From Streptomyces europaeiscabiei (GTDB lineage Bacteria; Actinomycetota; Actinomycetes; Streptomycetales; Streptomycetaceae), in NCBI RefSeq assembly GCF_001550375.1, contig NZ_LRTR01000829.1:1-64000 (forward strand): a stretch of 64,000 nucleotides of DNA. The letters run 5' to 3'. The notes under the pieces were generated by a model, which saw only the letters and a program-made list of their open reading frames with translations, ran no database searches and was not told where the DNA came from. The position numbers and the translations under genes were made by a program. Of this stretch, positions 1 to 64,000 are shown one piece after another (position 1 is the stretch's first letter; the number at the start of each line of letters is the position of its first letter).

Positions 1-736
1 CGTCACCAGGTCACTGCGCATCCTGGAGGCGGTCGCCCAGCACCAGCCGGTCACCGTCGGGGAACTGACGAAGATCTTCGGTCTTCCGAAGTCGACGGTG
101 CAGCGCACACTGGTCACACTGGCCGAGGCCGGCTGGCTGCGGGCCAACCGCAGGGACACCACCCGCTGGGAGATCGGCGCCCGCGTGCTGTCCGTGCGGC
201 CCGCCGCACTTCAGGGCTCCAGCCTGTTCGCCGCCGCCCGCGAGCCGATGGTCCGCCTGCGCGACGCTCTGAACGAGACGGTGCACCTGGCGGTGCCGGA
301 CGCCCTTCAGTGCATGGTCGTGGTGGACCGCGTCGACTGCGATCACCCCGTGCGCACGTTCCACACCATCGGCGACACCTCACCCCTGCACGCCACCGCG
401 GCCGGACGCGCCGTCCTGGCTCATCTGCCGCATTCCGAGATCGACCAGTTCTCAGCGGGCGCGCTGGAGGGGTACGGCAAGGAGACCATCACCGACCCGT
501 CGGAACTGCGTGCGGAACTGCGTCGCGTCAGGCACCGCGGTTACGCCGTCAACCGCAACCAGTACCGACCGGACGTGTGCGCCGTGGCCGCGCCCGTCCT
601 GGACGCCGGCGGCTCACCCCTGGCCGCCGTCGCCGCCTCCATGCCCGACTCCCGCTTCGATCCCGCCGGCACGGCCGAGCTGGGACGTATGGTCGCAGAC
701 ACCGCGTCGGAGATCACCGCCCGCTACCTGGGCTGA
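1..736 (+). CDS. IclR-family regulator, left copy, cut by window edge
   Basis: This is the mirror of the complete gene at 36267-37016, and its start codon would lie 13 bases before the window. What remains covers almost the whole protein: the rest of the N-terminal winged helix-turn-helix and the complete IclR effector-binding domain, ending in a TGA at 734-736. If the palindrome is real, this gene has a third relative nearby in addition to the tandem paralogue at 37370-38119. Confidence 0.9.
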   Translation, partial: VTRSLRILEAVAQHQPVTVGELTKIFGLPKSTVQRTLVTLAEAGWLRANRRDTTRWEIGARVLSVRPAALQGSSLFAAAREPMVRLRDALNETVHLAVPDALQCMVVVDRVDCDHPVRTFHTIGDTSPLHATAAGRAVLAHLPHSEIDQFSAGALEGYGKETITDPSELRAELRRVRHRGYAVNRNQYRPDVCAVAAPVLDAGGSPLAAVAASMPDSRFDPAGTAELGRMVADTASEITARYLG

Positions 737-937
737 CGGCGGTAGGGCCGGACCGGCAGCCCGCAACGCAGCTGCCCGTGCCACCGAGTCGCTGTGAAGA
801 CTCTGGGTGTTGGCGCCGGAGGCGCTTACTGACAGTGGGCCCACAGGCGTGGGGCGTGGCCGTGGTCGGAAGATACGTAACCGATCTACGTAGACTCACG
901 GTTGTCACGCGTGGACGCGGACTGGAGGCTCGTCCTC

Positions 938-1687
938 ATGACTCCAGTCACCCCCGTGTCTCCCGAGGTCGCCGACCTGGCCGCCCGGCATCGGCTAGGG
1001 CCGGTCCAGGGCGTGTTCGCGCCGAAGCGCCTCCGTCGCGCGGTGTTCGCCGCCCATGTCTTCAACTGCCTCATGCTCATGCCGTTCTTCCTGGTCCCCG
1101 GGCTGTTGTACTACTGGTTCTGGATGCGCCGTTTCCCCGACTTCAGCCGGAAGCGGGCCGCCCAGCGGCTGCACCTGTTCGAGGAGGGGCTGGTCGTGCA
1201 CCCGCCGTCCGGCGGCGAGCCGGTCGCCCTGCGTTGGGACTCCCTGCGCCTCCAGCAGGAGATCACCCAGCTGATCGTCTACGGCCGCCCCCACCCGACC
1301 AGATACGTCTACTCGGCAAGCGCCCCCGGCCAGGGGTCGGTGCGGATCACGGAGTTCTATGAGGATCCCGACGCCTGGGGTCCCTGGATGCAGGACGCGG
1401 TGGTCCGCGCGCAGGAAGCGGCCGTGCTGGAGATGCTCCGCGAGGGCGGCACGGTCCGGTTCGGAGCGCTCTCGCTCTCCCGCACGGCCGTGTCAGCCCC
1501 CGGGAAGGGCAGCCTGCCCTGGCCGAAGGTCCGGGAGGTCCAGGCCTCGGGCTTCCTGGTCCGCATCATGACCACCGGCTCCTCGAGCGACCCTGTCCGC
1601 TGGTCCCACCACCCGGCCAAGGACATCACGAACCTGCACTTGTTCCTGGCGGTCGCCCACAACCTGCGCGAGCAGTCCGCCGCCTGA
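938..1687 (+). CDS. Membrane-anchored DUF6585-like protein, left copy
   Basis: Mirror of 35316-36065, 249 codons. The ATG at 938 is preceded by a GGAGG-type site near 924 and is preferred over a TTG at 902 in the same frame. A hydrophobic stretch at about residues 36-62 predicts one or two membrane passes, followed by a soluble C-terminal part. The exact function is unknown. Confidence 0.75.
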   Translation: MTPVTPVSPEVADLAARHRLGPVQGVFAPKRLRRAVFAAHVFNCLMLMPFFLVPGLLYYWFWMRRFPDFSRKRAAQRLHLFEEGLVVHPPSGGEPVALRWDSLRLQQEITQLIVYGRPHPTRYVYSASAPGQGSVRITEFYEDPDAWGPWMQDAVVRAQEAAVLEMLREGGTVRFGALSLSRTAVSAPGKGSLPWPKVREVQASGFLVRIMTTGSSSDPVRWSHHPAKDITNLHLFLAVAHNLREQSAA

Positions 1688-1971
1688 TACTCCAGCCGGA
1701 CTTCTGTTCCTCCTGGTCAAACCGCTTGGTGGAGGGGAGCGTAGCGGGGGTGTGGCATGGGTGGGACGCATCGCCACCGGAGAGAAGGCCGACGGCGCGC
1801 TCCGCGCGAAGGGCCTCTGCCAGACGCAAGCCGAGGCCCGCACCCGGGAAGCCCAGAAGACGCCCCTGACGGACGATCACGTGCTACCGATCTCTACCCT
1901 GCCCAGCACGAGTACCCCAACAAGACGGCACACCAGCCCCGCCGACCAGCAGAAATCAGGCTGGCGGGTCC
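1688..1971. other. Gap beside a gene remnant, left copy
   Basis: No convincing gene was found. An 81-codon plus-strand ORF from 1752 has no recognised domain. Short similar stretches near 1694-1712 and 1942-1965 (a CAGCC..GA.TTCTG pattern) look like insertion-sequence ends, but no matching pair was resolved. Confidence 0.3.
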
Positions 1972-2253
1972 TCACTCTGTCTCGTTTGTCGAAGTAGGAG
2001 CCCGACTGTGTCCCTGCGACATCGCCACGAGTACGCCGTAGTCCTTCCTCGTGGCCTCCCGGTTGGCTTCGAAATACCGCCCTGGGAGTTCCCTGCCATC
2101 TCATGACAGGTACGCATCGCTCTCGGCCCAGATCCGCCAGGTTCGAGCCGGTACATCATTAAGAGACGTAAAGACGCCGGTTCCTCGCGTACTCCTCTCC
2201 GTTCCGCTCGCCGGACCCGCACCATCTGGCAGTGCTGGTACGTCCCGGCTTTG
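1972..2253 (-). pseudogene. Unidentified coding remnant with internal TGA, left copy
   Basis: Mirror of 34750-35031. One frame reads protein-like on both sides of an in-frame TGA and has no clear start codon. See the right copy for residues. Confidence 0.3.
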
Positions 2254-2289
2254 TCAGGGCCGCTCCCGCCCTTCCCGGCACCACCCGAG

Positions 2290-2904
2290 TCAGGCTGCCC
2301 TCAGCTCCACCTCCCCGCTACGACGGGTTGGAGGCGAGGGTCTCTCACCCTCGCCCGAAACACAGCGCCTCACGGCGCAACTCGAAGCAGATATAGCCCC
2401 CACAGGCCGCCCGGGCCCTTTTACCTCCGCCCAGGTCGCCTCCTTCCACACCTTCACCGACTCCTCGTCACGCTCGGCGACCCGCCGTGCGGGGACCTGC
2501 GGGCTGAAGCCGAGCCGGTGCATCAGCCTCGTCGCCCCGGAGACGCTGTAGGAGACGTGGAACTTCCTGCCGATCAGCGTGGCCACCCTCGCCGCGGTCC
2601 ACACCTGGTCCTCCGTCCAGCCGTGCGCGGCCGGCCCCTGCTCGAGATACCTGGCGAGCCTTTCCAGACAGCGTGGCGACAGGCGACACCGGCCCCCGCT
2701 CGGTCCTCGCGAAAGCAGCTCGTCGGCACCGCCTTGCCGCCACAACTGCTGCCACCGGTAAGCCGACTTCAGACTCACACGCAGCTGCCGGGCCACCTCG
2801 GGCGGTTTGACCTGCTGCGCGAACAGCTCCGCCGCTTGTATCCGCACCGCTTCCCGACGCCGCCGTGCTGCAGGCGTCAGCCCGCCCCCATCCGCGTATC
2901 TCAC
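2290..2904 (-). pseudogene. IS630-family transposase remnant, left copy
   Basis: Mirror of 34099-34713. It keeps the N-terminal helix-turn-helix half and a slippery A-run before the expected -1 frameshift, but the catalytic second half is missing. It faces the left window edge. Confidence 0.7.
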
Positions 2905-3696
2905 ACCCCACGGACTACCGACAACACCACACCCGCATCGGCAAGTTCAGCAAACATCACCCTAACGAGCCGAGATCAGTAACAACACCCAGCGAGCCGC
3001 GGGCCGCCCGATCACCTTCTCGGCCCCGTCGGTGCATCGGAGGCCCCCAAGGGCCGAGGATGTACCGACCCGTAGGCGCGGAGAGCGGCAACGCAAGGGC
3101 GAGGTGCTGATCCACCCGCTCCTGGCCAGCTCCACTTCGCTCGCCCACATCGTCAACCACCTCAAGGAACATCGACACGTGCGTTGGCCGCTGAACTTCC
3201 CCACCGGCCACATCCGGCCCCCGCGGGCCCGCGACGCCCGGACAGGCACCGGCTTCGACCGACCCGGACTGCGTCGAGGAAGCCCCGGCCCTCGAGGCCC
3301 AGCCCGTCCTCCGGATAGCCGACTGAACCGCCGCCCCACCCGCACGACCACGGCGCTCTCCAGACCAGGAGTGCGCCGTCGTCGTTCCCGGCCGGGAGGG
3401 GGCAGCGCGCCGGTAGCACCAGCTACACCGGATCATTCTGGAGCAGCAGAACCAGCGTCACCCGTCGCACCTCCTGGGGCCGGCCTCCGACCCGTGCAGC
3501 ACCCTTGTGCTACGCGGGCCCATGCAAATACTGCGCTGCATCCACGACACCACCCTGCCGCCATCCGACGACCACCACCAGGTCCCCGCCGCAGGCCGTC
3601 GCCTCACACCTGACAGCCTCACAGCGCACCCCGTCCACCGGGGAAAACGGGGTGTGTGGCTCACAGCAAAAGTCGGGTCTCAGTGAACGGCGACGG
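2905..3696. other. Gene-free 790-base stretch, left copy
   Basis: Mirror of 33307-34098. Only long GC-driven open frames are present on both strands, with no recognisable domain, start site or codon pattern that favours one of them. It separates the IS630 remnant from the DUF3102-like gene. Confidence 0.4.
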
Positions 3697-4486
3697 TCAC
3701 AGGACGGTGCCGTGCAGCGCGCGGCGGTCCCCGGACATCGCGTAGCGGCGGGCGGCGAGGCCGTGCTCGATGGGCTCGCCGTTCTGCTCGCACAGCAGCG
3801 CCAGAACGCCGGTCGCCGCCTCGGTGTCGGATAGGTAAGCCGGCGCGACTTCGAGCATCAGCTCGCCGATCGCGTGCGCGCTGGTGAAGAGGTCGTCGGT
3901 GAGCTGGCGCCCTGCGGCGACTACGGGATCCGCCGACGGATCGACGGGGGGGCGGAGGCGGGGCGATGCGGACGTCGCCGACGGCCTGGCGGACCACCGC
4001 GCGCACCGTCGGCTCATCGAGGGCCGTCAGGCCCCTGTGGGCGAGCGCGGCGAGGCGCCGGGTGATCAACTCCGCGACGACGTTCGCGCGGCCGGAGACG
4101 GCGATCAGGGCGCGCTGAGACAGGCCGTAGTCGAGCGCGGCCGCAGTGGCCGGGTCGGTGTCTCGCGTGCGAGACGTCTCGGTGCCGGCGGCGACGGCGC
4201 CGTGGATCGCGGACAGGGCGCGGGCGACGTCCAGGAGCCGGTACGCCTGGGCGCGGCTGATGCCGAACTCCGCGTCGCAGTACGCCTCCCAGTTGCCGTG
4301 TCCGAGCGGCACCCAGACGCGGGCGGCGTGCGCGTCGCGGACCCGGGCGGCGAGCACCGCCGCGGAGCGCCGGAGGTCGTCCATCGCCTCGCGCAGCCCG
4401 GCCGTCATCTCCCGGGCCTGCACCGCGCTCAACGGCGGCCGCGCCGGTTCGGCGACGTCGTCCTGGTCCTGGTCGTGCTCGCCCAT
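3697..4486 (-). pseudogene. DUF3102-like protein with homopolymer frameshift, left copy
   Basis: Mirror of 32517-33306. The reading frame breaks in the run of seven G at 3946-3952 (seven C on the coding strand). Both halves read well on their own, so it could be a sequencing indel rather than a dead gene. Confidence 0.6.
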
Positions 4487-4872
4487 GACTCCATCGTCCT
4501 CCGCGGCGGCGGGCCGGACCAGGGCGTGTGAACTGTCCTCTGACACTTGATCTTGGCCGTTTGTCACTCGATCTTGACCATTCCCCGGATCGTGTATGCC
4601 AGTACTTCGGGATCGCCAGGCAGCCACACCATCGCGCCGGTGCGCGACGGCAAGACCGTCACTGGTCCGATCGTGATGTTCTCCGTCGCAAGCCTGGCCA
4701 GCCCCCAGGTTCCTCGCCGACCGAGTAGTCGCACCGATGTCCCCCGGGCTAAACACTTCCTGCAGGGCATTGCATCATTTGTAATGAACTCCGCAGGTCA
4801 AACGGGTGGTGCAGGCATTTCACCCCTCATGATGTGGTCGTTCCCCCACCCCTCCTGCGAGGAGACACGGCC
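4487..4872. other. Intergenic region between divergent genes, left copy
   Basis: Mirror of 32131-32516. It must hold promoters for the DUF3102-like gene and the hydrolase. A direct echo (a TCTTGGCCGTTTGTCACT-like segment at 4551-4570 followed by CGATCTTGACC) resembles IS21-type element ends, but no transposase is attached. Confidence 0.35.
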
Positions 4873-6096
4873 ATGTCCGAGACCACCGAGCCCGAGATCG
4901 GCCCGATCAGGATCGGCGACCCGCTCGACGCACCCACCCATCCGATCGACGTCCCCGATCACGAGGTGTGGGACGACATCGACAAGGGCTTCGCCTGGGT
5001 CTTCCACGCCGGTGACGACCACCGCCTCACCCGGCCGGTGATCATCGCCGACGGCTTCAACCACGGCAAGAGCGAACTCGACAAGCTCTACCAGTTCCTG
5101 GACGGTGAGGACTATCCCTTCCTCACCGAACTCCGTCGAAGCGGCCGGGACGTGATCCTGCTCGGCTTCGACAACCGCACCGCGTCCATCCTGGAGAACT
5201 CGAAGGCGGCCGAGGCCACCATCCGCAAGACCATCCAGCTCCGCGAGGGCTCCGAACGGCTGATCGTCGGCGGCTTCAGCATGGGCGGGCTAATCACCCG
5301 ATACACCCTTGCTCGGATGGAGACCGACTTCACCGAGGACGAGCACCAGACGGGCGTGTACTTCTCGTTCGACACCCCGCACCGCGGCGCCACCATCCCC
5401 ATCGGCGTCCAGGCGTTCGCGTACCTGCTCCCGCCAGTGAACTTCAGGCCCCACCCCTTCAGGCAGCAGATGAACAGCGCAGCGGCCCGTCAGATGCTGT
5501 GGCAGCACTACGACGAGGCGACCAAGAAGACCGGGGTGGCCCCCGAGCGCACGGCGCTGCTGAACGAGCTGGCGCGGGTCGGCCAGTGGCCGCAGATTCC
5601 GCGCAAGCTGGCCGTCGCCAACGGCCGCGGCGACGCCATCGGGCTGCCCGACGTAGGGCCCGGCGAGGTCGCCCTGCGGGTCGACGTCCGCTACCCCGGC
5701 ACCACCTTCTACGCCCAGGCACAGGGCGACGACGTGACGGTCGCCTACCTGTACCGGAAGTTCCCGGAGACCGAGCAGACCATCACGACCAGCGGCTTCC
5801 CGGACCTGGACGGCGCACCCGGCGGGACGCTTGCGACGTACGAGATCCTCGCCAACTCCATGATCGAAGCAGGCGGCGAGGCGGACCTGCGGCACCCGAA
5901 GGTGTGCTTCGTCCCCTCGGTCAGCGCGGTCGACATCCTGGACTTCGAGCGCCAGGAAGACCTGTACACCAGGGTCGACAGCCTGGACCCCTCCCAGAGC
6001 AGCGTGGACGCGTTCCACTGCTCGTCCACGACGACCCCGCACACCCTCCCGACCGAGGAGCTGTGCACCTGGCTGATCGGGGAGTTCGACCGCTGA
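4873..6096 (+). CDS. Alpha/beta-hydrolase, lipase-like, left copy
   Basis: Mirror of 30907-32130, 407 codons. The ATG at 4873 follows a GAGGAGA site at 4859-4865. It carries the GFSMGG nucleophile elbow with Ser136. It is the left-arm duplicate of an otherwise intact gene. Confidence 0.85.
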   Translation: MSETTEPEIGPIRIGDPLDAPTHPIDVPDHEVWDDIDKGFAWVFHAGDDHRLTRPVIIADGFNHGKSELDKLYQFLDGEDYPFLTELRRSGRDVILLGFDNRTASILENSKAAEATIRKTIQLREGSERLIVGGFSMGGLITRYTLARMETDFTEDEHQTGVYFSFDTPHRGATIPIGVQAFAYLLPPVNFRPHPFRQQMNSAAARQMLWQHYDEATKKTGVAPERTALLNELARVGQWPQIPRKLAVANGRGDAIGLPDVGPGEVALRVDVRYPGTTFYAQAQGDDVTVAYLYRKFPETEQTITTSGFPDLDGAPGGTLATYEILANSMIEAGGEADLRHPKVCFVPSVSAVDILDFERQEDLYTRVDSLDPSQSSVDAFHCSSTTTPHTLPTEELCTWLIGEFDR

Positions 6097-6192
6097 CCCC
6101 TGGCCCGCCCCGGAACAATGGACGCCGCCCTTCGCCACATCGACGGGATGAGGCGGCGTCCGCAACACCTACGGCCAGGTCAGCAGATCACA

Positions 6193-6345
6193 GGGGTGCT
6201 CTCACCCTTCCTGGCCGAGGGGCTGCGGGAGTCGACCGAGTCGTGGGCCGACCTGCTGCGCGATTGCCGCAGGGGCGGCACGTGTGATCCGGAGCCGGTC
6301 GTTGGTGACGGAGCGATGGGCTTCTGGAAGGCGCTCGCCAAATGA
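6193..6345 (+). pseudogene. IS256-family transposase scrap, left copy
   Basis: Mirror of 30658-30810. About 50 codons match the central part of IS256 (Mutator) transposases, including the VGDGAMGFWKAL segment, then stop at a TGA. Both ends of the transposase gene are absent. Confidence 0.65.
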
Positions 6346-6451
6346 TCGCTCGCAGGTCAACCTGTGCTCACCCTGCGGGATTTGAGGAGTCCACTCCGAT
6401 GCTGTGGCACGGCTGGACGGGGGTTTCGGGCCGGCCCGCCACCCTGGACGT

Positions 6452-6493
6452 GATGCTGTCCCGCTCGCCTGTGAAGGCGGGCGGGACAGCATC
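6452..6493. terminator. Strong stem-loop, left copy
   Basis: Mirror of 30510-30551. A 13-bp perfect stem (GATGCTGTCCCGC and its complement) encloses 16 bases. There is no T-run. It lies directly downstream of the small minus-strand gene ending at 6492. Confidence 0.55.
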
Positions 6494-6734
6494 ATGGTTG
6501 CGTCGTCACTTCAGTGCGCTCGCACTGAGGCTCCGTAACTGTCGGTCTGGCGGAGTACCGCCACATCCTGGGCCGGTGCCGGCCAGGCCTGGATGAGGTA
6601 CTGCCGGGACCGGTGCACGACAAGTCACTGATGTCGAACTGGTGGTACTGGACGGGGACGTTTCCCTTGCCCCGTTCCATCTCGTCACTCATCTCGCAGT
6701 CCTCTGCCAGGCACTGGATGCCTACTTGATCCAC
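6492..6734 (-). CDS. Small unknown protein, 80 aa, left copy
   Basis: Mirror of 30269-30511. The GTG start overlaps the end of the upstream small gene by 13 bases, and the end abuts the stem-loop. No domain is recognised. Confidence 0.4.
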   Translation of the reverse strand: MDQVGIQCLAEDCEMSDEMERGKGNVPVQYHQFDISDLSCTGPGSTSSRPGRHRPRMWRYSARPTVTEPQCERTEVTTQP

Positions 6735-7079
6735 ATCAGGAACTTGTCCTTCTCAATGATGCGGATATGCAGGTAGAACCGGCCCACGGCCTTGCCGCCT
6801 TCCTCATTCTGTTCGCCGTCGATCACGTGTCGGCTGAATTTGCCGCCGCCGGTCTTGGCGCCCTGCCATGTCGACGCGAAGAGGCACTCGTCGCACTGCT
6901 TGCCCTTCGGCTGTTCCAGGCTCGACGGACACGCCGTTCTCCAGTTGGTCTTGATCTTGGCCTTGTGGCTTCGTTCACTTTCAGCAGCAGCGTTTGTCCA
7001 GCAGTTTGGAGGCGATGGATGTTCTCAGCGCCCTCAGATGCTCACGCGAAATGACAGCGCTTCCGCTGAGTCGGTTCAT
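6722..7079 (-). pseudogene. Small cysteine-pair protein with frameshift, left copy
   Basis: Mirror of 29924-30281. It starts at an ATG and changes frame after about 30 codons. The second part contains a CDEC pair and ends at a TAG. Transcribed divergently from the GNAT gene. Confidence 0.5.
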
Positions 7080-7197
7080 CCGGAAGGGCCGCCGCCCGGC
7101 CGGAGGCCCTTGCGGACCAGTGCCATCAACTTCCGGTCAACGACGGCGGGATGAAGCTGTATCGCGAGTGCCGAGAACCTGTGTGCTATGAACAGGC

Positions 7198-7935
7198 ATG
7201 GCATTGAAGATCGAGCGAACTGACACGCGTACGTGGCCGGATGAGCAGCTGAAGGAGCTTTTCAGTGAGGGCTTTCCGGAGTTCATCAGCGCTGACCGCC
7301 TAGTGAAGGAGTACATAGGCAGGGTCGGTGCGTGGTTCGCCGGTCTGGACCTCACGCTGGTGGATGAGCACGAGGCGCCGGTCGCATCGGGCTGGGGTGT
7401 ACCAATCCACTGGGACGGCCTGACCGAGACGCTCCCCACCGGGTATACCCAGGCCCTTGTCCGTGCGGTCGAAGGGCGTGAGCAGGGGACCGAAGCCAAC
7501 ACCCTGGTTATCTGCGGAGCTGTCGTCACCCCGTCGCTCAAGGGGCGCGGACTTGCGGGAGAGACCCTCAAAGCTTTGCGTCAGACCGCCGAAAAAGCTG
7601 GCTTCGTCCAGGTCATCGCGCCGGTCCGCCCGACGATGAAGGCGCAGTATCCGTTGACACCCATCGAAACCTTCATGAGGTGGAGCCGTGAGGACGGGAT
7701 GGCCCTTGACCCGTGGATTCGGACCCATCAGCGCCTCGGTGCCGAGATCCTTTCGGCGGCTCCCGCTTCGCAGACGATGACCGGCTCGGTTGCTGAGTGG
7801 GAACAGTGGACGGGAATGGCCTTCCCCGAGTCAGGTGACTACGTGATTCCAGGAGGATTGAGCCTGCTTCGGGTCGACCGGTCCTCCGATCATGGCGTGT
7901 ATCGCGAGCCCAATATCTGGATGCGGCACAGCTGA
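7198..7935 (+). CDS. GNAT-family N-acetyltransferase, left copy
   Basis: Mirror of 29068-29805, 245 codons starting at ATG 7198. The acetyl-CoA-binding segment TPSLKGRGLAGETL lies at about residues 111-124. It is intact, unlike most of its neighbours. The acceptor is unknown. Confidence 0.8.
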   Translation: MALKIERTDTRTWPDEQLKELFSEGFPEFISADRLVKEYIGRVGAWFAGLDLTLVDEHEAPVASGWGVPIHWDGLTETLPTGYTQALVRAVEGREQGTEANTLVICGAVVTPSLKGRGLAGETLKALRQTAEKAGFVQVIAPVRPTMKAQYPLTPIETFMRWSREDGMALDPWIRTHQRLGAEILSAAPASQTMTGSVAEWEQWTGMAFPESGDYVIPGGLSLLRVDRSSDHGVYREPNIWMRHS

Positions 7936-8026
7936 ACAAGGCAGCACGCGTGCCGACGCAAAGCATTTGGTTGGTGGCCCGGCGCCGCCGGTGAGGCGTC
8001 GGGCCATCGGCACGGGACGTCAGGTA

Positions 8027-8100
8027 TCAGCCTGTCTTGGCGGGTTCCTCAGCTCGTGCTCGGGTGCTGGCGAGGCGGTAGGAGTCAGTGCCGGTCACGT
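8027..8100 (-). pseudogene. IstB-like ATPase tail scrap, left copy
   Basis: Mirror of 28903-28976. The minus strand ends with NVTGTDSYRLASTRARAE and a TGA. A closely similar tail (IIETGTDSYRLAHVKAQQ) lies at 61599-61675. I read both as C-terminal tails of the same transposition-helper family; the family name is tentative. Confidence 0.35.
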
Positions 8101-8276
8101 TCTTGACCTGCCGGGCCCCGCGCGGACCGATCCGCGCGGACCTGGTGGGCGATGTCGTCGAGCGGGCCTGCCTGCGAGCGGGGCTGCCCCGCGTGGGTCC
8201 GCACCGGCTTCGGCATGCCCTGGCCGGCGAGATGCTGCGGCAGGGTACCGGACTGACCGCGATCGGCCAGGTGAAC
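8088..8276 (+). pseudogene. Tyrosine-recombinase fragment, left copy
   Basis: Mirror of 28727-28915. It holds the GPHRLRHALAGEML segment typical of the catalytic RHxLRH box of integrases, then breaks exactly at the edge of the IS4 element. The rest of the catalytic domain, with the tyrosine, is not found on the far side. Confidence 0.65.
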
Positions 8277-9978
8277 TTTCCCCAAGGCCGGGTAGTTAGC
8301 GTTTCTGCAGGTCACGCAAGTCAGTTGAAGGTGTGCCCGACGTAGAGCAACGGAGCTCGTTGGTACAGGCAGTCGACCAAGACAGCTTGTATCCGAGGAG
8401 CTCCGTTGCCGTCTCATCATGTCCCGCCAACTCCTGTGATGGCCATCACCCGTACGGTCACTGTGGCCGCCGGGAGGTTCGCTGCCGGACAGCTCGGTGG
8501 CCTGACTCCTTTCCTACCCTTCGAGTTGGTGGATGCCGTCCTGGAGGAGACCCGCGCGGTCCAGTAGCGTCTTCGGGACTTGCCCTCACGGGTCGGGTGT
8601 ACTTCGTGGTGGCGATGTGCCTGTTCCCTGAGGTTGGCTACCGGCTGGTGTGGGACAAGCTGACCTGCGGAATCGGGCGTGTCCGGCCGGCCCCCAGCGC
8701 GAAGGGTCTGCGTGATCTGCGCCGCCGGGTGGGCTGCGCCCCGATGAAGGCCCTGTTCGAGGTGGTGGCCGGAGCGCTGTCTGAGCCACGGACGCCCGGC
8801 GTGCGCTTCGGCCCGTACCGCACGGTCTCCTTCGACGGCTGCAGCTCGATCAAGACCCCGGACAGTGAGCGCAACCGGGGCTGGCTGGGGCGGTGCCCGC
8901 ACGGCGGCTATCCGCAGGTCGAGCTCATGACGCTGGCTGGGTCCCGAGATGCTGGTGCTGTGGGACCGGGGCTTCGACAGCAACGACTTCCTCGCCGCCG
9001 TGCACGCCACCGGCGCCCACGTGGTGGGCCGCATCCGACAGCGCCGCCGCCCGCCGGTCCTCACAGCCCTCCCGGACTCCTCGTACCTCTCGGTCATCGG
9101 CACTGTCGCCGTGCGCATCATCGAGGCTCAGGTAAGCGTGACGTGCGCCGACGGCAGTACCTTCGACGGCTCCTACCGGCTGGTGACCACCCTGCTGGAC
9201 GCCCGGCGCTACCCCGCCGACCGTCTCGTGCGCCTCTATCACGAGCGTTGGGAGCACGAGAGCGCCTACTACGCCCTGCGCCACACCATTCTGCGCGGGC
9301 GCGTCCTGCGCTCATGCGACCCAGGCGGCGTCAAGCAGGAGATGTGGTCCCTGCTGATCTGCTACCAGCTCCTGCGTCGGGCCATCGCCGAGACGGCTCA
9401 GTCGCGGCCGGGCACCGACCTCGACCGATGCGGATTCACGATCGCTCTCCACACCGCCCGCGACCTGCTGGTACGCGCGGAAGAAGTCTTCGAGCAGGGC
9501 ATCGGGGCCATCGGACGGCGGATCCTGACGGAGCTGGCCCCGCCGAGTCGGCCCCGCGTCAGTACCCGCAAGGTGAAATCGCCGACCTCGCGCTACGCGG
9601 AAAGGAAGATGGACGGCCGCCCCGACCAGAGCCGGACCGTGACCTCCGTGACGATCGCGCTCCTGCCACCCCCGTCCCCTCGCCCCGCGCTGCCGGACAC
9701 CACGGTCCCCGACTACGTCGGCCCCGGCCAGATCAGCAACCGCACGACCCGCGTCCTCGCGGTCCTGCAGGCAGAGCCCGAGCGGCAGTGGCGGGCCAGA
9801 GAGATCGCCGAACTCCTCGGCGACGTCACCATGGTCGCCACCTATCAACAACTCGCCCGCTGGACCGAAAGAGGGCTGATCAAGAGGGTTCGTACCGGCC
9901 GCTACGCGGCAGCCGCACCAACGAGGACCGCCACCTTGCGTGACCTGCAGAAACGCTAACTACCCGGCCTTGGGGAAA
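8277..9978 (+). mobile_element. IS4-family insertion sequence, left copy
   Basis: Mirror of 27025-28726. It is bounded by perfect 44-base terminal inverted repeats at 8277-8320 and 9935-9978, which begin TTTCCCCAAGGCCGGG. The total length is 1702 bases. No convincing target-site duplication was seen in the flanks. Confidence 0.85.
8439..9959 (+). pseudogene. IS4 transposase, inactivated, left copy
   Basis: Mirror of 27044-28564. Three lesions break it: an in-frame TAG near 8565 with a frame change after it, and a deletion with frame change near 8938 that removes about 35 codons just before LVLWDRGFDSNDF. The C-terminal 300 codons are open. Confidence 0.8.
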
Positions 9979-10034
9979 CTTCAAGGGTTTCAGTAGCGCA
10001 AGATCCGGACACTGCGGCACGTGAAATACGCAGG

Positions 10035-10331
10035 CTAGAGGTCGAGGACGGCGCGCAGCGCCTGGTCGACACGTGCCATCGCCTCGGGGGCGACCTCGCC
10101 GAGAAGCTTGGCGCCGTCGAATCGGGTGGCCCGCAGCTGCTGCATGTTGACCGCGACGGCGGTGCACGGGACCGGGTCGCCGATCACGACGGACATAGCC
10201 GTGTCGGGGAATCTCCCGGAGGGGTGCAGCACGATCACGACCACCGCGCCGTAAGCCTCTTCCAGGCCGGTCAGGGAAACGATCAGAACGTTGCGCTCGT
10301 CGGGGAGGACCCAGACCTCGCCACGCTTCAC
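10035..10331 (-). CDS. MazF/PemK-like toxin, left copy
   Basis: Mirror of 26672-26968, 98 codons. The GTG start overlaps the antitoxin stop (GTGA). It begins with the KRGEVWVL segment characteristic of MazF-fold endoribonucleases. Confidence 0.8.
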   Translation of the reverse strand: MKRGEVWVLPDERNVLIVSLTGLEEAYGAVVVIVLHPSGRFPDTAMSVVIGDPVPCTAVAVNMQQLRATRFDGAKLLGEVAPEAMARVDQALRAVLDL

Positions 10332-10525
10332 AGAGTGTCTCCCTCGCCCGCGAGATCGTCTCCGAGGCCGAGGCCGGCGAGCTGGTGCGCGGCATCGAGG
10401 GTCGCGGCGCGGCGGGCGGCGCGGACTATCCACGCGTTCACGCTCATGTTGGCGCCCGAAGCCGCCGCCTTGATCGAGGGGGCCAGTTCATCAGGGATGC
10501 GCAGCGTCATTGTGGTGACAGACAT
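10328..10525 (-). CDS. Ribbon-helix-helix antitoxin, left copy
   Basis: Mirror of 26478-26675, 65 codons. The MTLRIPDEL strand followed by two helices is the MetJ/Arc-type DNA-binding fold of MazE-like antitoxins. Confidence 0.75.
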   Translation of the reverse strand: MSVTTMTLRIPDELAPSIKAAASGANMSVNAWIVRAARRAATLDAAHQLAGLGLGDDLAGEGDTL

Positions 10526-10537
10526 GAATGCAGAATA

Positions 10538-10556
10538 GCCACCGTTTCACGGTGGC
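10538..10556. promoter_or_regulatory. Operator-like inverted repeat of the toxin-antitoxin pair, left copy
   Basis: Perfect 8-bp arms, GCCACCGT and ACGGTGGC, around three bases, 12 bases upstream of the antitoxin ATG. Mirror of 26447-26465. Confidence 0.55.
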
Positions 10557-10650
10557 GTCATCCGGTGGCACGAGGTGAGCCCGCGCGGCGGCCCTACGGC
10601 GGGCAGACCGCTTCTCGCCGGGCGTGATGACCGCCGGTGCGCTTCGGTGT

Positions 10651-11949
10651 CTATGGATGGCTGTGGCACACGGACCAGACCTCTTCGAGGAATGCCGGGT
10701 AGTCCTCGCCGTAGGTGACCACGCCCGCGTACACCGCGTCCAGGGCGGCCTGGAGCGGGTCGGCGTGGGCGGCATCGGCCAGTGCGGGCAGGGCCATGTG
10801 CGGCTGCGACATCCGCAGGGACGGGTCGGGGGCCCCGATGACGACGGCCATGGTGTACGGGGCCGGGCTGTCGTCGGGCTGCGGTGCGGGCGGGCTCGGC
10901 GGTTTCGCCATGGCAGCCGCGGGGCCCACCACTGGCGGTGATTCCTGTGAGGGTTTTAGCAGAGGCTCCTGGCCCCCTGGGGGAACGGGCGGGTGGTAGG
11001 GCGGCCGTTCGGGCGGGATGGCCCGGCCGACGGTCCTGTTCGGGACACGCGGGTCCGAATCCAGTACCCGCCACAGGCGGTCCGGGTCGTCGAAGGGCGG
11101 CGGCAGCGGACGGCCGGCGGCCAGGGCCGTGAGGGCGTCGGAGATCCAGTCCAGGCCGGTCAGACCGGCCCTCTCGCAGGCCCGGCGGGCCGCGAGCAGG
11201 GCCACCGAGCGCTGGGTGGTGGGGCCGGCGGCGTCGATGGCGTGCAGGAGTGCGGGGTCGAAATCACGCAGGCCTCGGACGTTGCCGCCGACGGCGCGCA
11301 GAGCCTGGCTGGGCAGCTGCCCACCCCATTCCCACCGCTCGTGGGCGAGCAGGCGTTCTCGTTCTGCTTGCTGCTGGGTGAGGCGGGCTTGGTGTTCGGC
11401 TGCGGCGCGTTCGGCGGGTGTGGGAGGGGGCGGCTGCTGTCGGGCGTAGTCATGCCAGTAGGCGGCGTTCTGCGAGGTCTGCTTGAGTACCTGGTCGGGC
11501 CGCGGCGACGCGGGCCAGAACTGCAGCAGGTATCTGTCGAGTTCGGGTTCGTCGTCCGAGCGGGTGTCTTGCTCGCGTGCCGCGTCCATGCCTGTGGCGC
11601 AGTAGCGCACCCGGTAGTCGGTTTCTTCCAGGTCCAGCTCCCAGGTGTCCTCGCCTGCCCATTCCATGAGCACGCTGGTGGCGGACAGTGGGCGGAAGGA
11701 CACCTCCACGACGTCCTCCCATGCCGGGTCCAACGGCGGGGCCTGGTCGTGGACTTCGACGGTGAAGGGGACGCTGCCGGTGTGCAGCCCGGTCGTCAGC
11801 CACAGCGCCCCGGGAATCGCCGCCCCGCACAGTCCACTGCTCTGCCCGGCGAACGCCTCCGCGAGACCGGGACCGAAACCGTCCGGGTCACTCTCGACAT
11901 AGATCTGGCCGTAGTGAACATGTACCTCGCCATCGACGGGCCTGCGCAC
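10651..11949 (-). CDS. Unknown protein, 432 aa, left copy
   Basis: Mirror of 25054-26352. GTG start, with a charged AER/Q-rich stretch at about residues 175-205 and a proline-rich linker at about residues 310-365. No family is recognised. Confidence 0.65.
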   Translation of the reverse strand: MRRPVDGEVHVHYGQIYVESDPDGFGPGLAEAFAGQSSGLCGAAIPGALWLTTGLHTGSVPFTVEVHDQAPPLDPAWEDVVEVSFRPLSATSVLMEWAGEDTWELDLEETDYRVRYCATGMDAAREQDTRSDDEPELDRYLLQFWPASPRPDQVLKQTSQNAAYWHDYARQQPPPPTPAERAAAEHQARLTQQQAERERLLAHERWEWGGQLPSQALRAVGGNVRGLRDFDPALLHAIDAAGPTTQRSVALLAARRACERAGLTGLDWISDALTALAAGRPLPPPFDDPDRLWRVLDSDPRVPNRTVGRAIPPERPPYHPPVPPGGQEPLLKPSQESPPVVGPAAAMAKPPSPPAPQPDDSPAPYTMAVVIGAPDPSLRMSQPHMALPALADAAHADPLQAALDAVYAGVVTYGEDYPAFLEEVWSVCHSHP

Positions 11950-12357
11950 TTCACACCCTCCCCGATACGAGTGTGCGCCGGATGCGGCAGTCCCTCATAG
12001 GTGGCACGGAGATGGCGCCTTGTGACGGGCGGCGTCGGCCGAGGCCGGTGAGCGGCGAGGCTGCCTGGACCATGGTGGGCGGGCCTTCTTCCTGAGATGG
12101 GGCAGGGGTGTGCGGCGGCCGACGGCGGGACGGCAGCCACGCTACCGGCTCGGTCCCGGGCCGGCTGGGAGAAGTACAGTTACTTCCCAGGCCACAGGCT
12201 GTACGCCGTCACTTTTCGACACGGTTGCGCCCGGGCCCCCTGGATCTGGTCGTGCGTGCGACGGCCGACCGTCGGCCGTCCGGCAGGGGAGGATGCCCGG
12301 GAGGCGCTGCGGTCGCTCGTCTTCGGCCGTTGCGGTAAGTGCCGCCGGGCACCGCGA
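11950..12357. other. Intergenic region with two inverted repeats, left copy
   Basis: Mirror of 24646-25053. It contains a perfect 21-base inverted repeat at 12260-12280 (GACGGCCGAC, one base, GTCGGCCGTC) and an imperfect 26-base one at 12165-12190. No gene is supported. Confidence 0.5.
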
Positions 12358-15300
12358 TCACCCTCCTTGCCGGGACGGCGACCTTTTCCAGGCCTGGGTG
12401 AACAGCTCGTGCAGCGGGAGCGGGGAGAGCAGGCGGCAGAACGGGCCGTATATGTCTTTGCCGTTGGAGTTGGGGGCGGCGTACGGGGTGAGTTTGGCCG
12501 TCTCCAGGGGGAGGTGTGGGGTCTTGAGGTCGGTCCAGGGGCCCGGGATGAAGGCGGTACGGCCCGCGCGGGGGCGTTTGCCGGTCTCGGTGAGGCCGCT
12601 GGTGGCGAGGGCGGACTGCGCGGCTTTGTGGCGGGCCGGGGACCAGGCGTTCCAGCGGCGGATGTTGCGGTCCGTGGGGTGGGCGAGGGTAAGGAGCTGG
12701 AGGTGGAGGGCGGCGGCGTCCTCGTCGAGGGAGAGGGCGGTGGCGACCTCGCCGACCAGGGCCGGGACGCTGAGGAGGGGATTAGCTTCGTAGGAGCCGG
12801 GCGGCACCGGGGTGGTGGCGGCGCGCTGGACCATGCGGGCCAGGCCGCCGTCGGGGGTGTAGAGCTGGGTGACGTCGGGGGTGGAGGCTCGGAGGAAGAC
12901 GTTGCCGTTCGGGACGGTGACGACGAGGCTGCCGTTGTCGTACGCCGACGGGAGCGTGTGACCGTCCGGCTGGTAGGGCCTGCTGCGCAGGTGGAGCCGG
13001 CCTTCGTACGGCTTGAAGGACGGGGCCGTCGCCACGGATGCAGCCTGGTCCGGGCGGGGGGCCAGGGGGATCAGGTACGTCGGGGAGTCCAGCAGGGTGC
13101 GCAGGTCTTGGTACAGACCGGTGGCCCAGGTGACGGACGGGTCGCCCACGGGGCGTTCGGTGAGCGCCCAGGCCAGGGCCGTCGCCGGGACCACGTGCGG
13201 CAGGTCGTCGGGGTGTATCCAGGAGCCGGTCGTGCCGTCGGACTCGTCGCGGTGCAGGGAGAAGTGCCCTGAGACGCTGCCCTCGGCCAGTGTGAACCCC
13301 TTGTCCTGGGCGGGGATCGCCTCGCCCCTCGCGAGGCGGTGGGCCCAATCACCGGTGATGCCGAGGTCGGTCTCCAGGCCGTCGGCCAGGTGCTCGTCGA
13401 CGTACGGGGTCCGCCCGACGCGCCCGGTCCAGGCGTCGGCCATGCGCTCGGCGGCGGCGACCATACCGTCCTCCGTCCAGAGGCCGGGCAGTTCGGCCGG
13501 GTCGTCGGGCAGGCCCGCCGCGAGGACGGCCAGTCTGCCGGAGGACCCGAGCCGGTATTCGCCGTATGCCCAGGCCAGGCTCTGGCTCGCGTTGTACGGC
13601 GCCGACCGCAGCAGTTTGTCGTACTCCTTCCCGGCGCCGTAGGGCAGGCCACCCAGCGTCAGGGCGGAGATGGCCCGCCGTACGCCTGTGCGGCGGGAGA
13701 ACGCCTCCAGCGCGGCGGGCGAGAGGGGCAAGGGGCCCCGCGCCGCGAGGAGTTCGAGCAGTCGGGCGAGACGGGTACGGTCGTCACGGGTGAGCGTGAC
13801 GGTCGTGCACCCGGTGGCCTCCGCGGGTGCCGGGTCCGTGGCCCGCTGGACGAAGCGCTCCCCGGTGTCACCCTTGACACCCGGGTCGTCCGGTGGTCCG
13901 GATGCGATCACCCGGCCCTCCGCCCGGTGCGCCGCGAGCGCGGACGCCGGTGCCTGCCCCGTGCGCCAACTGCTGCCGCCCTCTGCGAAGGGCTGTTCGC
14001 GCCAGGTCTCCAGCAGGGCCAGCAGACAGGCCCGTTCGGAATCGGCGGTCGTGGACATGAGCGCTCGCCAGGCCACCGCGTCGATCGAGCCGAGCAGCAC
14101 GGTCCAGTCGACGGGCCGGGCCGCAGGCGCGAGACGGCGGGTCTCGTCGTCGATCTCGCCGCGCAGGTGGCGGCCGTCGGCGGCCAGAGCGGTGAGCATG
14201 GCGGGCTGCGGCTGGGGCCTGGGAGCCTTGTAGTGCACGGGTTCGTCCCGCAGGCCGCGCAGTGCGGTGGTCAGCTCCGTGTCCGGTACGGGGTTCTTCA
14301 GCGTGACGGCGGGTGCGGACCGCATGACGCCGACCCGCCGGGAGAGCTCCTCGCGGCGGCGCCGCACGTCGGCGGCCAGGCGGACCGCGCGCAGCACGCC
14401 GTCACGGAGGTCGGGGTCCGTCAACTCCGGCATTACCTCCAGCAGTACGTCGGTGAGGCTGGCCGGGGAGTCGAGGAGACGGCGTACGGTCTCGTCGTCG
14501 ACCGCACGCAGCGCGGCCGAGGCCGCCGGGTCCCGGGGGACGAGGAAGTGCCAGTACGCGGGCGGGGGGAACGGCATGGGTCCGGCGGCGGCCGGCGGCT
14601 TGTGCCACGGGTGCTTGGGGTCCGGGAAACCGCGGACCTCCCACAGCAGCGAACCGTCTTCGACCGCGGCGCATCGGACGTTGATCTGCTCCGCCAGCAC
14701 GCCGTCCTCGCCGCCCTCGGGCAGCCGCAGGATGCCCCATGGGTCCTGGCCCTGCCGTGAGACCCGGTAGGTCGCCTCGCGCCCGTCGATTCCCTCCAGG
14801 ACGAACCGGTCGGGTGCGTTGTTCCGGTACTTCGTACGGAACAGCACCCGGAAACCGACCAGGGAACCGGCCTGTCCCAGCGGGGACTCGGGGGCGCCCG
14901 GCGGCATCGGGGCCAGGGAGAGGGTCTCCTTGAAGACCGCAGTGCCCGGGGGCAGGGTGCCCGTGCCGGGGAAGTCCGGCAGGGTGGTGTCCTCGGTACG
15001 GGCGCCGGTGGTCGGGTCGACGCGGGCCCATCCGTCCCCGTACACCTGCGCGCTCCACACCCGCTTGCCGTCCGACATCTGTAGTTCGTGGTTGTCGATG
15101 CCCTCGCGGCCGCCGGGGCGCAGCACCCGCTCGCCGTCGTGCCGGCCGTCGCCGTCGGCGGTCTCGAACTGGAAGCCGAGGGCACCGTCGATGGAGCCGC
15201 CGTACGGCACCATGCCGCTGGCGTTCTCCGGCTCGAAGACCTCGTCGGGGGCGTCCGCCCAGAAGGCGCGGTCACTGCAGTAGGGGTTCGTGTCCGTCGT

Positions 15301-16929
15301 CCAGGCGACCAGGAACTTCCCGCCCACGTAGTGCACGGTGTGCAGGGTCGCGTCGTCCGGGACGCGGTAGGTGCAGGAGGCGCGGCGGCCTGCGTGGTCG
15401 ACGGCGATGGCCCGGTCGCGGGAGTACAGCGTCAGCACGGGCCAGGTGCAGGTCACGGCCGTGATCTCGGCGAGGGGCAGTTCGGTGAGGGCGTCCTCCA
15501 GCGCGGGCCAGCCCAGTTCCTCCGGCAGCCCGGCCCGCAGGGCGCGGGTCAGCGGGCCGGTCAGGTCGAGGGAGGCGAGGGCCTCCTCGATGCCGTCCAG
15601 CGCGGTGGCGGTGGGGCGGTCCAGGAGGGTGGTCAGTTCGTCGATCGCCTCGTGGGCCGCACCGAGCCCGCCGCCGCGCAGGGCGTCGAGCAGGCTGTTG
15701 ATCCGGGTCAGGACCTCGGCGGCGATGCCCTCGTTGCCCGGCAGCCGGGTGATCGCCGTACCGCCTCCGCCTCCGCCCCGTTCACGGCTGTGCAGGCCTT
15801 CATGGACCGTGCCCTCCAAGCGGCGGCCGAAGACCGGATGCGCGGCCACCGCCTTCAGATCGCGGCGCGAGCGGTCGCCCCAGAACTGCAGCAGGACCGT
15901 CTCGCCCGGGTCGTGCACCTCGATGCCCTCGGCCAGGCAGGCGTCCAGCAAATCCGCGTCGATATCGGTGAGGTGCCGCCACTTGGTCTCGTGCAGCCGC
16001 ACTGGCTCGCCCGCCGCGCGCAGGCGCGGGGCGAACAGCGCCAGCAGCTCGAACAGCTCGGGCGGCATGGGCTGACGGGAGACACCGCCGTACGGAACCT
16101 GGCGGTACGCGTACTCTCGGGCGAACCGGCTCAGCCAGGCGCTCAGCCCGCCGTCCGGGGTGATGCGCCCCGCCGCCACCGACTCGGCCGCTCCGGAGCG
16201 CAGCAGCAGACGCACCCAGGGGGCGGAGTCCGCCCGCGTCGGCGGAAACAGGTCCAGCAGCACCGCCTGCACGGCGTCATCCTGCGGATGCTTGGCCATC
16301 ACGGCCGCCGCCGCGTCCAGCAGGGCGTTCGGCACTGCCTTGCCGTGTGCCCCGCGCAGCGCCACGCCCAGCAGCCGGGCCTCCTCGTCCGTGCCCAGCC
16401 CGGCGGCCCGGGCGGAGGAACGGATCAGCTTGGCCAGGTCGGCGGGGAGGTCACCGGGAGAGGCCGCCCAGGCCTCCAGCAGCCGTATGGTCTCCTGGTG
16501 CGCCCGCTCCGGCGGCAACGTTGCCGCCAGTCGGCCCTGATGGGTCGTCAACTCCTTGGCGGGCAGCGCACCGGCCCGCGCGAACATCAGCACGTTCTCC
16601 CGGAGCCGGTCCGTGTCCACGGGCAGCGCGTGGTCCCGCTCGGCCTTCCGGGCGAGGGCGTAGGCGCGGCTCGCCTGCTTGGGGAACGAAAGGCTCATGC
16701 GGTGGGCGACGGAGTCCCAGAACGGCGGCAGGTGCGCCGGGGGCAACCGCCGTGCCCGCCAGGTCATGTCGTCCAGAAACCGGCCCGGCTTCTCGTGTGT
16801 CCGGAACAGGCCCGACTCGGCTGCCTCCATCAACTCGCGCGCGGCCGGCTCGGCGCCCGCGTCGTGGGTGAGGACCCAGTCGACGTACGGCACCAGGGAG
16901 TTGGGTTTCGGAGGCAGCGTGACGGTCAT
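12358..16929 (-). CDS. Giant unknown protein, about 1523 aa, left copy
   Basis: Mirror of 20074-24645. The frame is open throughout on the minus strand. See the right copy for composition and start choice. Confidence 0.8.
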   Translation of the reverse strand: MTVTLPPKPNSLVPYVDWVLTHDAGAEPAARELMEAAESGLFRTHEKPGRFLDDMTWRARRLPPAHLPPFWDSVAHRMSLSFPKQASRAYALARKAERDHALPVDTDRLRENVLMFARAGALPAKELTTHQGRLAATLPPERAHQETIRLLEAWAASPGDLPADLAKLIRSSARAAGLGTDEEARLLGVALRGAHGKAVPNALLDAAAAVMAKHPQDDAVQAVLLDLFPPTRADSAPWVRLLLRSGAAESVAAGRITPDGGLSAWLSRFAREYAYRQVPYGGVSRQPMPPELFELLALFAPRLRAAGEPVRLHETKWRHLTDIDADLLDACLAEGIEVHDPGETVLLQFWGDRSRRDLKAVAAHPVFGRRLEGTVHEGLHSRERGGGGGGTAITRLPGNEGIAAEVLTRINSLLDALRGGGLGAAHEAIDELTTLLDRPTATALDGIEEALASLDLTGPLTRALRAGLPEELGWPALEDALTELPLAEITAVTCTWPVLTLYSRDRAIAVDHAGRRASCTYRVPDDATLHTVHYVGGKFLVAWTTDTNPYCSDRAFWADAPDEVFEPENASGMVPYGGSIDGALGFQFETADGDGRHDGERVLRPGGREGIDNHELQMSDGKRVWSAQVYGDGWARVDPTTGARTEDTTLPDFPGTGTLPPGTAVFKETLSLAPMPPGAPESPLGQAGSLVGFRVLFRTKYRNNAPDRFVLEGIDGREATYRVSRQGQDPWGILRLPEGGEDGVLAEQINVRCAAVEDGSLLWEVRGFPDPKHPWHKPPAAAGPMPFPPPAYWHFLVPRDPAASAALRAVDDETVRRLLDSPASLTDVLLEVMPELTDPDLRDGVLRAVRLAADVRRRREELSRRVGVMRSAPAVTLKNPVPDTELTTALRGLRDEPVHYKAPRPQPQPAMLTALAADGRHLRGEIDDETRRLAPAARPVDWTVLLGSIDAVAWRALMSTTADSERACLLALLETWREQPFAEGGSSWRTGQAPASALAAHRAEGRVIASGPPDDPGVKGDTGERFVQRATDPAPAEATGCTTVTLTRDDRTRLARLLELLAARGPLPLSPAALEAFSRRTGVRRAISALTLGGLPYGAGKEYDKLLRSAPYNASQSLAWAYGEYRLGSSGRLAVLAAGLPDDPAELPGLWTEDGMVAAAERMADAWTGRVGRTPYVDEHLADGLETDLGITGDWAHRLARGEAIPAQDKGFTLAEGSVSGHFSLHRDESDGTTGSWIHPDDLPHVVPATALAWALTERPVGDPSVTWATGLYQDLRTLLDSPTYLIPLAPRPDQAASVATAPSFKPYEGRLHLRSRPYQPDGHTLPSAYDNGSLVVTVPNGNVFLRASTPDVTQLYTPDGGLARMVQRAATTPVPPGSYEANPLLSVPALVGEVATALSLDEDAAALHLQLLTLAHPTDRNIRRWNAWSPARHKAAQSALATSGLTETGKRPRAGRTAFIPGPWTDLKTPHLPLETAKLTPYAAPNSNGKDIYGPFCRLLSPLPLHELFTQAWKRSPSRQGG

Positions 16930-17575
16930 GCGGAAGATCGTGACACGCGCCACTGACAGTCAGGCATGATCCGCCCCCAGAGGCCTGGCCGCCCTCGATA
17001 TCCCGCTGTACAAGAGGATTCCCACACCACTTCGCTCAGCCATAGATCAACATGCAGGTAGCCGGCGGCGCGCTCCACGGCGCGTGAGAGGCAGCGCTGC
17101 GCCGAGTTCCGTGCGCGGTTCCGTACAAGGCCCCCCGTCCCGCCCGTTGTGACCGTGGTGCGAGCAAGATGGGCGTCCTCGCCTGTCGGGACGAATCCAA
17201 GGAGGCGCCCCCTCGGGCTTTCCGGCGTAGGGGTGCGCCTCTTGCTGTGTGCTGCGGGGCCTCCGCCGGAGCGCGGGCAGAGCAGTGCATCGGTCGATGA
17301 CCTGCTGTACGTGGGGCCGGGTGTAGGCCCCGGACAATCAGCCGGTGAGGACGGCGTACGGGTCCGGGGCCTGGGGCGGGTGTCCCGTCACCCCATGGGC
17401 TAGGCGATGGGGCGAGTGGTCCGCCCTCTATGCGGGTGGCTCGTCCAGGTGAATCCGCACCGCCGCGATGAACGCGTCGAGTGTGGGTTTGATGGCGGCG
17501 GAGGCATCTACGATGCGGCGGGCTTGAGGCGGGGGGTCGCATGGGCCGCCACTGCTGCCGCAGCGTGCCGAGCTG
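16930..17575. other. Gene-poor 646 bases, left copy
   Basis: Mirror of 19428-20073. No start, domain or complete frame is supported. It is the leader of the giant gene on the minus strand and precedes the YrhB-like gene on the plus strand. Confidence 0.35.
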
Positions 17576-17850
17576 GTGTCGGGTGAGCAGGCCCGCGTCT
17601 CTTGTTCGCCGTCCGGCTCGTGGAGGCGCAGCTGGAGCGTGAGTCGCAGGGGCAGCTGCGAGTGACACATGTCGAGGAGCACGAACTGGTGTGGGTTGTC
17701 GCCTACCAGTCGGCGGAGTACCTGCGGACGGGAGACCCCTCTCGGATGCTGGTGGGTGGTGGCCCGTTTCTCGTCGATCGCGTTGCACGACCCTGCTGCA
17801 CCTCGCCGCCCTCCTCCCAACGGCACTCAGTGCAGCGCACCCCGGCGTAG
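17576..17850 (+). pseudogene. YrhB-like (Imm35-type) protein with frameshift, left copy
   Basis: Mirror of 19153-19427. The frame changes near 17600. The second frame carries the VWVVAYQSAEYLRT core and a GPFLVDRV tail typical of YrhB-domain proteins. Confidence 0.5.
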
Positions 17851-18388
17851 TGGTCTCCGCGGTCGTAGTCGGTCGCACCCCACTGTTTCGAACTTGGCTG
17901 GCGGGGCGCCGCAGTTGGGGCAGATCACGTAGACGTCGGCTCCGTGAAAGAACACGGCCTCGATGGTCGCCTCGTCCAGGAGCTGTTGGACGCCTTGAAG
18001 GAATCCGGTGGTATCGACCCAAGATCTTGTTGACGGCGGTCTGGTCGTCGTCATCGGTCACGGAGACCCAGTACAGGGGGCGGAGGAGCGCCGGGAGTGG
18101 CGTGTCGTCCAGGCAGACCGGGATGATCCTGAGTCCGTCTTCCAGTCGCCGGATGATCGCAGTCTCCAACTCGGACTTGACCCACTCCGACGTGCTGGCG
18201 CGCTCGGACCAGCAGACGAGCACGGTGTCGACCGTGTCCAAGGCGACCCCGACTTTGCCAGGAATGGAGTCGCCGGGGCTCAGTTCCCACTCATCGAGCC
18301 AGATGTCCACGCCGCCCAACCGCAGCTTCGTGGCGAAGGAGCGAACGGCAGGCTTGTCCTTATGGGTGTGGGAAACGAACGCGCGCAC
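17703..18388 (-). pseudogene. TIR-domain/zinc-ribbon protein, two frameshifts, left copy
   Basis: Mirror of 18615-19300. It is the gene nearest the palindrome axis, pointing away from it. It overlaps the convergent YrhB-like gene. Confidence 0.65.
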
Positions 18389-18481
18389 TGCTGCGCCTTG
18401 TCATCCCAAAGACCTAGGACCAGATTATCGTCAAGATGACATTTTCGCATCTGCATTCAGGCACTCCGACTCCGGCCTCGG

Positions 18482-18521
18482 GGAACAGCGGAGCAGCCGA
18501 TATCGGCTGCTCCGCTGTTCC
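18482..18521. other. Axis of the palindrome, zero spacer
   Basis: The sequence is self-complementary around CCGATATCGG, with the axis between 18501 and 18502 and no unpaired spacer base. A direct snap-back of a single strand needs a loop of a few bases. A zero spacer therefore fits end-to-end joining of two identical ends, replication of a closed hairpin end, or a read or assembly fold-back. The 110 bases beside the axis do not contain the packed short palindromes of archetypal Streptomyces telomeres. Confidence 0.9.
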
Positions 18522-18614
18522 CCGAGGCCGGAGTCGGAGTGCCTGAATGCAGATGCGAAAATGTCATCTTGACGATAATCTGGTCCTAGGTCTTTGGGAT
18601 GACAAGGCGCAGCA

Positions 18615-19300
18615 GTGCGCGCGTTCGTTTCCCACACCCATAAGGACAAGCCTGCCGTTCGCTCCTTCGCCACGAAGCTGCGGTTGGGCGGCGTGGACAT
18701 CTGGCTCGATGAGTGGGAACTGAGCCCCGGCGACTCCATTCCTGGCAAAGTCGGGGTCGCCTTGGACACGGTCGACACCGTGCTCGTCTGCTGGTCCGAG
18801 CGCGCCAGCACGTCGGAGTGGGTCAAGTCCGAGTTGGAGACTGCGATCATCCGGCGACTGGAAGACGGACTCAGGATCATCCCGGTCTGCCTGGACGACA
18901 CGCCACTCCCGGCGCTCCTCCGCCCCCTGTACTGGGTCTCCGTGACCGATGACGACGACCAGACCGCCGTCAACAAGATCTTGGGTCGATACCACCGGAT
19001 TCCTTCAAGGCGTCCAACAGCTCCTGGACGAGGCGACCATCGAGGCCGTGTTCTTTCACGGAGCCGACGTCTACGTGATCTGCCCCAACTGCGGCGCCCC
19101 GCCAGCCAAGTTCGAAACAGTGGGGTGCGACCGACTACGACCGCGGAGACCACTACGCCGGGGTGCGCTGCACTGAGTGCCGTTGGGAGGAGGGCGGCGA
19201 GGTGCAGCAGGGTCGTGCAACGCGATCGACGAGAAACGGGCCACCACCCACCAGCATCCGAGAGGGGTCTCCCGTCCGCAGGTACTCCGCCGACTGGTAG
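18615..19300 (+). pseudogene. TIR-domain/zinc-ribbon protein, two frameshifts, right copy
   Basis: The first 124 codons form a TIR domain: FVSHTHKDK at residues 4-12, WLDEWEL at 30-36, and VCWSERAS..WVKSE at 58-73. Glu73 sits where catalytic Glu lies in NAD-cleaving TIR domains (WVxxE). Near 18985 the frame shifts to one reading TTGFLQGVQQLLDEATIEAV and a CPNC pair, and near 19125 it shifts again to DYDRGDHYAGVRCTEC, which supplies the second Cys pair of a zinc ribbon. Three consecutive protein-like frames imply one ancestral protein of about 220 codons. The GTG start at 18615 is chosen because TIR domains begin this way; the ribosome site is weak. A role in NAD-based defence is inferred from TIR families. 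The breaks may be decay or uncorrected read errors. Confidence 0.65.
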
Positions 19301-19427
19301 GCGACAACCCACACCAGTTCGTGCTCCTCGACATGTGTCACTCGCAGCTGCCCCTGCGACTCACGCTCCAGCTGCGCCTCCACGAGCCGGACGGCGAACA
19401 AGAGACGCGGGCCTGCTCACCCGACAC
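19153..19427 (-). pseudogene. YrhB-like (Imm35-type) protein with frameshift, right copy
   Basis: A GTG at 19425-19427 opens VSGEQARV, then a shift of frame near 19403 leads into VRLVEAQLERE, VWVVAYQSAEYLRTGDPS and GPFLVDRV. This order and spacing match small YrhB-domain proteins, which are often annotated as immunity protein 35. The last 15 codons run antisense to the zinc-ribbon tail of the TIR gene, so the two genes are convergent and overlap. Family members occur beside polymorphic toxins; no toxin partner is visible here. The call rests on the core motif only. Confidence 0.5.
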
Positions 19428-20073
19428 CAGCTCGGCACGCTGCGGCAGCAGTGGCGGCCCATGCGACCCCCCGCCTCAAGCCCGCCGCATCGTAGATGCC
19501 TCCGCCGCCATCAAACCCACACTCGACGCGTTCATCGCGGCGGTGCGGATTCACCTGGACGAGCCACCCGCATAGAGGGCGGACCACTCGCCCCATCGCC
19601 TAGCCCATGGGGTGACGGGACACCCGCCCCAGGCCCCGGACCCGTACGCCGTCCTCACCGGCTGATTGTCCGGGGCCTACACCCGGCCCCACGTACAGCA
19701 GGTCATCGACCGATGCACTGCTCTGCCCGCGCTCCGGCGGAGGCCCCGCAGCACACAGCAAGAGGCGCACCCCTACGCCGGAAAGCCCGAGGGGGCGCCT
19801 CCTTGGATTCGTCCCGACAGGCGAGGACGCCCATCTTGCTCGCACCACGGTCACAACGGGCGGGACGGGGGGCCTTGTACGGAACCGCGCACGGAACTCG
19901 GCGCAGCGCTGCCTCTCACGCGCCGTGGAGCGCGCCGCCGGCTACCTGCATGTTGATCTATGGCTGAGCGAAGTGGTGTGGGAATCCTCTTGTACAGCGG
20001 GATATCGAGGGCGGCCAGGCCTCTGGGGGCGGATCATGCCTGACTGTCAGTGGCGCGTGTCACGATCTTCCGC
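19428..20073. other. Gene-poor 646 bases, right copy
   Basis: A short plus-strand frame ends with DPYAVLTG and a TGA near 19665, which resembles a protein C-terminus, but no upstream body is open. Another frame from 19666 has no domain. The region carries the leader of the giant gene. No clear -10/-35 pair or ribosome site was found just before 20074. Confidence 0.35.
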
Positions 20074-23000
20074 ATGACCGTCACGCTGCCTCCGAAACCC
20101 AACTCCCTGGTGCCGTACGTCGACTGGGTCCTCACCCACGACGCGGGCGCCGAGCCGGCCGCGCGCGAGTTGATGGAGGCAGCCGAGTCGGGCCTGTTCC
20201 GGACACACGAGAAGCCGGGCCGGTTTCTGGACGACATGACCTGGCGGGCACGGCGGTTGCCCCCGGCGCACCTGCCGCCGTTCTGGGACTCCGTCGCCCA
20301 CCGCATGAGCCTTTCGTTCCCCAAGCAGGCGAGCCGCGCCTACGCCCTCGCCCGGAAGGCCGAGCGGGACCACGCGCTGCCCGTGGACACGGACCGGCTC
20401 CGGGAGAACGTGCTGATGTTCGCGCGGGCCGGTGCGCTGCCCGCCAAGGAGTTGACGACCCATCAGGGCCGACTGGCGGCAACGTTGCCGCCGGAGCGGG
20501 CGCACCAGGAGACCATACGGCTGCTGGAGGCCTGGGCGGCCTCTCCCGGTGACCTCCCCGCCGACCTGGCCAAGCTGATCCGTTCCTCCGCCCGGGCCGC
20601 CGGGCTGGGCACGGACGAGGAGGCCCGGCTGCTGGGCGTGGCGCTGCGCGGGGCACACGGCAAGGCAGTGCCGAACGCCCTGCTGGACGCGGCGGCGGCC
20701 GTGATGGCCAAGCATCCGCAGGATGACGCCGTGCAGGCGGTGCTGCTGGACCTGTTTCCGCCGACGCGGGCGGACTCCGCCCCCTGGGTGCGTCTGCTGC
20801 TGCGCTCCGGAGCGGCCGAGTCGGTGGCGGCGGGGCGCATCACCCCGGACGGCGGGCTGAGCGCCTGGCTGAGCCGGTTCGCCCGAGAGTACGCGTACCG
20901 CCAGGTTCCGTACGGCGGTGTCTCCCGTCAGCCCATGCCGCCCGAGCTGTTCGAGCTGCTGGCGCTGTTCGCCCCGCGCCTGCGCGCGGCGGGCGAGCCA
21001 GTGCGGCTGCACGAGACCAAGTGGCGGCACCTCACCGATATCGACGCGGATTTGCTGGACGCCTGCCTGGCCGAGGGCATCGAGGTGCACGACCCGGGCG
21101 AGACGGTCCTGCTGCAGTTCTGGGGCGACCGCTCGCGCCGCGATCTGAAGGCGGTGGCCGCGCATCCGGTCTTCGGCCGCCGCTTGGAGGGCACGGTCCA
21201 TGAAGGCCTGCACAGCCGTGAACGGGGCGGAGGCGGAGGCGGTACGGCGATCACCCGGCTGCCGGGCAACGAGGGCATCGCCGCCGAGGTCCTGACCCGG
21301 ATCAACAGCCTGCTCGACGCCCTGCGCGGCGGCGGGCTCGGTGCGGCCCACGAGGCGATCGACGAACTGACCACCCTCCTGGACCGCCCCACCGCCACCG
21401 CGCTGGACGGCATCGAGGAGGCCCTCGCCTCCCTCGACCTGACCGGCCCGCTGACCCGCGCCCTGCGGGCCGGGCTGCCGGAGGAACTGGGCTGGCCCGC
21501 GCTGGAGGACGCCCTCACCGAACTGCCCCTCGCCGAGATCACGGCCGTGACCTGCACCTGGCCCGTGCTGACGCTGTACTCCCGCGACCGGGCCATCGCC
21601 GTCGACCACGCAGGCCGCCGCGCCTCCTGCACCTACCGCGTCCCGGACGACGCGACCCTGCACACCGTGCACTACGTGGGCGGGAAGTTCCTGGTCGCCT
21701 GGACGACGGACACGAACCCCTACTGCAGTGACCGCGCCTTCTGGGCGGACGCCCCCGACGAGGTCTTCGAGCCGGAGAACGCCAGCGGCATGGTGCCGTA
21801 CGGCGGCTCCATCGACGGTGCCCTCGGCTTCCAGTTCGAGACCGCCGACGGCGACGGCCGGCACGACGGCGAGCGGGTGCTGCGCCCCGGCGGCCGCGAG
21901 GGCATCGACAACCACGAACTACAGATGTCGGACGGCAAGCGGGTGTGGAGCGCGCAGGTGTACGGGGACGGATGGGCCCGCGTCGACCCGACCACCGGCG
22001 CCCGTACCGAGGACACCACCCTGCCGGACTTCCCCGGCACGGGCACCCTGCCCCCGGGCACTGCGGTCTTCAAGGAGACCCTCTCCCTGGCCCCGATGCC
22101 GCCGGGCGCCCCCGAGTCCCCGCTGGGACAGGCCGGTTCCCTGGTCGGTTTCCGGGTGCTGTTCCGTACGAAGTACCGGAACAACGCACCCGACCGGTTC
22201 GTCCTGGAGGGAATCGACGGGCGCGAGGCGACCTACCGGGTCTCACGGCAGGGCCAGGACCCATGGGGCATCCTGCGGCTGCCCGAGGGCGGCGAGGACG
22301 GCGTGCTGGCGGAGCAGATCAACGTCCGATGCGCCGCGGTCGAAGACGGTTCGCTGCTGTGGGAGGTCCGCGGTTTCCCGGACCCCAAGCACCCGTGGCA
22401 CAAGCCGCCGGCCGCCGCCGGACCCATGCCGTTCCCCCCGCCCGCGTACTGGCACTTCCTCGTCCCCCGGGACCCGGCGGCCTCGGCCGCGCTGCGTGCG
22501 GTCGACGACGAGACCGTACGCCGTCTCCTCGACTCCCCGGCCAGCCTCACCGACGTACTGCTGGAGGTAATGCCGGAGTTGACGGACCCCGACCTCCGTG
22601 ACGGCGTGCTGCGCGCGGTCCGCCTGGCCGCCGACGTGCGGCGCCGCCGCGAGGAGCTCTCCCGGCGGGTCGGCGTCATGCGGTCCGCACCCGCCGTCAC
22701 GCTGAAGAACCCCGTACCGGACACGGAGCTGACCACCGCACTGCGCGGCCTGCGGGACGAACCCGTGCACTACAAGGCTCCCAGGCCCCAGCCGCAGCCC
22801 GCCATGCTCACCGCTCTGGCCGCCGACGGCCGCCACCTGCGCGGCGAGATCGACGACGAGACCCGCCGTCTCGCGCCTGCGGCCCGGCCCGTCGACTGGA
22901 CCGTGCTGCTCGGCTCGATCGACGCGGTGGCCTGGCGAGCGCTCATGTCCACGACCGCCGATTCCGAACGGGCCTGTCTGCTGGCCCTGCTGGAGACCTG

Positions 23001-24645
23001 GCGCGAACAGCCCTTCGCAGAGGGCGGCAGCAGTTGGCGCACGGGGCAGGCACCGGCGTCCGCGCTCGCGGCGCACCGGGCGGAGGGCCGGGTGATCGCA
23101 TCCGGACCACCGGACGACCCGGGTGTCAAGGGTGACACCGGGGAGCGCTTCGTCCAGCGGGCCACGGACCCGGCACCCGCGGAGGCCACCGGGTGCACGA
23201 CCGTCACGCTCACCCGTGACGACCGTACCCGTCTCGCCCGACTGCTCGAACTCCTCGCGGCGCGGGGCCCCTTGCCCCTCTCGCCCGCCGCGCTGGAGGC
23301 GTTCTCCCGCCGCACAGGCGTACGGCGGGCCATCTCCGCCCTGACGCTGGGTGGCCTGCCCTACGGCGCCGGGAAGGAGTACGACAAACTGCTGCGGTCG
23401 GCGCCGTACAACGCGAGCCAGAGCCTGGCCTGGGCATACGGCGAATACCGGCTCGGGTCCTCCGGCAGACTGGCCGTCCTCGCGGCGGGCCTGCCCGACG
23501 ACCCGGCCGAACTGCCCGGCCTCTGGACGGAGGACGGTATGGTCGCCGCCGCCGAGCGCATGGCCGACGCCTGGACCGGGCGCGTCGGGCGGACCCCGTA
23601 CGTCGACGAGCACCTGGCCGACGGCCTGGAGACCGACCTCGGCATCACCGGTGATTGGGCCCACCGCCTCGCGAGGGGCGAGGCGATCCCCGCCCAGGAC
23701 AAGGGGTTCACACTGGCCGAGGGCAGCGTCTCAGGGCACTTCTCCCTGCACCGCGACGAGTCCGACGGCACGACCGGCTCCTGGATACACCCCGACGACC
23801 TGCCGCACGTGGTCCCGGCGACGGCCCTGGCCTGGGCGCTCACCGAACGCCCCGTGGGCGACCCGTCCGTCACCTGGGCCACCGGTCTGTACCAAGACCT
23901 GCGCACCCTGCTGGACTCCCCGACGTACCTGATCCCCCTGGCCCCCCGCCCGGACCAGGCTGCATCCGTGGCGACGGCCCCGTCCTTCAAGCCGTACGAA
24001 GGCCGGCTCCACCTGCGCAGCAGGCCCTACCAGCCGGACGGTCACACGCTCCCGTCGGCGTACGACAACGGCAGCCTCGTCGTCACCGTCCCGAACGGCA
24101 ACGTCTTCCTCCGAGCCTCCACCCCCGACGTCACCCAGCTCTACACCCCCGACGGCGGCCTGGCCCGCATGGTCCAGCGCGCCGCCACCACCCCGGTGCC
24201 GCCCGGCTCCTACGAAGCTAATCCCCTCCTCAGCGTCCCGGCCCTGGTCGGCGAGGTCGCCACCGCCCTCTCCCTCGACGAGGACGCCGCCGCCCTCCAC
24301 CTCCAGCTCCTTACCCTCGCCCACCCCACGGACCGCAACATCCGCCGCTGGAACGCCTGGTCCCCGGCCCGCCACAAAGCCGCGCAGTCCGCCCTCGCCA
24401 CCAGCGGCCTCACCGAGACCGGCAAACGCCCCCGCGCGGGCCGTACCGCCTTCATCCCGGGCCCCTGGACCGACCTCAAGACCCCACACCTCCCCCTGGA
24501 GACGGCCAAACTCACCCCGTACGCCGCCCCCAACTCCAACGGCAAAGACATATACGGCCCGTTCTGCCGCCTGCTCTCCCCGCTCCCGCTGCACGAGCTG
24601 TTCACCCAGGCCTGGAAAAGGTCGCCGTCCCGGCAAGGAGGGTGA
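20074..24645 (+). CDS. Giant unknown protein, about 1523 aa, right copy
   Basis: One open frame of more than 4.5 kb with a steady third-position GC bias marks a real gene. I chose the ATG at 20074, which gives a protein starting MTVTLPPKPNSLVPYVDWVL; a GTG at 20050 is an in-frame alternative, and neither has a clear ribosome site. Roughly the first 500 residues are Ala/Leu/Arg-rich and look all-helical, like a repeat scaffold. A Gly run (RERGGGGGG) lies near residue 385. The middle, about 520-820, is richer in aromatic, Gly and Asp residues and looks beta-rich. The final 600 residues return to helical character. There is no signal peptide, transmembrane segment, Walker motif or known catalytic motif, so a cytoplasmic scaffold or multi-domain sensor is possible. 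I do not recognise the family. Confidence 0.8.
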   Translation: MTVTLPPKPNSLVPYVDWVLTHDAGAEPAARELMEAAESGLFRTHEKPGRFLDDMTWRARRLPPAHLPPFWDSVAHRMSLSFPKQASRAYALARKAERDHALPVDTDRLRENVLMFARAGALPAKELTTHQGRLAATLPPERAHQETIRLLEAWAASPGDLPADLAKLIRSSARAAGLGTDEEARLLGVALRGAHGKAVPNALLDAAAAVMAKHPQDDAVQAVLLDLFPPTRADSAPWVRLLLRSGAAESVAAGRITPDGGLSAWLSRFAREYAYRQVPYGGVSRQPMPPELFELLALFAPRLRAAGEPVRLHETKWRHLTDIDADLLDACLAEGIEVHDPGETVLLQFWGDRSRRDLKAVAAHPVFGRRLEGTVHEGLHSRERGGGGGGTAITRLPGNEGIAAEVLTRINSLLDALRGGGLGAAHEAIDELTTLLDRPTATALDGIEEALASLDLTGPLTRALRAGLPEELGWPALEDALTELPLAEITAVTCTWPVLTLYSRDRAIAVDHAGRRASCTYRVPDDATLHTVHYVGGKFLVAWTTDTNPYCSDRAFWADAPDEVFEPENASGMVPYGGSIDGALGFQFETADGDGRHDGERVLRPGGREGIDNHELQMSDGKRVWSAQVYGDGWARVDPTTGARTEDTTLPDFPGTGTLPPGTAVFKETLSLAPMPPGAPESPLGQAGSLVGFRVLFRTKYRNNAPDRFVLEGIDGREATYRVSRQGQDPWGILRLPEGGEDGVLAEQINVRCAAVEDGSLLWEVRGFPDPKHPWHKPPAAAGPMPFPPPAYWHFLVPRDPAASAALRAVDDETVRRLLDSPASLTDVLLEVMPELTDPDLRDGVLRAVRLAADVRRRREELSRRVGVMRSAPAVTLKNPVPDTELTTALRGLRDEPVHYKAPRPQPQPAMLTALAADGRHLRGEIDDETRRLAPAARPVDWTVLLGSIDAVAWRALMSTTADSERACLLALLETWREQPFAEGGSSWRTGQAPASALAAHRAEGRVIASGPPDDPGVKGDTGERFVQRATDPAPAEATGCTTVTLTRDDRTRLARLLELLAARGPLPLSPAALEAFSRRTGVRRAISALTLGGLPYGAGKEYDKLLRSAPYNASQSLAWAYGEYRLGSSGRLAVLAAGLPDDPAELPGLWTEDGMVAAAERMADAWTGRVGRTPYVDEHLADGLETDLGITGDWAHRLARGEAIPAQDKGFTLAEGSVSGHFSLHRDESDGTTGSWIHPDDLPHVVPATALAWALTERPVGDPSVTWATGLYQDLRTLLDSPTYLIPLAPRPDQAASVATAPSFKPYEGRLHLRSRPYQPDGHTLPSAYDNGSLVVTVPNGNVFLRASTPDVTQLYTPDGGLARMVQRAATTPVPPGSYEANPLLSVPALVGEVATALSLDEDAAALHLQLLTLAHPTDRNIRRWNAWSPARHKAAQSALATSGLTETGKRPRAGRTAFIPGPWTDLKTPHLPLETAKLTPYAAPNSNGKDIYGPFCRLLSPLPLHELFTQAWKRSPSRQGG

Positions 24646-25053
24646 TCGCGGTGCCCGGCGGCACTTACCGCAACGGCCGAAGACGAGCGACCGCAGCGCC
24701 TCCCGGGCATCCTCCCCTGCCGGACGGCCGACGGTCGGCCGTCGCACGCACGACCAGATCCAGGGGGCCCGGGCGCAACCGTGTCGAAAAGTGACGGCGT
24801 ACAGCCTGTGGCCTGGGAAGTAACTGTACTTCTCCCAGCCGGCCCGGGACCGAGCCGGTAGCGTGGCTGCCGTCCCGCCGTCGGCCGCCGCACACCCCTG
24901 CCCCATCTCAGGAAGAAGGCCCGCCCACCATGGTCCAGGCAGCCTCGCCGCTCACCGGCCTCGGCCGACGCCGCCCGTCACAAGGCGCCATCTCCGTGCC
25001 ACCTATGAGGGACTGCCGCATCCGGCGCACACTCGTATCGGGGAGGGTGTGAA
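24646..25053. other. Intergenic region with two inverted repeats, right copy
   Basis: At 24723-24743 there is a perfect inverted repeat with 10-base arms and a one-base centre, about 80 bases after the giant gene stops. It could be a terminator without a T-run or an operator. At 24813-24838 a second, imperfect repeat (CTGGGAAGTA against TACTTCTCCCAG) lies about 215 bases before the next gene. Open frames here have no start signal or domain. Confidence 0.5.
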
Positions 25054-26352
25054 GTGCGCAGGCCCGTCGATGGCGAGGTACATGTTCACTACGGCCAGAT
25101 CTATGTCGAGAGTGACCCGGACGGTTTCGGTCCCGGTCTCGCGGAGGCGTTCGCCGGGCAGAGCAGTGGACTGTGCGGGGCGGCGATTCCCGGGGCGCTG
25201 TGGCTGACGACCGGGCTGCACACCGGCAGCGTCCCCTTCACCGTCGAAGTCCACGACCAGGCCCCGCCGTTGGACCCGGCATGGGAGGACGTCGTGGAGG
25301 TGTCCTTCCGCCCACTGTCCGCCACCAGCGTGCTCATGGAATGGGCAGGCGAGGACACCTGGGAGCTGGACCTGGAAGAAACCGACTACCGGGTGCGCTA
25401 CTGCGCCACAGGCATGGACGCGGCACGCGAGCAAGACACCCGCTCGGACGACGAACCCGAACTCGACAGATACCTGCTGCAGTTCTGGCCCGCGTCGCCG
25501 CGGCCCGACCAGGTACTCAAGCAGACCTCGCAGAACGCCGCCTACTGGCATGACTACGCCCGACAGCAGCCGCCCCCTCCCACACCCGCCGAACGCGCCG
25601 CAGCCGAACACCAAGCCCGCCTCACCCAGCAGCAAGCAGAACGAGAACGCCTGCTCGCCCACGAGCGGTGGGAATGGGGTGGGCAGCTGCCCAGCCAGGC
25701 TCTGCGCGCCGTCGGCGGCAACGTCCGAGGCCTGCGTGATTTCGACCCCGCACTCCTGCACGCCATCGACGCCGCCGGCCCCACCACCCAGCGCTCGGTG
25801 GCCCTGCTCGCGGCCCGCCGGGCCTGCGAGAGGGCCGGTCTGACCGGCCTGGACTGGATCTCCGACGCCCTCACGGCCCTGGCCGCCGGCCGTCCGCTGC
25901 CGCCGCCCTTCGACGACCCGGACCGCCTGTGGCGGGTACTGGATTCGGACCCGCGTGTCCCGAACAGGACCGTCGGCCGGGCCATCCCGCCCGAACGGCC
26001 GCCCTACCACCCGCCCGTTCCCCCAGGGGGCCAGGAGCCTCTGCTAAAACCCTCACAGGAATCACCGCCAGTGGTGGGCCCCGCGGCTGCCATGGCGAAA
26101 CCGCCGAGCCCGCCCGCACCGCAGCCCGACGACAGCCCGGCCCCGTACACCATGGCCGTCGTCATCGGGGCCCCCGACCCGTCCCTGCGGATGTCGCAGC
26201 CGCACATGGCCCTGCCCGCACTGGCCGATGCCGCCCACGCCGACCCGCTCCAGGCCGCCCTGGACGCGGTGTACGCGGGCGTGGTCACCTACGGCGAGGA
26301 CTACCCGGCATTCCTCGAAGAGGTCTGGTCCGTGTGCCACAGCCATCCATAG
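25054..26352 (+). CDS. Unknown protein, 432 aa, right copy
   Basis: A GTG at 25054 follows a GGGGAGGGTG purine-rich site, which fixes the start. Residues 1-150 are Asp/Glu-rich and beta-like, with VHVHYGQIYVESD at the N-terminus. A charged helical stretch (AERAAAEHQARLTQQQAERE) at about 178-197 may form a coiled coil. A helical part follows, then a Pro-rich linker at about 310-365, and the C-terminus ends in VWSVCHSHP. There is no signal peptide and no known motif. It lies between the giant gene and the toxin-antitoxin pair, all on the same strand, but gaps of 408 and 125 bases argue against one operon. Function is unknown. Confidence 0.65.
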   Translation: MRRPVDGEVHVHYGQIYVESDPDGFGPGLAEAFAGQSSGLCGAAIPGALWLTTGLHTGSVPFTVEVHDQAPPLDPAWEDVVEVSFRPLSATSVLMEWAGEDTWELDLEETDYRVRYCATGMDAAREQDTRSDDEPELDRYLLQFWPASPRPDQVLKQTSQNAAYWHDYARQQPPPPTPAERAAAEHQARLTQQQAERERLLAHERWEWGGQLPSQALRAVGGNVRGLRDFDPALLHAIDAAGPTTQRSVALLAARRACERAGLTGLDWISDALTALAAGRPLPPPFDDPDRLWRVLDSDPRVPNRTVGRAIPPERPPYHPPVPPGGQEPLLKPSQESPPVVGPAAAMAKPPSPPAPQPDDSPAPYTMAVVIGAPDPSLRMSQPHMALPALADAAHADPLQAALDAVYAGVVTYGEDYPAFLEEVWSVCHSHP

Positions 26353-26446
26353 ACACCGAAGCGCACCGGCGGTCATCACGCCCGGCGAGAAGCGGTCTGC
26401 CCGCCGTAGGGCCGCCGCGCGGGCTCACCTCGTGCCACCGGATGAC

Positions 26447-26465
26447 GCCACCGTGAAACGGTGGC
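26447..26465. promoter_or_regulatory. Operator-like inverted repeat of the toxin-antitoxin pair, right copy
   Basis: GCCACCGT, GAA, ACGGTGGC: perfect 8-bp arms ending 12 bases before the antitoxin ATG, directly followed by TATTCT, a fair -10 box. A related half-site, GTGCCACCGG, lies 14 bases upstream. The position fits autoregulation by a ribbon-helix-helix antitoxin; binding is inferred. Confidence 0.6.
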
Positions 26466-26477
26466 TATTCTGCATTC

Positions 26478-26675
26478 ATGTCTGTCACCACAATGACGCT
26501 GCGCATCCCTGATGAACTGGCCCCCTCGATCAAGGCGGCGGCTTCGGGCGCCAACATGAGCGTGAACGCGTGGATAGTCCGCGCCGCCCGCCGCGCCGCG
26601 ACCCTCGATGCCGCGCACCAGCTCGCCGGCCTCGGCCTCGGAGACGATCTCGCGGGCGAGGGAGACACTCTGTGA
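26478..26675 (+). CDS. Ribbon-helix-helix antitoxin, right copy
   Basis: This 65-codon protein has MTLRIPDELAPSIKAAAS followed by MSVNAWIVRAARRAAT: one beta strand and two helices, the MetJ/Arc DNA-binding fold. Its short C-terminal tail, rich in Leu, Gly and Asp, would be the toxin-neutralising part. It is the first gene of a two-gene operon and its stop overlaps the MazF start by four bases. It probably represses its own promoter through the inverted repeat 12 bases upstream. Confidence 0.75.
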   Translation: MSVTTMTLRIPDELAPSIKAAASGANMSVNAWIVRAARRAATLDAAHQLAGLGLGDDLAGEGDTL

Positions 26676-26968
26676 AGCGTGGCGAGGTCTGGGTCCTCCC
26701 CGACGAGCGCAACGTTCTGATCGTTTCCCTGACCGGCCTGGAAGAGGCTTACGGCGCGGTGGTCGTGATCGTGCTGCACCCCTCCGGGAGATTCCCCGAC
26801 ACGGCTATGTCCGTCGTGATCGGCGACCCGGTCCCGTGCACCGCCGTCGCGGTCAACATGCAGCAGCTGCGGGCCACCCGATTCGACGGCGCCAAGCTTC
26901 TCGGCGAGGTCGCCCCCGAGGCGATGGCACGTGTCGACCAGGCGCTGCGCGCCGTCCTCGACCTCTAG
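26672..26968 (+). CDS. MazF/PemK-like toxin, right copy
   Basis: The 98-codon protein starts at GTG 26672 with KRGEVWVLPDERNVLIVS, matching the RGEVW opening of MazF/PemK endoribonucleases, in which the Arg helps catalysis. A central VVIVLHPSG strand and a late VNMQQLRATRF segment resemble the family, where a Thr/Ser-rich loop and an Arg bind RNA. The length is typical of the family (about 100-115). It is translationally coupled to the antitoxin through a GTGA overlap. Cleavage of mRNA is inferred from the family. The pair is present in both arms, doubling its dose if the palindrome is real. Confidence 0.8.
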   Translation: MKRGEVWVLPDERNVLIVSLTGLEEAYGAVVVIVLHPSGRFPDTAMSVVIGDPVPCTAVAVNMQQLRATRFDGAKLLGEVAPEAMARVDQALRAVLDL

Positions 26969-27024
26969 CCTGCGTATTTCACGTGCCGCAGTGTCCGGAT
27001 CTTGCGCTACTGAAACCCTTGAAG

Positions 27025-28726
27025 TTTCCCCAAGGCCGGGTAGTTAGCGTTTCTGCAGGTCACGCAAGGTGGCGGTCCTCGTTGGTGCGGCTGCCGCGTA
27101 GCGGCCGGTACGAACCCTCTTGATCAGCCCTCTTTCGGTCCAGCGGGCGAGTTGTTGATAGGTGGCGACCATGGTGACGTCGCCGAGGAGTTCGGCGATC
27201 TCTCTGGCCCGCCACTGCCGCTCGGGCTCTGCCTGCAGGACCGCGAGGACGCGGGTCGTGCGGTTGCTGATCTGGCCGGGGCCGACGTAGTCGGGGACCG
27301 TGGTGTCCGGCAGCGCGGGGCGAGGGGACGGGGGTGGCAGGAGCGCGATCGTCACGGAGGTCACGGTCCGGCTCTGGTCGGGGCGGCCGTCCATCTTCCT
27401 TTCCGCGTAGCGCGAGGTCGGCGATTTCACCTTGCGGGTACTGACGCGGGGCCGACTCGGCGGGGCCAGCTCCGTCAGGATCCGCCGTCCGATGGCCCCG
27501 ATGCCCTGCTCGAAGACTTCTTCCGCGCGTACCAGCAGGTCGCGGGCGGTGTGGAGAGCGATCGTGAATCCGCATCGGTCGAGGTCGGTGCCCGGCCGCG
27601 ACTGAGCCGTCTCGGCGATGGCCCGACGCAGGAGCTGGTAGCAGATCAGCAGGGACCACATCTCCTGCTTGACGCCGCCTGGGTCGCATGAGCGCAGGAC
27701 GCGCCCGCGCAGAATGGTGTGGCGCAGGGCGTAGTAGGCGCTCTCGTGCTCCCAACGCTCGTGATAGAGGCGCACGAGACGGTCGGCGGGGTAGCGCCGG
27801 GCGTCCAGCAGGGTGGTCACCAGCCGGTAGGAGCCGTCGAAGGTACTGCCGTCGGCGCACGTCACGCTTACCTGAGCCTCGATGATGCGCACGGCGACAG
27901 TGCCGATGACCGAGAGGTACGAGGAGTCCGGGAGGGCTGTGAGGACCGGCGGGCGGCGGCGCTGTCGGATGCGGCCCACCACGTGGGCGCCGGTGGCGTG
28001 CACGGCGGCGAGGAAGTCGTTGCTGTCGAAGCCCCGGTCCCACAGCACCAGCATCTCGGGACCCAGCCAGCGTCATGAGCTCGACCTGCGGATAGCCGCC
28101 GTGCGGGCACCGCCCCAGCCAGCCCCGGTTGCGCTCACTGTCCGGGGTCTTGATCGAGCTGCAGCCGTCGAAGGAGACCGTGCGGTACGGGCCGAAGCGC
28201 ACGCCGGGCGTCCGTGGCTCAGACAGCGCTCCGGCCACCACCTCGAACAGGGCCTTCATCGGGGCGCAGCCCACCCGGCGGCGCAGATCACGCAGACCCT
28301 TCGCGCTGGGGGCCGGCCGGACACGCCCGATTCCGCAGGTCAGCTTGTCCCACACCAGCCGGTAGCCAACCTCAGGGAACAGGCACATCGCCACCACGAA
28401 GTACACCCGACCCGTGAGGGCAAGTCCCGAAGACGCTACTGGACCGCGCGGGTCTCCTCCAGGACGGCATCCACCAACTCGAAGGGTAGGAAAGGAGTCA
28501 GGCCACCGAGCTGTCCGGCAGCGAACCTCCCGGCGGCCACAGTGACCGTACGGGTGATGGCCATCACAGGAGTTGGCGGGACATGATGAGACGGCAACGG
28601 AGCTCCTCGGATACAAGCTGTCTTGGTCGACTGCCTGTACCAACGAGCTCCGTTGCTCTACGTCGGGCACACCTTCAACTGACTTGCGTGACCTGCAGAA
28701 ACGCTAACTACCCGGCCTTGGGGAAA
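27025..28726 (-). mobile_element. IS4-family insertion sequence, right copy
   Basis: The 44-base terminal inverted repeats at 27025-27068 and 28683-28726 are identical, and the transposase reads on the minus strand between them. One end lies against an integrase fragment and the other 56 bases past the MazF stop. No duplicated target bases were found. The element cannot move by itself because its transposase is broken, but intact ends could be moved in trans. Confidence 0.85.
27044..28564 (-). pseudogene. IS4 transposase, inactivated, right copy
   Basis: Reading from 28564, the protein starts MAITRTVTVAAGRF, meets a TAG after EETRAVQ (near 28438), changes frame into VYFVVAMCLFPEVGYRL, continues through VSFDGCSSIKTPDSERN (the first catalytic Asp of the DDE triad) and then jumps, with a deletion and frame change near 28065, to LVLWDRGFDSNDF (second Asp). 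The YHERWEHESAYY segment, holding the Glu of the YREK-like region, is intact. The C-terminal 150 residues add a likely winged-helix portion. Family members are single-frame proteins of about 550 residues, so this copy is dead. Confidence 0.8.
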
Positions 28727-28915
28727 GTTCACCTGGCCGATCGCGGTCAGTCCGGTACCCTGCCGCAGCATCTCGCCGGCCAGGGCATGCCGAAGCCGGT
28801 GCGGACCCACGCGGGGCAGCCCCGCTCGCAGGCAGGCCCGCTCGACGACATCGCCCACCAGGTCCGCGCGGATCGGTCCGCGCGGGGCCCGGCAGGTCAA
28901 GAACGTGACCGGCAC
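28727..28915 (-). pseudogene. Tyrosine-recombinase fragment, right copy
   Basis: About 50 codons of an integrase catalytic domain remain: PIRADLVGDVVERAC and then GPHRLRHALAGEMLRQG, which carries the His-x-x-Arg box. The fragment is truncated at the IS4 end, and its N-terminal part is replaced by the IstB-like tail. It marks an earlier integrated element that has since been lost. Confidence 0.65.
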
Positions 28916-28976
28916 TGACTCCTACCGCCTCGCCAGCACCCGAGCACGAGCTGAGGAACCCGCCAAGACAGGCTGA
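28903..28976 (+). pseudogene. IstB-like ATPase tail scrap, right copy
   Basis: The frame NVTGTDSYRLASTRARAE followed by a TGA at 28974-28976 has no body upstream, because the integrase fragment begins there on the other strand. It is similar to the tail at 61599-61675, which suggests two visits by related elements. The family assignment is uncertain. Confidence 0.35.
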
Positions 28977-29067
28977 TACCTGACGTCCCGTGCCGATGGC
29001 CCGACGCCTCACCGGCGGCGCCGGGCCACCAACCAAATGCTTTGCGTCGGCACGCGTGCTGCCTTGT

Positions 29068-29805
29068 TCAGCTGTGCCGCATCCAGATATTGGGCTCGCG
29101 ATACACGCCATGATCGGAGGACCGGTCGACCCGAAGCAGGCTCAATCCTCCTGGAATCACGTAGTCACCTGACTCGGGGAAGGCCATTCCCGTCCACTGT
29201 TCCCACTCAGCAACCGAGCCGGTCATCGTCTGCGAAGCGGGAGCCGCCGAAAGGATCTCGGCACCGAGGCGCTGATGGGTCCGAATCCACGGGTCAAGGG
29301 CCATCCCGTCCTCACGGCTCCACCTCATGAAGGTTTCGATGGGTGTCAACGGATACTGCGCCTTCATCGTCGGGCGGACCGGCGCGATGACCTGGACGAA
29401 GCCAGCTTTTTCGGCGGTCTGACGCAAAGCTTTGAGGGTCTCTCCCGCAAGTCCGCGCCCCTTGAGCGACGGGGTGACGACAGCTCCGCAGATAACCAGG
29501 GTGTTGGCTTCGGTCCCCTGCTCACGCCCTTCGACCGCACGGACAAGGGCCTGGGTATACCCGGTGGGGAGCGTCTCGGTCAGGCCGTCCCAGTGGATTG
29601 GTACACCCCAGCCCGATGCGACCGGCGCCTCGTGCTCATCCACCAGCGTGAGGTCCAGACCGGCGAACCACGCACCGACCCTGCCTATGTACTCCTTCAC
29701 TAGGCGGTCAGCGCTGATGAACTCCGGAAAGCCCTCACTGAAAAGCTCCTTCAGCTGCTCATCCGGCCACGTACGCGTGTCAGTTCGCTCGATCTTCAAT
29801 GCCAT
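29068..29805 (-). CDS. GNAT-family N-acetyltransferase, right copy
   Basis: The 245-codon protein carries the GNAT acetyl-CoA pyrophosphate-binding loop at residues 107-125 (CGAVVTPSLKGRGLAGETL, with the GRGLA turn) and a following helix, LKALRQTAEKAG. It is longer than a minimal GNAT (about 150), with roughly 100 N-terminal residues including an acidic-to-aromatic GWGVPIHWDG strand. The ATG at 29803-29805 has no strong ribosome site but no better start exists. It is transcribed divergently from the small cysteine-pair gene. The acceptor substrate cannot be told from sequence. Confidence 0.8.
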   Translation of the reverse strand: MALKIERTDTRTWPDEQLKELFSEGFPEFISADRLVKEYIGRVGAWFAGLDLTLVDEHEAPVASGWGVPIHWDGLTETLPTGYTQALVRAVEGREQGTEANTLVICGAVVTPSLKGRGLAGETLKALRQTAEKAGFVQVIAPVRPTMKAQYPLTPIETFMRWSREDGMALDPWIRTHQRLGAEILSAAPASQTMTGSVAEWEQWTGMAFPESGDYVIPGGLSLLRVDRSSDHGVYREPNIWMRHS

Positions 29806-29923
29806 GCCTGTTCATAGCACACAGGTTCTCGGCACTCGCGATACAGCTTCATCCCGCCGTCGTTGACCGGAAGTTGATGGCACTGGTCCGCAAGGGCCTC
29901 CGGCCGGGCGGCGGCCCTTCCGG

Positions 29924-30281
29924 ATGAACCGACTCAGCGGAAGCGCTGTCATTTCGCGTGAGCATCTGAGGGCGCTGAGAACATCCATCGCCTCCAAACT
30001 GCTGGACAAACGCTGCTGCTGAAAGTGAACGAAGCCACAAGGCCAAGATCAAGACCAACTGGAGAACGGCGTGTCCGTCGAGCCTGGAACAGCCGAAGGG
30101 CAAGCAGTGCGACGAGTGCCTCTTCGCGTCGACATGGCAGGGCGCCAAGACCGGCGGCGGCAAATTCAGCCGACACGTGATCGACGGCGAACAGAATGAG
30201 GAAGGCGGCAAGGCCGTGGGCCGGTTCTACCTGCATATCCGCATCATTGAGAAGGACAAGTTCCTGATGTGGATCAAGTAG
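29924..30281 (+). pseudogene. Small cysteine-pair protein with frameshift, right copy
   Basis: An ATG at 29924 opens MNRLSGSAVISREHLRALRT and continues SIASKLLDKR. Near 30010 the frame changes into AAESERSHKAKIKTNW, then CPSSL, a CDEC pair, FASTWQGAKTGGGKF and a C-terminal FYLHIRIIEKDKFLMWIK before TAG. Codon use is strongly GC3 in both frames, and the second frame has no start codon of its own, so one disrupted gene of about 118 codons is the best reading. The cysteines could bind a metal. No family is recognised. Confidence 0.5.
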
Positions 30282-30511
30282 GCATCCAGTGCCTGGCAGA
30301 GGACTGCGAGATGAGTGACGAGATGGAACGGGGCAAGGGAAACGTCCCCGTCCAGTACCACCAGTTCGACATCAGTGACTTGTCGTGCACCGGTCCCGGC
30401 AGTACCTCATCCAGGCCTGGCCGGCACCGGCCCAGGATGTGGCGGTACTCCGCCAGACCGACAGTTACGGAGCCTCAGTGCGAGCGCACTGAAGTGACGA
30501 CGCAACCATGA
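30269..30511 (+). CDS. Small unknown protein, 80 aa, right copy
   Basis: A GTG at 30269 overlaps the end of the previous gene by 13 bases, as in coupled genes. The product begins MDQVGIQCLAEDCEMSDEME with a Cys-x5-Cys pair and a run of acidic residues, then YHQFDISDL. The second half is Arg/Pro/Ser-rich and may be non-native sequence. It ends inside the following stem-loop. Coding status is plausible but not certain. Confidence 0.4.
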   Translation: MDQVGIQCLAEDCEMSDEMERGKGNVPVQYHQFDISDLSCTGPGSTSSRPGRHRPRMWRYSARPTVTEPQCERTEVTTQP

Positions 30512-30551
30512 TGCTGTCCCGCCCGCCTTCACAGGCGAGCGGGACAGCATC
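30510..30551. terminator. Strong stem-loop, right copy
   Basis: A perfect 13-bp stem (30510-30522 with 30539-30551) with a 16-base loop whose ends can pair further. It sits at the end of the two small genes and can act for either strand. There is no T-tract, which is common for high-GC actinobacteria. Confidence 0.6.
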
Positions 30552-30657
30552 ACGTCCAGGGTGGCGGGCCGGCCCGAAACCCCCGTCCAGCCGTGCCACA
30601 GCATCGGAGTGGACTCCTCAAATCCCGCAGGGTGAGCACAGGTTGACCTGCGAGCGA

Positions 30658-30810
30658 TCATTTGGCGAGCGCCTTCCAGAAGCCCATCGCTCCGTCACCA
30701 ACGACCGGCTCCGGATCACACGTGCCGCCCCTGCGGCAATCGCGCAGCAGGTCGGCCCACGACTCGGTCGACTCCCGCAGCCCCTCGGCCAGGAAGGGTG
30801 AGAGCACCCC
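30658..30810 (-). pseudogene. IS256-family transposase scrap, right copy
   Basis: The frame LSPFLAEGLRESTESWADLL, then DCRRGG and VGDGAMGFWKALAK, matches the middle of IS256-type transposases, where the Asp of VGDGA is one of the DDE residues. A stop follows where the family continues with a conserved cysteine/His segment. Only about 50 of some 400 residues remain. Confidence 0.65.
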
Positions 30811-30906
30811 TGTGATCTGCTGACCTGGCCGTAGGTGTTGCGGACGCCGCCTCATCCCGTCGATGTGGCGAAGGGCGGCGTCCATTGTTCCGGGGCGGGC
30901 CAGGGG

Positions 30907-32130
30907 TCAGCGGTCGAACTCCCCGATCAGCCAGGTGCACAGCTCCTCGGTCGGGAGGGTGTGCGGGGTCGTCGTGGACGAGCAGTGGAACGCGTCCACG
31001 CTGCTCTGGGAGGGGTCCAGGCTGTCGACCCTGGTGTACAGGTCTTCCTGGCGCTCGAAGTCCAGGATGTCGACCGCGCTGACCGAGGGGACGAAGCACA
31101 CCTTCGGGTGCCGCAGGTCCGCCTCGCCGCCTGCTTCGATCATGGAGTTGGCGAGGATCTCGTACGTCGCAAGCGTCCCGCCGGGTGCGCCGTCCAGGTC
31201 CGGGAAGCCGCTGGTCGTGATGGTCTGCTCGGTCTCCGGGAACTTCCGGTACAGGTAGGCGACCGTCACGTCGTCGCCCTGTGCCTGGGCGTAGAAGGTG
31301 GTGCCGGGGTAGCGGACGTCGACCCGCAGGGCGACCTCGCCGGGCCCTACGTCGGGCAGCCCGATGGCGTCGCCGCGGCCGTTGGCGACGGCCAGCTTGC
31401 GCGGAATCTGCGGCCACTGGCCGACCCGCGCCAGCTCGTTCAGCAGCGCCGTGCGCTCGGGGGCCACCCCGGTCTTCTTGGTCGCCTCGTCGTAGTGCTG
31501 CCACAGCATCTGACGGGCCGCTGCGCTGTTCATCTGCTGCCTGAAGGGGTGGGGCCTGAAGTTCACTGGCGGGAGCAGGTACGCGAACGCCTGGACGCCG
31601 ATGGGGATGGTGGCGCCGCGGTGCGGGGTGTCGAACGAGAAGTACACGCCCGTCTGGTGCTCGTCCTCGGTGAAGTCGGTCTCCATCCGAGCAAGGGTGT
31701 ATCGGGTGATTAGCCCGCCCATGCTGAAGCCGCCGACGATCAGCCGTTCGGAGCCCTCGCGGAGCTGGATGGTCTTGCGGATGGTGGCCTCGGCCGCCTT
31801 CGAGTTCTCCAGGATGGACGCGGTGCGGTTGTCGAAGCCGAGCAGGATCACGTCCCGGCCGCTTCGACGGAGTTCGGTGAGGAAGGGATAGTCCTCACCG
31901 TCCAGGAACTGGTAGAGCTTGTCGAGTTCGCTCTTGCCGTGGTTGAAGCCGTCGGCGATGATCACCGGCCGGGTGAGGCGGTGGTCGTCACCGGCGTGGA
32001 AGACCCAGGCGAAGCCCTTGTCGATGTCGTCCCACACCTCGTGATCGGGGACGTCGATCGGATGGGTGGGTGCGTCGAGCGGGTCGCCGATCCTGATCGG
32101 GCCGATCTCGGGCTCGGTGGTCTCGGACAT
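30907..32130 (-). CDS. Alpha/beta-hydrolase, lipase-like, right copy
   Basis: The 407-codon protein begins at an ATG with a CGAGGAGA ribosome site eight bases upstream. The strand-turn-helix IVGGFSMGGL at residues 131-140 places the nucleophile at Ser136. A preceding VIIADGFNHG loop at 57-65 is a likely oxyanion region, and FDTPHRGA after the elbow is typical of lipases and PGAP1-like esterases that act on large lipids. A late FHCSSTTTPHTLPTEEL may hold the catalytic His. There is no signal peptide, so it is cytoplasmic as read. It resembles esterases that accompany toxin or peptide systems, but no such partner is adjacent. The substrate is unknown. Confidence 0.85.
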   Translation of the reverse strand: MSETTEPEIGPIRIGDPLDAPTHPIDVPDHEVWDDIDKGFAWVFHAGDDHRLTRPVIIADGFNHGKSELDKLYQFLDGEDYPFLTELRRSGRDVILLGFDNRTASILENSKAAEATIRKTIQLREGSERLIVGGFSMGGLITRYTLARMETDFTEDEHQTGVYFSFDTPHRGATIPIGVQAFAYLLPPVNFRPHPFRQQMNSAAARQMLWQHYDEATKKTGVAPERTALLNELARVGQWPQIPRKLAVANGRGDAIGLPDVGPGEVALRVDVRYPGTTFYAQAQGDDVTVAYLYRKFPETEQTITTSGFPDLDGAPGGTLATYEILANSMIEAGGEADLRHPKVCFVPSVSAVDILDFERQEDLYTRVDSLDPSQSSVDAFHCSSTTTPHTLPTEELCTWLIGEFDR

Positions 32131-32516
32131 GGCCGTGTCTCCTCGCAGGAGGGGTGGGGGAACGACCACATCATGAGGGGTGAAATGCCTGCACCACCCG
32201 TTTGACCTGCGGAGTTCATTACAAATGATGCAATGCCCTGCAGGAAGTGTTTAGCCCGGGGGACATCGGTGCGACTACTCGGTCGGCGAGGAACCTGGGG
32301 GCTGGCCAGGCTTGCGACGGAGAACATCACGATCGGACCAGTGACGGTCTTGCCGTCGCGCACCGGCGCGATGGTGTGGCTGCCTGGCGATCCCGAAGTA
32401 CTGGCATACACGATCCGGGGAATGGTCAAGATCGAGTGACAAACGGCCAAGATCAAGTGTCAGAGGACAGTTCACACGCCCTGGTCCGGCCCGCCGCCGC
32501 GGAGGACGATGGAGTC
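32131..32516. other. Intergenic region between divergent genes, right copy
   Basis: It holds the promoters for the hydrolase (leftward) and the DUF3102-like gene (rightward). A 68-codon plus-strand frame ends PEVLAYTIRGMVKIE at 32439 and may be a scrap of an older gene. The segment GTGACAAACGGCCAAGATCA near 32436-32455 resembles IS21-type ends. No repeat pair was found. Confidence 0.35.
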
Positions 32517-33306
32517 ATGGGCGAGCACGACCAGGACCAGGACGACGTCGCCGAACCGGCGCGGCCGCCGTTGAGCGCGGTGCAGGCCCGGGAGATGACG
32601 GCCGGGCTGCGCGAGGCGATGGACGACCTCCGGCGCTCCGCGGCGGTGCTCGCCGCCCGGGTCCGCGACGCGCACGCCGCCCGCGTCTGGGTGCCGCTCG
32701 GACACGGCAACTGGGAGGCGTACTGCGACGCGGAGTTCGGCATCAGCCGCGCCCAGGCGTACCGGCTCCTGGACGTCGCCCGCGCCCTGTCCGCGATCCA
32801 CGGCGCCGTCGCCGCCGGCACCGAGACGTCTCGCACGCGAGACACCGACCCGGCCACTGCGGCCGCGCTCGACTACGGCCTGTCTCAGCGCGCCCTGATC
32901 GCCGTCTCCGGCCGCGCGAACGTCGTCGCGGAGTTGATCACCCGGCGCCTCGCCGCGCTCGCCCACAGGGGCCTGACGGCCCTCGATGAGCCGACGGTGC
33001 GCGCGGTGGTCCGCCAGGCCGTCGGCGACGTCCGCATCGCCCCGCCTCCGCCCCCCCGTCGATCCGTCGGCGGATCCCGTAGTCGCCGCAGGGCGCCAGC
33101 TCACCGACGACCTCTTCACCAGCGCGCACGCGATCGGCGAGCTGATGCTCGAAGTCGCGCCGGCTTACCTATCCGACACCGAGGCGGCGACCGGCGTTCT
33201 GGCGCTGCTGTGCGAGCAGAACGGCGAGCCCATCGAGCACGGCCTCGCCGCCCGCCGCTACGCGATGTCCGGGGACCGCCGCGCGCTGCACGGCACCGTC
33301 CTGTGA
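32517..33306 (+). pseudogene. DUF3102-like protein with homopolymer frameshift, right copy
   Basis: The ATG at 32517 has a GGAGG 12 bases upstream. Residues 15-115 (REMTAGLREAMDDLRRSAAV, then VWVPLGHGNWEAYCDAEFGI and SRAQAYRLLDVARALS) match the DUF3102-type plasmid or phage proteins that end in a helix-turn-helix-like segment. The frame breaks in the seven-C run at 33051-33057. The other frame continues VDPSADPVVAAGRQLTDDLF to LHGTVL and a TGA at 33304-33306. Joined, the protein would be about 262 residues. A one-base homopolymer error would explain the break. A role in replication control or partition of an element is inference. Confidence 0.6.
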
Positions 33307-34098
33307 CCGTCGCCGTTCACTGAGACCCGACTTTTGCTGTGAGCCACACACCCCGTTTTCCCCGGTGGACGGGGTGCGCTGTGAGGCTGTCAGGTGTGAG
33401 GCGACGGCCTGCGGCGGGGACCTGGTGGTGGTCGTCGGATGGCGGCAGGGTGGTGTCGTGGATGCAGCGCAGTATTTGCATGGGCCCGCGTAGCACAAGG
33501 GTGCTGCACGGGTCGGAGGCCGGCCCCAGGAGGTGCGACGGGTGACGCTGGTTCTGCTGCTCCAGAATGATCCGGTGTAGCTGGTGCTACCGGCGCGCTG
33601 CCCCCTCCCGGCCGGGAACGACGACGGCGCACTCCTGGTCTGGAGAGCGCCGTGGTCGTGCGGGTGGGGCGGCGGTTCAGTCGGCTATCCGGAGGACGGG
33701 CTGGGCCTCGAGGGCCGGGGCTTCCTCGACGCAGTCCGGGTCGGTCGAAGCCGGTGCCTGTCCGGGCGTCGCGGGCCCGCGGGGGCCGGATGTGGCCGGT
33801 GGGGAAGTTCAGCGGCCAACGCACGTGTCGATGTTCCTTGAGGTGGTTGACGATGTGGGCGAGCGAAGTGGAGCTGGCCAGGAGCGGGTGGATCAGCACC
33901 TCGCCCTTGCGTTGCCGCTCTCCGCGCCTACGGGTCGGTACATCCTCGGCCCTTGGGGGCCTCCGATGCACCGACGGGGCCGAGAAGGTGATCGGGCGGC
34001 CCGCGGCTCGCTGGGTGTTGTTACTGATCTCGGCTCGTTAGGGTGATGTTTGCTGAACTTGCCGATGCGGGTGTGGTGTTGTCGGTAGTCCGTGGGGT
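33307..34098. other. Gene-free 790-base stretch, right copy
   Basis: Open frames exist on both strands but none shows a start signal, domain or consistent codon bias. Just after the DUF3102-like stop lies TGAGACCCGACTTTTGCTGT, which resembles an insertion-sequence end; a loosely similar stretch sits near 35037. The right end abuts the IS630 remnant. I see nothing else. Confidence 0.4.
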
Positions 34099-34713
34099 GT
34101 GAGATACGCGGATGGGGGCGGGCTGACGCCTGCAGCACGGCGGCGTCGGGAAGCGGTGCGGATACAAGCGGCGGAGCTGTTCGCGCAGCAGGTCAAACCG
34201 CCCGAGGTGGCCCGGCAGCTGCGTGTGAGTCTGAAGTCGGCTTACCGGTGGCAGCAGTTGTGGCGGCAAGGCGGTGCCGACGAGCTGCTTTCGCGAGGAC
34301 CGAGCGGGGGCCGGTGTCGCCTGTCGCCACGCTGTCTGGAAAGGCTCGCCAGGTATCTCGAGCAGGGGCCGGCCGCGCACGGCTGGACGGAGGACCAGGT
34401 GTGGACCGCGGCGAGGGTGGCCACGCTGATCGGCAGGAAGTTCCACGTCTCCTACAGCGTCTCCGGGGCGACGAGGCTGATGCACCGGCTCGGCTTCAGC
34501 CCGCAGGTCCCCGCACGGCGGGTCGCCGAGCGTGACGAGGAGTCGGTGAAGGTGTGGAAGGAGGCGACCTGGGCGGAGGTAAAAGGGCCCGGGCGGCCTG
34601 TGGGGGCTATATCTGCTTCGAGTTGCGCCGTGAGGCGCTGTGTTTCGGGCGAGGGTGAGAGACCCTCGCCTCCAACCCGTCGTAGCGGGGAGGTGGAGCT
34701 GAGGGCAGCCTGA
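34099..34713 (+). pseudogene. IS630-family transposase remnant, right copy
   Basis: The GTG at 34099 opens the helix-turn-helix half of an IS630 transposase: LTPAARRRREAVRIQAAELF, VKPPEVARQLRVSLKSAYRW and SYSVSGATRLMHRLGFSPQ. At 34579-34587 a GTAAAAGGG stretch precedes a switch into the -1 frame, which reads GGYICFE, the family's sequence just before the second catalytic region. That frame then diverges and stops near 34656. IS630 elements often make their full transposase by frameshifting, so the switch itself is normal, but the DDE core is gone and the element is dead. Confidence 0.75.
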
Positions 34714-34749
34714 CTCGGGTGGTGCCGGGAAGGGCGGGAGCGGCCCTGA

Positions 34750-35031
34750 CAAAGCCGGGACGTACCAGCACTGCCAGATGGTGCGGGTCCGGCGAGCGGA
34801 ACGGAGAGGAGTACGCGAGGAACCGGCGTCTTTACGTCTCTTAATGATGTACCGGCTCGAACCTGGCGGATCTGGGCCGAGAGCGATGCGTACCTGTCAT
34901 GAGATGGCAGGGAACTCCCAGGGCGGTATTTCGAAGCCAACCGGGAGGCCACGAGGAAGGACTACGGCGTACTCGTGGCGATGTCGCAGGGACACAGTCG
35001 GGCTCCTACTTCGACAAACGAGACAGAGTGA
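34750..35031 (+). pseudogene. Unidentified coding remnant with internal TGA, right copy
   Basis: One frame reads STRGTGVFTSLNDVPARTW, RIWAESDAYLS, then a TGA at 34897-34899, and then GRYFEANREATRKDYGVLVA up to a second TGA at 35029-35031. Both sides look protein-like and share the frame, so a nonsense change in an older gene is likely. No start codon or upstream body was found and I do not recognise the family. Confidence 0.35.
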
Positions 35032-35315
35032 GGACCCGCCAGCCTGATTTCTGCTGGTCGGCGGGGCTGGTGTGCCGTCTTGTTGGGGTACTCGTGCTGG
35101 GCAGGGTAGAGATCGGTAGCACGTGATCGTCCGTCAGGGGCGTCTTCTGGGCTTCCCGGGTGCGGGCCTCGGCTTGCGTCTGGCAGAGGCCCTTCGCGCG
35201 GAGCGCGCCGTCGGCCTTCTCTCCGGTGGCGATGCGTCCCACCCATGCCACACCCCCGCTACGCTCCCCTCCACCAAGCGGTTTGACCAGGAGGAACAGA
35301 AGTCCGGCTGGAGTA
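35032..35315. other. Gap between remnant and membrane protein, right copy
   Basis: No convincing gene. A minus-strand ORF (35006-35251, 81 codons) has no domain. Two short stretches with a common CAGCC..GA.TTCTG pattern flank it and may be relics of one small insertion sequence. Confidence 0.3.
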
Positions 35316-36065
35316 TCAGGCGGCGGACTGCTCGCGCAGGTTGTGGGCGACCGCCAGGAACAAGTGCAGGTTCGTGATGTCCTTGGCCGGGTGGTGGGAC
35401 CAGCGGACAGGGTCGCTCGAGGAGCCGGTGGTCATGATGCGGACCAGGAAGCCCGAGGCCTGGACCTCCCGGACCTTCGGCCAGGGCAGGCTGCCCTTCC
35501 CGGGGGCTGACACGGCCGTGCGGGAGAGCGAGAGCGCTCCGAACCGGACCGTGCCGCCCTCGCGGAGCATCTCCAGCACGGCCGCTTCCTGCGCGCGGAC
35601 CACCGCGTCCTGCATCCAGGGACCCCAGGCGTCGGGATCCTCATAGAACTCCGTGATCCGCACCGACCCCTGGCCGGGGGCGCTTGCCGAGTAGACGTAT
35701 CTGGTCGGGTGGGGGCGGCCGTAGACGATCAGCTGGGTGATCTCCTGCTGGAGGCGCAGGGAGTCCCAACGCAGGGCGACCGGCTCGCCGCCGGACGGCG
35801 GGTGCACGACCAGCCCCTCCTCGAACAGGTGCAGCCGCTGGGCGGCCCGCTTCCGGCTGAAGTCGGGGAAACGGCGCATCCAGAACCAGTAGTACAACAG
35901 CCCGGGGACCAGGAAGAACGGCATGAGCATGAGGCAGTTGAAGACATGGGCGGCGAACACCGCGCGACGGAGGCGCTTCGGCGCGAACACGCCCTGGACC
36001 GGCCCTAGCCGATGCCGGGCGGCCAGGTCGGCGACCTCGGGAGACACGGGGGTGACTGGAGTCAT
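35316..36065 (-). CDS. Membrane-anchored DUF6585-like protein, right copy
   Basis: The 249-residue product starts at an ATG with a GGAGG site. Residues 36-62 are strongly hydrophobic (VFNCLMLMPFFLVPGLLYYW) and predict membrane insertion. The rest is a soluble domain with VALRWDSLRLQQEIT and a second, similar SLPWPKVREVQASGF segment, the W-P/D-x-L/V strand pattern repeated in DUF6585 proteins of actinobacteria. No catalytic residue is evident and the role is unknown. It is separated by 200 bases from the IclR gene on the same strand and is probably transcribed alone. Confidence 0.75.
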   Translation of the reverse strand: MTPVTPVSPEVADLAARHRLGPVQGVFAPKRLRRAVFAAHVFNCLMLMPFFLVPGLLYYWFWMRRFPDFSRKRAAQRLHLFEEGLVVHPPSGGEPVALRWDSLRLQQEITQLIVYGRPHPTRYVYSASAPGQGSVRITEFYEDPDAWGPWMQDAVVRAQEAAVLEMLREGGTVRFGALSLSRTAVSAPGKGSLPWPKVREVQASGFLVRIMTTGSSSDPVRWSHHPAKDITNLHLFLAVAHNLREQSAA

Positions 36066-36266
36066 GAGGACGAGCCTCCAGTCCGCGTCCACGCGTGACA
36101 ACCGTGAGTCTACGTAGATCGGTTACGTATCTTCCGACCACGGCCACGCCCCACGCCTGTGGGCCCACTGTCAGTAAGCGCCTCCGGCGCCAACACCCAG
36201 AGTCTTCACAGCGACTCGGTGGCACGGGCAGCTGCGTTGCGGGCTGCCGGTCCGGCCCTACCGCCG

Positions 36267-37016
36267 TCAGCCCAGGTAGCGGGCGGTGATCTCCGACGCG
36301 GTGTCTGCGACCATACGTCCCAGCTCGGCCGTGCCGGCGGGATCGAAGCGGGAGTCGGGCATGGAGGCGGCGACGGCGGCCAGGGGTGAGCCGCCGGCGT
36401 CCAGGACGGGCGCGGCCACGGCGCACACGTCCGGTCGGTACTGGTTGCGGTTGACGGCGTAACCGCGGTGCCTGACGCGACGCAGTTCCGCACGCAGTTC
36501 CGACGGGTCGGTGATGGTCTCCTTGCCGTACCCCTCCAGCGCGCCCGCTGAGAACTGGTCGATCTCGGAATGCGGCAGATGAGCCAGGACGGCGCGTCCG
36601 GCCGCGGTGGCGTGCAGGGGTGAGGTGTCGCCGATGGTGTGGAACGTGCGCACGGGGTGATCGCAGTCGACGCGGTCCACCACGACCATGCACTGAAGGG
36701 CGTCCGGCACCGCCAGGTGCACCGTCTCGTTCAGAGCGTCGCGCAGGCGGACCATCGGCTCGCGGGCGGCGGCGAACAGGCTGGAGCCCTGAAGTGCGGC
36801 GGGCCGCACGGACAGCACGCGGGCGCCGATCTCCCAGCGGGTGGTGTCCCTGCGGTTGGCCCGCAGCCAGCCGGCCTCGGCCAGTGTGACCAGTGTGCGC
36901 TGCACCGTCGACTTCGGAAGACCGAAGATCTTCGTCAGTTCCCCGACGGTGACCGGCTGGTGCTGGGCGACCGCCTCCAGGATGCGCAGTGACCTGGTGA
37001 CGCTCTTCATCTCCAT
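36267..37016 (-). CDS. IclR-family regulator 1
   Basis: The complete 249-codon gene starts MEMKSVTRSLRILEAV. Residues 5-60 form the winged helix-turn-helix (VTVGELTKIFGLPKSTVQRT) and about 75-245 the effector-binding domain, with VVVDRVDCDHPVRTF, HATAAGRAVLAHL and YAVNRNQYRPDVCAVAAPVL in the usual order. It is closely related over its whole length to the IclR gene at 37370-38119, and the first 56 residues differ by almost nothing, so the two are recent tandem duplicates that may bind the same site. A shared upstream element lies at 37099-37124. It likely regulates the adjacent catabolic genes and itself; the effector is unknown. Confidence 0.92.
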   Translation of the reverse strand: MEMKSVTRSLRILEAVAQHQPVTVGELTKIFGLPKSTVQRTLVTLAEAGWLRANRRDTTRWEIGARVLSVRPAALQGSSLFAAAREPMVRLRDALNETVHLAVPDALQCMVVVDRVDCDHPVRTFHTIGDTSPLHATAAGRAVLAHLPHSEIDQFSAGALEGYGKETITDPSELRAELRRVRHRGYAVNRNQYRPDVCAVAAPVLDAGGSPLAAVAASMPDSRFDPAGTAELGRMVADTASEITARYLG

Positions 37017-37098
37017 CTGGGGCCTCGCGGTACGGGTAAAAGGCTCGGTTTCGCTTCTTGACTCTCTCCGGAGCCTCGGGCAAGCTCGTGCCGGATGT

Positions 37099-37124
37099 TA
37101 GCACAGCATTCCACAATGCGGCAC
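37099..37124. promoter_or_regulatory. Duplicated operator-like site upstream of IclR 1
   Basis: The segment starting TAGCACAGCATTCCACAATG is repeated at 38207-38232. Its core CCACAATGCGG is a palindrome with one mismatch. It lies 83 bases upstream of the IclR 1 start codon. Binding by IclR 1 or 2 is inferred from position and conservation. Confidence 0.6.
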
Positions 37125-37235
37125 GCATGATCGGACCAGGCATCGGGCCGGCGCCGTGGAGGTGCCACATCCCCCGTCCGCGCGGCGATGGACAGCGGTA
37201 GTGCCCTGACCCGCCTACCGAGCCGCGCGATACAG

Positions 37236-37278
37236 CCGCTCTGTGCCGGGCCCGCTCCCCCGGTCGGGCACAGAGCGG
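37236..37278. terminator. Stem-loop between the IclR genes
   Basis: A 12-bp perfect stem (CCGCTCTGTGCC at 37236-37247 with its complement at 37267-37278) encloses 19 bases. It lies downstream of IclR 2 and could end its transcript together with the next hairpin. Confidence 0.5.
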
Positions 37279-37301
37279 TGACGGTCGTGGGTCATACGAG
37301 T

Positions 37302-37331
37302 CGGCCCCCCACGCTCGTGCGTGAGGGGCCG
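37302..37331. terminator. Likely terminator of IclR 2
   Basis: A GC-rich hairpin (CGGCCCCCCACGC pairing with GCGTGAGGGGCCG, one mismatch, tight loop) 38 bases past the IclR 2 stop codon on the minus strand. Confidence 0.6.
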
Positions 37332-37369
37332 ATGTCGCCGTGCGGCTGTCAAGTGCTTCCGTCTGGCAT

Positions 37370-38119
37370 TCAGCCGCGTCGACGGCCCGTAATCTCCGCG
37401 GCCGTCTCGGCGACCATGCGGCTCCACTCGGGCAGCCGTTCGGCGTCGAAGCGGGAGTCCGGCATGGAGACGGCGACGGAGGCGAGCGGGGCGCCGGCCT
37501 CGTCCAGGACGGGTGCGGCGATGGCGCAGACACCGGGCCGGTACTGATTGCGGTTGACCGCATATCCGTCGGTGCGGATCCGGTCCAGTTCGGCGCGCAG
37601 TTCTTCGGGATCGGCGGGCGTGGTGTCGGTGAAGCGCTCGAGCCCCTGCGCGATGAGCTCCTCGACGTCCTGTTTCGGCAGGTGGGCGAGAACCGCCCGC
37701 CCCACCGCGGTGGCGTGCAGGGGTGAGGTGTCGCCGATGGTGTGGAACGTGCGTACCGGGTGGTCGGAGTCGACGCGGTCCACCACGACCATGCACTGAA
37801 GGGCGTCCGGTACCGACAGGTGGATTGTCTCGTTGAGGGCGTCGCGCAGGCGGACCATCGGCTCGCGGGCGGCGGTGAGCAGGCTGGAGCCCTGAAGTGC
37901 GGCGGGCCGTACGGCGAGGACGCGGGCGCCGATCTCCCAGCGGGTGGTGTCCTTGCGGTTGGCCCGCAGCCAGCCGGCCTCGGCCAGTGTGACCAGGGTG
38001 CGCTGCACGGTCGACTTCGGCAGGCCGAAGATCTTCGTCAGTTCCCCGACGGTGACCGGCTGGTGCTGGGCGACCGCCTCCAGGATGCGCAGTGACCTGG
38101 TGACGCTCTTCATTTCCAT
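37370..38119 (-). CDS. IclR-family regulator 2
   Basis: It has 249 codons and starts MEMKSVTRSLRILEAV with GGGAGAAA eight bases before the ATG. Domain order is as in IclR 1: winged helix-turn-helix to about residue 60, then effector domain. The DNA-reading helix is identical to its paralogue. Differences concentrate in the effector domain (for example LPKQDVEELIAQGLERFTDT), suggesting a different or narrowed ligand. It is transcribed divergently from the flavoenzyme genes at 38385, with a 265-base shared control region holding a palindromic site at 38217-38232. It is probably the local repressor or activator of the catabolic island. Confidence 0.93.
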   Translation of the reverse strand: MEMKSVTRSLRILEAVAQHQPVTVGELTKIFGLPKSTVQRTLVTLAEAGWLRANRKDTTRWEIGARVLAVRPAALQGSSLLTAAREPMVRLRDALNETIHLSVPDALQCMVVVDRVDSDHPVRTFHTIGDTSPLHATAVGRAVLAHLPKQDVEELIAQGLERFTDTTPADPEELRAELDRIRTDGYAVNRNQYRPGVCAIAAPVLDEAGAPLASVAVSMPDSRFDAERLPEWSRMVAETAAEITGRRRG

Positions 38120-38206
38120 CCGGTTTCTCCCTGTTAATCCCTAGAAATTCTGCTGGACGCCCTCTTGACTCCCTTCGGAGCCACTGTCATTCTCTGTGCC
38201 AGATCC

Positions 38207-38232
38207 TAGCACAGCATTCCACAATGTGGCAC
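38207..38232. promoter_or_regulatory. Palindromic operator-like site in the IclR 2 / oxidase control region
   Basis: The core CCACAATGTGG is a perfect palindrome inside TTCCACAATGTGGCAC. It sits 88 bases upstream of IclR 2 and 153 bases upstream of the first oxidase. The same 26-base block, with one centre change, precedes IclR 1. Divergent position and palindrome fit an IclR-type operator. Confidence 0.65.
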
Positions 38233-38384
38233 GGCAGAAAAGTTCCGAGGGTTGGGGGATCCCCGAACCCGGACGGATGCGAGCGATCGAGGCCTCCAGG
38301 GCTCGCCCCTCCAAGCCGCCGCAAATCGACCATCCTCACGCTCGGGGCCCAGCATGCGGCCCGGCGGTACGAAAGGAAAGCCCT

Positions 38385-39527
38385 GTGTCCGCAGCCAGGA
38401 AGCGCGTCGCCGTCGTCGGAGTCGGAACAGTGGGCAGCCAGGCCGCCTGGCGGCTCGCGTCCCGGGGCGCCGAGGTCGTCGGCTACGACCGGTTCGCCCC
38501 CGGCCACGACCGCAGCGCTGCCGGCGGTGAGACCCGCATCTTCCGCAGCGCCCACTTCGAGGACTCCCGATGGGTTCCGCTGCTCCAGCACGCCGACGTC
38601 CTCTGGGAGCAGCTCCAGCAGGAAACCGGCCGCGAACTGCGCACCCTCACGGGATGCCTTCTCATGGGGTCCACCGAGGAACAGCAGATGGCCACCGTCC
38701 TCGAGTCCATAGCCGAGCATGGCCTCGACCACGAAGTGCTCGACGCCGAGACCTTGGCGAAACGTTTCCCCCAGTACCGGCTCGAAGACGGCGACGCCGT
38801 CGTGCTCGACCGCCGCGCCGGTGTCATCCGTCCCGAGCTGACCGTTCAGACCGCAGCCCGCCGCGCCGAGCAGCTGGGTGCCACGATCCACCGCTACACG
38901 ACGGTGCGGGAGATCACGCCGGTGAACGGCGGGGTGGAGATCCACACCGACTCCGGAAGCGAGCACTTCGACGCGGTCGTCGTCACCGTCGGCCCGTGGG
39001 TCAACGACCTGCTCCCCGGCCTGCCGTGGGATGTCCAGATCCGCCGCGTGATCAGCGCCTGGTTCGTGCCCACCACCGACGCCTGGTTCGGCGAAGAGCG
39101 TCCCGCTTTCATCCGCACCACCCCCACCCACTGCTACGGACTGCCCTCCCCGGACGGCATCTCCGTCAAGCTCGGGCTCAGCAAGGACCTGCACCGCCCG
39201 GCCGGCGACCCCAACGCCCTGGACCGCACCGTCCAGCCGGAGGAGCTGGAGATCTACGCGGAGCTGATCCGCCGTCACATGCCGGACCTGCACCCGGACC
39301 CGACCCGCGTGTCCGTCTTCATGGAGGGCTACACGGACAGCACCCGACCGCTGGTCGGTCCGCTGCCCGGGGCCGGCAACGAGAACATGATCCTGCTCGC
39401 CGGGTTCTCCGGCCACGGCTTCAAGCTCTCCCCGGCCTTCGGTGACATCGCCGCGGACCTGGCGCTGGAGGGCTCCTCCTCCCAGCCCATCGACTTCATG
39501 TCGACCGTCGGCCGCACCGAGGCCTGA
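38385..39527 (+). CDS. FAD-dependent amine oxidoreductase, sarcosine-oxidase-like 1
   Basis: The GTG at 38385 with GAAAGGAAAG just upstream gives a 380-residue enzyme, the usual size of monomeric sarcosine oxidases (about 390). The FAD-binding VAVVGVGTVGSQAA is at residues 8-21, GGETRIFRS follows, and GFSGHGFKLSPAFGD is near the C-terminus. The family oxidises secondary or N-methyl amino acids to an imine, using O2 or another acceptor. The cysteine that binds FAD covalently in monomeric sarcosine oxidase (Cys315) aligns with Glu314 in MEGYTDST, so FAD is probably not covalent. The O2-activating Lys is kept (VKLG), while the following active-site His is Ser. It likely starts the main operon, whose next gene is a tandem duplicate. 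Confidence 0.88.
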   Translation: MSAARKRVAVVGVGTVGSQAAWRLASRGAEVVGYDRFAPGHDRSAAGGETRIFRSAHFEDSRWVPLLQHADVLWEQLQQETGRELRTLTGCLLMGSTEEQQMATVLESIAEHGLDHEVLDAETLAKRFPQYRLEDGDAVVLDRRAGVIRPELTVQTAARRAEQLGATIHRYTTVREITPVNGGVEIHTDSGSEHFDAVVVTVGPWVNDLLPGLPWDVQIRRVISAWFVPTTDAWFGEERPAFIRTTPTHCYGLPSPDGISVKLGLSKDLHRPAGDPNALDRTVQPEELEIYAELIRRHMPDLHPDPTRVSVFMEGYTDSTRPLVGPLPGAGNENMILLAGFSGHGFKLSPAFGDIAADLALEGSSSQPIDFMSTVGRTEA

Positions 39528-39570
39528 ACCCCGCCCGGCCACCACCCGGTACATGCACAGGGAGAACCAC

Positions 39571-40707
39571 ATGGCCACCAGAAAGCGCGTCGCTGTCGTC
39601 GGAACGGGAACCATGGGCAGTCAGGCCGCCTGGCGACTGGCGGCCCGGGGCGCCGAGGTCGTCGCCTACGACCGCTTCGCCCCCGGTCACGACCGCAGCG
39701 CCGCAGGCGGTGAGACCAGGGTCTTCCGCAGCGTGCAAACCCACGACGGCCGCTACGTTCCGCTCGTCCGGCACGCCGACGCCCTCTGGCAGCAATTGCA
39801 GGCGGAGACCGGGCGGGAACTGCGCCGGCTCACCGGAGCCCTGGTCATGGGGCCGGCCGACGACCCCGAGATGCGTACCGTCATGGACGGCATCGCTGAG
39901 CACGGCCTCGACCATGAGGTGCTCGACACCGAGGCGATGGCCAAGCGTTTCCCGCAGTTCCGCGTCGACGACGGCGACCTGGTGGTCCTCGACTCCCACG
40001 CGGGCTTCGTCCGCCCCGAGCTGACGGTCCAGACCGCGGCCCGGCGCGCGGAGGAGCTCGGTGCCCGGATCCGCCGCTACACCCCGGTGCGGGACATCAC
40101 TCCCGTTGCCGGGGGAGGCGTGGAGATCCGCACCGACACCGAAGCGGAGCGCTTCGACGCCGCGGTCGTCACCCCAGGCCCGTGGGTGGGCGACCTGCTG
40201 CCCGACCTGCCGTGGGAGGTGAGCATCTACCGCGCGATCAGCGCCTGGTTCCTGCCTCATCAGGACCACCCGGCGGATACCGAGCGTCCCGCCTTCATAC
40301 GCTGCGGCGAGTTCCCCTTCTACGGCATCCCGTCCCCGGACGGCCTGGCTGTCAAGCTCGGCCTGCCCCAGGCGTACCACAAGCCCGTGGACGACCCGAA
40401 CCGGCTGAACCGGACCGTCGCACCGGAGGAACTGCAGGCCTTCACCATGGCGGTGGGGCGCTACCTGCCCGGCCTGAACCCCGACCCGGTACGGCTGTCC
40501 GTCTTCATGGAGGGCTACACCGGCAGCACCCGGCCGCTGGTCGGCCCCCTGCAGGGCTGCGACGACATCGTCCTGCTGGCCGGCTTCTCCGGTCAGGGCT
40601 TCAAGATCTCACCCGCCATGGGCGACATCGCCGCTGACCTCGCGCTGGAGGGCCGCACCTCCCAGCCGATCGAATTCATCACCACAAACGGCCGCACCGA
40701 GGCCTGA
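39571..40707 (+). CDS. FAD-dependent amine oxidoreductase, sarcosine-oxidase-like 2
   Basis: ATG 39571 with AGGGAGAA upstream, 378 residues, 43 bases after its paralogue. It carries the same landmarks: VAVVGTGTMGSQAA, GGETRVFRS, MEGYTGSTRPLVG with Glu314 instead of the flavin-binding Cys, and GFSGQGFKISPAMGD. The two proteins are similar along their whole length, so this is a tandem duplication that has diverged. Changes near the substrate pocket (FPFYGIPSPDG against THCYGLPSPDG) suggest two related amine substrates, or the two stereoisomers or successive N-alkyl groups of one. A cytoplasmic location is expected, as there is no signal peptide. Confidence 0.88.
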   Translation: MATRKRVAVVGTGTMGSQAAWRLAARGAEVVAYDRFAPGHDRSAAGGETRVFRSVQTHDGRYVPLVRHADALWQQLQAETGRELRRLTGALVMGPADDPEMRTVMDGIAEHGLDHEVLDTEAMAKRFPQFRVDDGDLVVLDSHAGFVRPELTVQTAARRAEELGARIRRYTPVRDITPVAGGGVEIRTDTEAERFDAAVVTPGPWVGDLLPDLPWEVSIYRAISAWFLPHQDHPADTERPAFIRCGEFPFYGIPSPDGLAVKLGLPQAYHKPVDDPNRLNRTVAPEELQAFTMAVGRYLPGLNPDPVRLSVFMEGYTGSTRPLVGPLQGCDDIVLLAGFSGQGFKISPAMGDIAADLALEGRTSQPIEFITTNGRTEA

Positions 40708-40726
40708 GTTCACTACGAGGTAAGAC

Positions 40727-41698
40727 ATGACCTTGACCATCGGCCCGCTGCGGGCCGAGCCCGGCCAGAAGACCCGCGGGAGCCTGACCGCTGACCTGGG
40801 CACCACCACAGCGGACGTTCCCCTGATCCTCGTCAACGGCTCCCGTCCCGGACCCAGGGTCGTGATCACCGGTGGTGTCCACGGCGGCGAATTCATCGGC
40901 ATCGACGGCGCCACCCATCTGGCCGGGCTGCTGGAACCGGACGACATCACCGGTCAGTTGGTGATCTGCCCCGTGGCCAACCCGCCGGCCGTCTACGGGG
41001 GCAGGCTCAACATCTCCCCACTCGACGGCGTCAACATCAATCGCGTATTCCCCGGCGACAAGGAGGGCGGCCCCACCGAGCGGATGGCGGCCTGGCTCTT
41101 CGAGTACGTGGTCAACGGCGCCGACGCCTACGTGGACCTGCACAGCGGCGGCATCGACCAGCACCTGCTCGACTTCGTCGGCTACCGCGTGACCTCCGAT
41201 GCCGAGCTGGCCGCGAAGATCAAGGCAATGGCCCACGCCGTCGGCTACGAACGGGTCATGCCCCGCCCCCTCCCGGACGGCGGCAACAGCCACGCCGCGG
41301 CGAACCGCCAGGGCATCCCCGGCATCCTCATCGAGACCGGGCAGCTCGGCGACCGGGACCCTGCCATCGTGCGCAGGCTCCTCGACGGCCTGTACCGGCT
41401 GCTGCACCACCTCGGTGTCATCGAGGCCCCGCAGAACCTCGCACCGGTCACCCTGCAGCCCCGCGAGTGGGTCTGGACGGGCGAGATCGTCTCCCCGGTC
41501 GCCGGCCTGTGGTACCCGGACGCGATCGCAGGCGACGAGGTGACCGAAGGACAGACCATCGGCCACGTCATCGACCCGGCCGACGGCACCGAGCACAAGG
41601 TCGCCGCCCCGACCACCGGAACGGTCATCTACGGCATGAACGGGCTCACTGTCCGCCTCGGCATGCTGCTCGCCGAGATCGCCGTCCCCCGCGACTGA
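40727..41698 (+). CDS. AstE/AspA-family zinc deacylase 1
   Basis: This 323-residue protein has the metal site of succinylglutamate desuccinylase/aspartoacylase enzymes: GVHGGE (His52, Glu55), DLHSGG (His139) and a catalytic Glu in ILIETGQLGD. The family removes an acyl group from an N-acyl amino acid; in ectoine breakdown the relative DoeB/EutE removes acetyl from N-acetyl-diaminobutyrate. The C-terminal 80 residues form the beta-rich lid typical of the family. ATG 40727 has GAGGTAAG upstream and follows the oxidase by 19 bases. A second, diverged enzyme lies at 45907. The substrate is not established. Confidence 0.85.
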   Translation: MTLTIGPLRAEPGQKTRGSLTADLGTTTADVPLILVNGSRPGPRVVITGGVHGGEFIGIDGATHLAGLLEPDDITGQLVICPVANPPAVYGGRLNISPLDGVNINRVFPGDKEGGPTERMAAWLFEYVVNGADAYVDLHSGGIDQHLLDFVGYRVTSDAELAAKIKAMAHAVGYERVMPRPLPDGGNSHAAANRQGIPGILIETGQLGDRDPAIVRRLLDGLYRLLHHLGVIEAPQNLAPVTLQPREWVWTGEIVSPVAGLWYPDAIAGDEVTEGQTIGHVIDPADGTEHKVAAPTTGTVIYGMNGLTVRLGMLLAEIAVPRD

Positions 41699-41781
41699 CG
41701 CGCTGCATACCCCATCGACCCCCCTGATTCCCCCTATCCCGCTGAGCTGGCCCTCAATGCGCTACTTCCAGGAGATTTGTC

Positions 41782-42885
41782 ATGAGTGATCCCGTGATCG
41801 GCCGTAGAACGCTCCTGCGCGGAGCAGGCGGCCTGGCCGCCCTCGCCGCTCTTCCGTCCCTCGCTGCCTGTGGCACCGGCACCAGCCGTGCGTCGGCCGG
41901 AGGCGGCAAGGGCGGCGGCAAGACGGTGGTCGTCCGCGACAGCGGCGGTTCCTACGGCGCGGCCGTGCAGAAGGCGATCTACACGCCCTTCACCAAGGAG
42001 ACCGACATCCAGGTGAAGGTGCTGAACCTGGACGACGCCCCGCTGCTCGCGCAGATCAAGCAGGGCCGCCCGCAGTGCGACCTCATCAACAACGCGATGA
42101 TGTCCCACCTCAAGTATGTCAAGCAGGACGCCCTGGAGACGCTGGACCTCGGCCGGGTCAAGAGCCTGAAGAGCGCGAAGATCCCCGACAACCAGATCAC
42201 CGAGCACGCCATCGGCAACTCCTTCTACGGCCAGTGCATCGCGTACCGCACCGACGCCTTCGACGGCCGCAAGCCCGAGTCGTGGGCGGACTTCTGGGAC
42301 ACCAAGGCATTCCAGGGCGGCCGCGCGATGGTCAGCCCGGACGGTGACCTGCCGGAGTTGGAGTTCGCGCTGCTGGCCGACGGCGTCCCGATGGACAAGC
42401 TGTACCCGCTGGATGTGGACCGTGCCTTCAAGGTGCTGACCCGGCTGCGGGCGGACATCAAGAAGTTCTGGGACAGCGGCCCGCTGCCCGGTGTGCTGCT
42501 GAGCCGCCAGGAAGTGACGATGTCGACCGTCTGGGACGGCCGGGTCGCCGATCTGCAGAAGCAGGGCGTCCCGGTGGAGCGGCAGCTCAACGGTATGCGC
42601 CGCCAGTTCCAGGGTTATGCCATCGCCAAGGGCGCGGCCAACGTGGACGCCGCCTACCAGCTCATGGACTTCTCGCTGCGTCCCGAGATCCAGGCCAACC
42701 TCGTCAAGTTCTTCCCGTCGAACCCGTCTTCCCCGGTGGCCTACGCCAAGCTCACCGAGGACCAGCGCAACGCACTCGCGGGTGCGCCGAAGTACTACGA
42801 CAAGGGTTTCGACACGGACATGGACTGGTGGCTGAAGAACGAGGCCGCCGTCACCAAGCGCTGGCTGGAGTGGGCTCGTGGCTGA
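41782..42885 (+). CDS. Polyamine-type ABC transporter, substrate-binding lipoprotein
   Basis: The N-terminus has a twin-arginine motif (GRRTLLRG, residues 7-14), a hydrophobic stretch and a lipobox LAAC with Cys30, so it is a Tat-exported lipoprotein. The mature part resembles PotD/PotF-type extracellular solute-binding proteins: VVVRDSGGSYGAAVQKAIYT near the start, CDLINNAMM, and a C-terminal helical region. Such proteins bind polyamines, opines or similar cationic or betaine-like compounds. ATG 41782 follows CAGGAGA. Its stop overlaps the ATPase start by eight bases, so the four transport genes form one unit. Confidence 0.88.
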   Translation: MSDPVIGRRTLLRGAGGLAALAALPSLAACGTGTSRASAGGGKGGGKTVVVRDSGGSYGAAVQKAIYTPFTKETDIQVKVLNLDDAPLLAQIKQGRPQCDLINNAMMSHLKYVKQDALETLDLGRVKSLKSAKIPDNQITEHAIGNSFYGQCIAYRTDAFDGRKPESWADFWDTKAFQGGRAMVSPDGDLPELEFALLADGVPMDKLYPLDVDRAFKVLTRLRADIKKFWDSGPLPGVLLSRQEVTMSTVWDGRVADLQKQGVPVERQLNGMRRQFQGYAIAKGAANVDAAYQLMDFSLRPEIQANLVKFFPSNPSSPVAYAKLTEDQRNALAGAPKYYDKGFDTDMDWWLKNEAAVTKRWLEWARG

Positions 42886-44017
42886 ATTCGGTATCGCCGC
42901 ACCGTCCGTCACACCGGTCGCAGGCGCTCGGACCACAGCGACGGGCAAAGCGCTGTCGGTGGTGGCCCTGCGCAAGACCTACGGGGACGTCGTCGCGGTC
43001 GACGAGGCGTCCATGGAGATCGCTGCGGGGGAGTTCGTCACCTTCCTCGGTGCCTCGGGGTCGGGCAAGACCACGACCCTGATGATGATCGCAGGGTTCT
43101 GCGAACCCGACTCCGGCACCATCACCGTCGGAGACCGCGACGTCACGAAGCTCGCCCCGCAAAAACGCAACCTCGGCTTCGTGTTCCAGCAGTACCTGCT
43201 GTTCCCGCACATGAGCGTGAGCGAGAACGTCGCCTTTCCGCTCACGCTGCGCGGGGTGCCGAAGGACGAGATCCGCAGGCGGGTGGGGGAGACGCTGGAG
43301 ATCGCGGGCCTGTCCGGCTTCGGCGGCCGCAAGCCGCGTGAGCTGTCCGGCGGCCAGCAGCAGCGTGTCGCCCTGTGCCGGGCACTGGTCTACCGCCCGC
43401 CGGTCATCCTGATGGACGAACCGCTGGGCGCGCTGGACAAAAAACTCCGCGACCAGCTCCAGGTCGAGATCAAGGCCATCCAGCGGGAACTCGGCCTGAC
43501 CGTCATCTATGTGACGCATGACCAGGAAGAAGCGCTGGTCATGTCGGACCGCATCGCGGTGATGCGCAACGGCCTCATCGAGCAGTTCGACACGCCCCGG
43601 GAGCTGTTCGAACGGCCCAGGACCCCGTTCGTCGCGGACTTCCTCGGCGCGGCCAACTTCCTGCCCGGCCGCATCGAGCAGCACACCGACGCGCACACCC
43701 TGATCCGCATCGACAGCAGTGCCGGCCTGATCAAGGCGCGCCGGCACGACCTCGTCTCCGGCACCCAGGTCAAGGTCGCCGTGCAACCCGGCCGACTGCG
43801 GGCCTGCGCCACCGACGACGGGTTCTGTACCGGCACGGTCGAGACCGCCACCTACGTCGGCACCCTGGTCCGCGCCGGCGTGCGCATCGACGGCACTGAC
43901 GCACCGCTGCTGCGCCTGGAAGTACCGGCCGGCCGCGGCCCCGTCACCGGCGAACGCGTCGGGATCACCACCGACCCCGACGACGTCAACCTCTTCCCCA
44001 CCGAACAGGCAGGGTGA
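42878..44017 (+). CDS. Polyamine-type ABC transporter, ATPase (PotA-like)
   Basis: It has Walker A GASGSGKTT at residues 58-66, the Q-loop in FVFQQYLLFPHM, the signature LSGGQQQRVALCRAL, Walker B VILMDEPLGALD and the H-loop VTHDQEE. About 100 C-terminal residues after position 270 form a TOBE domain (VAVQPGRLRACA). This layout is the PotA/FbpC importer class. The GTG start at 42878 lies inside the preceding gene, indicating translational coupling, and three bases separate its stop from the first permease. Confidence 0.93.
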   Translation: MAEFGIAAPSVTPVAGARTTATGKALSVVALRKTYGDVVAVDEASMEIAAGEFVTFLGASGSGKTTTLMMIAGFCEPDSGTITVGDRDVTKLAPQKRNLGFVFQQYLLFPHMSVSENVAFPLTLRGVPKDEIRRRVGETLEIAGLSGFGGRKPRELSGGQQQRVALCRALVYRPPVILMDEPLGALDKKLRDQLQVEIKAIQRELGLTVIYVTHDQEEALVMSDRIAVMRNGLIEQFDTPRELFERPRTPFVADFLGAANFLPGRIEQHTDAHTLIRIDSSAGLIKARRHDLVSGTQVKVAVQPGRLRACATDDGFCTGTVETATYVGTLVRAGVRIDGTDAPLLRLEVPAGRGPVTGERVGITTDPDDVNLFPTEQAG

Positions 44018-44020
44018 GCC

Positions 44021-44917
44021 ATGGCCGCCACCCTCACCACCAAAGCACCCGCGCCCCCGCGCAAGCTCCTTGCCTCCCGCCGCACCCGGGCCGGGGTCCT
44101 CTACGCACTGCCGGTCGTCGTCTACCTGCTGGTGCTGTTCATCTACCCGATCTTCAGCACACTCTTCCTCAGCCTGAAGAACGCCAACGGGTCATTCACG
44201 CTGCACTGGTACGCCGACGCGCTGACCGGGGTCAACCTCTCCGTCCTGTTCACCACGCTGCGGATCTCCGCGGAGACGGCGCTGTTCAGCCTCGTCTTCG
44301 GGTTCATCCTGGCCAACGCGATCTCCCGGCTCAAGCCCCTGTGGGCCGCACTGGCCATGCTGATCGTTGTCGTCCCGCACTTCATCAGCGCCCTGGTACG
44401 CACCTACGGATGGATCATCCTCCTCGGCGACAAGGGCCTGGTGAACGAAACCCTGACCGGCCTGCCGGTACCGGGGGCACCGTTCCAGCTGCTCTACAAC
44501 GAACTCGGCGTGGTCATCGGCACCACCTCCATGATGCTGCCCTACACCGTTCTGCTGCTCTACGGCGTGATGCGCGGCGTGGACCGCCGCCTGCTCGCGG
44601 CCGCGGCCAGCATGGGCGCCGGACGCGTGACGATCTTCCGCCGCATCTACCTGCCCCTGGTGGCCCCTGGCCTTGCCAGTGCCGGACTGCTCAGCTTCAT
44701 CCTGTCGCTGGGCTACTACATCACCCCCGCCCTGATGGGCGGCCCGAAGCAGACGATGATCGCCACCCTCATCAACCAGCAGGTGACGAAGGAAAACCAG
44801 TGGAACGGGGCGGCCGCTCAGGGAGTCATCCTGCTGCTGCTCACCCTCGCCGGACTGCTGCTGGTCAAGCTCGTCAGCTCCCTCGGCGCCAGCCGTAGGA
44901 AGAGGAGCGCGTCATGA
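44021..44917 (+). CDS. Polyamine-type ABC transporter, permease 1 (PotB-like)
   Basis: 298 residues with about six hydrophobic segments, starting around residue 30 (GVLYALPVVVYLLVLFIYPI). The EAA loop that contacts the ATPase is AAAASMGAGRVTIFRRIYLP at about 190-209, followed by a conserved Gly. It is an inner-membrane importer subunit. The ATG at 44021 follows the ATPase stop closely, and the end overlaps permease 2 by four bases (ATGA). Confidence 0.9.
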   Translation: MAATLTTKAPAPPRKLLASRRTRAGVLYALPVVVYLLVLFIYPIFSTLFLSLKNANGSFTLHWYADALTGVNLSVLFTTLRISAETALFSLVFGFILANAISRLKPLWAALAMLIVVVPHFISALVRTYGWIILLGDKGLVNETLTGLPVPGAPFQLLYNELGVVIGTTSMMLPYTVLLLYGVMRGVDRRLLAAAASMGAGRVTIFRRIYLPLVAPGLASAGLLSFILSLGYYITPALMGGPKQTMIATLINQQVTKENQWNGAAAQGVILLLLTLAGLLLVKLVSSLGASRRKRSAS

Positions 44918-45780
44918 TGCAACTGCGCAGCACAATGGCCGGGCGGATCGCCCTGACCGCCATCGCCACCGTGATCCTGCTATTCCTGGCCCTGCCGATC
45001 GTCGTCATCATCGTCACCTCCTTCAGCAACAACGCCTTCGCCGCCTTCCCTCCCGAGGCGTGGACGCTGAACTGGTACAAGGCGCTGTTCGCCGACGGCA
45101 GCAAATGGCCGACCGCCCTGACACTCAGCGCGTTCGTCGCCTGCCTGAGCACCGTGTTCTCACTGATCATCGGCGTGACTGCGGCGACCGCCCTGACCCG
45201 CAGCGAACTCCCGCTGCGCTCCGCGGTCTACGCCCTGGTCCTCGGACCGCTGCTCATCCCGCAGATCGTCACCGCCCTGGGCCTGTTCCTGCTCTTCGAA
45301 CCCGCCGCGATGCTGGGCAGCCCGCTCGCCATCGCCCTCGGCCACACCGTGCTCGCCTCACCGATCGCGGTGCTCATCCTGATCGCGACCCTGCGAGGCA
45401 TCGACGAACGCCTCGAGGACGCCGCCGCCAGCATGGGCGCCGGCCGCATGACCATCGCCCGGCGGATCACCTTCCCCCTCGCCGCCCCCGGCATGATCGC
45501 CGCGGCGATCTTCTCCTTCATCACCAGCTTCGACGAGTTCTACATCTCCCAGTTCCTCTCCTCCGTCGACACCGTCACCCTGCCGGTGCAGGTCTACAAC
45601 TCCCTGACCTTCGACATCGACCCCAGCGTGACCGCGATCAGCGCCATTCTCATCGCCTTCGCGGTCCTGGCCCTCGGTCTGGTGGCCCTGGTGCGCTGGC
45701 TCGGCTCCGGACGGCAGGACTCCCTGCTGTCGGTCGAGAACACGGTGGGGGTCGCGACTCCTGGGGGCGAGGCCGTATGA
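44914..45780 (+). CDS. Polyamine-type ABC transporter, permease 2 (PotC-like)
   Basis: 288 residues with about six membrane segments and the EAA loop EDAAASMGAGRMTIARRITF. The N-terminal IVVIIVTSFSNNAFAAFPPE is typical of PotC-type subunits. It ends the transporter unit. The 126 bases after it carry no supported gene but do hold the ribosome site of the next deacylase. Confidence 0.9.
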   Translation: MMQLRSTMAGRIALTAIATVILLFLALPIVVIIVTSFSNNAFAAFPPEAWTLNWYKALFADGSKWPTALTLSAFVACLSTVFSLIIGVTAATALTRSELPLRSAVYALVLGPLLIPQIVTALGLFLLFEPAAMLGSPLAIALGHTVLASPIAVLILIATLRGIDERLEDAAASMGAGRMTIARRITFPLAAPGMIAAAIFSFITSFDEFYISQFLSSVDTVTLPVQVYNSLTFDIDPSVTAISAILIAFAVLALGLVALVRWLGSGRQDSLLSVENTVGVATPGGEAV

Positions 45781-45906
45781 CCACCACTGCTCAACGGCAC
45801 CTGCTGACCACCCACGAATCGCTCGGCTCCGCGGGGAAGACCACCTCGTCGTCCCGCCTCGCCGAAGCGTTGGCTCCATCTGACGCACGTTCTGGAAAGG
45901 AACCAC

Positions 45907-46860
45907 ATGTACTCCATCGGTCCGCTGACCGTCGCCCCCGGCGAGCGCGCCCAGGGTCTGATCCCCGTCGGCACCAGCAGCTACGGCGTTGAGCTCGGCA
46001 TACCTCTGATCGTCGTCAACGGCACCGAGGACGGCCCGGTCCTGTGCGTGGACGCGGGCGTGCACGGCGACGAGTACGACGGCCAGGAGGCCATCCGCCG
46101 CGTCCTCGCCGAGATCGACCCTGCCACCCTGCGCGGCACTGTCGTCGGCATCCCCTGTATGAACACCCCCGCCTTCGAGGCGGCCGCCCGCGCCAGCGGC
46201 CTTGACCACCTGAACCTCAACCGGATCTTCCCCGGCGACGCGGAGGGCTCGTACTCCCAGCGTCTGGCCGCCACCTTCGTCGAGCAGGTCGTCCCCGCCG
46301 TCGATGCCGTGGTCGACCTGCACACCGGCGGCGCCTACGGCGAGATCGCCCCGCTGGTCATCCTCCAGGGAGGATACGAGGACCTGGCGACGGACATCGC
46401 CCTCGCCGCCGGGCACGAACTGGTCTGGAAGGGCGGCAAGTGGGGCGGCACGATCCGCCACCCCGTCCTCGAGGCCGGCAAGCCCGCCATCACCATCGAA
46501 TGCGGTGGCGCCACGTACCGCGAGGTCAACGTCGCGCACCACATGAACTCGATCCGCAACATCATGCGCCGACTCCGCATGACCGACGGCGAGGCGGAGC
46601 TGCGGGACTCCTACACGACGGTCTCCGGCACCTTCGCCCGCTCCGCCGCCGGCGGCTTCTTCGTCGCTCACGCCGAGCCGGGGGAGAACTGCAAGGAGGG
46701 CGACCTGATCGCCACCATCACCGACCACTACGGCAACACCCTCGAAGAGGTGTCGGCCCCGCAGGACGGCATCGTGCTCTGGGTCCGCCGCATCCGGACC
46801 GTGCGCCCCGGCGACGAAGTAGTCATCTTCGGTGCCGTTGAAGGGGAGATCCGGCCGTGA
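45907..46860 (+). CDS. AstE/AspA-family zinc deacylase 2
   Basis: 317 residues. The metal ligands are in GVHGDE (His53, Glu56) and DLHTGG (His139), and the catalytic Glu in ITIECGG. It has the same fold and length as deacylase 1 but only moderate similarity, so the two probably act on different acyl groups or positions. The ATG at 45907 follows GGAAAGGAACC. The stop overlaps the aldehyde dehydrogenase GTG by four bases. A deacylase followed directly by an aldehyde dehydrogenase is also the order in ectoine catabolism (DoeB-DoeC), though the ectoine hydrolase and aminotransferase are absent here. Confidence 0.85.
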
Positions 46861-48320
46861 CCAGCGAACGAGAGCAGACAAGGCACATGGACCTGCTGAT
46901 CGACGGCAAGCAGGTGCCGGCCGCTGACGGCCGCACGCTCACCGCAGTCGACCCGTCGAACGGCACGGCCATCACCGAGGTCGCGCTGGCCGGCAAGGCG
47001 GACGTGGACCAGGCCGTAGCGGCGGCGCGCGCGGCCTTCACGGCACCCGAATGGGCCGCGATGCGCGCCGCCGACCGGGGCAGACTGCTCTACCGGATCG
47101 CCGAGGCGATCCGCGACCAGGGCGAACGGCTGGCCCGCCTGGAGAGCCAGGACGTCGGCAAGCCGCTCAGCCAGGCCCAGCGGGACGTGGAGGCCGCCGC
47201 CCGCTACTTCGAGTTCTACGCCGGTGTCGCCGACAAGCTCGGCGGCACGACCATCCCGCTCGGCCCCGGTCTGATCGACTACACCGTCCGTGAGCCGATC
47301 GGTGTCTCCGGCCAGATCATCCCGTTCAACTACCCACTGCAGAACACCGCTCGGGGCTCCGCTCCGGCATTGGCCGCAGGCTGCACGGTGGTCCTCAAGC
47401 CCTCCCCGGAGGCACCTCTCACCCCGCTGGAGATCGGCAGGATCGCCCTGGAGTGCGGCCTCCCGCCCGGTGTTTTGAACGTCGTCCCCGGCGATGCTGA
47501 GACGGGCGCGGCCCTGGCCGGCCACCCCGGCATCGACCAGGTCACCTTCACCGGCTCGGTGCCGACCGGCATCAAGGTCGCCCAGGCCGCCGCCGCCAAC
47601 GTGGTGCCCTCCGTGACGGAGCTGGGCGGCAAGTCCCCGGTCGTCGTCTTCGCCGACGCCGACTTCGACCTGGCGCTGGCAGCCGTGGCCGCCTCCGCGT
47701 TCGGTAACGCCGGGCAGACCTGCTCGGCCGGTACACGGCTGCTGCTCCAGCGCGGCGCCGAGGAGTTCCTGGACAAGCTCGTCGCACACGCTGCCTCCCT
47801 GCGTATCGGCCCGGGTCTCACCGACCCGGATGTCGGCCCGCTCGTCGCCGCGCGGCAACGGGACCGAGTCCTTGGCTATCTGGAACTGGCGCGGGAGGAG
47901 GGCGCCGTTGTGCGGGCCGGCGGAGGCGCCCCTGCGGACCCTGAGCTGGCCGACGGGTACTACGTCGAGCCGACCGTGCTGACCGGACTGGACAACCAGG
48001 CCCGTTGCGCGCGTGAGGAGATCTTCGGTCCTGTCGTCACCGTCATCGAGTTCGACGACGCGGCCGAGGCCTTGGAGATCGCCAACGACAGTCCGTACGG
48101 CCTCGCTTCCTATGTGTGGACCCGCGACATCGACAAGGCCATGCGTCTGGCCGAGGGCATCCGGGCCGGTCAGGTCTTCGTCAACGCCACCGGTGTCGGC
48201 ACGGGCGTCGAGCTTCCCTTCGGTGGCTACAAGCACAGCGGTTGGGGCCGGGAGAAGGGCATCGAGGGCCTGTCCAGCTACCTGCAGACGAAGAACGTCT
48301 GCATCGGATTCCGGAACTGA
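46857..48320 (+). CDS. NAD(P)-dependent aldehyde dehydrogenase 1
   Basis: 487 residues, full family length. [12 protein letters not shown] lines the nucleotide pocket, the general base is Glu255 in TELGGKSP, and the nucleophile is Cys289 in GQTCSAG. The C-terminal [17 protein letters not shown] segment closes the family signature. It converts an aldehyde, probably an amino- or betaine-type aldehyde released by the oxidases, to the acid. The GTG start at 46857 is coupled to the deacylase; an ATG ten codons later (46887) is an alternative. Confidence 0.9.
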
Positions 48321-48322
48321 GC

Positions 48323-49261
48323 ATGAGGTACCGCCTCATCGGAGAGCGGGGCCCGACCGTGTCGGTGGTCGGCGTGGGCGGCAACAACTTCGGCAGCCGC
48401 CTCGACAAGGACGGTACGAAGGCCGTCGTCCAGGCCGCCCTCGACGCGGGCATCACACTGTTCGACACCGCCGACGTGTACGGCGGACTCGGCAAGGGCG
48501 GCGGCTCACGCGGCGACGGCGAACGCCTCCTCGGCGCCGCCCTCAAGGGCCACCGTGACGACGTCGTCCTCGCCACGAAGTTCGGTATGCAGATGAGTAC
48601 CGAGGCCGACCTGTACGGCCGGCGCGGCGCCGGCCCCTACATCCGGTACGCCGTCGAGGCCTCCCTGCGACGCCTCGGCACCGACCGGATCGACCTGTAC
48701 CAGTACCACGAGACCGACGGCGTCACCCCGCTTCAGGAGACGGTCACCGTGCTGGAACAACTCGTGGCCGAGGGCAAGATCCGGTACCTCGGGTGCTCCA
48801 ACCTTCCGGCCGAGCAGCTCACCGGTGCCTTCGTCTCGAGCCAGGCCCGCTATCACCTGCTCGACCGGAAGGCCGAGAACGACCTGATCCCTGCCTGCCT
48901 GCGCCACGGCGTGGGCTTCCTGCCCTACTACCCGCTGGCCAACGGCCTGCTCAGCGGCAAGTACCGGCGCGGCGAGGAACCACCGCCCGGCAGCAGGCTG
49001 TCCTGGCGGCAGGGCTGGCTCACCGACGCCGCCCTCGACCGAGTCGAGGCCCTCACCGCGTACGCCGTCGAGCGCGGCCTGACCCTCCTCCAGGTCGCCG
49101 TGGGCGCCCTGGCCGCGCTCCCCGCAGTCGCCTCCATGATCTGCGGCTCCATGACTCCCCAGCAGGTCACGGCCAACGCGGCGGCGGCCGGCTGGGTCCC
49201 CGACGCGGCCGACCTGGCCGCACTCGACGCGATCGTCGCCCCCGGCGAGCGCATCGTCTAA
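48323..49261 (+). CDS. Aldo/keto reductase
   Basis: 312 residues starting at ATG 48323, two bases after the aldehyde dehydrogenase stop. It shows the AKR tetrad in order: Asp and Tyr in FDTADVYGG, Lys in ATKFGMQM, and His in YQYHETD. An NADPH-binding LTLLQVAVGALAA helix and CGSMTPQQVTANAAAA follow. It would reduce a carbonyl intermediate or oxidise an alcohol. The substrate is unknown. Confidence 0.87.
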   Translation: MRYRLIGERGPTVSVVGVGGNNFGSRLDKDGTKAVVQAALDAGITLFDTADVYGGLGKGGGSRGDGERLLGAALKGHRDDVVLATKFGMQMSTEADLYGRRGAGPYIRYAVEASLRRLGTDRIDLYQYHETDGVTPLQETVTVLEQLVAEGKIRYLGCSNLPAEQLTGAFVSSQARYHLLDRKAENDLIPACLRHGVGFLPYYPLANGLLSGKYRRGEEPPPGSRLSWRQGWLTDAALDRVEALTAYAVERGLTLLQVAVGALAALPAVASMICGSMTPQQVTANAAAAGWVPDAADLAALDAIVAPGERIV

Positions 49262-49300
49262 AGCCCAGCTCTTCGACATCCGCGAATCGAGGCTGCACCC

Positions 49301-49972
49301 GTGCGAGAGATCGTCACCTTCGATGCCTACGGCACCCTGATCGACTTCCAGCTCGGCCCCACCACCCTGAAAATCCTTGCCGACTCCGGCCGGCTGGACC
49401 TGGACAACCTGGACGTCGACGAGTTCCTCGACGACTTGCGCGTCATGCGCTTCCAGGCCGTCCTGGAGGCCTACCGCCCCTACCACGAGATCCTGCACTC
49501 CAGCCTGCGCAACGCCATGCGCCTGCACGGCCTGGAGTACCGCGAGTGCGACGGCGACGCCCTCGTCGAGGCCGTCCCCACCTTCGGCCCCTTTCCGGAG
49601 GTCCCCGACGCCCTGCGACAGCTGAAGACCAAGTACGAGATCGCCATCATCTCCAACACCAACGACAACCTGATCGCACGCAACGTCGAGAACATCGGCG
49701 TCGAGTTCGACCACGTCATCACCGCCCAGCAGGCCGGTGCCTACAAGCCCGACCGGCAGACCTTCGAGCACGCCTTCCACGCCATCGGTGTCGAGCCGTC
49801 CCAGATCATCCACACCGCCCAGGGCTGGGAGTACGACCTCATCCCCACCCGCGGGCTCGGCCTCAAGCGCCGCGTGTGGATCAACCGCTACGGCCGCCCG
49901 GGCAGCGCCGACTACCAGCCCTACGACGAGCTGCCCGACCTGACGGAACTGCCGAAGCTGCTCGGCTGCTGA
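49301..49972 (+). CDS. HAD hydrolase, type II haloacid-dehalogenase-like
   Basis: 223 residues beginning REIVTFDAYGTLIDF, where Asp8 is the nucleophile of the DxYGTL motif specific to L-2-haloacid dehalogenases. Motif II is ISNTNDN and the Lys lies in AYKPDRQTFEHA. The last motif, HTAQGWEYDLIP, keeps the acidic residue. Members act either as dehalogenases or as phosphatases on small acids; here a phosphatase or C-O/C-N hydrolytic role is equally possible. GTG 49301 is 39 bases after the reductase. Confidence 0.82.
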   Translation: MREIVTFDAYGTLIDFQLGPTTLKILADSGRLDLDNLDVDEFLDDLRVMRFQAVLEAYRPYHEILHSSLRNAMRLHGLEYRECDGDALVEAVPTFGPFPEVPDALRQLKTKYEIAIISNTNDNLIARNVENIGVEFDHVITAQQAGAYKPDRQTFEHAFHAIGVEPSQIIHTAQGWEYDLIPTRGLGLKRRVWINRYGRPGSADYQPYDELPDLTELPKLLGC

Positions 49973-50134
49973 CCCGCGGCGACACGGCGCCACAGCACCC
50001 ACGTCGGCGGTGAGGCTGCGGGGACGTGTCCGCAAACGGTCACGGGGATGTCGTCACGGGGGCCGATTACGCAGTGATGCTGCCGCCCTTCCACCCATGC
50101 CTGAAGTGCTCCGAGAAAGGAGGCCCCTCCCGCC

Positions 50135-51547
50135 ATGACCGCCTCAGTCACCCGCAGCGAACACGACCTGCTCGGAGACCGGGACGTCCCCTCCGACGCG
50201 TACTGGGGCATTCACACCCTGCGCGCCACCGAGAACTTCCCCATCACCGGCACTCCGATCTCCGCCCACCCGCATCTGATCGACGCCCTGGCCGCGGTCA
50301 AGGAGGCCGCCGCCCTCGCCAACGAGGAACTGGGCCTGTTGGAGCCGCGAAAGGCGAGCGCGATCGTCGAGGCGTGCCGGGAGATCCGCGCGGGCAAGCT
50401 GCACGAGCAGTTCGTGGTGGACGTCATCCAGGGTGGTGCGGGGACCTCGACGAACATGAACGCCAACGAGGTGATCGCGAACCGGGCGCTGGAGCTCCTG
50501 GGCCACGGGAAGGGCCGGTACCGGCACCTGCACCCCAACGAGGACGTCAACCTCGGTCAGTCGACCAACGACGTCTACCCGACCGCCGTCAAGGTCGCGA
50601 CGGTGTTCGCGGTGCATGAGCTGCTCCAGGCGATGACCGTGCTGCAGGAGGCTTTCGCCCGCAAGGCGGTCGAGTTCCGCGATGTGCTGAAGATGGGCCG
50701 TACGCAGTTGCAGGACGCGGTGCCGATGACGCTCGGGCAGGAGTTCTCCGCGTACGCCGTGATGATCGAGGAGGACCGCAGCCGCCTCGCGGAGGCGGTC
50801 GAGCTGATCCATGAGATCAACCTCGGCGCCACCGCGATCGGTACGGGCCTCAACGCCCCCGCCGGATACGCCGAGTCGGCCCGCCGTCACCTTTCCACGA
50901 TCACCGGGCTGCCGCTGGTCACCGCCGCCAACCTGGTCGAAGCCACCCAGGACTGCGGGGCGTTCGTCCAGATGTCCGGGGTGCTGAAGCGGGTCGCGGT
51001 CAAGCTCTCGAAGAGCTGCAACGACCTGCGGCTGCTGTCGTCGGGGCCGCGCGCCGGGCTCGGCGAGATCAACCTGCCGCCGGTGCAGGCAGGTTCGTCG
51101 ATCATGCCGGGCAAGGTGAACCCGGTGATCCCCGAGGTCGTCAACCAGGTCGCCTTCGAGGTGATCGGCAACGACGTCACCATCACCATGGCCGCCGAGG
51201 CCGGACAGCTCCAGCTCAACGCCTTCGAGCCGATCATCCTGCACTCCCTGTCGGAGTCCATCGCCCACCTGCGCGCCGCCTGCCTCACCCTCGCCGAGCG
51301 CTGCGTGAACGGCATCACCGCCAACACGGAGGCGCTGCGCGCGAGCGTGGAGAACTCCATCGGCCTGGTCACCGCCCTCAACCCGCACATCGGATACACG
51401 GCCGCCACCGACATCGCCAAGGAAGCACTCGCCACCGGCCGCGGCGTCGCCGAACTCGTCCTGGAAAGAGGACTGTTGTCTGTTGAGACGCTCGCGGACC
51501 TGCTGCAGCCCGAAACCGTCGCAGGCCGCGGCCAGGTGCTGGCCTGA
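50135..51547 (+). CDS. Aspartate ammonia-lyase (aspartase)
   Basis: 470 residues, the normal length. It catalyses L-aspartate to fumarate plus ammonia. The superfamily signature GSSIMPGKVNP covers residues 320-330, with the catalytic Ser in the flexible loop. GRTQLQDAVPMTLGQEF around 188-204 carries the Gln that separates aspartase from fumarase, which has GRTHLQDA. STNDVYPTA at 143-151 binds the substrate carboxylate. ATG 50135 has a strong GAAAGGAGG site. The 162-base gap before it may hold its own promoter. It gives the island an exit into the citric-acid cycle. Confidence 0.9.
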   Translation: MTASVTRSEHDLLGDRDVPSDAYWGIHTLRATENFPITGTPISAHPHLIDALAAVKEAAALANEELGLLEPRKASAIVEACREIRAGKLHEQFVVDVIQGGAGTSTNMNANEVIANRALELLGHGKGRYRHLHPNEDVNLGQSTNDVYPTAVKVATVFAVHELLQAMTVLQEAFARKAVEFRDVLKMGRTQLQDAVPMTLGQEFSAYAVMIEEDRSRLAEAVELIHEINLGATAIGTGLNAPAGYAESARRHLSTITGLPLVTAANLVEATQDCGAFVQMSGVLKRVAVKLSKSCNDLRLLSSGPRAGLGEINLPPVQAGSSIMPGKVNPVIPEVVNQVAFEVIGNDVTITMAAEAGQLQLNAFEPIILHSLSESIAHLRAACLTLAERCVNGITANTEALRASVENSIGLVTALNPHIGYTAATDIAKEALATGRGVAELVLERGLLSVETLADLLQPETVAGRGQVLA

Positions 51548-51600
51548 ACAGACAGCCCACGCTCGACGACGAAACCACCACTTCTTGGATCGGAACGAAC

Positions 51601-52335
51601 ATGAGACTCCAGGACGTCAACGCCGTGATCACCGGTGCATCAAGTGGGATCGGTCAGGCTGTGGCCTCCCATTTCCGCCGGGAGGGGGCGAATCTCCTGC
51701 TGACCGGACGGCGGCCCGAGCTGCCCGAAAACCATCCGGAGGACCTCTACCTCCCGGGCGACCTCAACGACGAGGCTTTCGTCTGCGAGCTCGCCGACCG
51801 AGCAGCGAACCACCTGGGCGACGTGGGAGTGGTCGTCCTCTGCCATGGACTGCAGGCCTCCAGCCCGCTCGAAGAGATGACCTACGACGCCGCGCGCGAC
51901 GTGCTCCACGGCAACCTGCTCAGCGCGTTCCTGGTCATGAAACACCTGATGCCGCTGGCTCCCGAGCCGGGAGCGTCGATCGTGTGCGTCAGCTCGCGCC
52001 TCGGCATGGTCGGCATGCCGAACCAGACCCTGTACTCCGCAGCCAAGGGCGGCCTCATCGCACTCGCGCGCGGCGCTGCCATGGAATGGGCCTCCCACAA
52101 CATCCGCGTCAACGTGGTGGCGCCAGGTCTGACCGCGACGCCGATCATCGAGGCTTCGTTCCAGCGACGTCCGGATCCCGCTGCCTACCGGCGCGTGAGG
52201 GAGGACTCCATCCCGCTCCGCCGGCTTGCCACCCCCGAAGAGGTCGCCGACGCGGTCCTCTTCCTCGCCTGCCCCGAGTCGTCATACGTCACCGGCGCCG
52301 TGCTTCCCGTGGACGGCGGCTACACGGCGTTCTGA
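51601..52335 (+). CDS. Short-chain dehydrogenase/reductase
   Basis: 244 residues with the cofactor motif TGASSGIGQA at 11-20 and the catalytic Ser131, Tyr145 and Lys149 (SSRLG, YSAAK). The RRPE that follows the second strand (residues 37-40) suggests a preference for NADP. The C-terminal GAVLPVDGGYTAF is the classical ending of FabG-like enzymes. It lies 53 bases after aspartase and probably ends that transcript. The substrate is unknown, perhaps a hydroxy acid of the same route. Confidence 0.88.
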   Translation: MRLQDVNAVITGASSGIGQAVASHFRREGANLLLTGRRPELPENHPEDLYLPGDLNDEAFVCELADRAANHLGDVGVVVLCHGLQASSPLEEMTYDAARDVLHGNLLSAFLVMKHLMPLAPEPGASIVCVSSRLGMVGMPNQTLYSAAKGGLIALARGAAMEWASHNIRVNVVAPGLTATPIIEASFQRRPDPAAYRRVREDSIPLRRLATPEEVADAVLFLACPESSYVTGAVLPVDGGYTAF

Positions 52336-52379
52336 ATACGCCTGTCCCCAATACACCGGAATCGTGTCCTGGGAATGCC

Positions 52380-53273
52380 CTAGGAATCGTTCTCGAGCTG
52401 GCTCGTCTGGGCCCGCAGCCATGCCGTCAGCCGGTGGACGCGTCCGTCTTGCTCGGGTGATTGACGGCTGAGGAGGTGGTAGCTGGTGCCGTCGGGGACG
52501 AACCCGAAGGGTGCGACGAGTTGCCCTCGCTCCAGGTCGTCGCGGGCAACGGCATACGGGGCGATCGCGACCCCGACGCCTGCCGCGGCCGCCTGGAGGG
52601 TCAGGTAGAAGTGTTCAAGGGTCTGCTGGGAGGCGGGCTCTGCTTCCATGCCGGTGATACGCCGCCAGTCGTCCCACGCCCGCGGACGTGTGTCGGTGTG
52701 CAGAAGGACTACCTGCGACACACTGGCGGAGCCGGTCAGGCGGGCCGCGAGATCGGGTCGGCAGACGGGGCCGATCCGCTCTGCGAACAGGCGGGTCCGG
52801 CTCGCCTCTTCGGGGAACGGGAAGTCGTCCCGGCGGATCGCGAGGTCGATGTCGTCCCGCTCGAAGAAGACGGGGCCGCCGCCCGCGGACAGGTGGACGG
52901 CGACGTCCGGCACGTTCACGGCCAGATCGGGAAGCCGGGGAATGAGCCATCGCATCAGGAGTGTGGGCTCACACGAGAGGGTGAGCGGTCCTGCGGGTGT
53001 GCGGTGTGTGATCTGCCGGGCTGCCGCATCGAGCTGATCGAGTGCGTCCCGCACGACGGCCGCCAGCTGGCGTGCCTGTGGGGTCGGGTGCAGGGCGCGT
53101 GTCTGCCGCTCGAACAGTGATATTCCAAGGGACCGTTCCAGGTTCTGGATCTGTCGGCTCACCGCGCCGTGCGTGACGTGCAGTTCCTGTGCCGCCGCGG
53201 TCATGCTCGCGTGCCGGACGGTCGCCTCGAAGGGCAGCAGAGTATTCAGAGGAGGAAGGTCCGGCCATCGCAT
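52380..53273 (-). CDS. LysR-family regulator, GcvA type
   Basis: 297 residues. The N-terminal helix-turn-helix (MTAAAQELHVTHGAVSRQIQ) and the opening PPLNTLLPFEATVRHASM belong to the GcvA branch. The effector domain spans about 95-290. It is transcribed divergently from the kinase gene with 110 bases between the starts. An inverted repeat 13 bases before its ATG (53286-53302) is its probable operator, allowing joint control of itself and the kinase operon. Confidence 0.9.
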   Translation of the reverse strand: MRWPDLPPLNTLLPFEATVRHASMTAAAQELHVTHGAVSRQIQNLERSLGISLFERQTRALHPTPQARQLAAVVRDALDQLDAAARQITHRTPAGPLTLSCEPTLLMRWLIPRLPDLAVNVPDVAVHLSAGGGPVFFERDDIDLAIRRDDFPFPEEASRTRLFAERIGPVCRPDLAARLTGSASVSQVVLLHTDTRPRAWDDWRRITGMEAEPASQQTLEHFYLTLQAAAAGVGVAIAPYAVARDDLERGQLVAPFGFVPDGTSYHLLSRQSPEQDGRVHRLTAWLRAQTSQLENDS

Positions 53274-53285
53274 GCGTGAATTCTA

Positions 53286-53302
53286 CTCACAGGTCTTGTG
53301 AG
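53286..53302. promoter_or_regulatory. LysR-type operator
   Basis: CTCACA, five bases, TGTGAG: a perfect interrupted palindrome between the divergent LysR and kinase genes, close to the LysR start. LysR proteins bind such partly dyad sites; binding is inferred. Confidence 0.6.
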
Positions 53303-53383
53303 AATGAATCGTTTGTCCTGCTCTTTCATCTGAATGACTATTGATCTGGTCACAGGGAAGAGCGGCTGACGGAGAGGTGGGGC

Positions 53384-54577
53384 ATGACATCCCGCAACGG
53401 CGTACGGCAGGAAATTGTCATCCTGGCGGATGACCTCACCAGCGCGGGGGACGGTGCCGGGCCGTTCCGCCAGGCAGGCCACGACGCCCGGATACTGCTC
53501 ACCACCCCAGCAAGCGTGCCGCGGCACGCCGTGGGCGTGAGCGCGGTCGACCTGGGGAGCCGGGTGCTGGACGAGGAGGCCGCCGCTTCGCGTACGTGGC
53601 GGGCGGCCCGCCTGTTCGCCGGCTCCGAGTTGCTCTTCAAAACCGTGGATTCCACCCTGCGCGGTCATGTCACGGCAGAGGTCCGGGCTGCATGGGCGGG
53701 ATCGGGGAGGCGGGCCGTCGTCATCGCTCCGGCCTTCCCCGCGGAGGGCAGAGTGACGGTGGAGGGGGTCCAGTACGTGCGGGGCGTACCGGTCCACAAG
53801 AGCGACTATGCCCGCGACCCGGTACACCCCGTGCGCTGCTCGGACCTCACCATGCTGTTCCCGAAGGCCGTTCTCGCGCTGCCGGACCGCGCAGCCGAGC
53901 TGCCCGAACTGATCGAAAACGGTGACCTGATCGTCTGCTCCGCCACCGAAGACGGCGACCTCGACAGTCTGGTGGCAGCGGTGCCGCGGCTTGACGACGT
54001 GTTGTGGGTCGGCTCCCCGGGTCTGGCGGCCGCCCTGGCCCGAAGGTGTGCACGCGCTACGGGCAGCACCGCATCACTGCCGGCCCGAGCCCGACGTCCA
54101 CTGATCGTGGTCGGCAGCACCAACCCGGCGACCCGACGGCAGTTGGCCACGCTGCACACCAGGGCGGACGCCCAGGGTGTCACCGTCAGCGCCGATCCGG
54201 CCCCGGCCGTGGAGACGCTGCGAGACCTGACGGCCCCCATCCTCACCCTGCAGACACCCGATGAACGCCACACGCCCCAGACCGCGCAAGTACTCGCCCG
54301 CTCCCAGGCAGCGGTCGTCAAGGCGCTGACCGAAGACCACACGGTCGACGCACTCGTCATCACCGGGGGAGAAACGGCCACCACCGTGCTCCAGCCCCTC
54401 GGCGCTACCGGCATCGACCTGCTCGACGAACCCGAACCCGGCGTCGTCCGTGGATCCCTGACCGGCTCACTCCCCCTTTCCGTGCTGATCAAGGCAGGCG
54501 GCTTCGGCGACGACGCCCTGCTCCTGCGCCTGTGCCACCTCATCCGACAACGCCCCGACCCAGGAGAGCACACATGA
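53384..54577 (+). CDS. Four-carbon acid-sugar kinase (DUF1537, DtnK-like)
   Basis: 397 residues. The N-terminal substrate domain has ILADDLTSAGDGAGPF, matching the ADDLTGA motif of the family, then FKTVDSTLRGHV. The C-terminal ATP domain has LVITGGETATTVL and IKAGGFGDDALLLRL. DUF1537 kinases phosphorylate D-threonate, D-erythronate or similar four-carbon acids. Coupling by an ATGA overlap to a PdxA-like gene is the arrangement reported for D-threonate breakdown (DtnK with PdxA2). The ATG at 53384 has GAGAGGTGGGG upstream. Confidence 0.87.
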   Translation: MTSRNGVRQEIVILADDLTSAGDGAGPFRQAGHDARILLTTPASVPRHAVGVSAVDLGSRVLDEEAAASRTWRAARLFAGSELLFKTVDSTLRGHVTAEVRAAWAGSGRRAVVIAPAFPAEGRVTVEGVQYVRGVPVHKSDYARDPVHPVRCSDLTMLFPKAVLALPDRAAELPELIENGDLIVCSATEDGDLDSLVAAVPRLDDVLWVGSPGLAAALARRCARATGSTASLPARARRPLIVVGSTNPATRRQLATLHTRADAQGVTVSADPAPAVETLRDLTAPILTLQTPDERHTPQTAQVLARSQAAVVKALTEDHTVDALVITGGETATTVLQPLGATGIDLLDEPEPGVVRGSLTGSLPLSVLIKAGGFGDDALLLRLCHLIRQRPDPGEHT

Positions 54578-55563
54578 CCCCGATCGCCATCACCATGGGC
54601 GACCCCTGCGGAATCGGCCCCGAGATCACCCTCAAAGCGTTCGCCGATCCCCGGCGCACCGTGCCCGTCATCGTCATCGGCGACATGGACGTCCTCGACC
54701 GCGCCAACAAGACCGCCGACACCCAGCTCGCACTCCGCCCCATCTCATCGGTCGAAGAGGCGACGTTCGCACCCGGCACGGTGGACGTCCTCGCCGAGAA
54801 CGGCCTTCCGGCCGACCTGCCCTGGGGCACACTCGACGCCCGAGCCGGAGCGGCGTCCTTCCAGTATGTCCGCCGCGGTATCCAGCTCGCGATGGCCCGC
54901 GAGGTACGGGCTTTGGTGACCGCGCCGATCAACAAGGAAGCGCTGCGGATGTCCGGCGTGCCCTTCCCCGGTCACACCGAGATCCTCGCCGACCTGTCCG
55001 GCACCACGGACTACGCGATGATGATGGCCACCGACGAACTGCGGATCGTCCTGGTCACCGTGCATCAGTCACTGCGTACCGCTATCGACGCGATCACCAC
55101 CCCGCGTGTACTCGACATCATCCGCCTCACCCACCGCACACTCCAGCGCAGCGGCCTGCCCGCCCCCCGCATCGCCGTCGCCGGCCTCAACCCCCACGCA
55201 GGGGAGAACGGCCTTTTCGGCCGCGAGGACCTGGACATCATCACCCCCGCCATCCAGGCCGCGCAGAGCGAAGGCATCCAGGCCAGCGGACCCTGGCCCG
55301 CCGACACCGTCTTCATGCGAGCCCGTGCCGGAGCCTTCGACGCCGTGGTCGCCCAGTACCACGACCAGGGCCTCATCCCCGTCAAGTACCTCGGGATCGA
55401 ACACGGCGTCAACATCACCATCGGCCTGCCGTTCGTCCGCACCAGCGTCGACCACGGCACCGCCTTCGACATCGCCGGTCTCGGCACGGCCGACCACACC
55501 AGCCTGCTCGCCGCCCTGACCCACGCCGACCGCCTGTCCTCAGGGGCACCGGGCCGCCCCTGA
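54574..55563 (+). CDS. 4-phosphothreonate dehydrogenase, PdxA2-like
   Basis: The ATG at 54574 overlaps the kinase stop and gives 329 residues. It has the PdxA landmarks: MGDPCGIGPEI at the start, INKEALRMSGVPFPGHTEIL and QYHDQGLIPVKYLG, and DHGTAFDIAGLGTAD, which supply the three metal-binding His residues. PdxA proper makes pyridoxal phosphate; PdxA2 oxidises and decarboxylates 4-phospho-D-threonate to dihydroxyacetone phosphate. Pairing with a DUF1537 kinase favours PdxA2. Confidence 0.87.
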   Translation: MTPIAITMGDPCGIGPEITLKAFADPRRTVPVIVIGDMDVLDRANKTADTQLALRPISSVEEATFAPGTVDVLAENGLPADLPWGTLDARAGAASFQYVRRGIQLAMAREVRALVTAPINKEALRMSGVPFPGHTEILADLSGTTDYAMMMATDELRIVLVTVHQSLRTAIDAITTPRVLDIIRLTHRTLQRSGLPAPRIAVAGLNPHAGENGLFGREDLDIITPAIQAAQSEGIQASGPWPADTVFMRARAGAFDAVVAQYHDQGLIPVKYLGIEHGVNITIGLPFVRTSVDHGTAFDIAGLGTADHTSLLAALTHADRLSSGAPGRP

Positions 55564-55606
55564 CCCACCGACTCACATCAGCCCCGGAAAGGAACCGAAG
55601 GACACC

Positions 55607-56266
55607 ATGGACTTCATCTTCATGCTCACCCGCGACGACCGCACCGTCACCGACTGCCTCGAGGTCCTCGACACCATCGAGGACCTCGGCATCACCCACA
55701 TCGGATTCAAAGACATCGGTGTTGACCCCGACACCCTCTCCAAGCTCCACACCCGCATCAAAAACATGGGCGCCACCACCTACCTCGAAGTCGTCAGCAC
55801 CCACCGGGACCAGGCACTTGCCTCCGTACGGACGGCCACCGAACTCGGCGTCGACTGGCTGATGGGAGGAACCTGGATCGAGGAGACCCTCCACCTCCTG
55901 TACGGCACATCCATCGGCTACCTGCCCTTCGCCGGAGAACCCCTGGGGCACCCCACCCGCCTGGCCGGCAACGCGGACCGCATCGCCGACGACTGCCGAC
56001 GAGCCGAGGCCGCCGGCTGCGCCGGCGTCGACCTCCTCGCCTACCGCGCCACCGATGCAGACCCTCTCGACCTGGTCCGCGCCGCCCGCGCCGCCACCAC
56101 CGGCCGTCTGGTCGTCGCCGGCTCCATCACCAACAGAGACCAGATACAGGCACTCGCATCAGCCGGAGCCGACGCCTTCACCATCGGATCCGCCGCTTTC
56201 GACGGCACCCTGCAGCCCCACGCCGGCACCCTCCGCTCCCAACTAGCCCCCGTCGTGGGCCTGTAG
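55607..56266 (+). CDS. TIM-barrel protein, HisA/TrpF-like
   Basis: 219 residues starting MDFIFMLTRDDRTV. Repeating beta-alpha units end with VVAGSITNRDQIQALASAGA and FTIGSAAF, the phosphate-binding Gly loops of HisA/TrpF/ThiE-type barrels. No catalytic residue assigns a reaction. It follows PdxA2 by 43 bases with GGAAAGGAACC before the ATG, so it may act on the sugar-acid phosphate or its product. The exact role is unknown. Confidence 0.7.
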   Translation: MDFIFMLTRDDRTVTDCLEVLDTIEDLGITHIGFKDIGVDPDTLSKLHTRIKNMGATTYLEVVSTHRDQALASVRTATELGVDWLMGGTWIEETLHLLYGTSIGYLPFAGEPLGHPTRLAGNADRIADDCRRAEAAGCAGVDLLAYRATDADPLDLVRAARAATTGRLVVAGSITNRDQIQALASAGADAFTIGSAAFDGTLQPHAGTLRSQLAPVVGL

Positions 56267-56294
56267 CGAGAACCGACCCCGGAAAAACAGAAGG

Positions 56295-56338
56295 AAGCGG
56301 CCAACAGCGCCCCGTGCGTGCGGGAGTGGTTGCCGCTT
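56295..56338. terminator. Likely terminator of the kinase operon
   Basis: A hairpin of AAGCGGCCAAC pairing with GGTTGCCGCTT, with one bulge, 29 bases after the TIM-barrel stop. It separates this operon from the homoserine-dehydrogenase gene. Confidence 0.5.
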
Positions 56339-56512
56339 TGCCGTCACTGCACGGCCTCGTGAGTCGCCGGACCCAGGGTGGGCGAATCGTCATCACAACG
56401 GTGCAGATCGACATGCCGTGCGGTCGTTGCGGCATGGAGCGGGTGACAGGCCGGACAGTGAGGCTTTGAGCAGCCGCACCGTGGAGGCGGCGGACTGCGA
56501 AGGAGCGATCTC

Positions 56513-57601
56513 ATGGGCCGATACGATCTCGCCCTCATCGGCTTCGGTGGCGTCAATCGCGCGCTTGCCGAGCTCATATCCCAGAGCGGGGAGCGCCTGG
56601 CCAAGGAGCTGGGCTTCTCCCTGCGGGTGGTGGCGATCACCGATCTGCGGGCCGGTTCCCTGGTGGACACCGACGGCATCGATCTGGCGCCGCTGCTGGC
56701 CGGCGAGCCCGGGGAGCTCAACTTCGCGGGCCTGGCCGGTGGTAGTGCGGATCCGCGCAACGAGTGGGTGATCCGTGAGGTCCCGGCCGACATCGTCGTG
56801 GAGGCGACGTTCACCAATCCCACCGACGGCGAGCCTGCCCTTTCTCATGTGCGCTGGGCTTTGGAGTCGGGCAAGCATGTGTGCACCACCAACAAGGGAC
56901 CGGTCGCACTCGCCGGCCGCGCACTGAAGCAGCTGGCTGCCGAGCGTGGTGTCGGCTTCGAGTTCGAGGGCTCGGTCCTCAGCGGCACCCCCATCCTGCG
57001 CACCGCCGAGCGCATGTTCGGCGGCCTTCAGATCACCGGCGTCCAGGGTGTCATGAACGGCACCTCGAACTACATCCTGGGCCGCCTCGAAGAGGGCATC
57101 GAGCTTTCGGCGGCCATCGCCGAAGCGCAGGAGCTCGGGTACGCCGAAGCGGATCCCACCGCGGACATCGAGGGCCATGACGTCCAGCTCAAGGTCATGA
57201 TCCTGGCCAACGAGGTCCTCGGCGCCGACCTGCGCCGCGAGGACGTCTTCTGCGAGGGCATCTTGGCGATCACCCCGCACGAGGTGCGGGACGCGGCCTC
57301 GAAGGGGCTGCGCTGGAAGCTGGTCGGCTCCGCCACCCGCCATGCGGACGGCAGCGTCGATGCCCGCGTCGCTCCGCTGGCCCTGCCCGCCCAGCACCCG
57401 CTGGCCGGGATCTCCGGCCCCCTCAACGCGGTCGCCTTCCACACCGACCTCCTCGGCACCGTCACGGTCTGCGGGCCGGGCGCCGGCCGCATCGAGACCG
57501 CCTACGCCCTGCTGTCGGACATCATCGCCATCCACCAGCGGCACACGGACGACGACACCGCCCCCACGCGCCCCGTTCTGAAGGAGACTCACCGTGTCTG
57601 A
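56513..57601 (+). CDS. Homoserine-dehydrogenase-like enzyme
   Basis: 362 residues. The Rossmann motif is [10 protein letters not shown] at residues 9-18, TTNKGP is at 125-130 and [20 protein letters not shown] at 211-230 holds the proposed catalytic Lys227. It has no aspartokinase part and no C-terminal ACT domain; biosynthetic actinobacterial enzymes are longer, about 430 residues. That and the neighbours suggest a catabolic, feedback-insensitive enzyme oxidising homoserine or a related hydroxy-amino acid to aspartate semialdehyde. The start has GAAGGAGCG upstream. The end overlaps the next aldehyde dehydrogenase by eight bases. Confidence 0.85.
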
Positions 57602-59024
57602 CACCGCCGTGCCGCCCGGCATCGAACTCGGCACCGACACGACGCCCGTGCGCAACCCCTACACCGGCGAGGTCATCGCCTCGGTGCCCACCGTCGACGC
57701 GGGCGCCGCAGGCGGCATCCTGCAGCAGGCCAGGTGCGGGCGCCGCACCGCGGCCGCGCTGTCCCGCGCCTCCAGGGCAGCTGTCCTGGAACGCGCCGCC
57801 CGCCTGATCGAGCGGCGCGCCGAGTCCTTCGCCCAGCTGATCGTCAGCGAGGCCGGCAAGACCATCACCCAGGCCCGCAAAGAAGTCGCCCGCGCGGTCA
57901 ACACCCTGTCCCTGTCCGCGGCCGAGGCACGGCGCAACGCCGGCGAGGTCATCCCCTTCGATTCCTATGAGGGCTCGGAGAAACGGCAGGGCTGGTTCAC
58001 CCGCGAACCGCTGGGCATCATCGCCGCCATCACTCCGTTCAACGACCCCCTCAACCTGGTCGCCCACAAGCTCGGCCCAGCCATCGCCGGCGGCAACGCG
58101 GTCATCCTCAAACCGTCCGCGCTGACGCCGCTGTCCGCGCTGCGCCTGGTCGACACCCTCATCGAGGCCGGCCTGCCCGAGGAGATCGTCACCGTCGTCA
58201 ACGGCAATGCCGGCATCGGCGCCGCGATCGTGGCCGCCCCCGACGTGCGCATGGTCTCCTTCACCGGCGGATTCACCACCGGCGAGGCCATCTCCCGCAC
58301 GGCCGGCCTGAAAAAGCTCGCCATGGACCTGGGCGGCAACGCCCCGGTCATCGTCATGGACGACGCCGACCTGGACGAGGCCGTGACCTCCTGCGTCTCC
58401 GGCGCGTTCTGGGCCGCGGGCCAGAACTGCATCGGCACCCAGCGGATCCTGATCGGCCGCAAGGTCTACGAGCGCTTCCGCGACGCCTTCGTCGCCCGTA
58501 CCGCGCTGCTGCGCGTCGGCGACCCGCTCGACGAGCGCACCGACGTCGGCCCCATGATCACCCAGGAGGCCGCGGCCGCCACCCGGGCCAAGGTCGACAC
58601 GGCTGTGGCCGAGGGCGCGGTGCTGCTGTGCGGCAACGACGCCAACGGCTCCCTGTACGCGCCGACCGTCCTGGAAGACGTCCCGACGACCTGCTCGATC
58701 TGGCAGGAGGAGGTGTTCGCCCCGGTCGTCGCGCTGCAGCCGTTCACGTCCTTCGAGGATGCCATCGAGCAGGCCAACGCCATCGACTACAGCCTCCACG
58801 CGGCCCTCTTCACCTCGCGCCTGGACCACGCCCTGAACGCGGCCCGGCTGCTGGAAGCCGGCGGAGTCATGATCAACGACTCGTCCGACTACCGCTTCGA
58901 CGCCATGCCGTTCGGCGGATTCAAGTACGGCAGCATGGGCCGCGAGGGCGTGCGCTTCGCCTTCGAGGAGATGACCCAGCCCAAAGTCGTCTGCATCAAC
59001 CACCTCACTGACGTGGTCCAATGA
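57594..59024 (+). CDS. Aldehyde dehydrogenase 2
   Basis: 476 residues from a GTG coupled to the homoserine-dehydrogenase-like gene. [15 protein letters not shown] lines the cofactor site and the nucleophile is Cys279 in GQNCIGT. The residue at the usual general-base position is Asp245 (MDLGGNAP) rather than Glu, a change seen in some branches of the family. [16 protein letters not shown] closes the protein. The pairing suggests it oxidises the semialdehyde made by its partner, aspartate semialdehyde being the simplest guess, to aspartate for the aspartase upstream. This is inference. Confidence 0.87.
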
Positions 59025-59061
59025 CCCGAGCGCGAGTGGCGAGACACTGAAGATCCGTCCT

Positions 59062-59096
59062 GCAGCGCAGTGGCCGGGAGCAGGCCACCGCGCTGC
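59062..59096. terminator. Bidirectional terminator
   Basis: A 14-base stem, GCAGCGCAGTGGCC with GGCCACCGCGCTGC, one mismatch, seven-base loop, fills the gap between convergent aldehyde dehydrogenase 2 and the Lrp/AsnC gene. Confidence 0.75.
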
Positions 59097-59558
59097 TCAC
59101 CCCGCCGCCACAGAACTCCGCTCTCCTCGCGGCCGGTTGACAACCCTGGACAAGGTGAGCGCCGTGACCGTGTCCCGTACGCCGGGCATCTCGGCGATGT
59201 CCTCCCAGATGTTCCGTATGCGTTCCAGCGAGGCCGCCTCCAGGCGCACCATGATGTCGAAGTCGCCGCTGAGGATTTCACAGATGGCGACCTCCGGAAT
59301 GCGTTTGAGCGCGGCCAGGACATCGCCGCCACGCATACGGTCCTGGCGGTAAACCAGTACGAGCGCCGACACCACGTCGCTGGTGTCACCGCCAGCTCGG
59401 ACGATGGTGTAACCGGCGACGTGCCCCTCGCGCTCAAGCCGTTCGATGCGCTGGCGCACCGCGTTGCGGGACAACAGCACTTTGCTCGCCAGTTCGGAAT
59501 GCGAGATGCGGCCGTTGCGGGTCAGCTCGGTGATGATCTTTTCGTCGATGGCATCCAC
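59097..59558 (-). CDS. Lrp/AsnC-family regulator
   Basis: 153 residues: helix-turn-helix at 3-55 (DAIDEKIITELTRNGRISHS then ELASKVLLSRNAVRQRI) and a RAM/ligand domain from about 70 (VSALVLVYRQDRM, SGDFDIMVRLEA). Members sense amino acids. It faces the homoserine/aldehyde dehydrogenase operon and is a good candidate for its regulator, like the AsnC-type regulators of ectoine catabolic clusters. Confidence 0.9.
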   Translation of the reverse strand: MDAIDEKIITELTRNGRISHSELASKVLLSRNAVRQRIERLEREGHVAGYTIVRAGGDTSDVVSALVLVYRQDRMRGGDVLAALKRIPEVAICEILSGDFDIMVRLEAASLERIRNIWEDIAEMPGVRDTVTALTLSRVVNRPRGERSSVAAG

Positions 59559-59703
59559 AGCGGACCGTCTCCTTCGCGAATCGGGCGAGGTTGCATTTCC
59601 CAGGGCATGCGGCGCGGTGGCGACACCCGCTCAAACCTGCCTTCGAGGCCTCACCTCACATCGGCAGGATCCCTCTGAGAGCTGAATGCCGAAGAGTGGA
59701 ATG

Positions 59704-59726
59704 ATATGCCAGGATGTGGCACATAT
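59704..59726. promoter_or_regulatory. Inverted repeat upstream of Lrp/AsnC
   Basis: ATATGCCA and TGGCACATAT flank a short centre, in AT-rich sequence unusual for this window, about 145 bases before the regulator start. It also precedes the broken phosphatase gene. It is a possible Lrp-type site. Confidence 0.4.
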
Positions 59727-59754
59727 AATGGCGGTGACCTGGAGGGCAGTCAAG

Positions 59755-60640
59755 GGTCTCGGGCGCCGAGCGCCGAGGCGCTGGCCGGCGAGATCGCCGA
59801 CAGCGACCCCCACCTCTGGGTCTGCAGGAAGCCGTACTCTGGCGCAGCCAGACCCCGGCCGGACCGGGCAGCGCCACCCACATCGAGTACGACTTCCTGC
59901 AGATCCTCCTCGACAAGCTCTCCGCCCAGAGCAAGCACTATGCGGCCGTGGCCACCGTAGGACTCAGCGACTTCGAGGCACCGCGGTCCACGCCTGCCGG
60001 CCTGCAGGACATCCGCCTCACCGACCGCAACGTACTCTTGGCCCGCACCGACCTGCCCGCGCGGGTCTTCTCCGTGGCCAACCCGAAGTGGGCGCAGTTC
60101 CAGAACCACGTCCCCATCTGCAGCCCGGTGCTGGGCTGCCCGCCCAATGACCCCCTCCGGTTCCTGAGCGGCTGGGTCGCTGCCGATGCCACCCTGCGCG
60201 GGCACACCACTCGGGTGGTCAGCACCCATCTGGATCCCCTCTCCCGCACTGTCCAGGAGGCGCAGGCCGACGAACTGCTCGACGGCCCGCTGGACACCGG
60301 ACTTCCCACCGTCCTCCTCGGCGACCTCAACTCGGCCGCCGGTGGAGTCGGCGCAACACCGGGTACCGCCACCCAGACTTACAGCCACCTGCTGGCTGCC
60401 GGCTTCACCGACGCCTGGACCGCAACCCGCGGCCGCAACCCCGGCTTCACCTGCTGCCAGACTCCCGACCTGCGCAACCCCACCTCCAGCCTCAGCCAGC
60501 GCATTGACTACGTGCTCCTCCGCGGCAGCGTCAACGCGCTGACGGTCACCCTGGTGGGCCACACACAGGCAGACCGCACCCCGTCAGGCCTGTGGCCCTC
60601 CGACCACGCCGGCGTCCGGAGCGTGCTCCAACTACGCTGA
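59755..60640 (+). pseudogene. Endonuclease/exonuclease/phosphatase-family remnant
   Basis: A first frame reads AEALAGEIADSDPHL, then near 59815 the frame changes to GLQEAVLWRSQTPA and continues ATHIEYDFLQILLDKLSAQS to a TGA at 60638-60640. Landmarks of the family are the Glu of LQEA, STHLDPLS, VLLGDLNS and the final SDHAGVRSVL with the catalytic His. The N-terminal strand and any signal peptide are missing, so the gene is 5'-truncated and frameshifted. The intact ancestor was probably a secreted phosphodiesterase or nuclease. Confidence 0.75.
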
Positions 60641-60705
60641 GTGACGGCCGCGCAGGCCTTGAGCTCGCGGCGCGAGCCCAGAAGTCCACCGGCATCACGG
60701 CATGA

Positions 60706-60739
60706 CGAAGGGCTCCACCGTCAGTGGTGGAGCCCTTCG
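60706..60739. terminator. Strong hairpin downstream of the broken phosphatase gene
   Basis: A perfect 14-bp stem (CGAAGGGCTCCACC and complement) with a six-base loop, followed by TTCG. It lies 66 bases after the stop. Confidence 0.7.
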
Positions 60740-60839
60740 TTCGCCCGAGTGGGGTTTCGAACTCGTGGCTGCCCTCACCACGCTCCCCGAAGGAGCGCCC
60801 CGTCGAGAGGGGACCTCGGCCTGGGGAATTACGGGACGC

Positions 60840-61160
60840 TCAAGGCCTCGGTCGTGAGGAAATCCGTGAACGCTCGCACACCAGTCGCAGCACTGGCGTG
60901 CTGTCGCCGGTGGCGTCGCCGTGCAGCATCAGGTGGCCGAGTTCGTGTGCCGCGGTGAAGCGATGGCGGTAGACGTCGTTGGCCCGGTTACGGGTGAGGA
61001 CCACCAACGGGCGCGCCGAACGCGCGGAGAACGCATCGACCGTCGCGGCGGAATCATCGGCTTCCGCCGGCAGTACCACCACGATGCCGTGCGCTTCCAT
61101 GCGCCGGACGAGATGGGTGACCGGGCCGTCATCCCGACGAACGCGGCTACGCCATGGCCC
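60840..61160 (-). pseudogene. ImmA/IrrE metallopeptidase remnant
   Basis: The frame reads DDGPVTHLVRRMEAHGIVVV and later FTAAHELGHLMLHGDA, with the zinc-binding HELGH motif of ImmA/IrrE peptidases. The usual N-terminal helix-turn-helix and the C-terminal helices with the third ligand are missing, and the frame ends soon after the motif. Such genes belong to mobile-element control. This copy is too short to work. Confidence 0.6.
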
Positions 61161-61248
61161 ACCTGAACGACGAACGCCGTGCTACTGACTGAGGGGGTGT
61201 TGGTTCAGGCGCCGGACTTCGGCTCGTGGGGGCTCCACGGCGGGCCGG

Positions 61249-61554
61249 CTACTCGCGCCGTGCGAGGTCCTCGAGGGTGGGCTGGTATCGGGTCACGTAC
61301 GGGTGGCCGCTGTAGTCGACGGTGACCGTGTGCCGCAGCACGTCGTCGTCGGCGTCGTAGAAGACGCGCTCGATCTCCAGACAGGCCCGCTCGGTGGAGA
61401 TGCCGAAGTCCTGCGCCTCCTGGTCGTTCACCTGCCGTGCCTGCGTGCCGGTGACCACCCGCACCGTACCGAAAGGCGCATTCGGCGGCGGCTCGACGGT
61501 GCCGCCCAGCCGTCCCCGCTCCTCCCCGCCCTGCATCTCGCCTCGTTCCGCCAT
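61249..61554 (-). CDS. Small UTRA-like protein
   Basis: The ATG at 61554 gives 101 codons. GTVRVVTGTQARQVNDQEAQ, GISTERACLEIERVFYDADD and VTVDYSGHPYVTRYQP resemble the last part of GntR-type UTRA ligand domains. No DNA-binding domain is attached, so it is either a remnant or an unrelated small protein. Confidence 0.4.
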   Translation of the reverse strand: MAERGEMQGGEERGRLGGTVEPPPNAPFGTVRVVTGTQARQVNDQEAQDFGISTERACLEIERVFYDADDDVLRHTVTVDYSGHPYVTRYQPTLEDLARRE

Positions 61555-62077
61555 GGCTGACACCGTACCGAGCGCGACCGTGGCAGTGACGGCTGTGATC
61601 AGCTGTTCTCCTGCTGGGCCTTGACGTGCGCCAGTCGGTAGGAGTCGGTGCCGGTCTCGATGATGTTGCATGGAGCGGCCCCGGCCTGGACGTATGTTCC
61701 CGGGCCTGGCCCCGCCCGCACCAGAGTTCATGGGGTGCAGGGATGGGCGGATGTTCGTTCCCGATCGGTCAGGATCGGGGGGCTCGCCTGGGTCGAGGGG
61801 TCCAGCCGTGGCACCAGCAGTCGCAGCGCAGCGTCATCAGCGGTGCCTCCCACGAGGGCGCGCCCTCCCGCCGGATCACGCCGGGGCCAGAGCAGGTGCA
61901 TGCCGTGCTCGCACTCCGGGGCCTTCTCCGCCGCCGTCACGGCTGGTCCGCCAGCGGGGCGAGATTGTGCGCTATGAGCCTCCGTCAACTTGAATTCGCA
62001 GGTCAAAGGGCTGGTGTGACCGGTTCTCGGGGTGCTCACGCTGGTCGTCGGCGGCTGTCTGCGGAGCAGATCGTCTG
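61555..62077. other. Decayed stretch without an intact gene
   Basis: It holds the IstB-like tail at 61599-61675 and, on the minus strand at 61728-62039, a 103-codon frame (MSTPRTGHTSPLTCEFKLTE...) with no recognised domain. No other feature is supported. Confidence 0.35.
61599..61675 (-). pseudogene. IstB-like ATPase tail scrap
   Basis: The minus strand reads NIIETGTDSYRLAHVKAQQE followed by a TGA at 61599-61601, with no body upstream. It is close to the tail at 8027-8100 (and its mirror), pointing to related elements at both sites. The family name is tentative. Confidence 0.35.
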
Positions 62078-62911
62078 TCAGCGGTTGACTTCGAGGTTCG
62101 TCAGAACGAGCAAGGCGCGCAGGAGGCGTGTCGCATGGGCGGGGTCGGTGCGGAGCTTGGTGAGGGTCCGCCAGTTCTTGAGGTGGGCGAAGCCGTGCTC
62201 GACGGGTGCACGTCCGACGGCGAGGACGCGGTTGGCGGTCTTCTGGCCGGGTGTGAGCTTGTGGGTGCGGCTGGCGTGGAAGCCGGTGATGATCACGGGG
62301 TCGCGTGCGTCGTTGTCCAGGCCGCGGAAGCCGAGGTCCGCCAGCGCTCCGAGGCCGGCGGCGCGCAGGTGGGCCAGGATGTGGTCGTGGCGGGCGGCGG
62401 TGATGTCGTGAGTGCGGCCGGGCCGGGCGGCGGATATCCAGATCAGGCGGCCCTTCTCGTCTGTCAGGGCGAGGAAGTGCAGGCCGTGATGGTGGTTTTT
62501 ACCGGAGTAGTTCCGCCTGTTGGCTTTGCCGGTGCGGCGCTGGGTGGAGATGAGGGTGCCGTCGATGAGGACCACCTCTTCGCCTTGCTTGGCGACCTTC
62601 CTCAGGGCACGGTCCAGACGCGGTGCCTGGGCGGCGAGCAGCCTGATCAGCTCGTCCCGCCAGCGGCGGACGGTGGACTCGGACACGTCGTTGCCGCCAG
62701 CCATGTCGGCCAGGCGCTGGTCGTGTCGCAGTACGGCCAGGACGATCACCGCGATCTTCCCCGGCTGCAGGATCCGCCATCGGGACCGAATCGCCTTCAG
62801 ATGGCGCCTGAGCAGATCGGCGAGATGGTTGACGGTACGCGTGGACAGCGGCAGACGGCACTGGTAGACAACCGGGCAGGTGTCCTCGGCGCGCTCTTTG
62901 GTATTCGTCAC
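62078..62911 (-). CDS. IS5-family (IS112-like) transposase
   Basis: About 277 codons from a GTG at 62911; an ATG at 62971 would add 20 unlikely residues. The N-terminal helix-turn-helix (LPLSTRTVNHLADLLRRHLK) is followed by the DDE catalytic core: Asp117 in LIDGTL, Asp192 in LADLGFRG, Glu238 in PVEHGFAHLKNW. The frame is uninterrupted, so the element could be active, but I could not define its terminal repeats. It sits between the decayed region and the DUF1963-like gene. Confidence 0.85.
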   Translation of the reverse strand: MTNTKERAEDTCPVVYQCRLPLSTRTVNHLADLLRRHLKAIRSRWRILQPGKIAVIVLAVLRHDQRLADMAGGNDVSESTVRRWRDELIRLLAAQAPRLDRALRKVAKQGEEVVLIDGTLISTQRRTGKANRRNYSGKNHHHGLHFLALTDEKGRLIWISAARPGRTHDITAARHDHILAHLRAAGLGALADLGFRGLDNDARDPVIITGFHASRTHKLTPGQKTANRVLAVGRAPVEHGFAHLKNWRTLTKLRTDPAHATRLLRALLVLTNLEVNR

Positions 62912-62977
62912 ACAATTCCAACGGCCGCCGGAGGCGCCGCGGTTACGCTTGCCGCGCTTCCCCAGGGGCACGACAAG

Positions 62978-64000
62978 CTACTGGATGCTCCAGCGGTGCG
63001 GATGCCCGGGCTCGTTGGGACAGGCGAATACGTTGAGCTCACCCCAGCGGCCCACAGTGATCTCCGTGGGCGTGGCGCAGCGGTGAGTGGGCTGGTTCTG
63101 GTCCTCCAGCGGTTTCCAGCTGCCGCTGCCGCCGTCCCATTCCGAGCTGTCGATGGTCAGCAGCAGGTGCATCGGTGCCGTGCAGGTCAGACAATCCATG
63201 GGATACGGGTCGGTCGAGTGCCAGGAAGCGAAGCCGCCCACGTGCCAGCCGGGCGGGATGGACAGGTCGTACTGGTAGCCGAGCAGCTCTGTCGTGCTTT
63301 CGTCCGCCGACTGTTCGGCTTCCTCGTCAAGGGCTTCCTCCCAGGCGTCGATCCGGGCGCACAGTTCTTCCGGCAGAAGGCCGGCAAACGGGTAGGTGAC
63401 CACCTGCTCCGGGTGCAGCACACAGGGCTCGGGCACGAAGCCGTCGGACCCGACGACCAGCGGCTGCGGCGGCGCGGTCAGCACCTCGCCGACCTCCCAC
63501 GACCGCCGCCAGCGCAGGTGCAGCTCCAGGTCATACCGGCCCGGGCCGTGCGCGTTGAAGGGGCACCAGAACACTTGAAGTAGATCGCAGTCGCCCGGCC
63601 CAGCCGGCAGGTCGGGTACATCCCGCCTGTACAGCTGCGCGAGGCCGATCATCGGCAGCGGGTCGATCTCGGATGCCCCGGGGATCCGGTGCTCCTGGTG
63701 CAGCTCGCCCAGGAGCTCCCGTTCCTCGTCCGTCGGGCCGGGAGCCTGCTCGCGGGCCCACGCGGAAGCCAGAACCTGCCGATAGCGGTGGATGTCGGCC
63801 GGGCGTCGACCACGCCCACGGCTGTGGGCCTCGCCGCACACCGGCCACGGCTCGTCCGCCGGCCACAGCATAGGACCGCCCACGGAACTGGCCGAATGGT
63901 CTGGTCTGCCCGGCCGCGGATGGAGCCGAGTTGTCGTCCCCCGGAAGGCCGCCAGTTCCGGGAAGAGCGCCTCGACATCGAGAGGGCGCGGGGGCGTGGT
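62978..64000 (-). CDS. DUF1963-like protein, cut by right edge
   Basis: The frame is open from the window edge (DVEALFPELAAFRGTTTRLH) to the TGA at 62978-62980, at least 340 codons. SSVGGPMLWPADEPWPVC near its start, a middle LLQVFWCPF segment and a C-terminal CPNEPGHPHRW are typical of DUF1963/YwqG-like proteins. CGE and CLTC cysteines may bind a metal. An internal ATG at 63883 is not the true start because similarity runs upstream. The role is unknown. Confidence 0.75.
   Translation of the reverse strand, partial: TTPPRPLDVEALFPELAAFRGTTTRLHPRPGRPDHSASSVGGPMLWPADEPWPVCGEAHSRGRGRRPADIHRYRQVLASAWAREQAPGPTDEERELLGELHQEHRIPGASEIDPLPMIGLAQLYRRDVPDLPAGPGDCDLLQVFWCPFNAHGPGRYDLELHLRWRRSWEVGEVLTAPPQPLVVGSDGFVPEPCVLHPEQVVTYPFAGLLPEELCARIDAWEEALDEEAEQSADESTTELLGYQYDLSIPPGWHVGGFASWHSTDPYPMDCLTCTAPMHLLLTIDSSEWDGGSGSWKPLEDQNQPTHRCATPTEITVGRWGELNVFACPNEPGHPHRWSIQ

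Follow-up and report, generated by a model that had tools for sequence, protein, structure and literature searches.

The TIR-zinc-ribbon locus

The window (the whole stretch of DNA analyzed, 64,000 nucleotides) covers bases 1-64,000 of contig C812 (159,122 bp), which belongs to a draft 10.5-Mb assembly of 931 contigs. It carries a predicted gene for a TIR domain followed by a C-terminal zinc ribbon and, on the opposite strand, an open reading frame (ORF) of the YrhB/Imm35 type (Table 1). The coding sequence of the TIR-ribbon protein is spread over three frames, with the CPNC pair of the ribbon in one further frame and the CTEC pair in another that also encodes the terminal GGEV. Comparison with relatives places the end of this coding sequence at 19204, which shortens the unit that the initial annotation had drawn to 19427.

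Table 1. Features of the window and of the loci compared with it.
Feature	Sequence	Position	Strand	Remark
Perfect palindrome, 37,002 bases at contig start	Window	1-37002		Two halves, 1-18501 and 18502-37002, exact reverse complements, 0 mismatches
1531-codon ORF	Window	20050-24645 and 12358-16953		No Pfam, NCBIfam or PADLOC match
Mirror YrhB fragment (putative)	Window	17602-17850	+	
Mirror TIR-zinc-ribbon pseudogene (predicted)	Window	17799-18388	-	
Central perfect inverted repeat, 58 bases	Window	18473-18530		Contig C724 ends within
5' flank common to window and plasmid homologue L099	Window	18531-18614	+	
Inverted-repeat-like element	Window	18562-18576		First base differs from homologues
TIR-zinc-ribbon pseudogene (predicted)	Window	18615-19204	+	GTG start; coding spread over three frames
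Frame with TIR	Window	18615-18983	+	
Frame with linker and first CxxC	Window	18988-19122	+	
Frame with second CxxC	Window	19124-19204	+	
TIR domain	Window	18615-18986	+	TIR_2, PF13676, E 3.4e-25; Glu73 in WVKSE, codon 18831-18833
C-terminal zinc ribbon, CPNC ... CTEC	Window	19081-19204	+	Two frames here, one in homologues
YrhB/Imm35 ORF, fragment (putative)	Window	19153-19401	-	PF15567, E 1.5e-13
Copy of upstream element	L091	7943-7957		
Second-branch gene	L085	9395-10012		
Second-branch gene	L086	9519-10130		
Second-branch gene	L087	667-1188		
Second-branch gene	L088	9837-10412		
Second-branch gene	L089	9401-9952		
468-residue protein	L094	8706-10112		No Pfam match at E ≤ 0.01
468-residue protein	L091	3192-4598		No Pfam match at E ≤ 0.01
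Wadjet JetABC	L091			Defense-like neighbor
TmtA	L042			Defense-like neighbor
PDC-S18	L084			Defense-like neighbor
PD-Lambda-5_A and weak DzbB	L093			Defense-like neighbors
ApeA-type HEPN gene	L099			Defense-like neighbor, matching PDC-S58

The TIR and ribbon parts belong to one conserved protein

The TIR and ribbon frames belong together, because relatives exist in which a single frame encodes both. The closest named homologues come from Streptomyces and Kitasatospora: locus L095 of Kitasatospora sp. MBT63 is 95.8% identical to the window in DNA over 669 bases, and locus L099, on a linear plasmid of Streptomyces sp. NBC_00289 (protein WP_331720304.1), is 96.5% identical over 690 bases. Further single-frame genes are found in four Streptomyces (L091-L094) and in genome G389 (L084), with 53-57% protein identity to L099, and on plasmid pAL1 of Arthrobacter sp. 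Rue61a (L100), with 34% protein identity. By these alignments, TIR and ribbon are one real fusion protein, with a predicted intact form of ~197 residues. The TIR domain with an NADase-type Glu73 that had been proposed upon joining of the frames was borne out (PF13676, with W and E aligned to AbTIR), and so was the two-pair zinc ribbon in the same protein, both pairs lying in one frame in the homologues.

All 8 aligned intact proteins, including one with only 34% identity, have W69, Glu73 and the four cysteines of the ribbon. The cysteine pairs C157/C160 and C186/C189, whose spacing suggests a zinc ribbon, are invariant in 11 of 11 aligned proteins and likewise present in L100. TIR_2 matched the intact proteins of L084 (E 1.3e-27), L099 (E 7.7e-25), L095 and L100. 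Zinc-finger Pfam matches of intact proteins stayed below the cut-off, none of five ribbon segments matched a Pfam family above it, and the other Pfam, NCBIfam and PADLOC matches were confined to the TIR part. AlphaFold, run on five sequences, returned a mean pLDDT of 41.1, a model too poor for use.

Intact TIR-zinc-ribbon genes are under purifying selection. Among five of them (L084 and L091-L094), dN/dS ranged from 0.09 to 0.26 in 10 of 10 pairs, and dN was lower than dS in all 10 both for the first 130 codons (TIR) and for the remainder (ribbon).

The window copy is a predicted pseudogene

Alignment to L095 and L099 shows that the frame of the window copy is broken twice, around 18984-18988 and around 19117-19124, that the stop codon present at the relatives' site is missing and that the Shine-Dalgarno-like site at 18604-18609 is altered. 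A codon comparison of the three genes (196 codons, gapped codons dropped) gave dN/dS values, on small numbers, of 0.84 for the window versus L099 and 0.31 for the window versus L095, against 0.19 for L095 versus L099; where L095 and L099 agree, the window-specific codon changes comprised 6 non-synonymous and 2 synonymous ones. Because of the two frame breaks, the missing stop codon, the altered ribosome-binding site and the relaxed dN/dS, the window copy is, as read from these changes, a pseudogene that decayed recently. The frame breaks might instead be sequencing or assembly errors in a gene that is whole in the organism, for which the 931 contigs of the draft and its probable fold-back (see below) would speak. 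We consider this very unlikely, since several separate differences fall in one short gene (both frame breaks, the stop codon, the Shine-Dalgarno-like site and the upstream element), dN/dS to L099 stands at 0.84 against 0.19 for the two relatives, and the adjacent 1531-codon ORF stays open. Parts of that ORF are similar at the DNA level in a few relatives.

A probable assembly fold-back duplicates the locus

The TIR locus is present twice in the window because positions 1-18501 mirror positions 18502-37002, a duplication that the initial annotation had missed. Another contig of the assembly, C724 (6,835 bp), terminates in 44 bases identical to 18473-18516 and diverges from the window just outside them; because it ends in these bases, we read 18473-18530 as a hairpin shared in part by C724. 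An FG-GAP gene on C724 has its stop codon just before this hairpin. The palindrome is probably an assembly fold-back, the assembler having turned back at the hairpin, and the simplest reading is that C724 is the true neighbor of the TIR gene; the palindrome may also be real in the organism. More than half of the window is thus probable fold-back, with the genes in 1-18501 each counted twice.

The YrhB ORF looks like a leftover fragment

In tblastn comparisons with three relatives (L054-L056), the Imm35 homology of the YrhB ORF was restricted to about 19219-19398, that is, to about 58 of its 82 codons, and these relatives, 207-229 residues long, reach past the ORF at both ends. The remainder, its last 24 codons, is the antisense of the end and flank of the TIR gene: residues 59-82 align to the reverse strand of the TIR gene end in L095, and the alignment to L099 runs from residue 60. 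Since the Imm35 homology ends near 19219 and the DNA block common to the window, L095 and L099 ends at 19218, the TIR block appears to abut a truncated YrhB gene, with the overlap as a by-product of the junction. Searches by tblastn with four Imm35 proteins detected an Imm35 gene at none of the 17 homologue loci, 12 from the same branch and 5 from the second branch described below, nor in C724 and a stretch further along C812 (19 of 19 sequences, including the 17 loci); in the homologue loci they hit only the antisense strand of the TIR gene, at L099, L095 and L094.

The YrhB ORF looks like a leftover fragment and not like a partner. The initial annotation had described a convergent YrhB gene overlapping the TIR gene and had seen in it a partner or a restraint. 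An Imm35 ORF does lie on the opposite strand, but an overlap of the TIR gene with a YrhB gene was not upheld, and truncated homology, an antisense C terminus and the lack of linkage in 17 of 17 homologue loci argue against it as a partner of what is, in the window, a pseudogene; by the initial annotation's own refuting criterion, a lack of conserved linkage, the partner half of its proposal fails, and the fusion half stands. Restraint of a TIR-ribbon toxin by the neighboring YrhB (Imm35) protein, suggested by the adjacent and convergent genes of the window, is close to untenable for an ORF that is a fragment ending antisense to the TIR gene and has a counterpart at none of the 17 loci.

Distribution and mobility

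A scan of 84,980 species with one genome each, using two peptide patterns, yielded at least eight loci, five of full length and three in which only the C-terminal half matched. Within the genus, 19 of 392 genomes had a match. The mobile branch, to which the window copy belongs, was represented by the window's own genome, by G389 with an intact gene and by G197 with a gene truncated at its N terminus, the latter two bearing the window's genus label; a second branch was found in G291, G040, G285, G339 and G183 and, as a decayed copy, in G236. The other matches were to the ribbon only (G014) or the TIR only (the remaining nine). The TIR part of the window matched 31 of 199 genomes, mostly through other TIR proteins, and 13 of 396 phylum genomes had matches at E ≤ 1e-8, those listed outside the window's own genome being confined to the TIR part. 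With a profile of the ribbon, the window's own genome was the sole match among 394 class genomes, a set in which the presence of known carriers is not shown. A plasmid search gave 32 records, two of them spanning at least 80% of the query. Phage sequences contained no match to the TIR-ribbon gene, and 12 pattern matches in viral contigs included no relative.

Seven intact loci (L084, L091-L095 and L099) carry CGTCANNNYGACGAT about 39-55 bases 5' of the start codon, and the motif was found in none of the other loci among the 111 compared (L065 is the same place as L084); no copy was seen 5' of L100. A pattern close to this upstream element has two further occurrences in the window's own genome. 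In many pairs of loci, the left edge of the shared DNA lies near the upstream element, and the right edges vary. No terminal repeats were seen by eye in the flanks inspected, and a mobile element with fixed ends was rejected.

Gene neighborhoods

An all-against-all comparison of 139 called ORFs, including the TIR genes, from 10 loci (with the window joined to C724) revealed no common partner gene. Neighbors matching PADLOC models at E ≤ 1e-5 were present in five of the eight homologue loci scanned, L100 not being among these eight (Table 1). These neighbors were picked by eye (nine defense-like proteins, eight with a PADLOC match), so the defense neighborhood is a lead and not a statistic. Ten neighbors of L092 and L095 compared with PADLOC gave one TnsB-like transposase and no defense match. 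A Mrr_cat gene is also present at L042, and its homologue at L094 has no PADLOC match.

At L084 (9742-12291), in genome G389, DUF6527 and DUF6791-ThiF genes precede the intact TIR-ribbon gene on its strand. The ThiF part weakly matches PADLOC E1-E2 models, and the three genes are possibly a ubiquitin-like operon with an E1-like DUF6791-ThiF protein; given this arrangement, the TIR-ribbon gene might belong to a larger system in some hosts. As a fixed partner, the DUF6791-ThiF/DUF6527 pair was rejected, having been seen solely at G389. Among the matches listed in the literature on ThiF, multiubiquitin and TIR, no paper on DUF6527 was found. A protein of 468 residues recurs in L091 (twice), L092 (in part) and L094 and was likewise rejected as a fixed partner, being confined to these three loci among the 20 sequences searched.

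A second branch without the catalytic glutamate

Five proteins from the window's genus (L085-L089) keep the four cysteines and have no Glu at the catalytic column. Two of them, L085 (E 5.9e-10) and L087 (E 6.7e-07), pass the TIR_2 cut-off, and three, L086 (E 5.3e-06), L088 (E 5.6e-05) and L089 (E 0.031), fall below it. Ten neighbors chosen by eye at four second-branch loci had no match to PADLOC models.

Relation to known systems

Known TIR effectors are usually switched on by a partner or by a larger sensor domain, and a sensor joined to a TIR is the logic of SAVED-TIR, TIR-APAZ, retron RT-TIR and Cat1. Models or chains of these four matched our proteins in the TIR part only, and their second domain has a short ribbon in its place here. 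The closest likeness among solved structures is to AbTIR (PDB 7uwg/8g83), in which the W and E of WTNYE align with those of WVKSE; the catalytic residue aligned to Glu73 we take to be E208. The AbTIR match covers the TIR part only (profile 4-93), whereas the TIR-ribbon proteins have a conserved C-terminal ribbon and varied neighborhoods. Thoeris ThsB resembles them in its TIR domain, with scores above the ThsB_TIR cut-off and matches to PADLOC ThsB models, but these matches stop short of the ribbon, and the TIR-ribbon loci have no constant neighbor. The best PADLOC match of the window TIR part was the candidate PDC-S66 (E 1.2e-11), over profile positions 152-240 of 282 only and with the ribbon outside. 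In intact proteins, PADLOC matched several TIR systems over the TIR part. The NCBIfam matches were to the TIR end of a retron protein, far below its cut-off, in four of four proteins of the mobile branch and, in one case, to a Thoeris protein.

No named system with a TIR-zinc-ribbon architecture was found, in agreement with the initial annotation, which had not recognized the combination as a named defense system, and the fusion is apparently a real but unnamed TIR variant. With the phrases used, our literature search found no paper joining a TIR and a zinc ribbon; since most subscription papers and preprints lay outside it, this gap is weak evidence of novelty. Passages of PMC7159879 name TIR domains and zinc ribbons in different proteins.

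Proposed function

We favor the reading, at a probability of roughly 58%, that the protein in its intact form works alone as a TIR NADase defense effector, with the ribbon as a sensor or assembly part. We infer NAD cleavage, phage defense, action without a partner and the role of the ribbon alike. NADase activity is suggested by AbTIR as the best solved-structure match, in which a W and an E four residues apart align with W69 and E73, and defense by the PADLOC-model neighbors at five of eight homologue loci versus none among the 10 second-branch neighbors. The ribbon would sense an infection signal or drive assembly, the TIR domains would associate and then cleave NAD+, and the infected cell would cease to support the phage; the window site would be what is left, after recent decay, of a small, mobile defense module made of one gene.

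The TIR domain might instead, as ThsB does, make a second messenger for an effector whose gene lies elsewhere in the genome, with the ribbon as phage sensor; this alternative is less likely but deserves consideration. The ThsB_TIR cut-off of Pfam (21.2 bits) is passed in the window (24.6), L099 (25.3), L095 and L100, L084 being below it, and PADLOC ThsB models matched with E 3.2e-07 (window) and 2.3e-06 (L099). Against it, TIR_2 scores lie far above those of ThsB_TIR, AbTIR and further bacterial TIR proteins head the solved-structure matches, and the 10 loci show no constant neighbor in an ORF comparison that was not a search for ThsA by name. We think it unlikely that the ribbon is the active part, binding nucleic acid or protein, with the TIR as a scaffold whose catalysis is dispensable: the five second-branch proteins, which have the ribbon and lack the Glu, would fit such a role, but W69 and E73 are kept in 8 of 8 mobile-branch proteins that are under purifying selection. 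Slightly more doubtful still is the extended proposal that TIR-zinc-ribbon proteins constitute a one-gene abortive-infection system not described before, with the ribbon itself detecting the phage and the second branch, as a resident, antagonizing the mobile active branch or serving as its decoy.

For the window itself, the practical message is that its copy appears dead and that the YrhB "partner" looks like a fragment. If the favored reading, a stand-alone NADase effector, is true, a TIR protein of <200 residues that adds only a linker and a short ribbon to its TIR domain would rank with the smallest TIR immune proteins able to work by themselves, and would offer an uncomplicated model in which to look for the minimal trigger.
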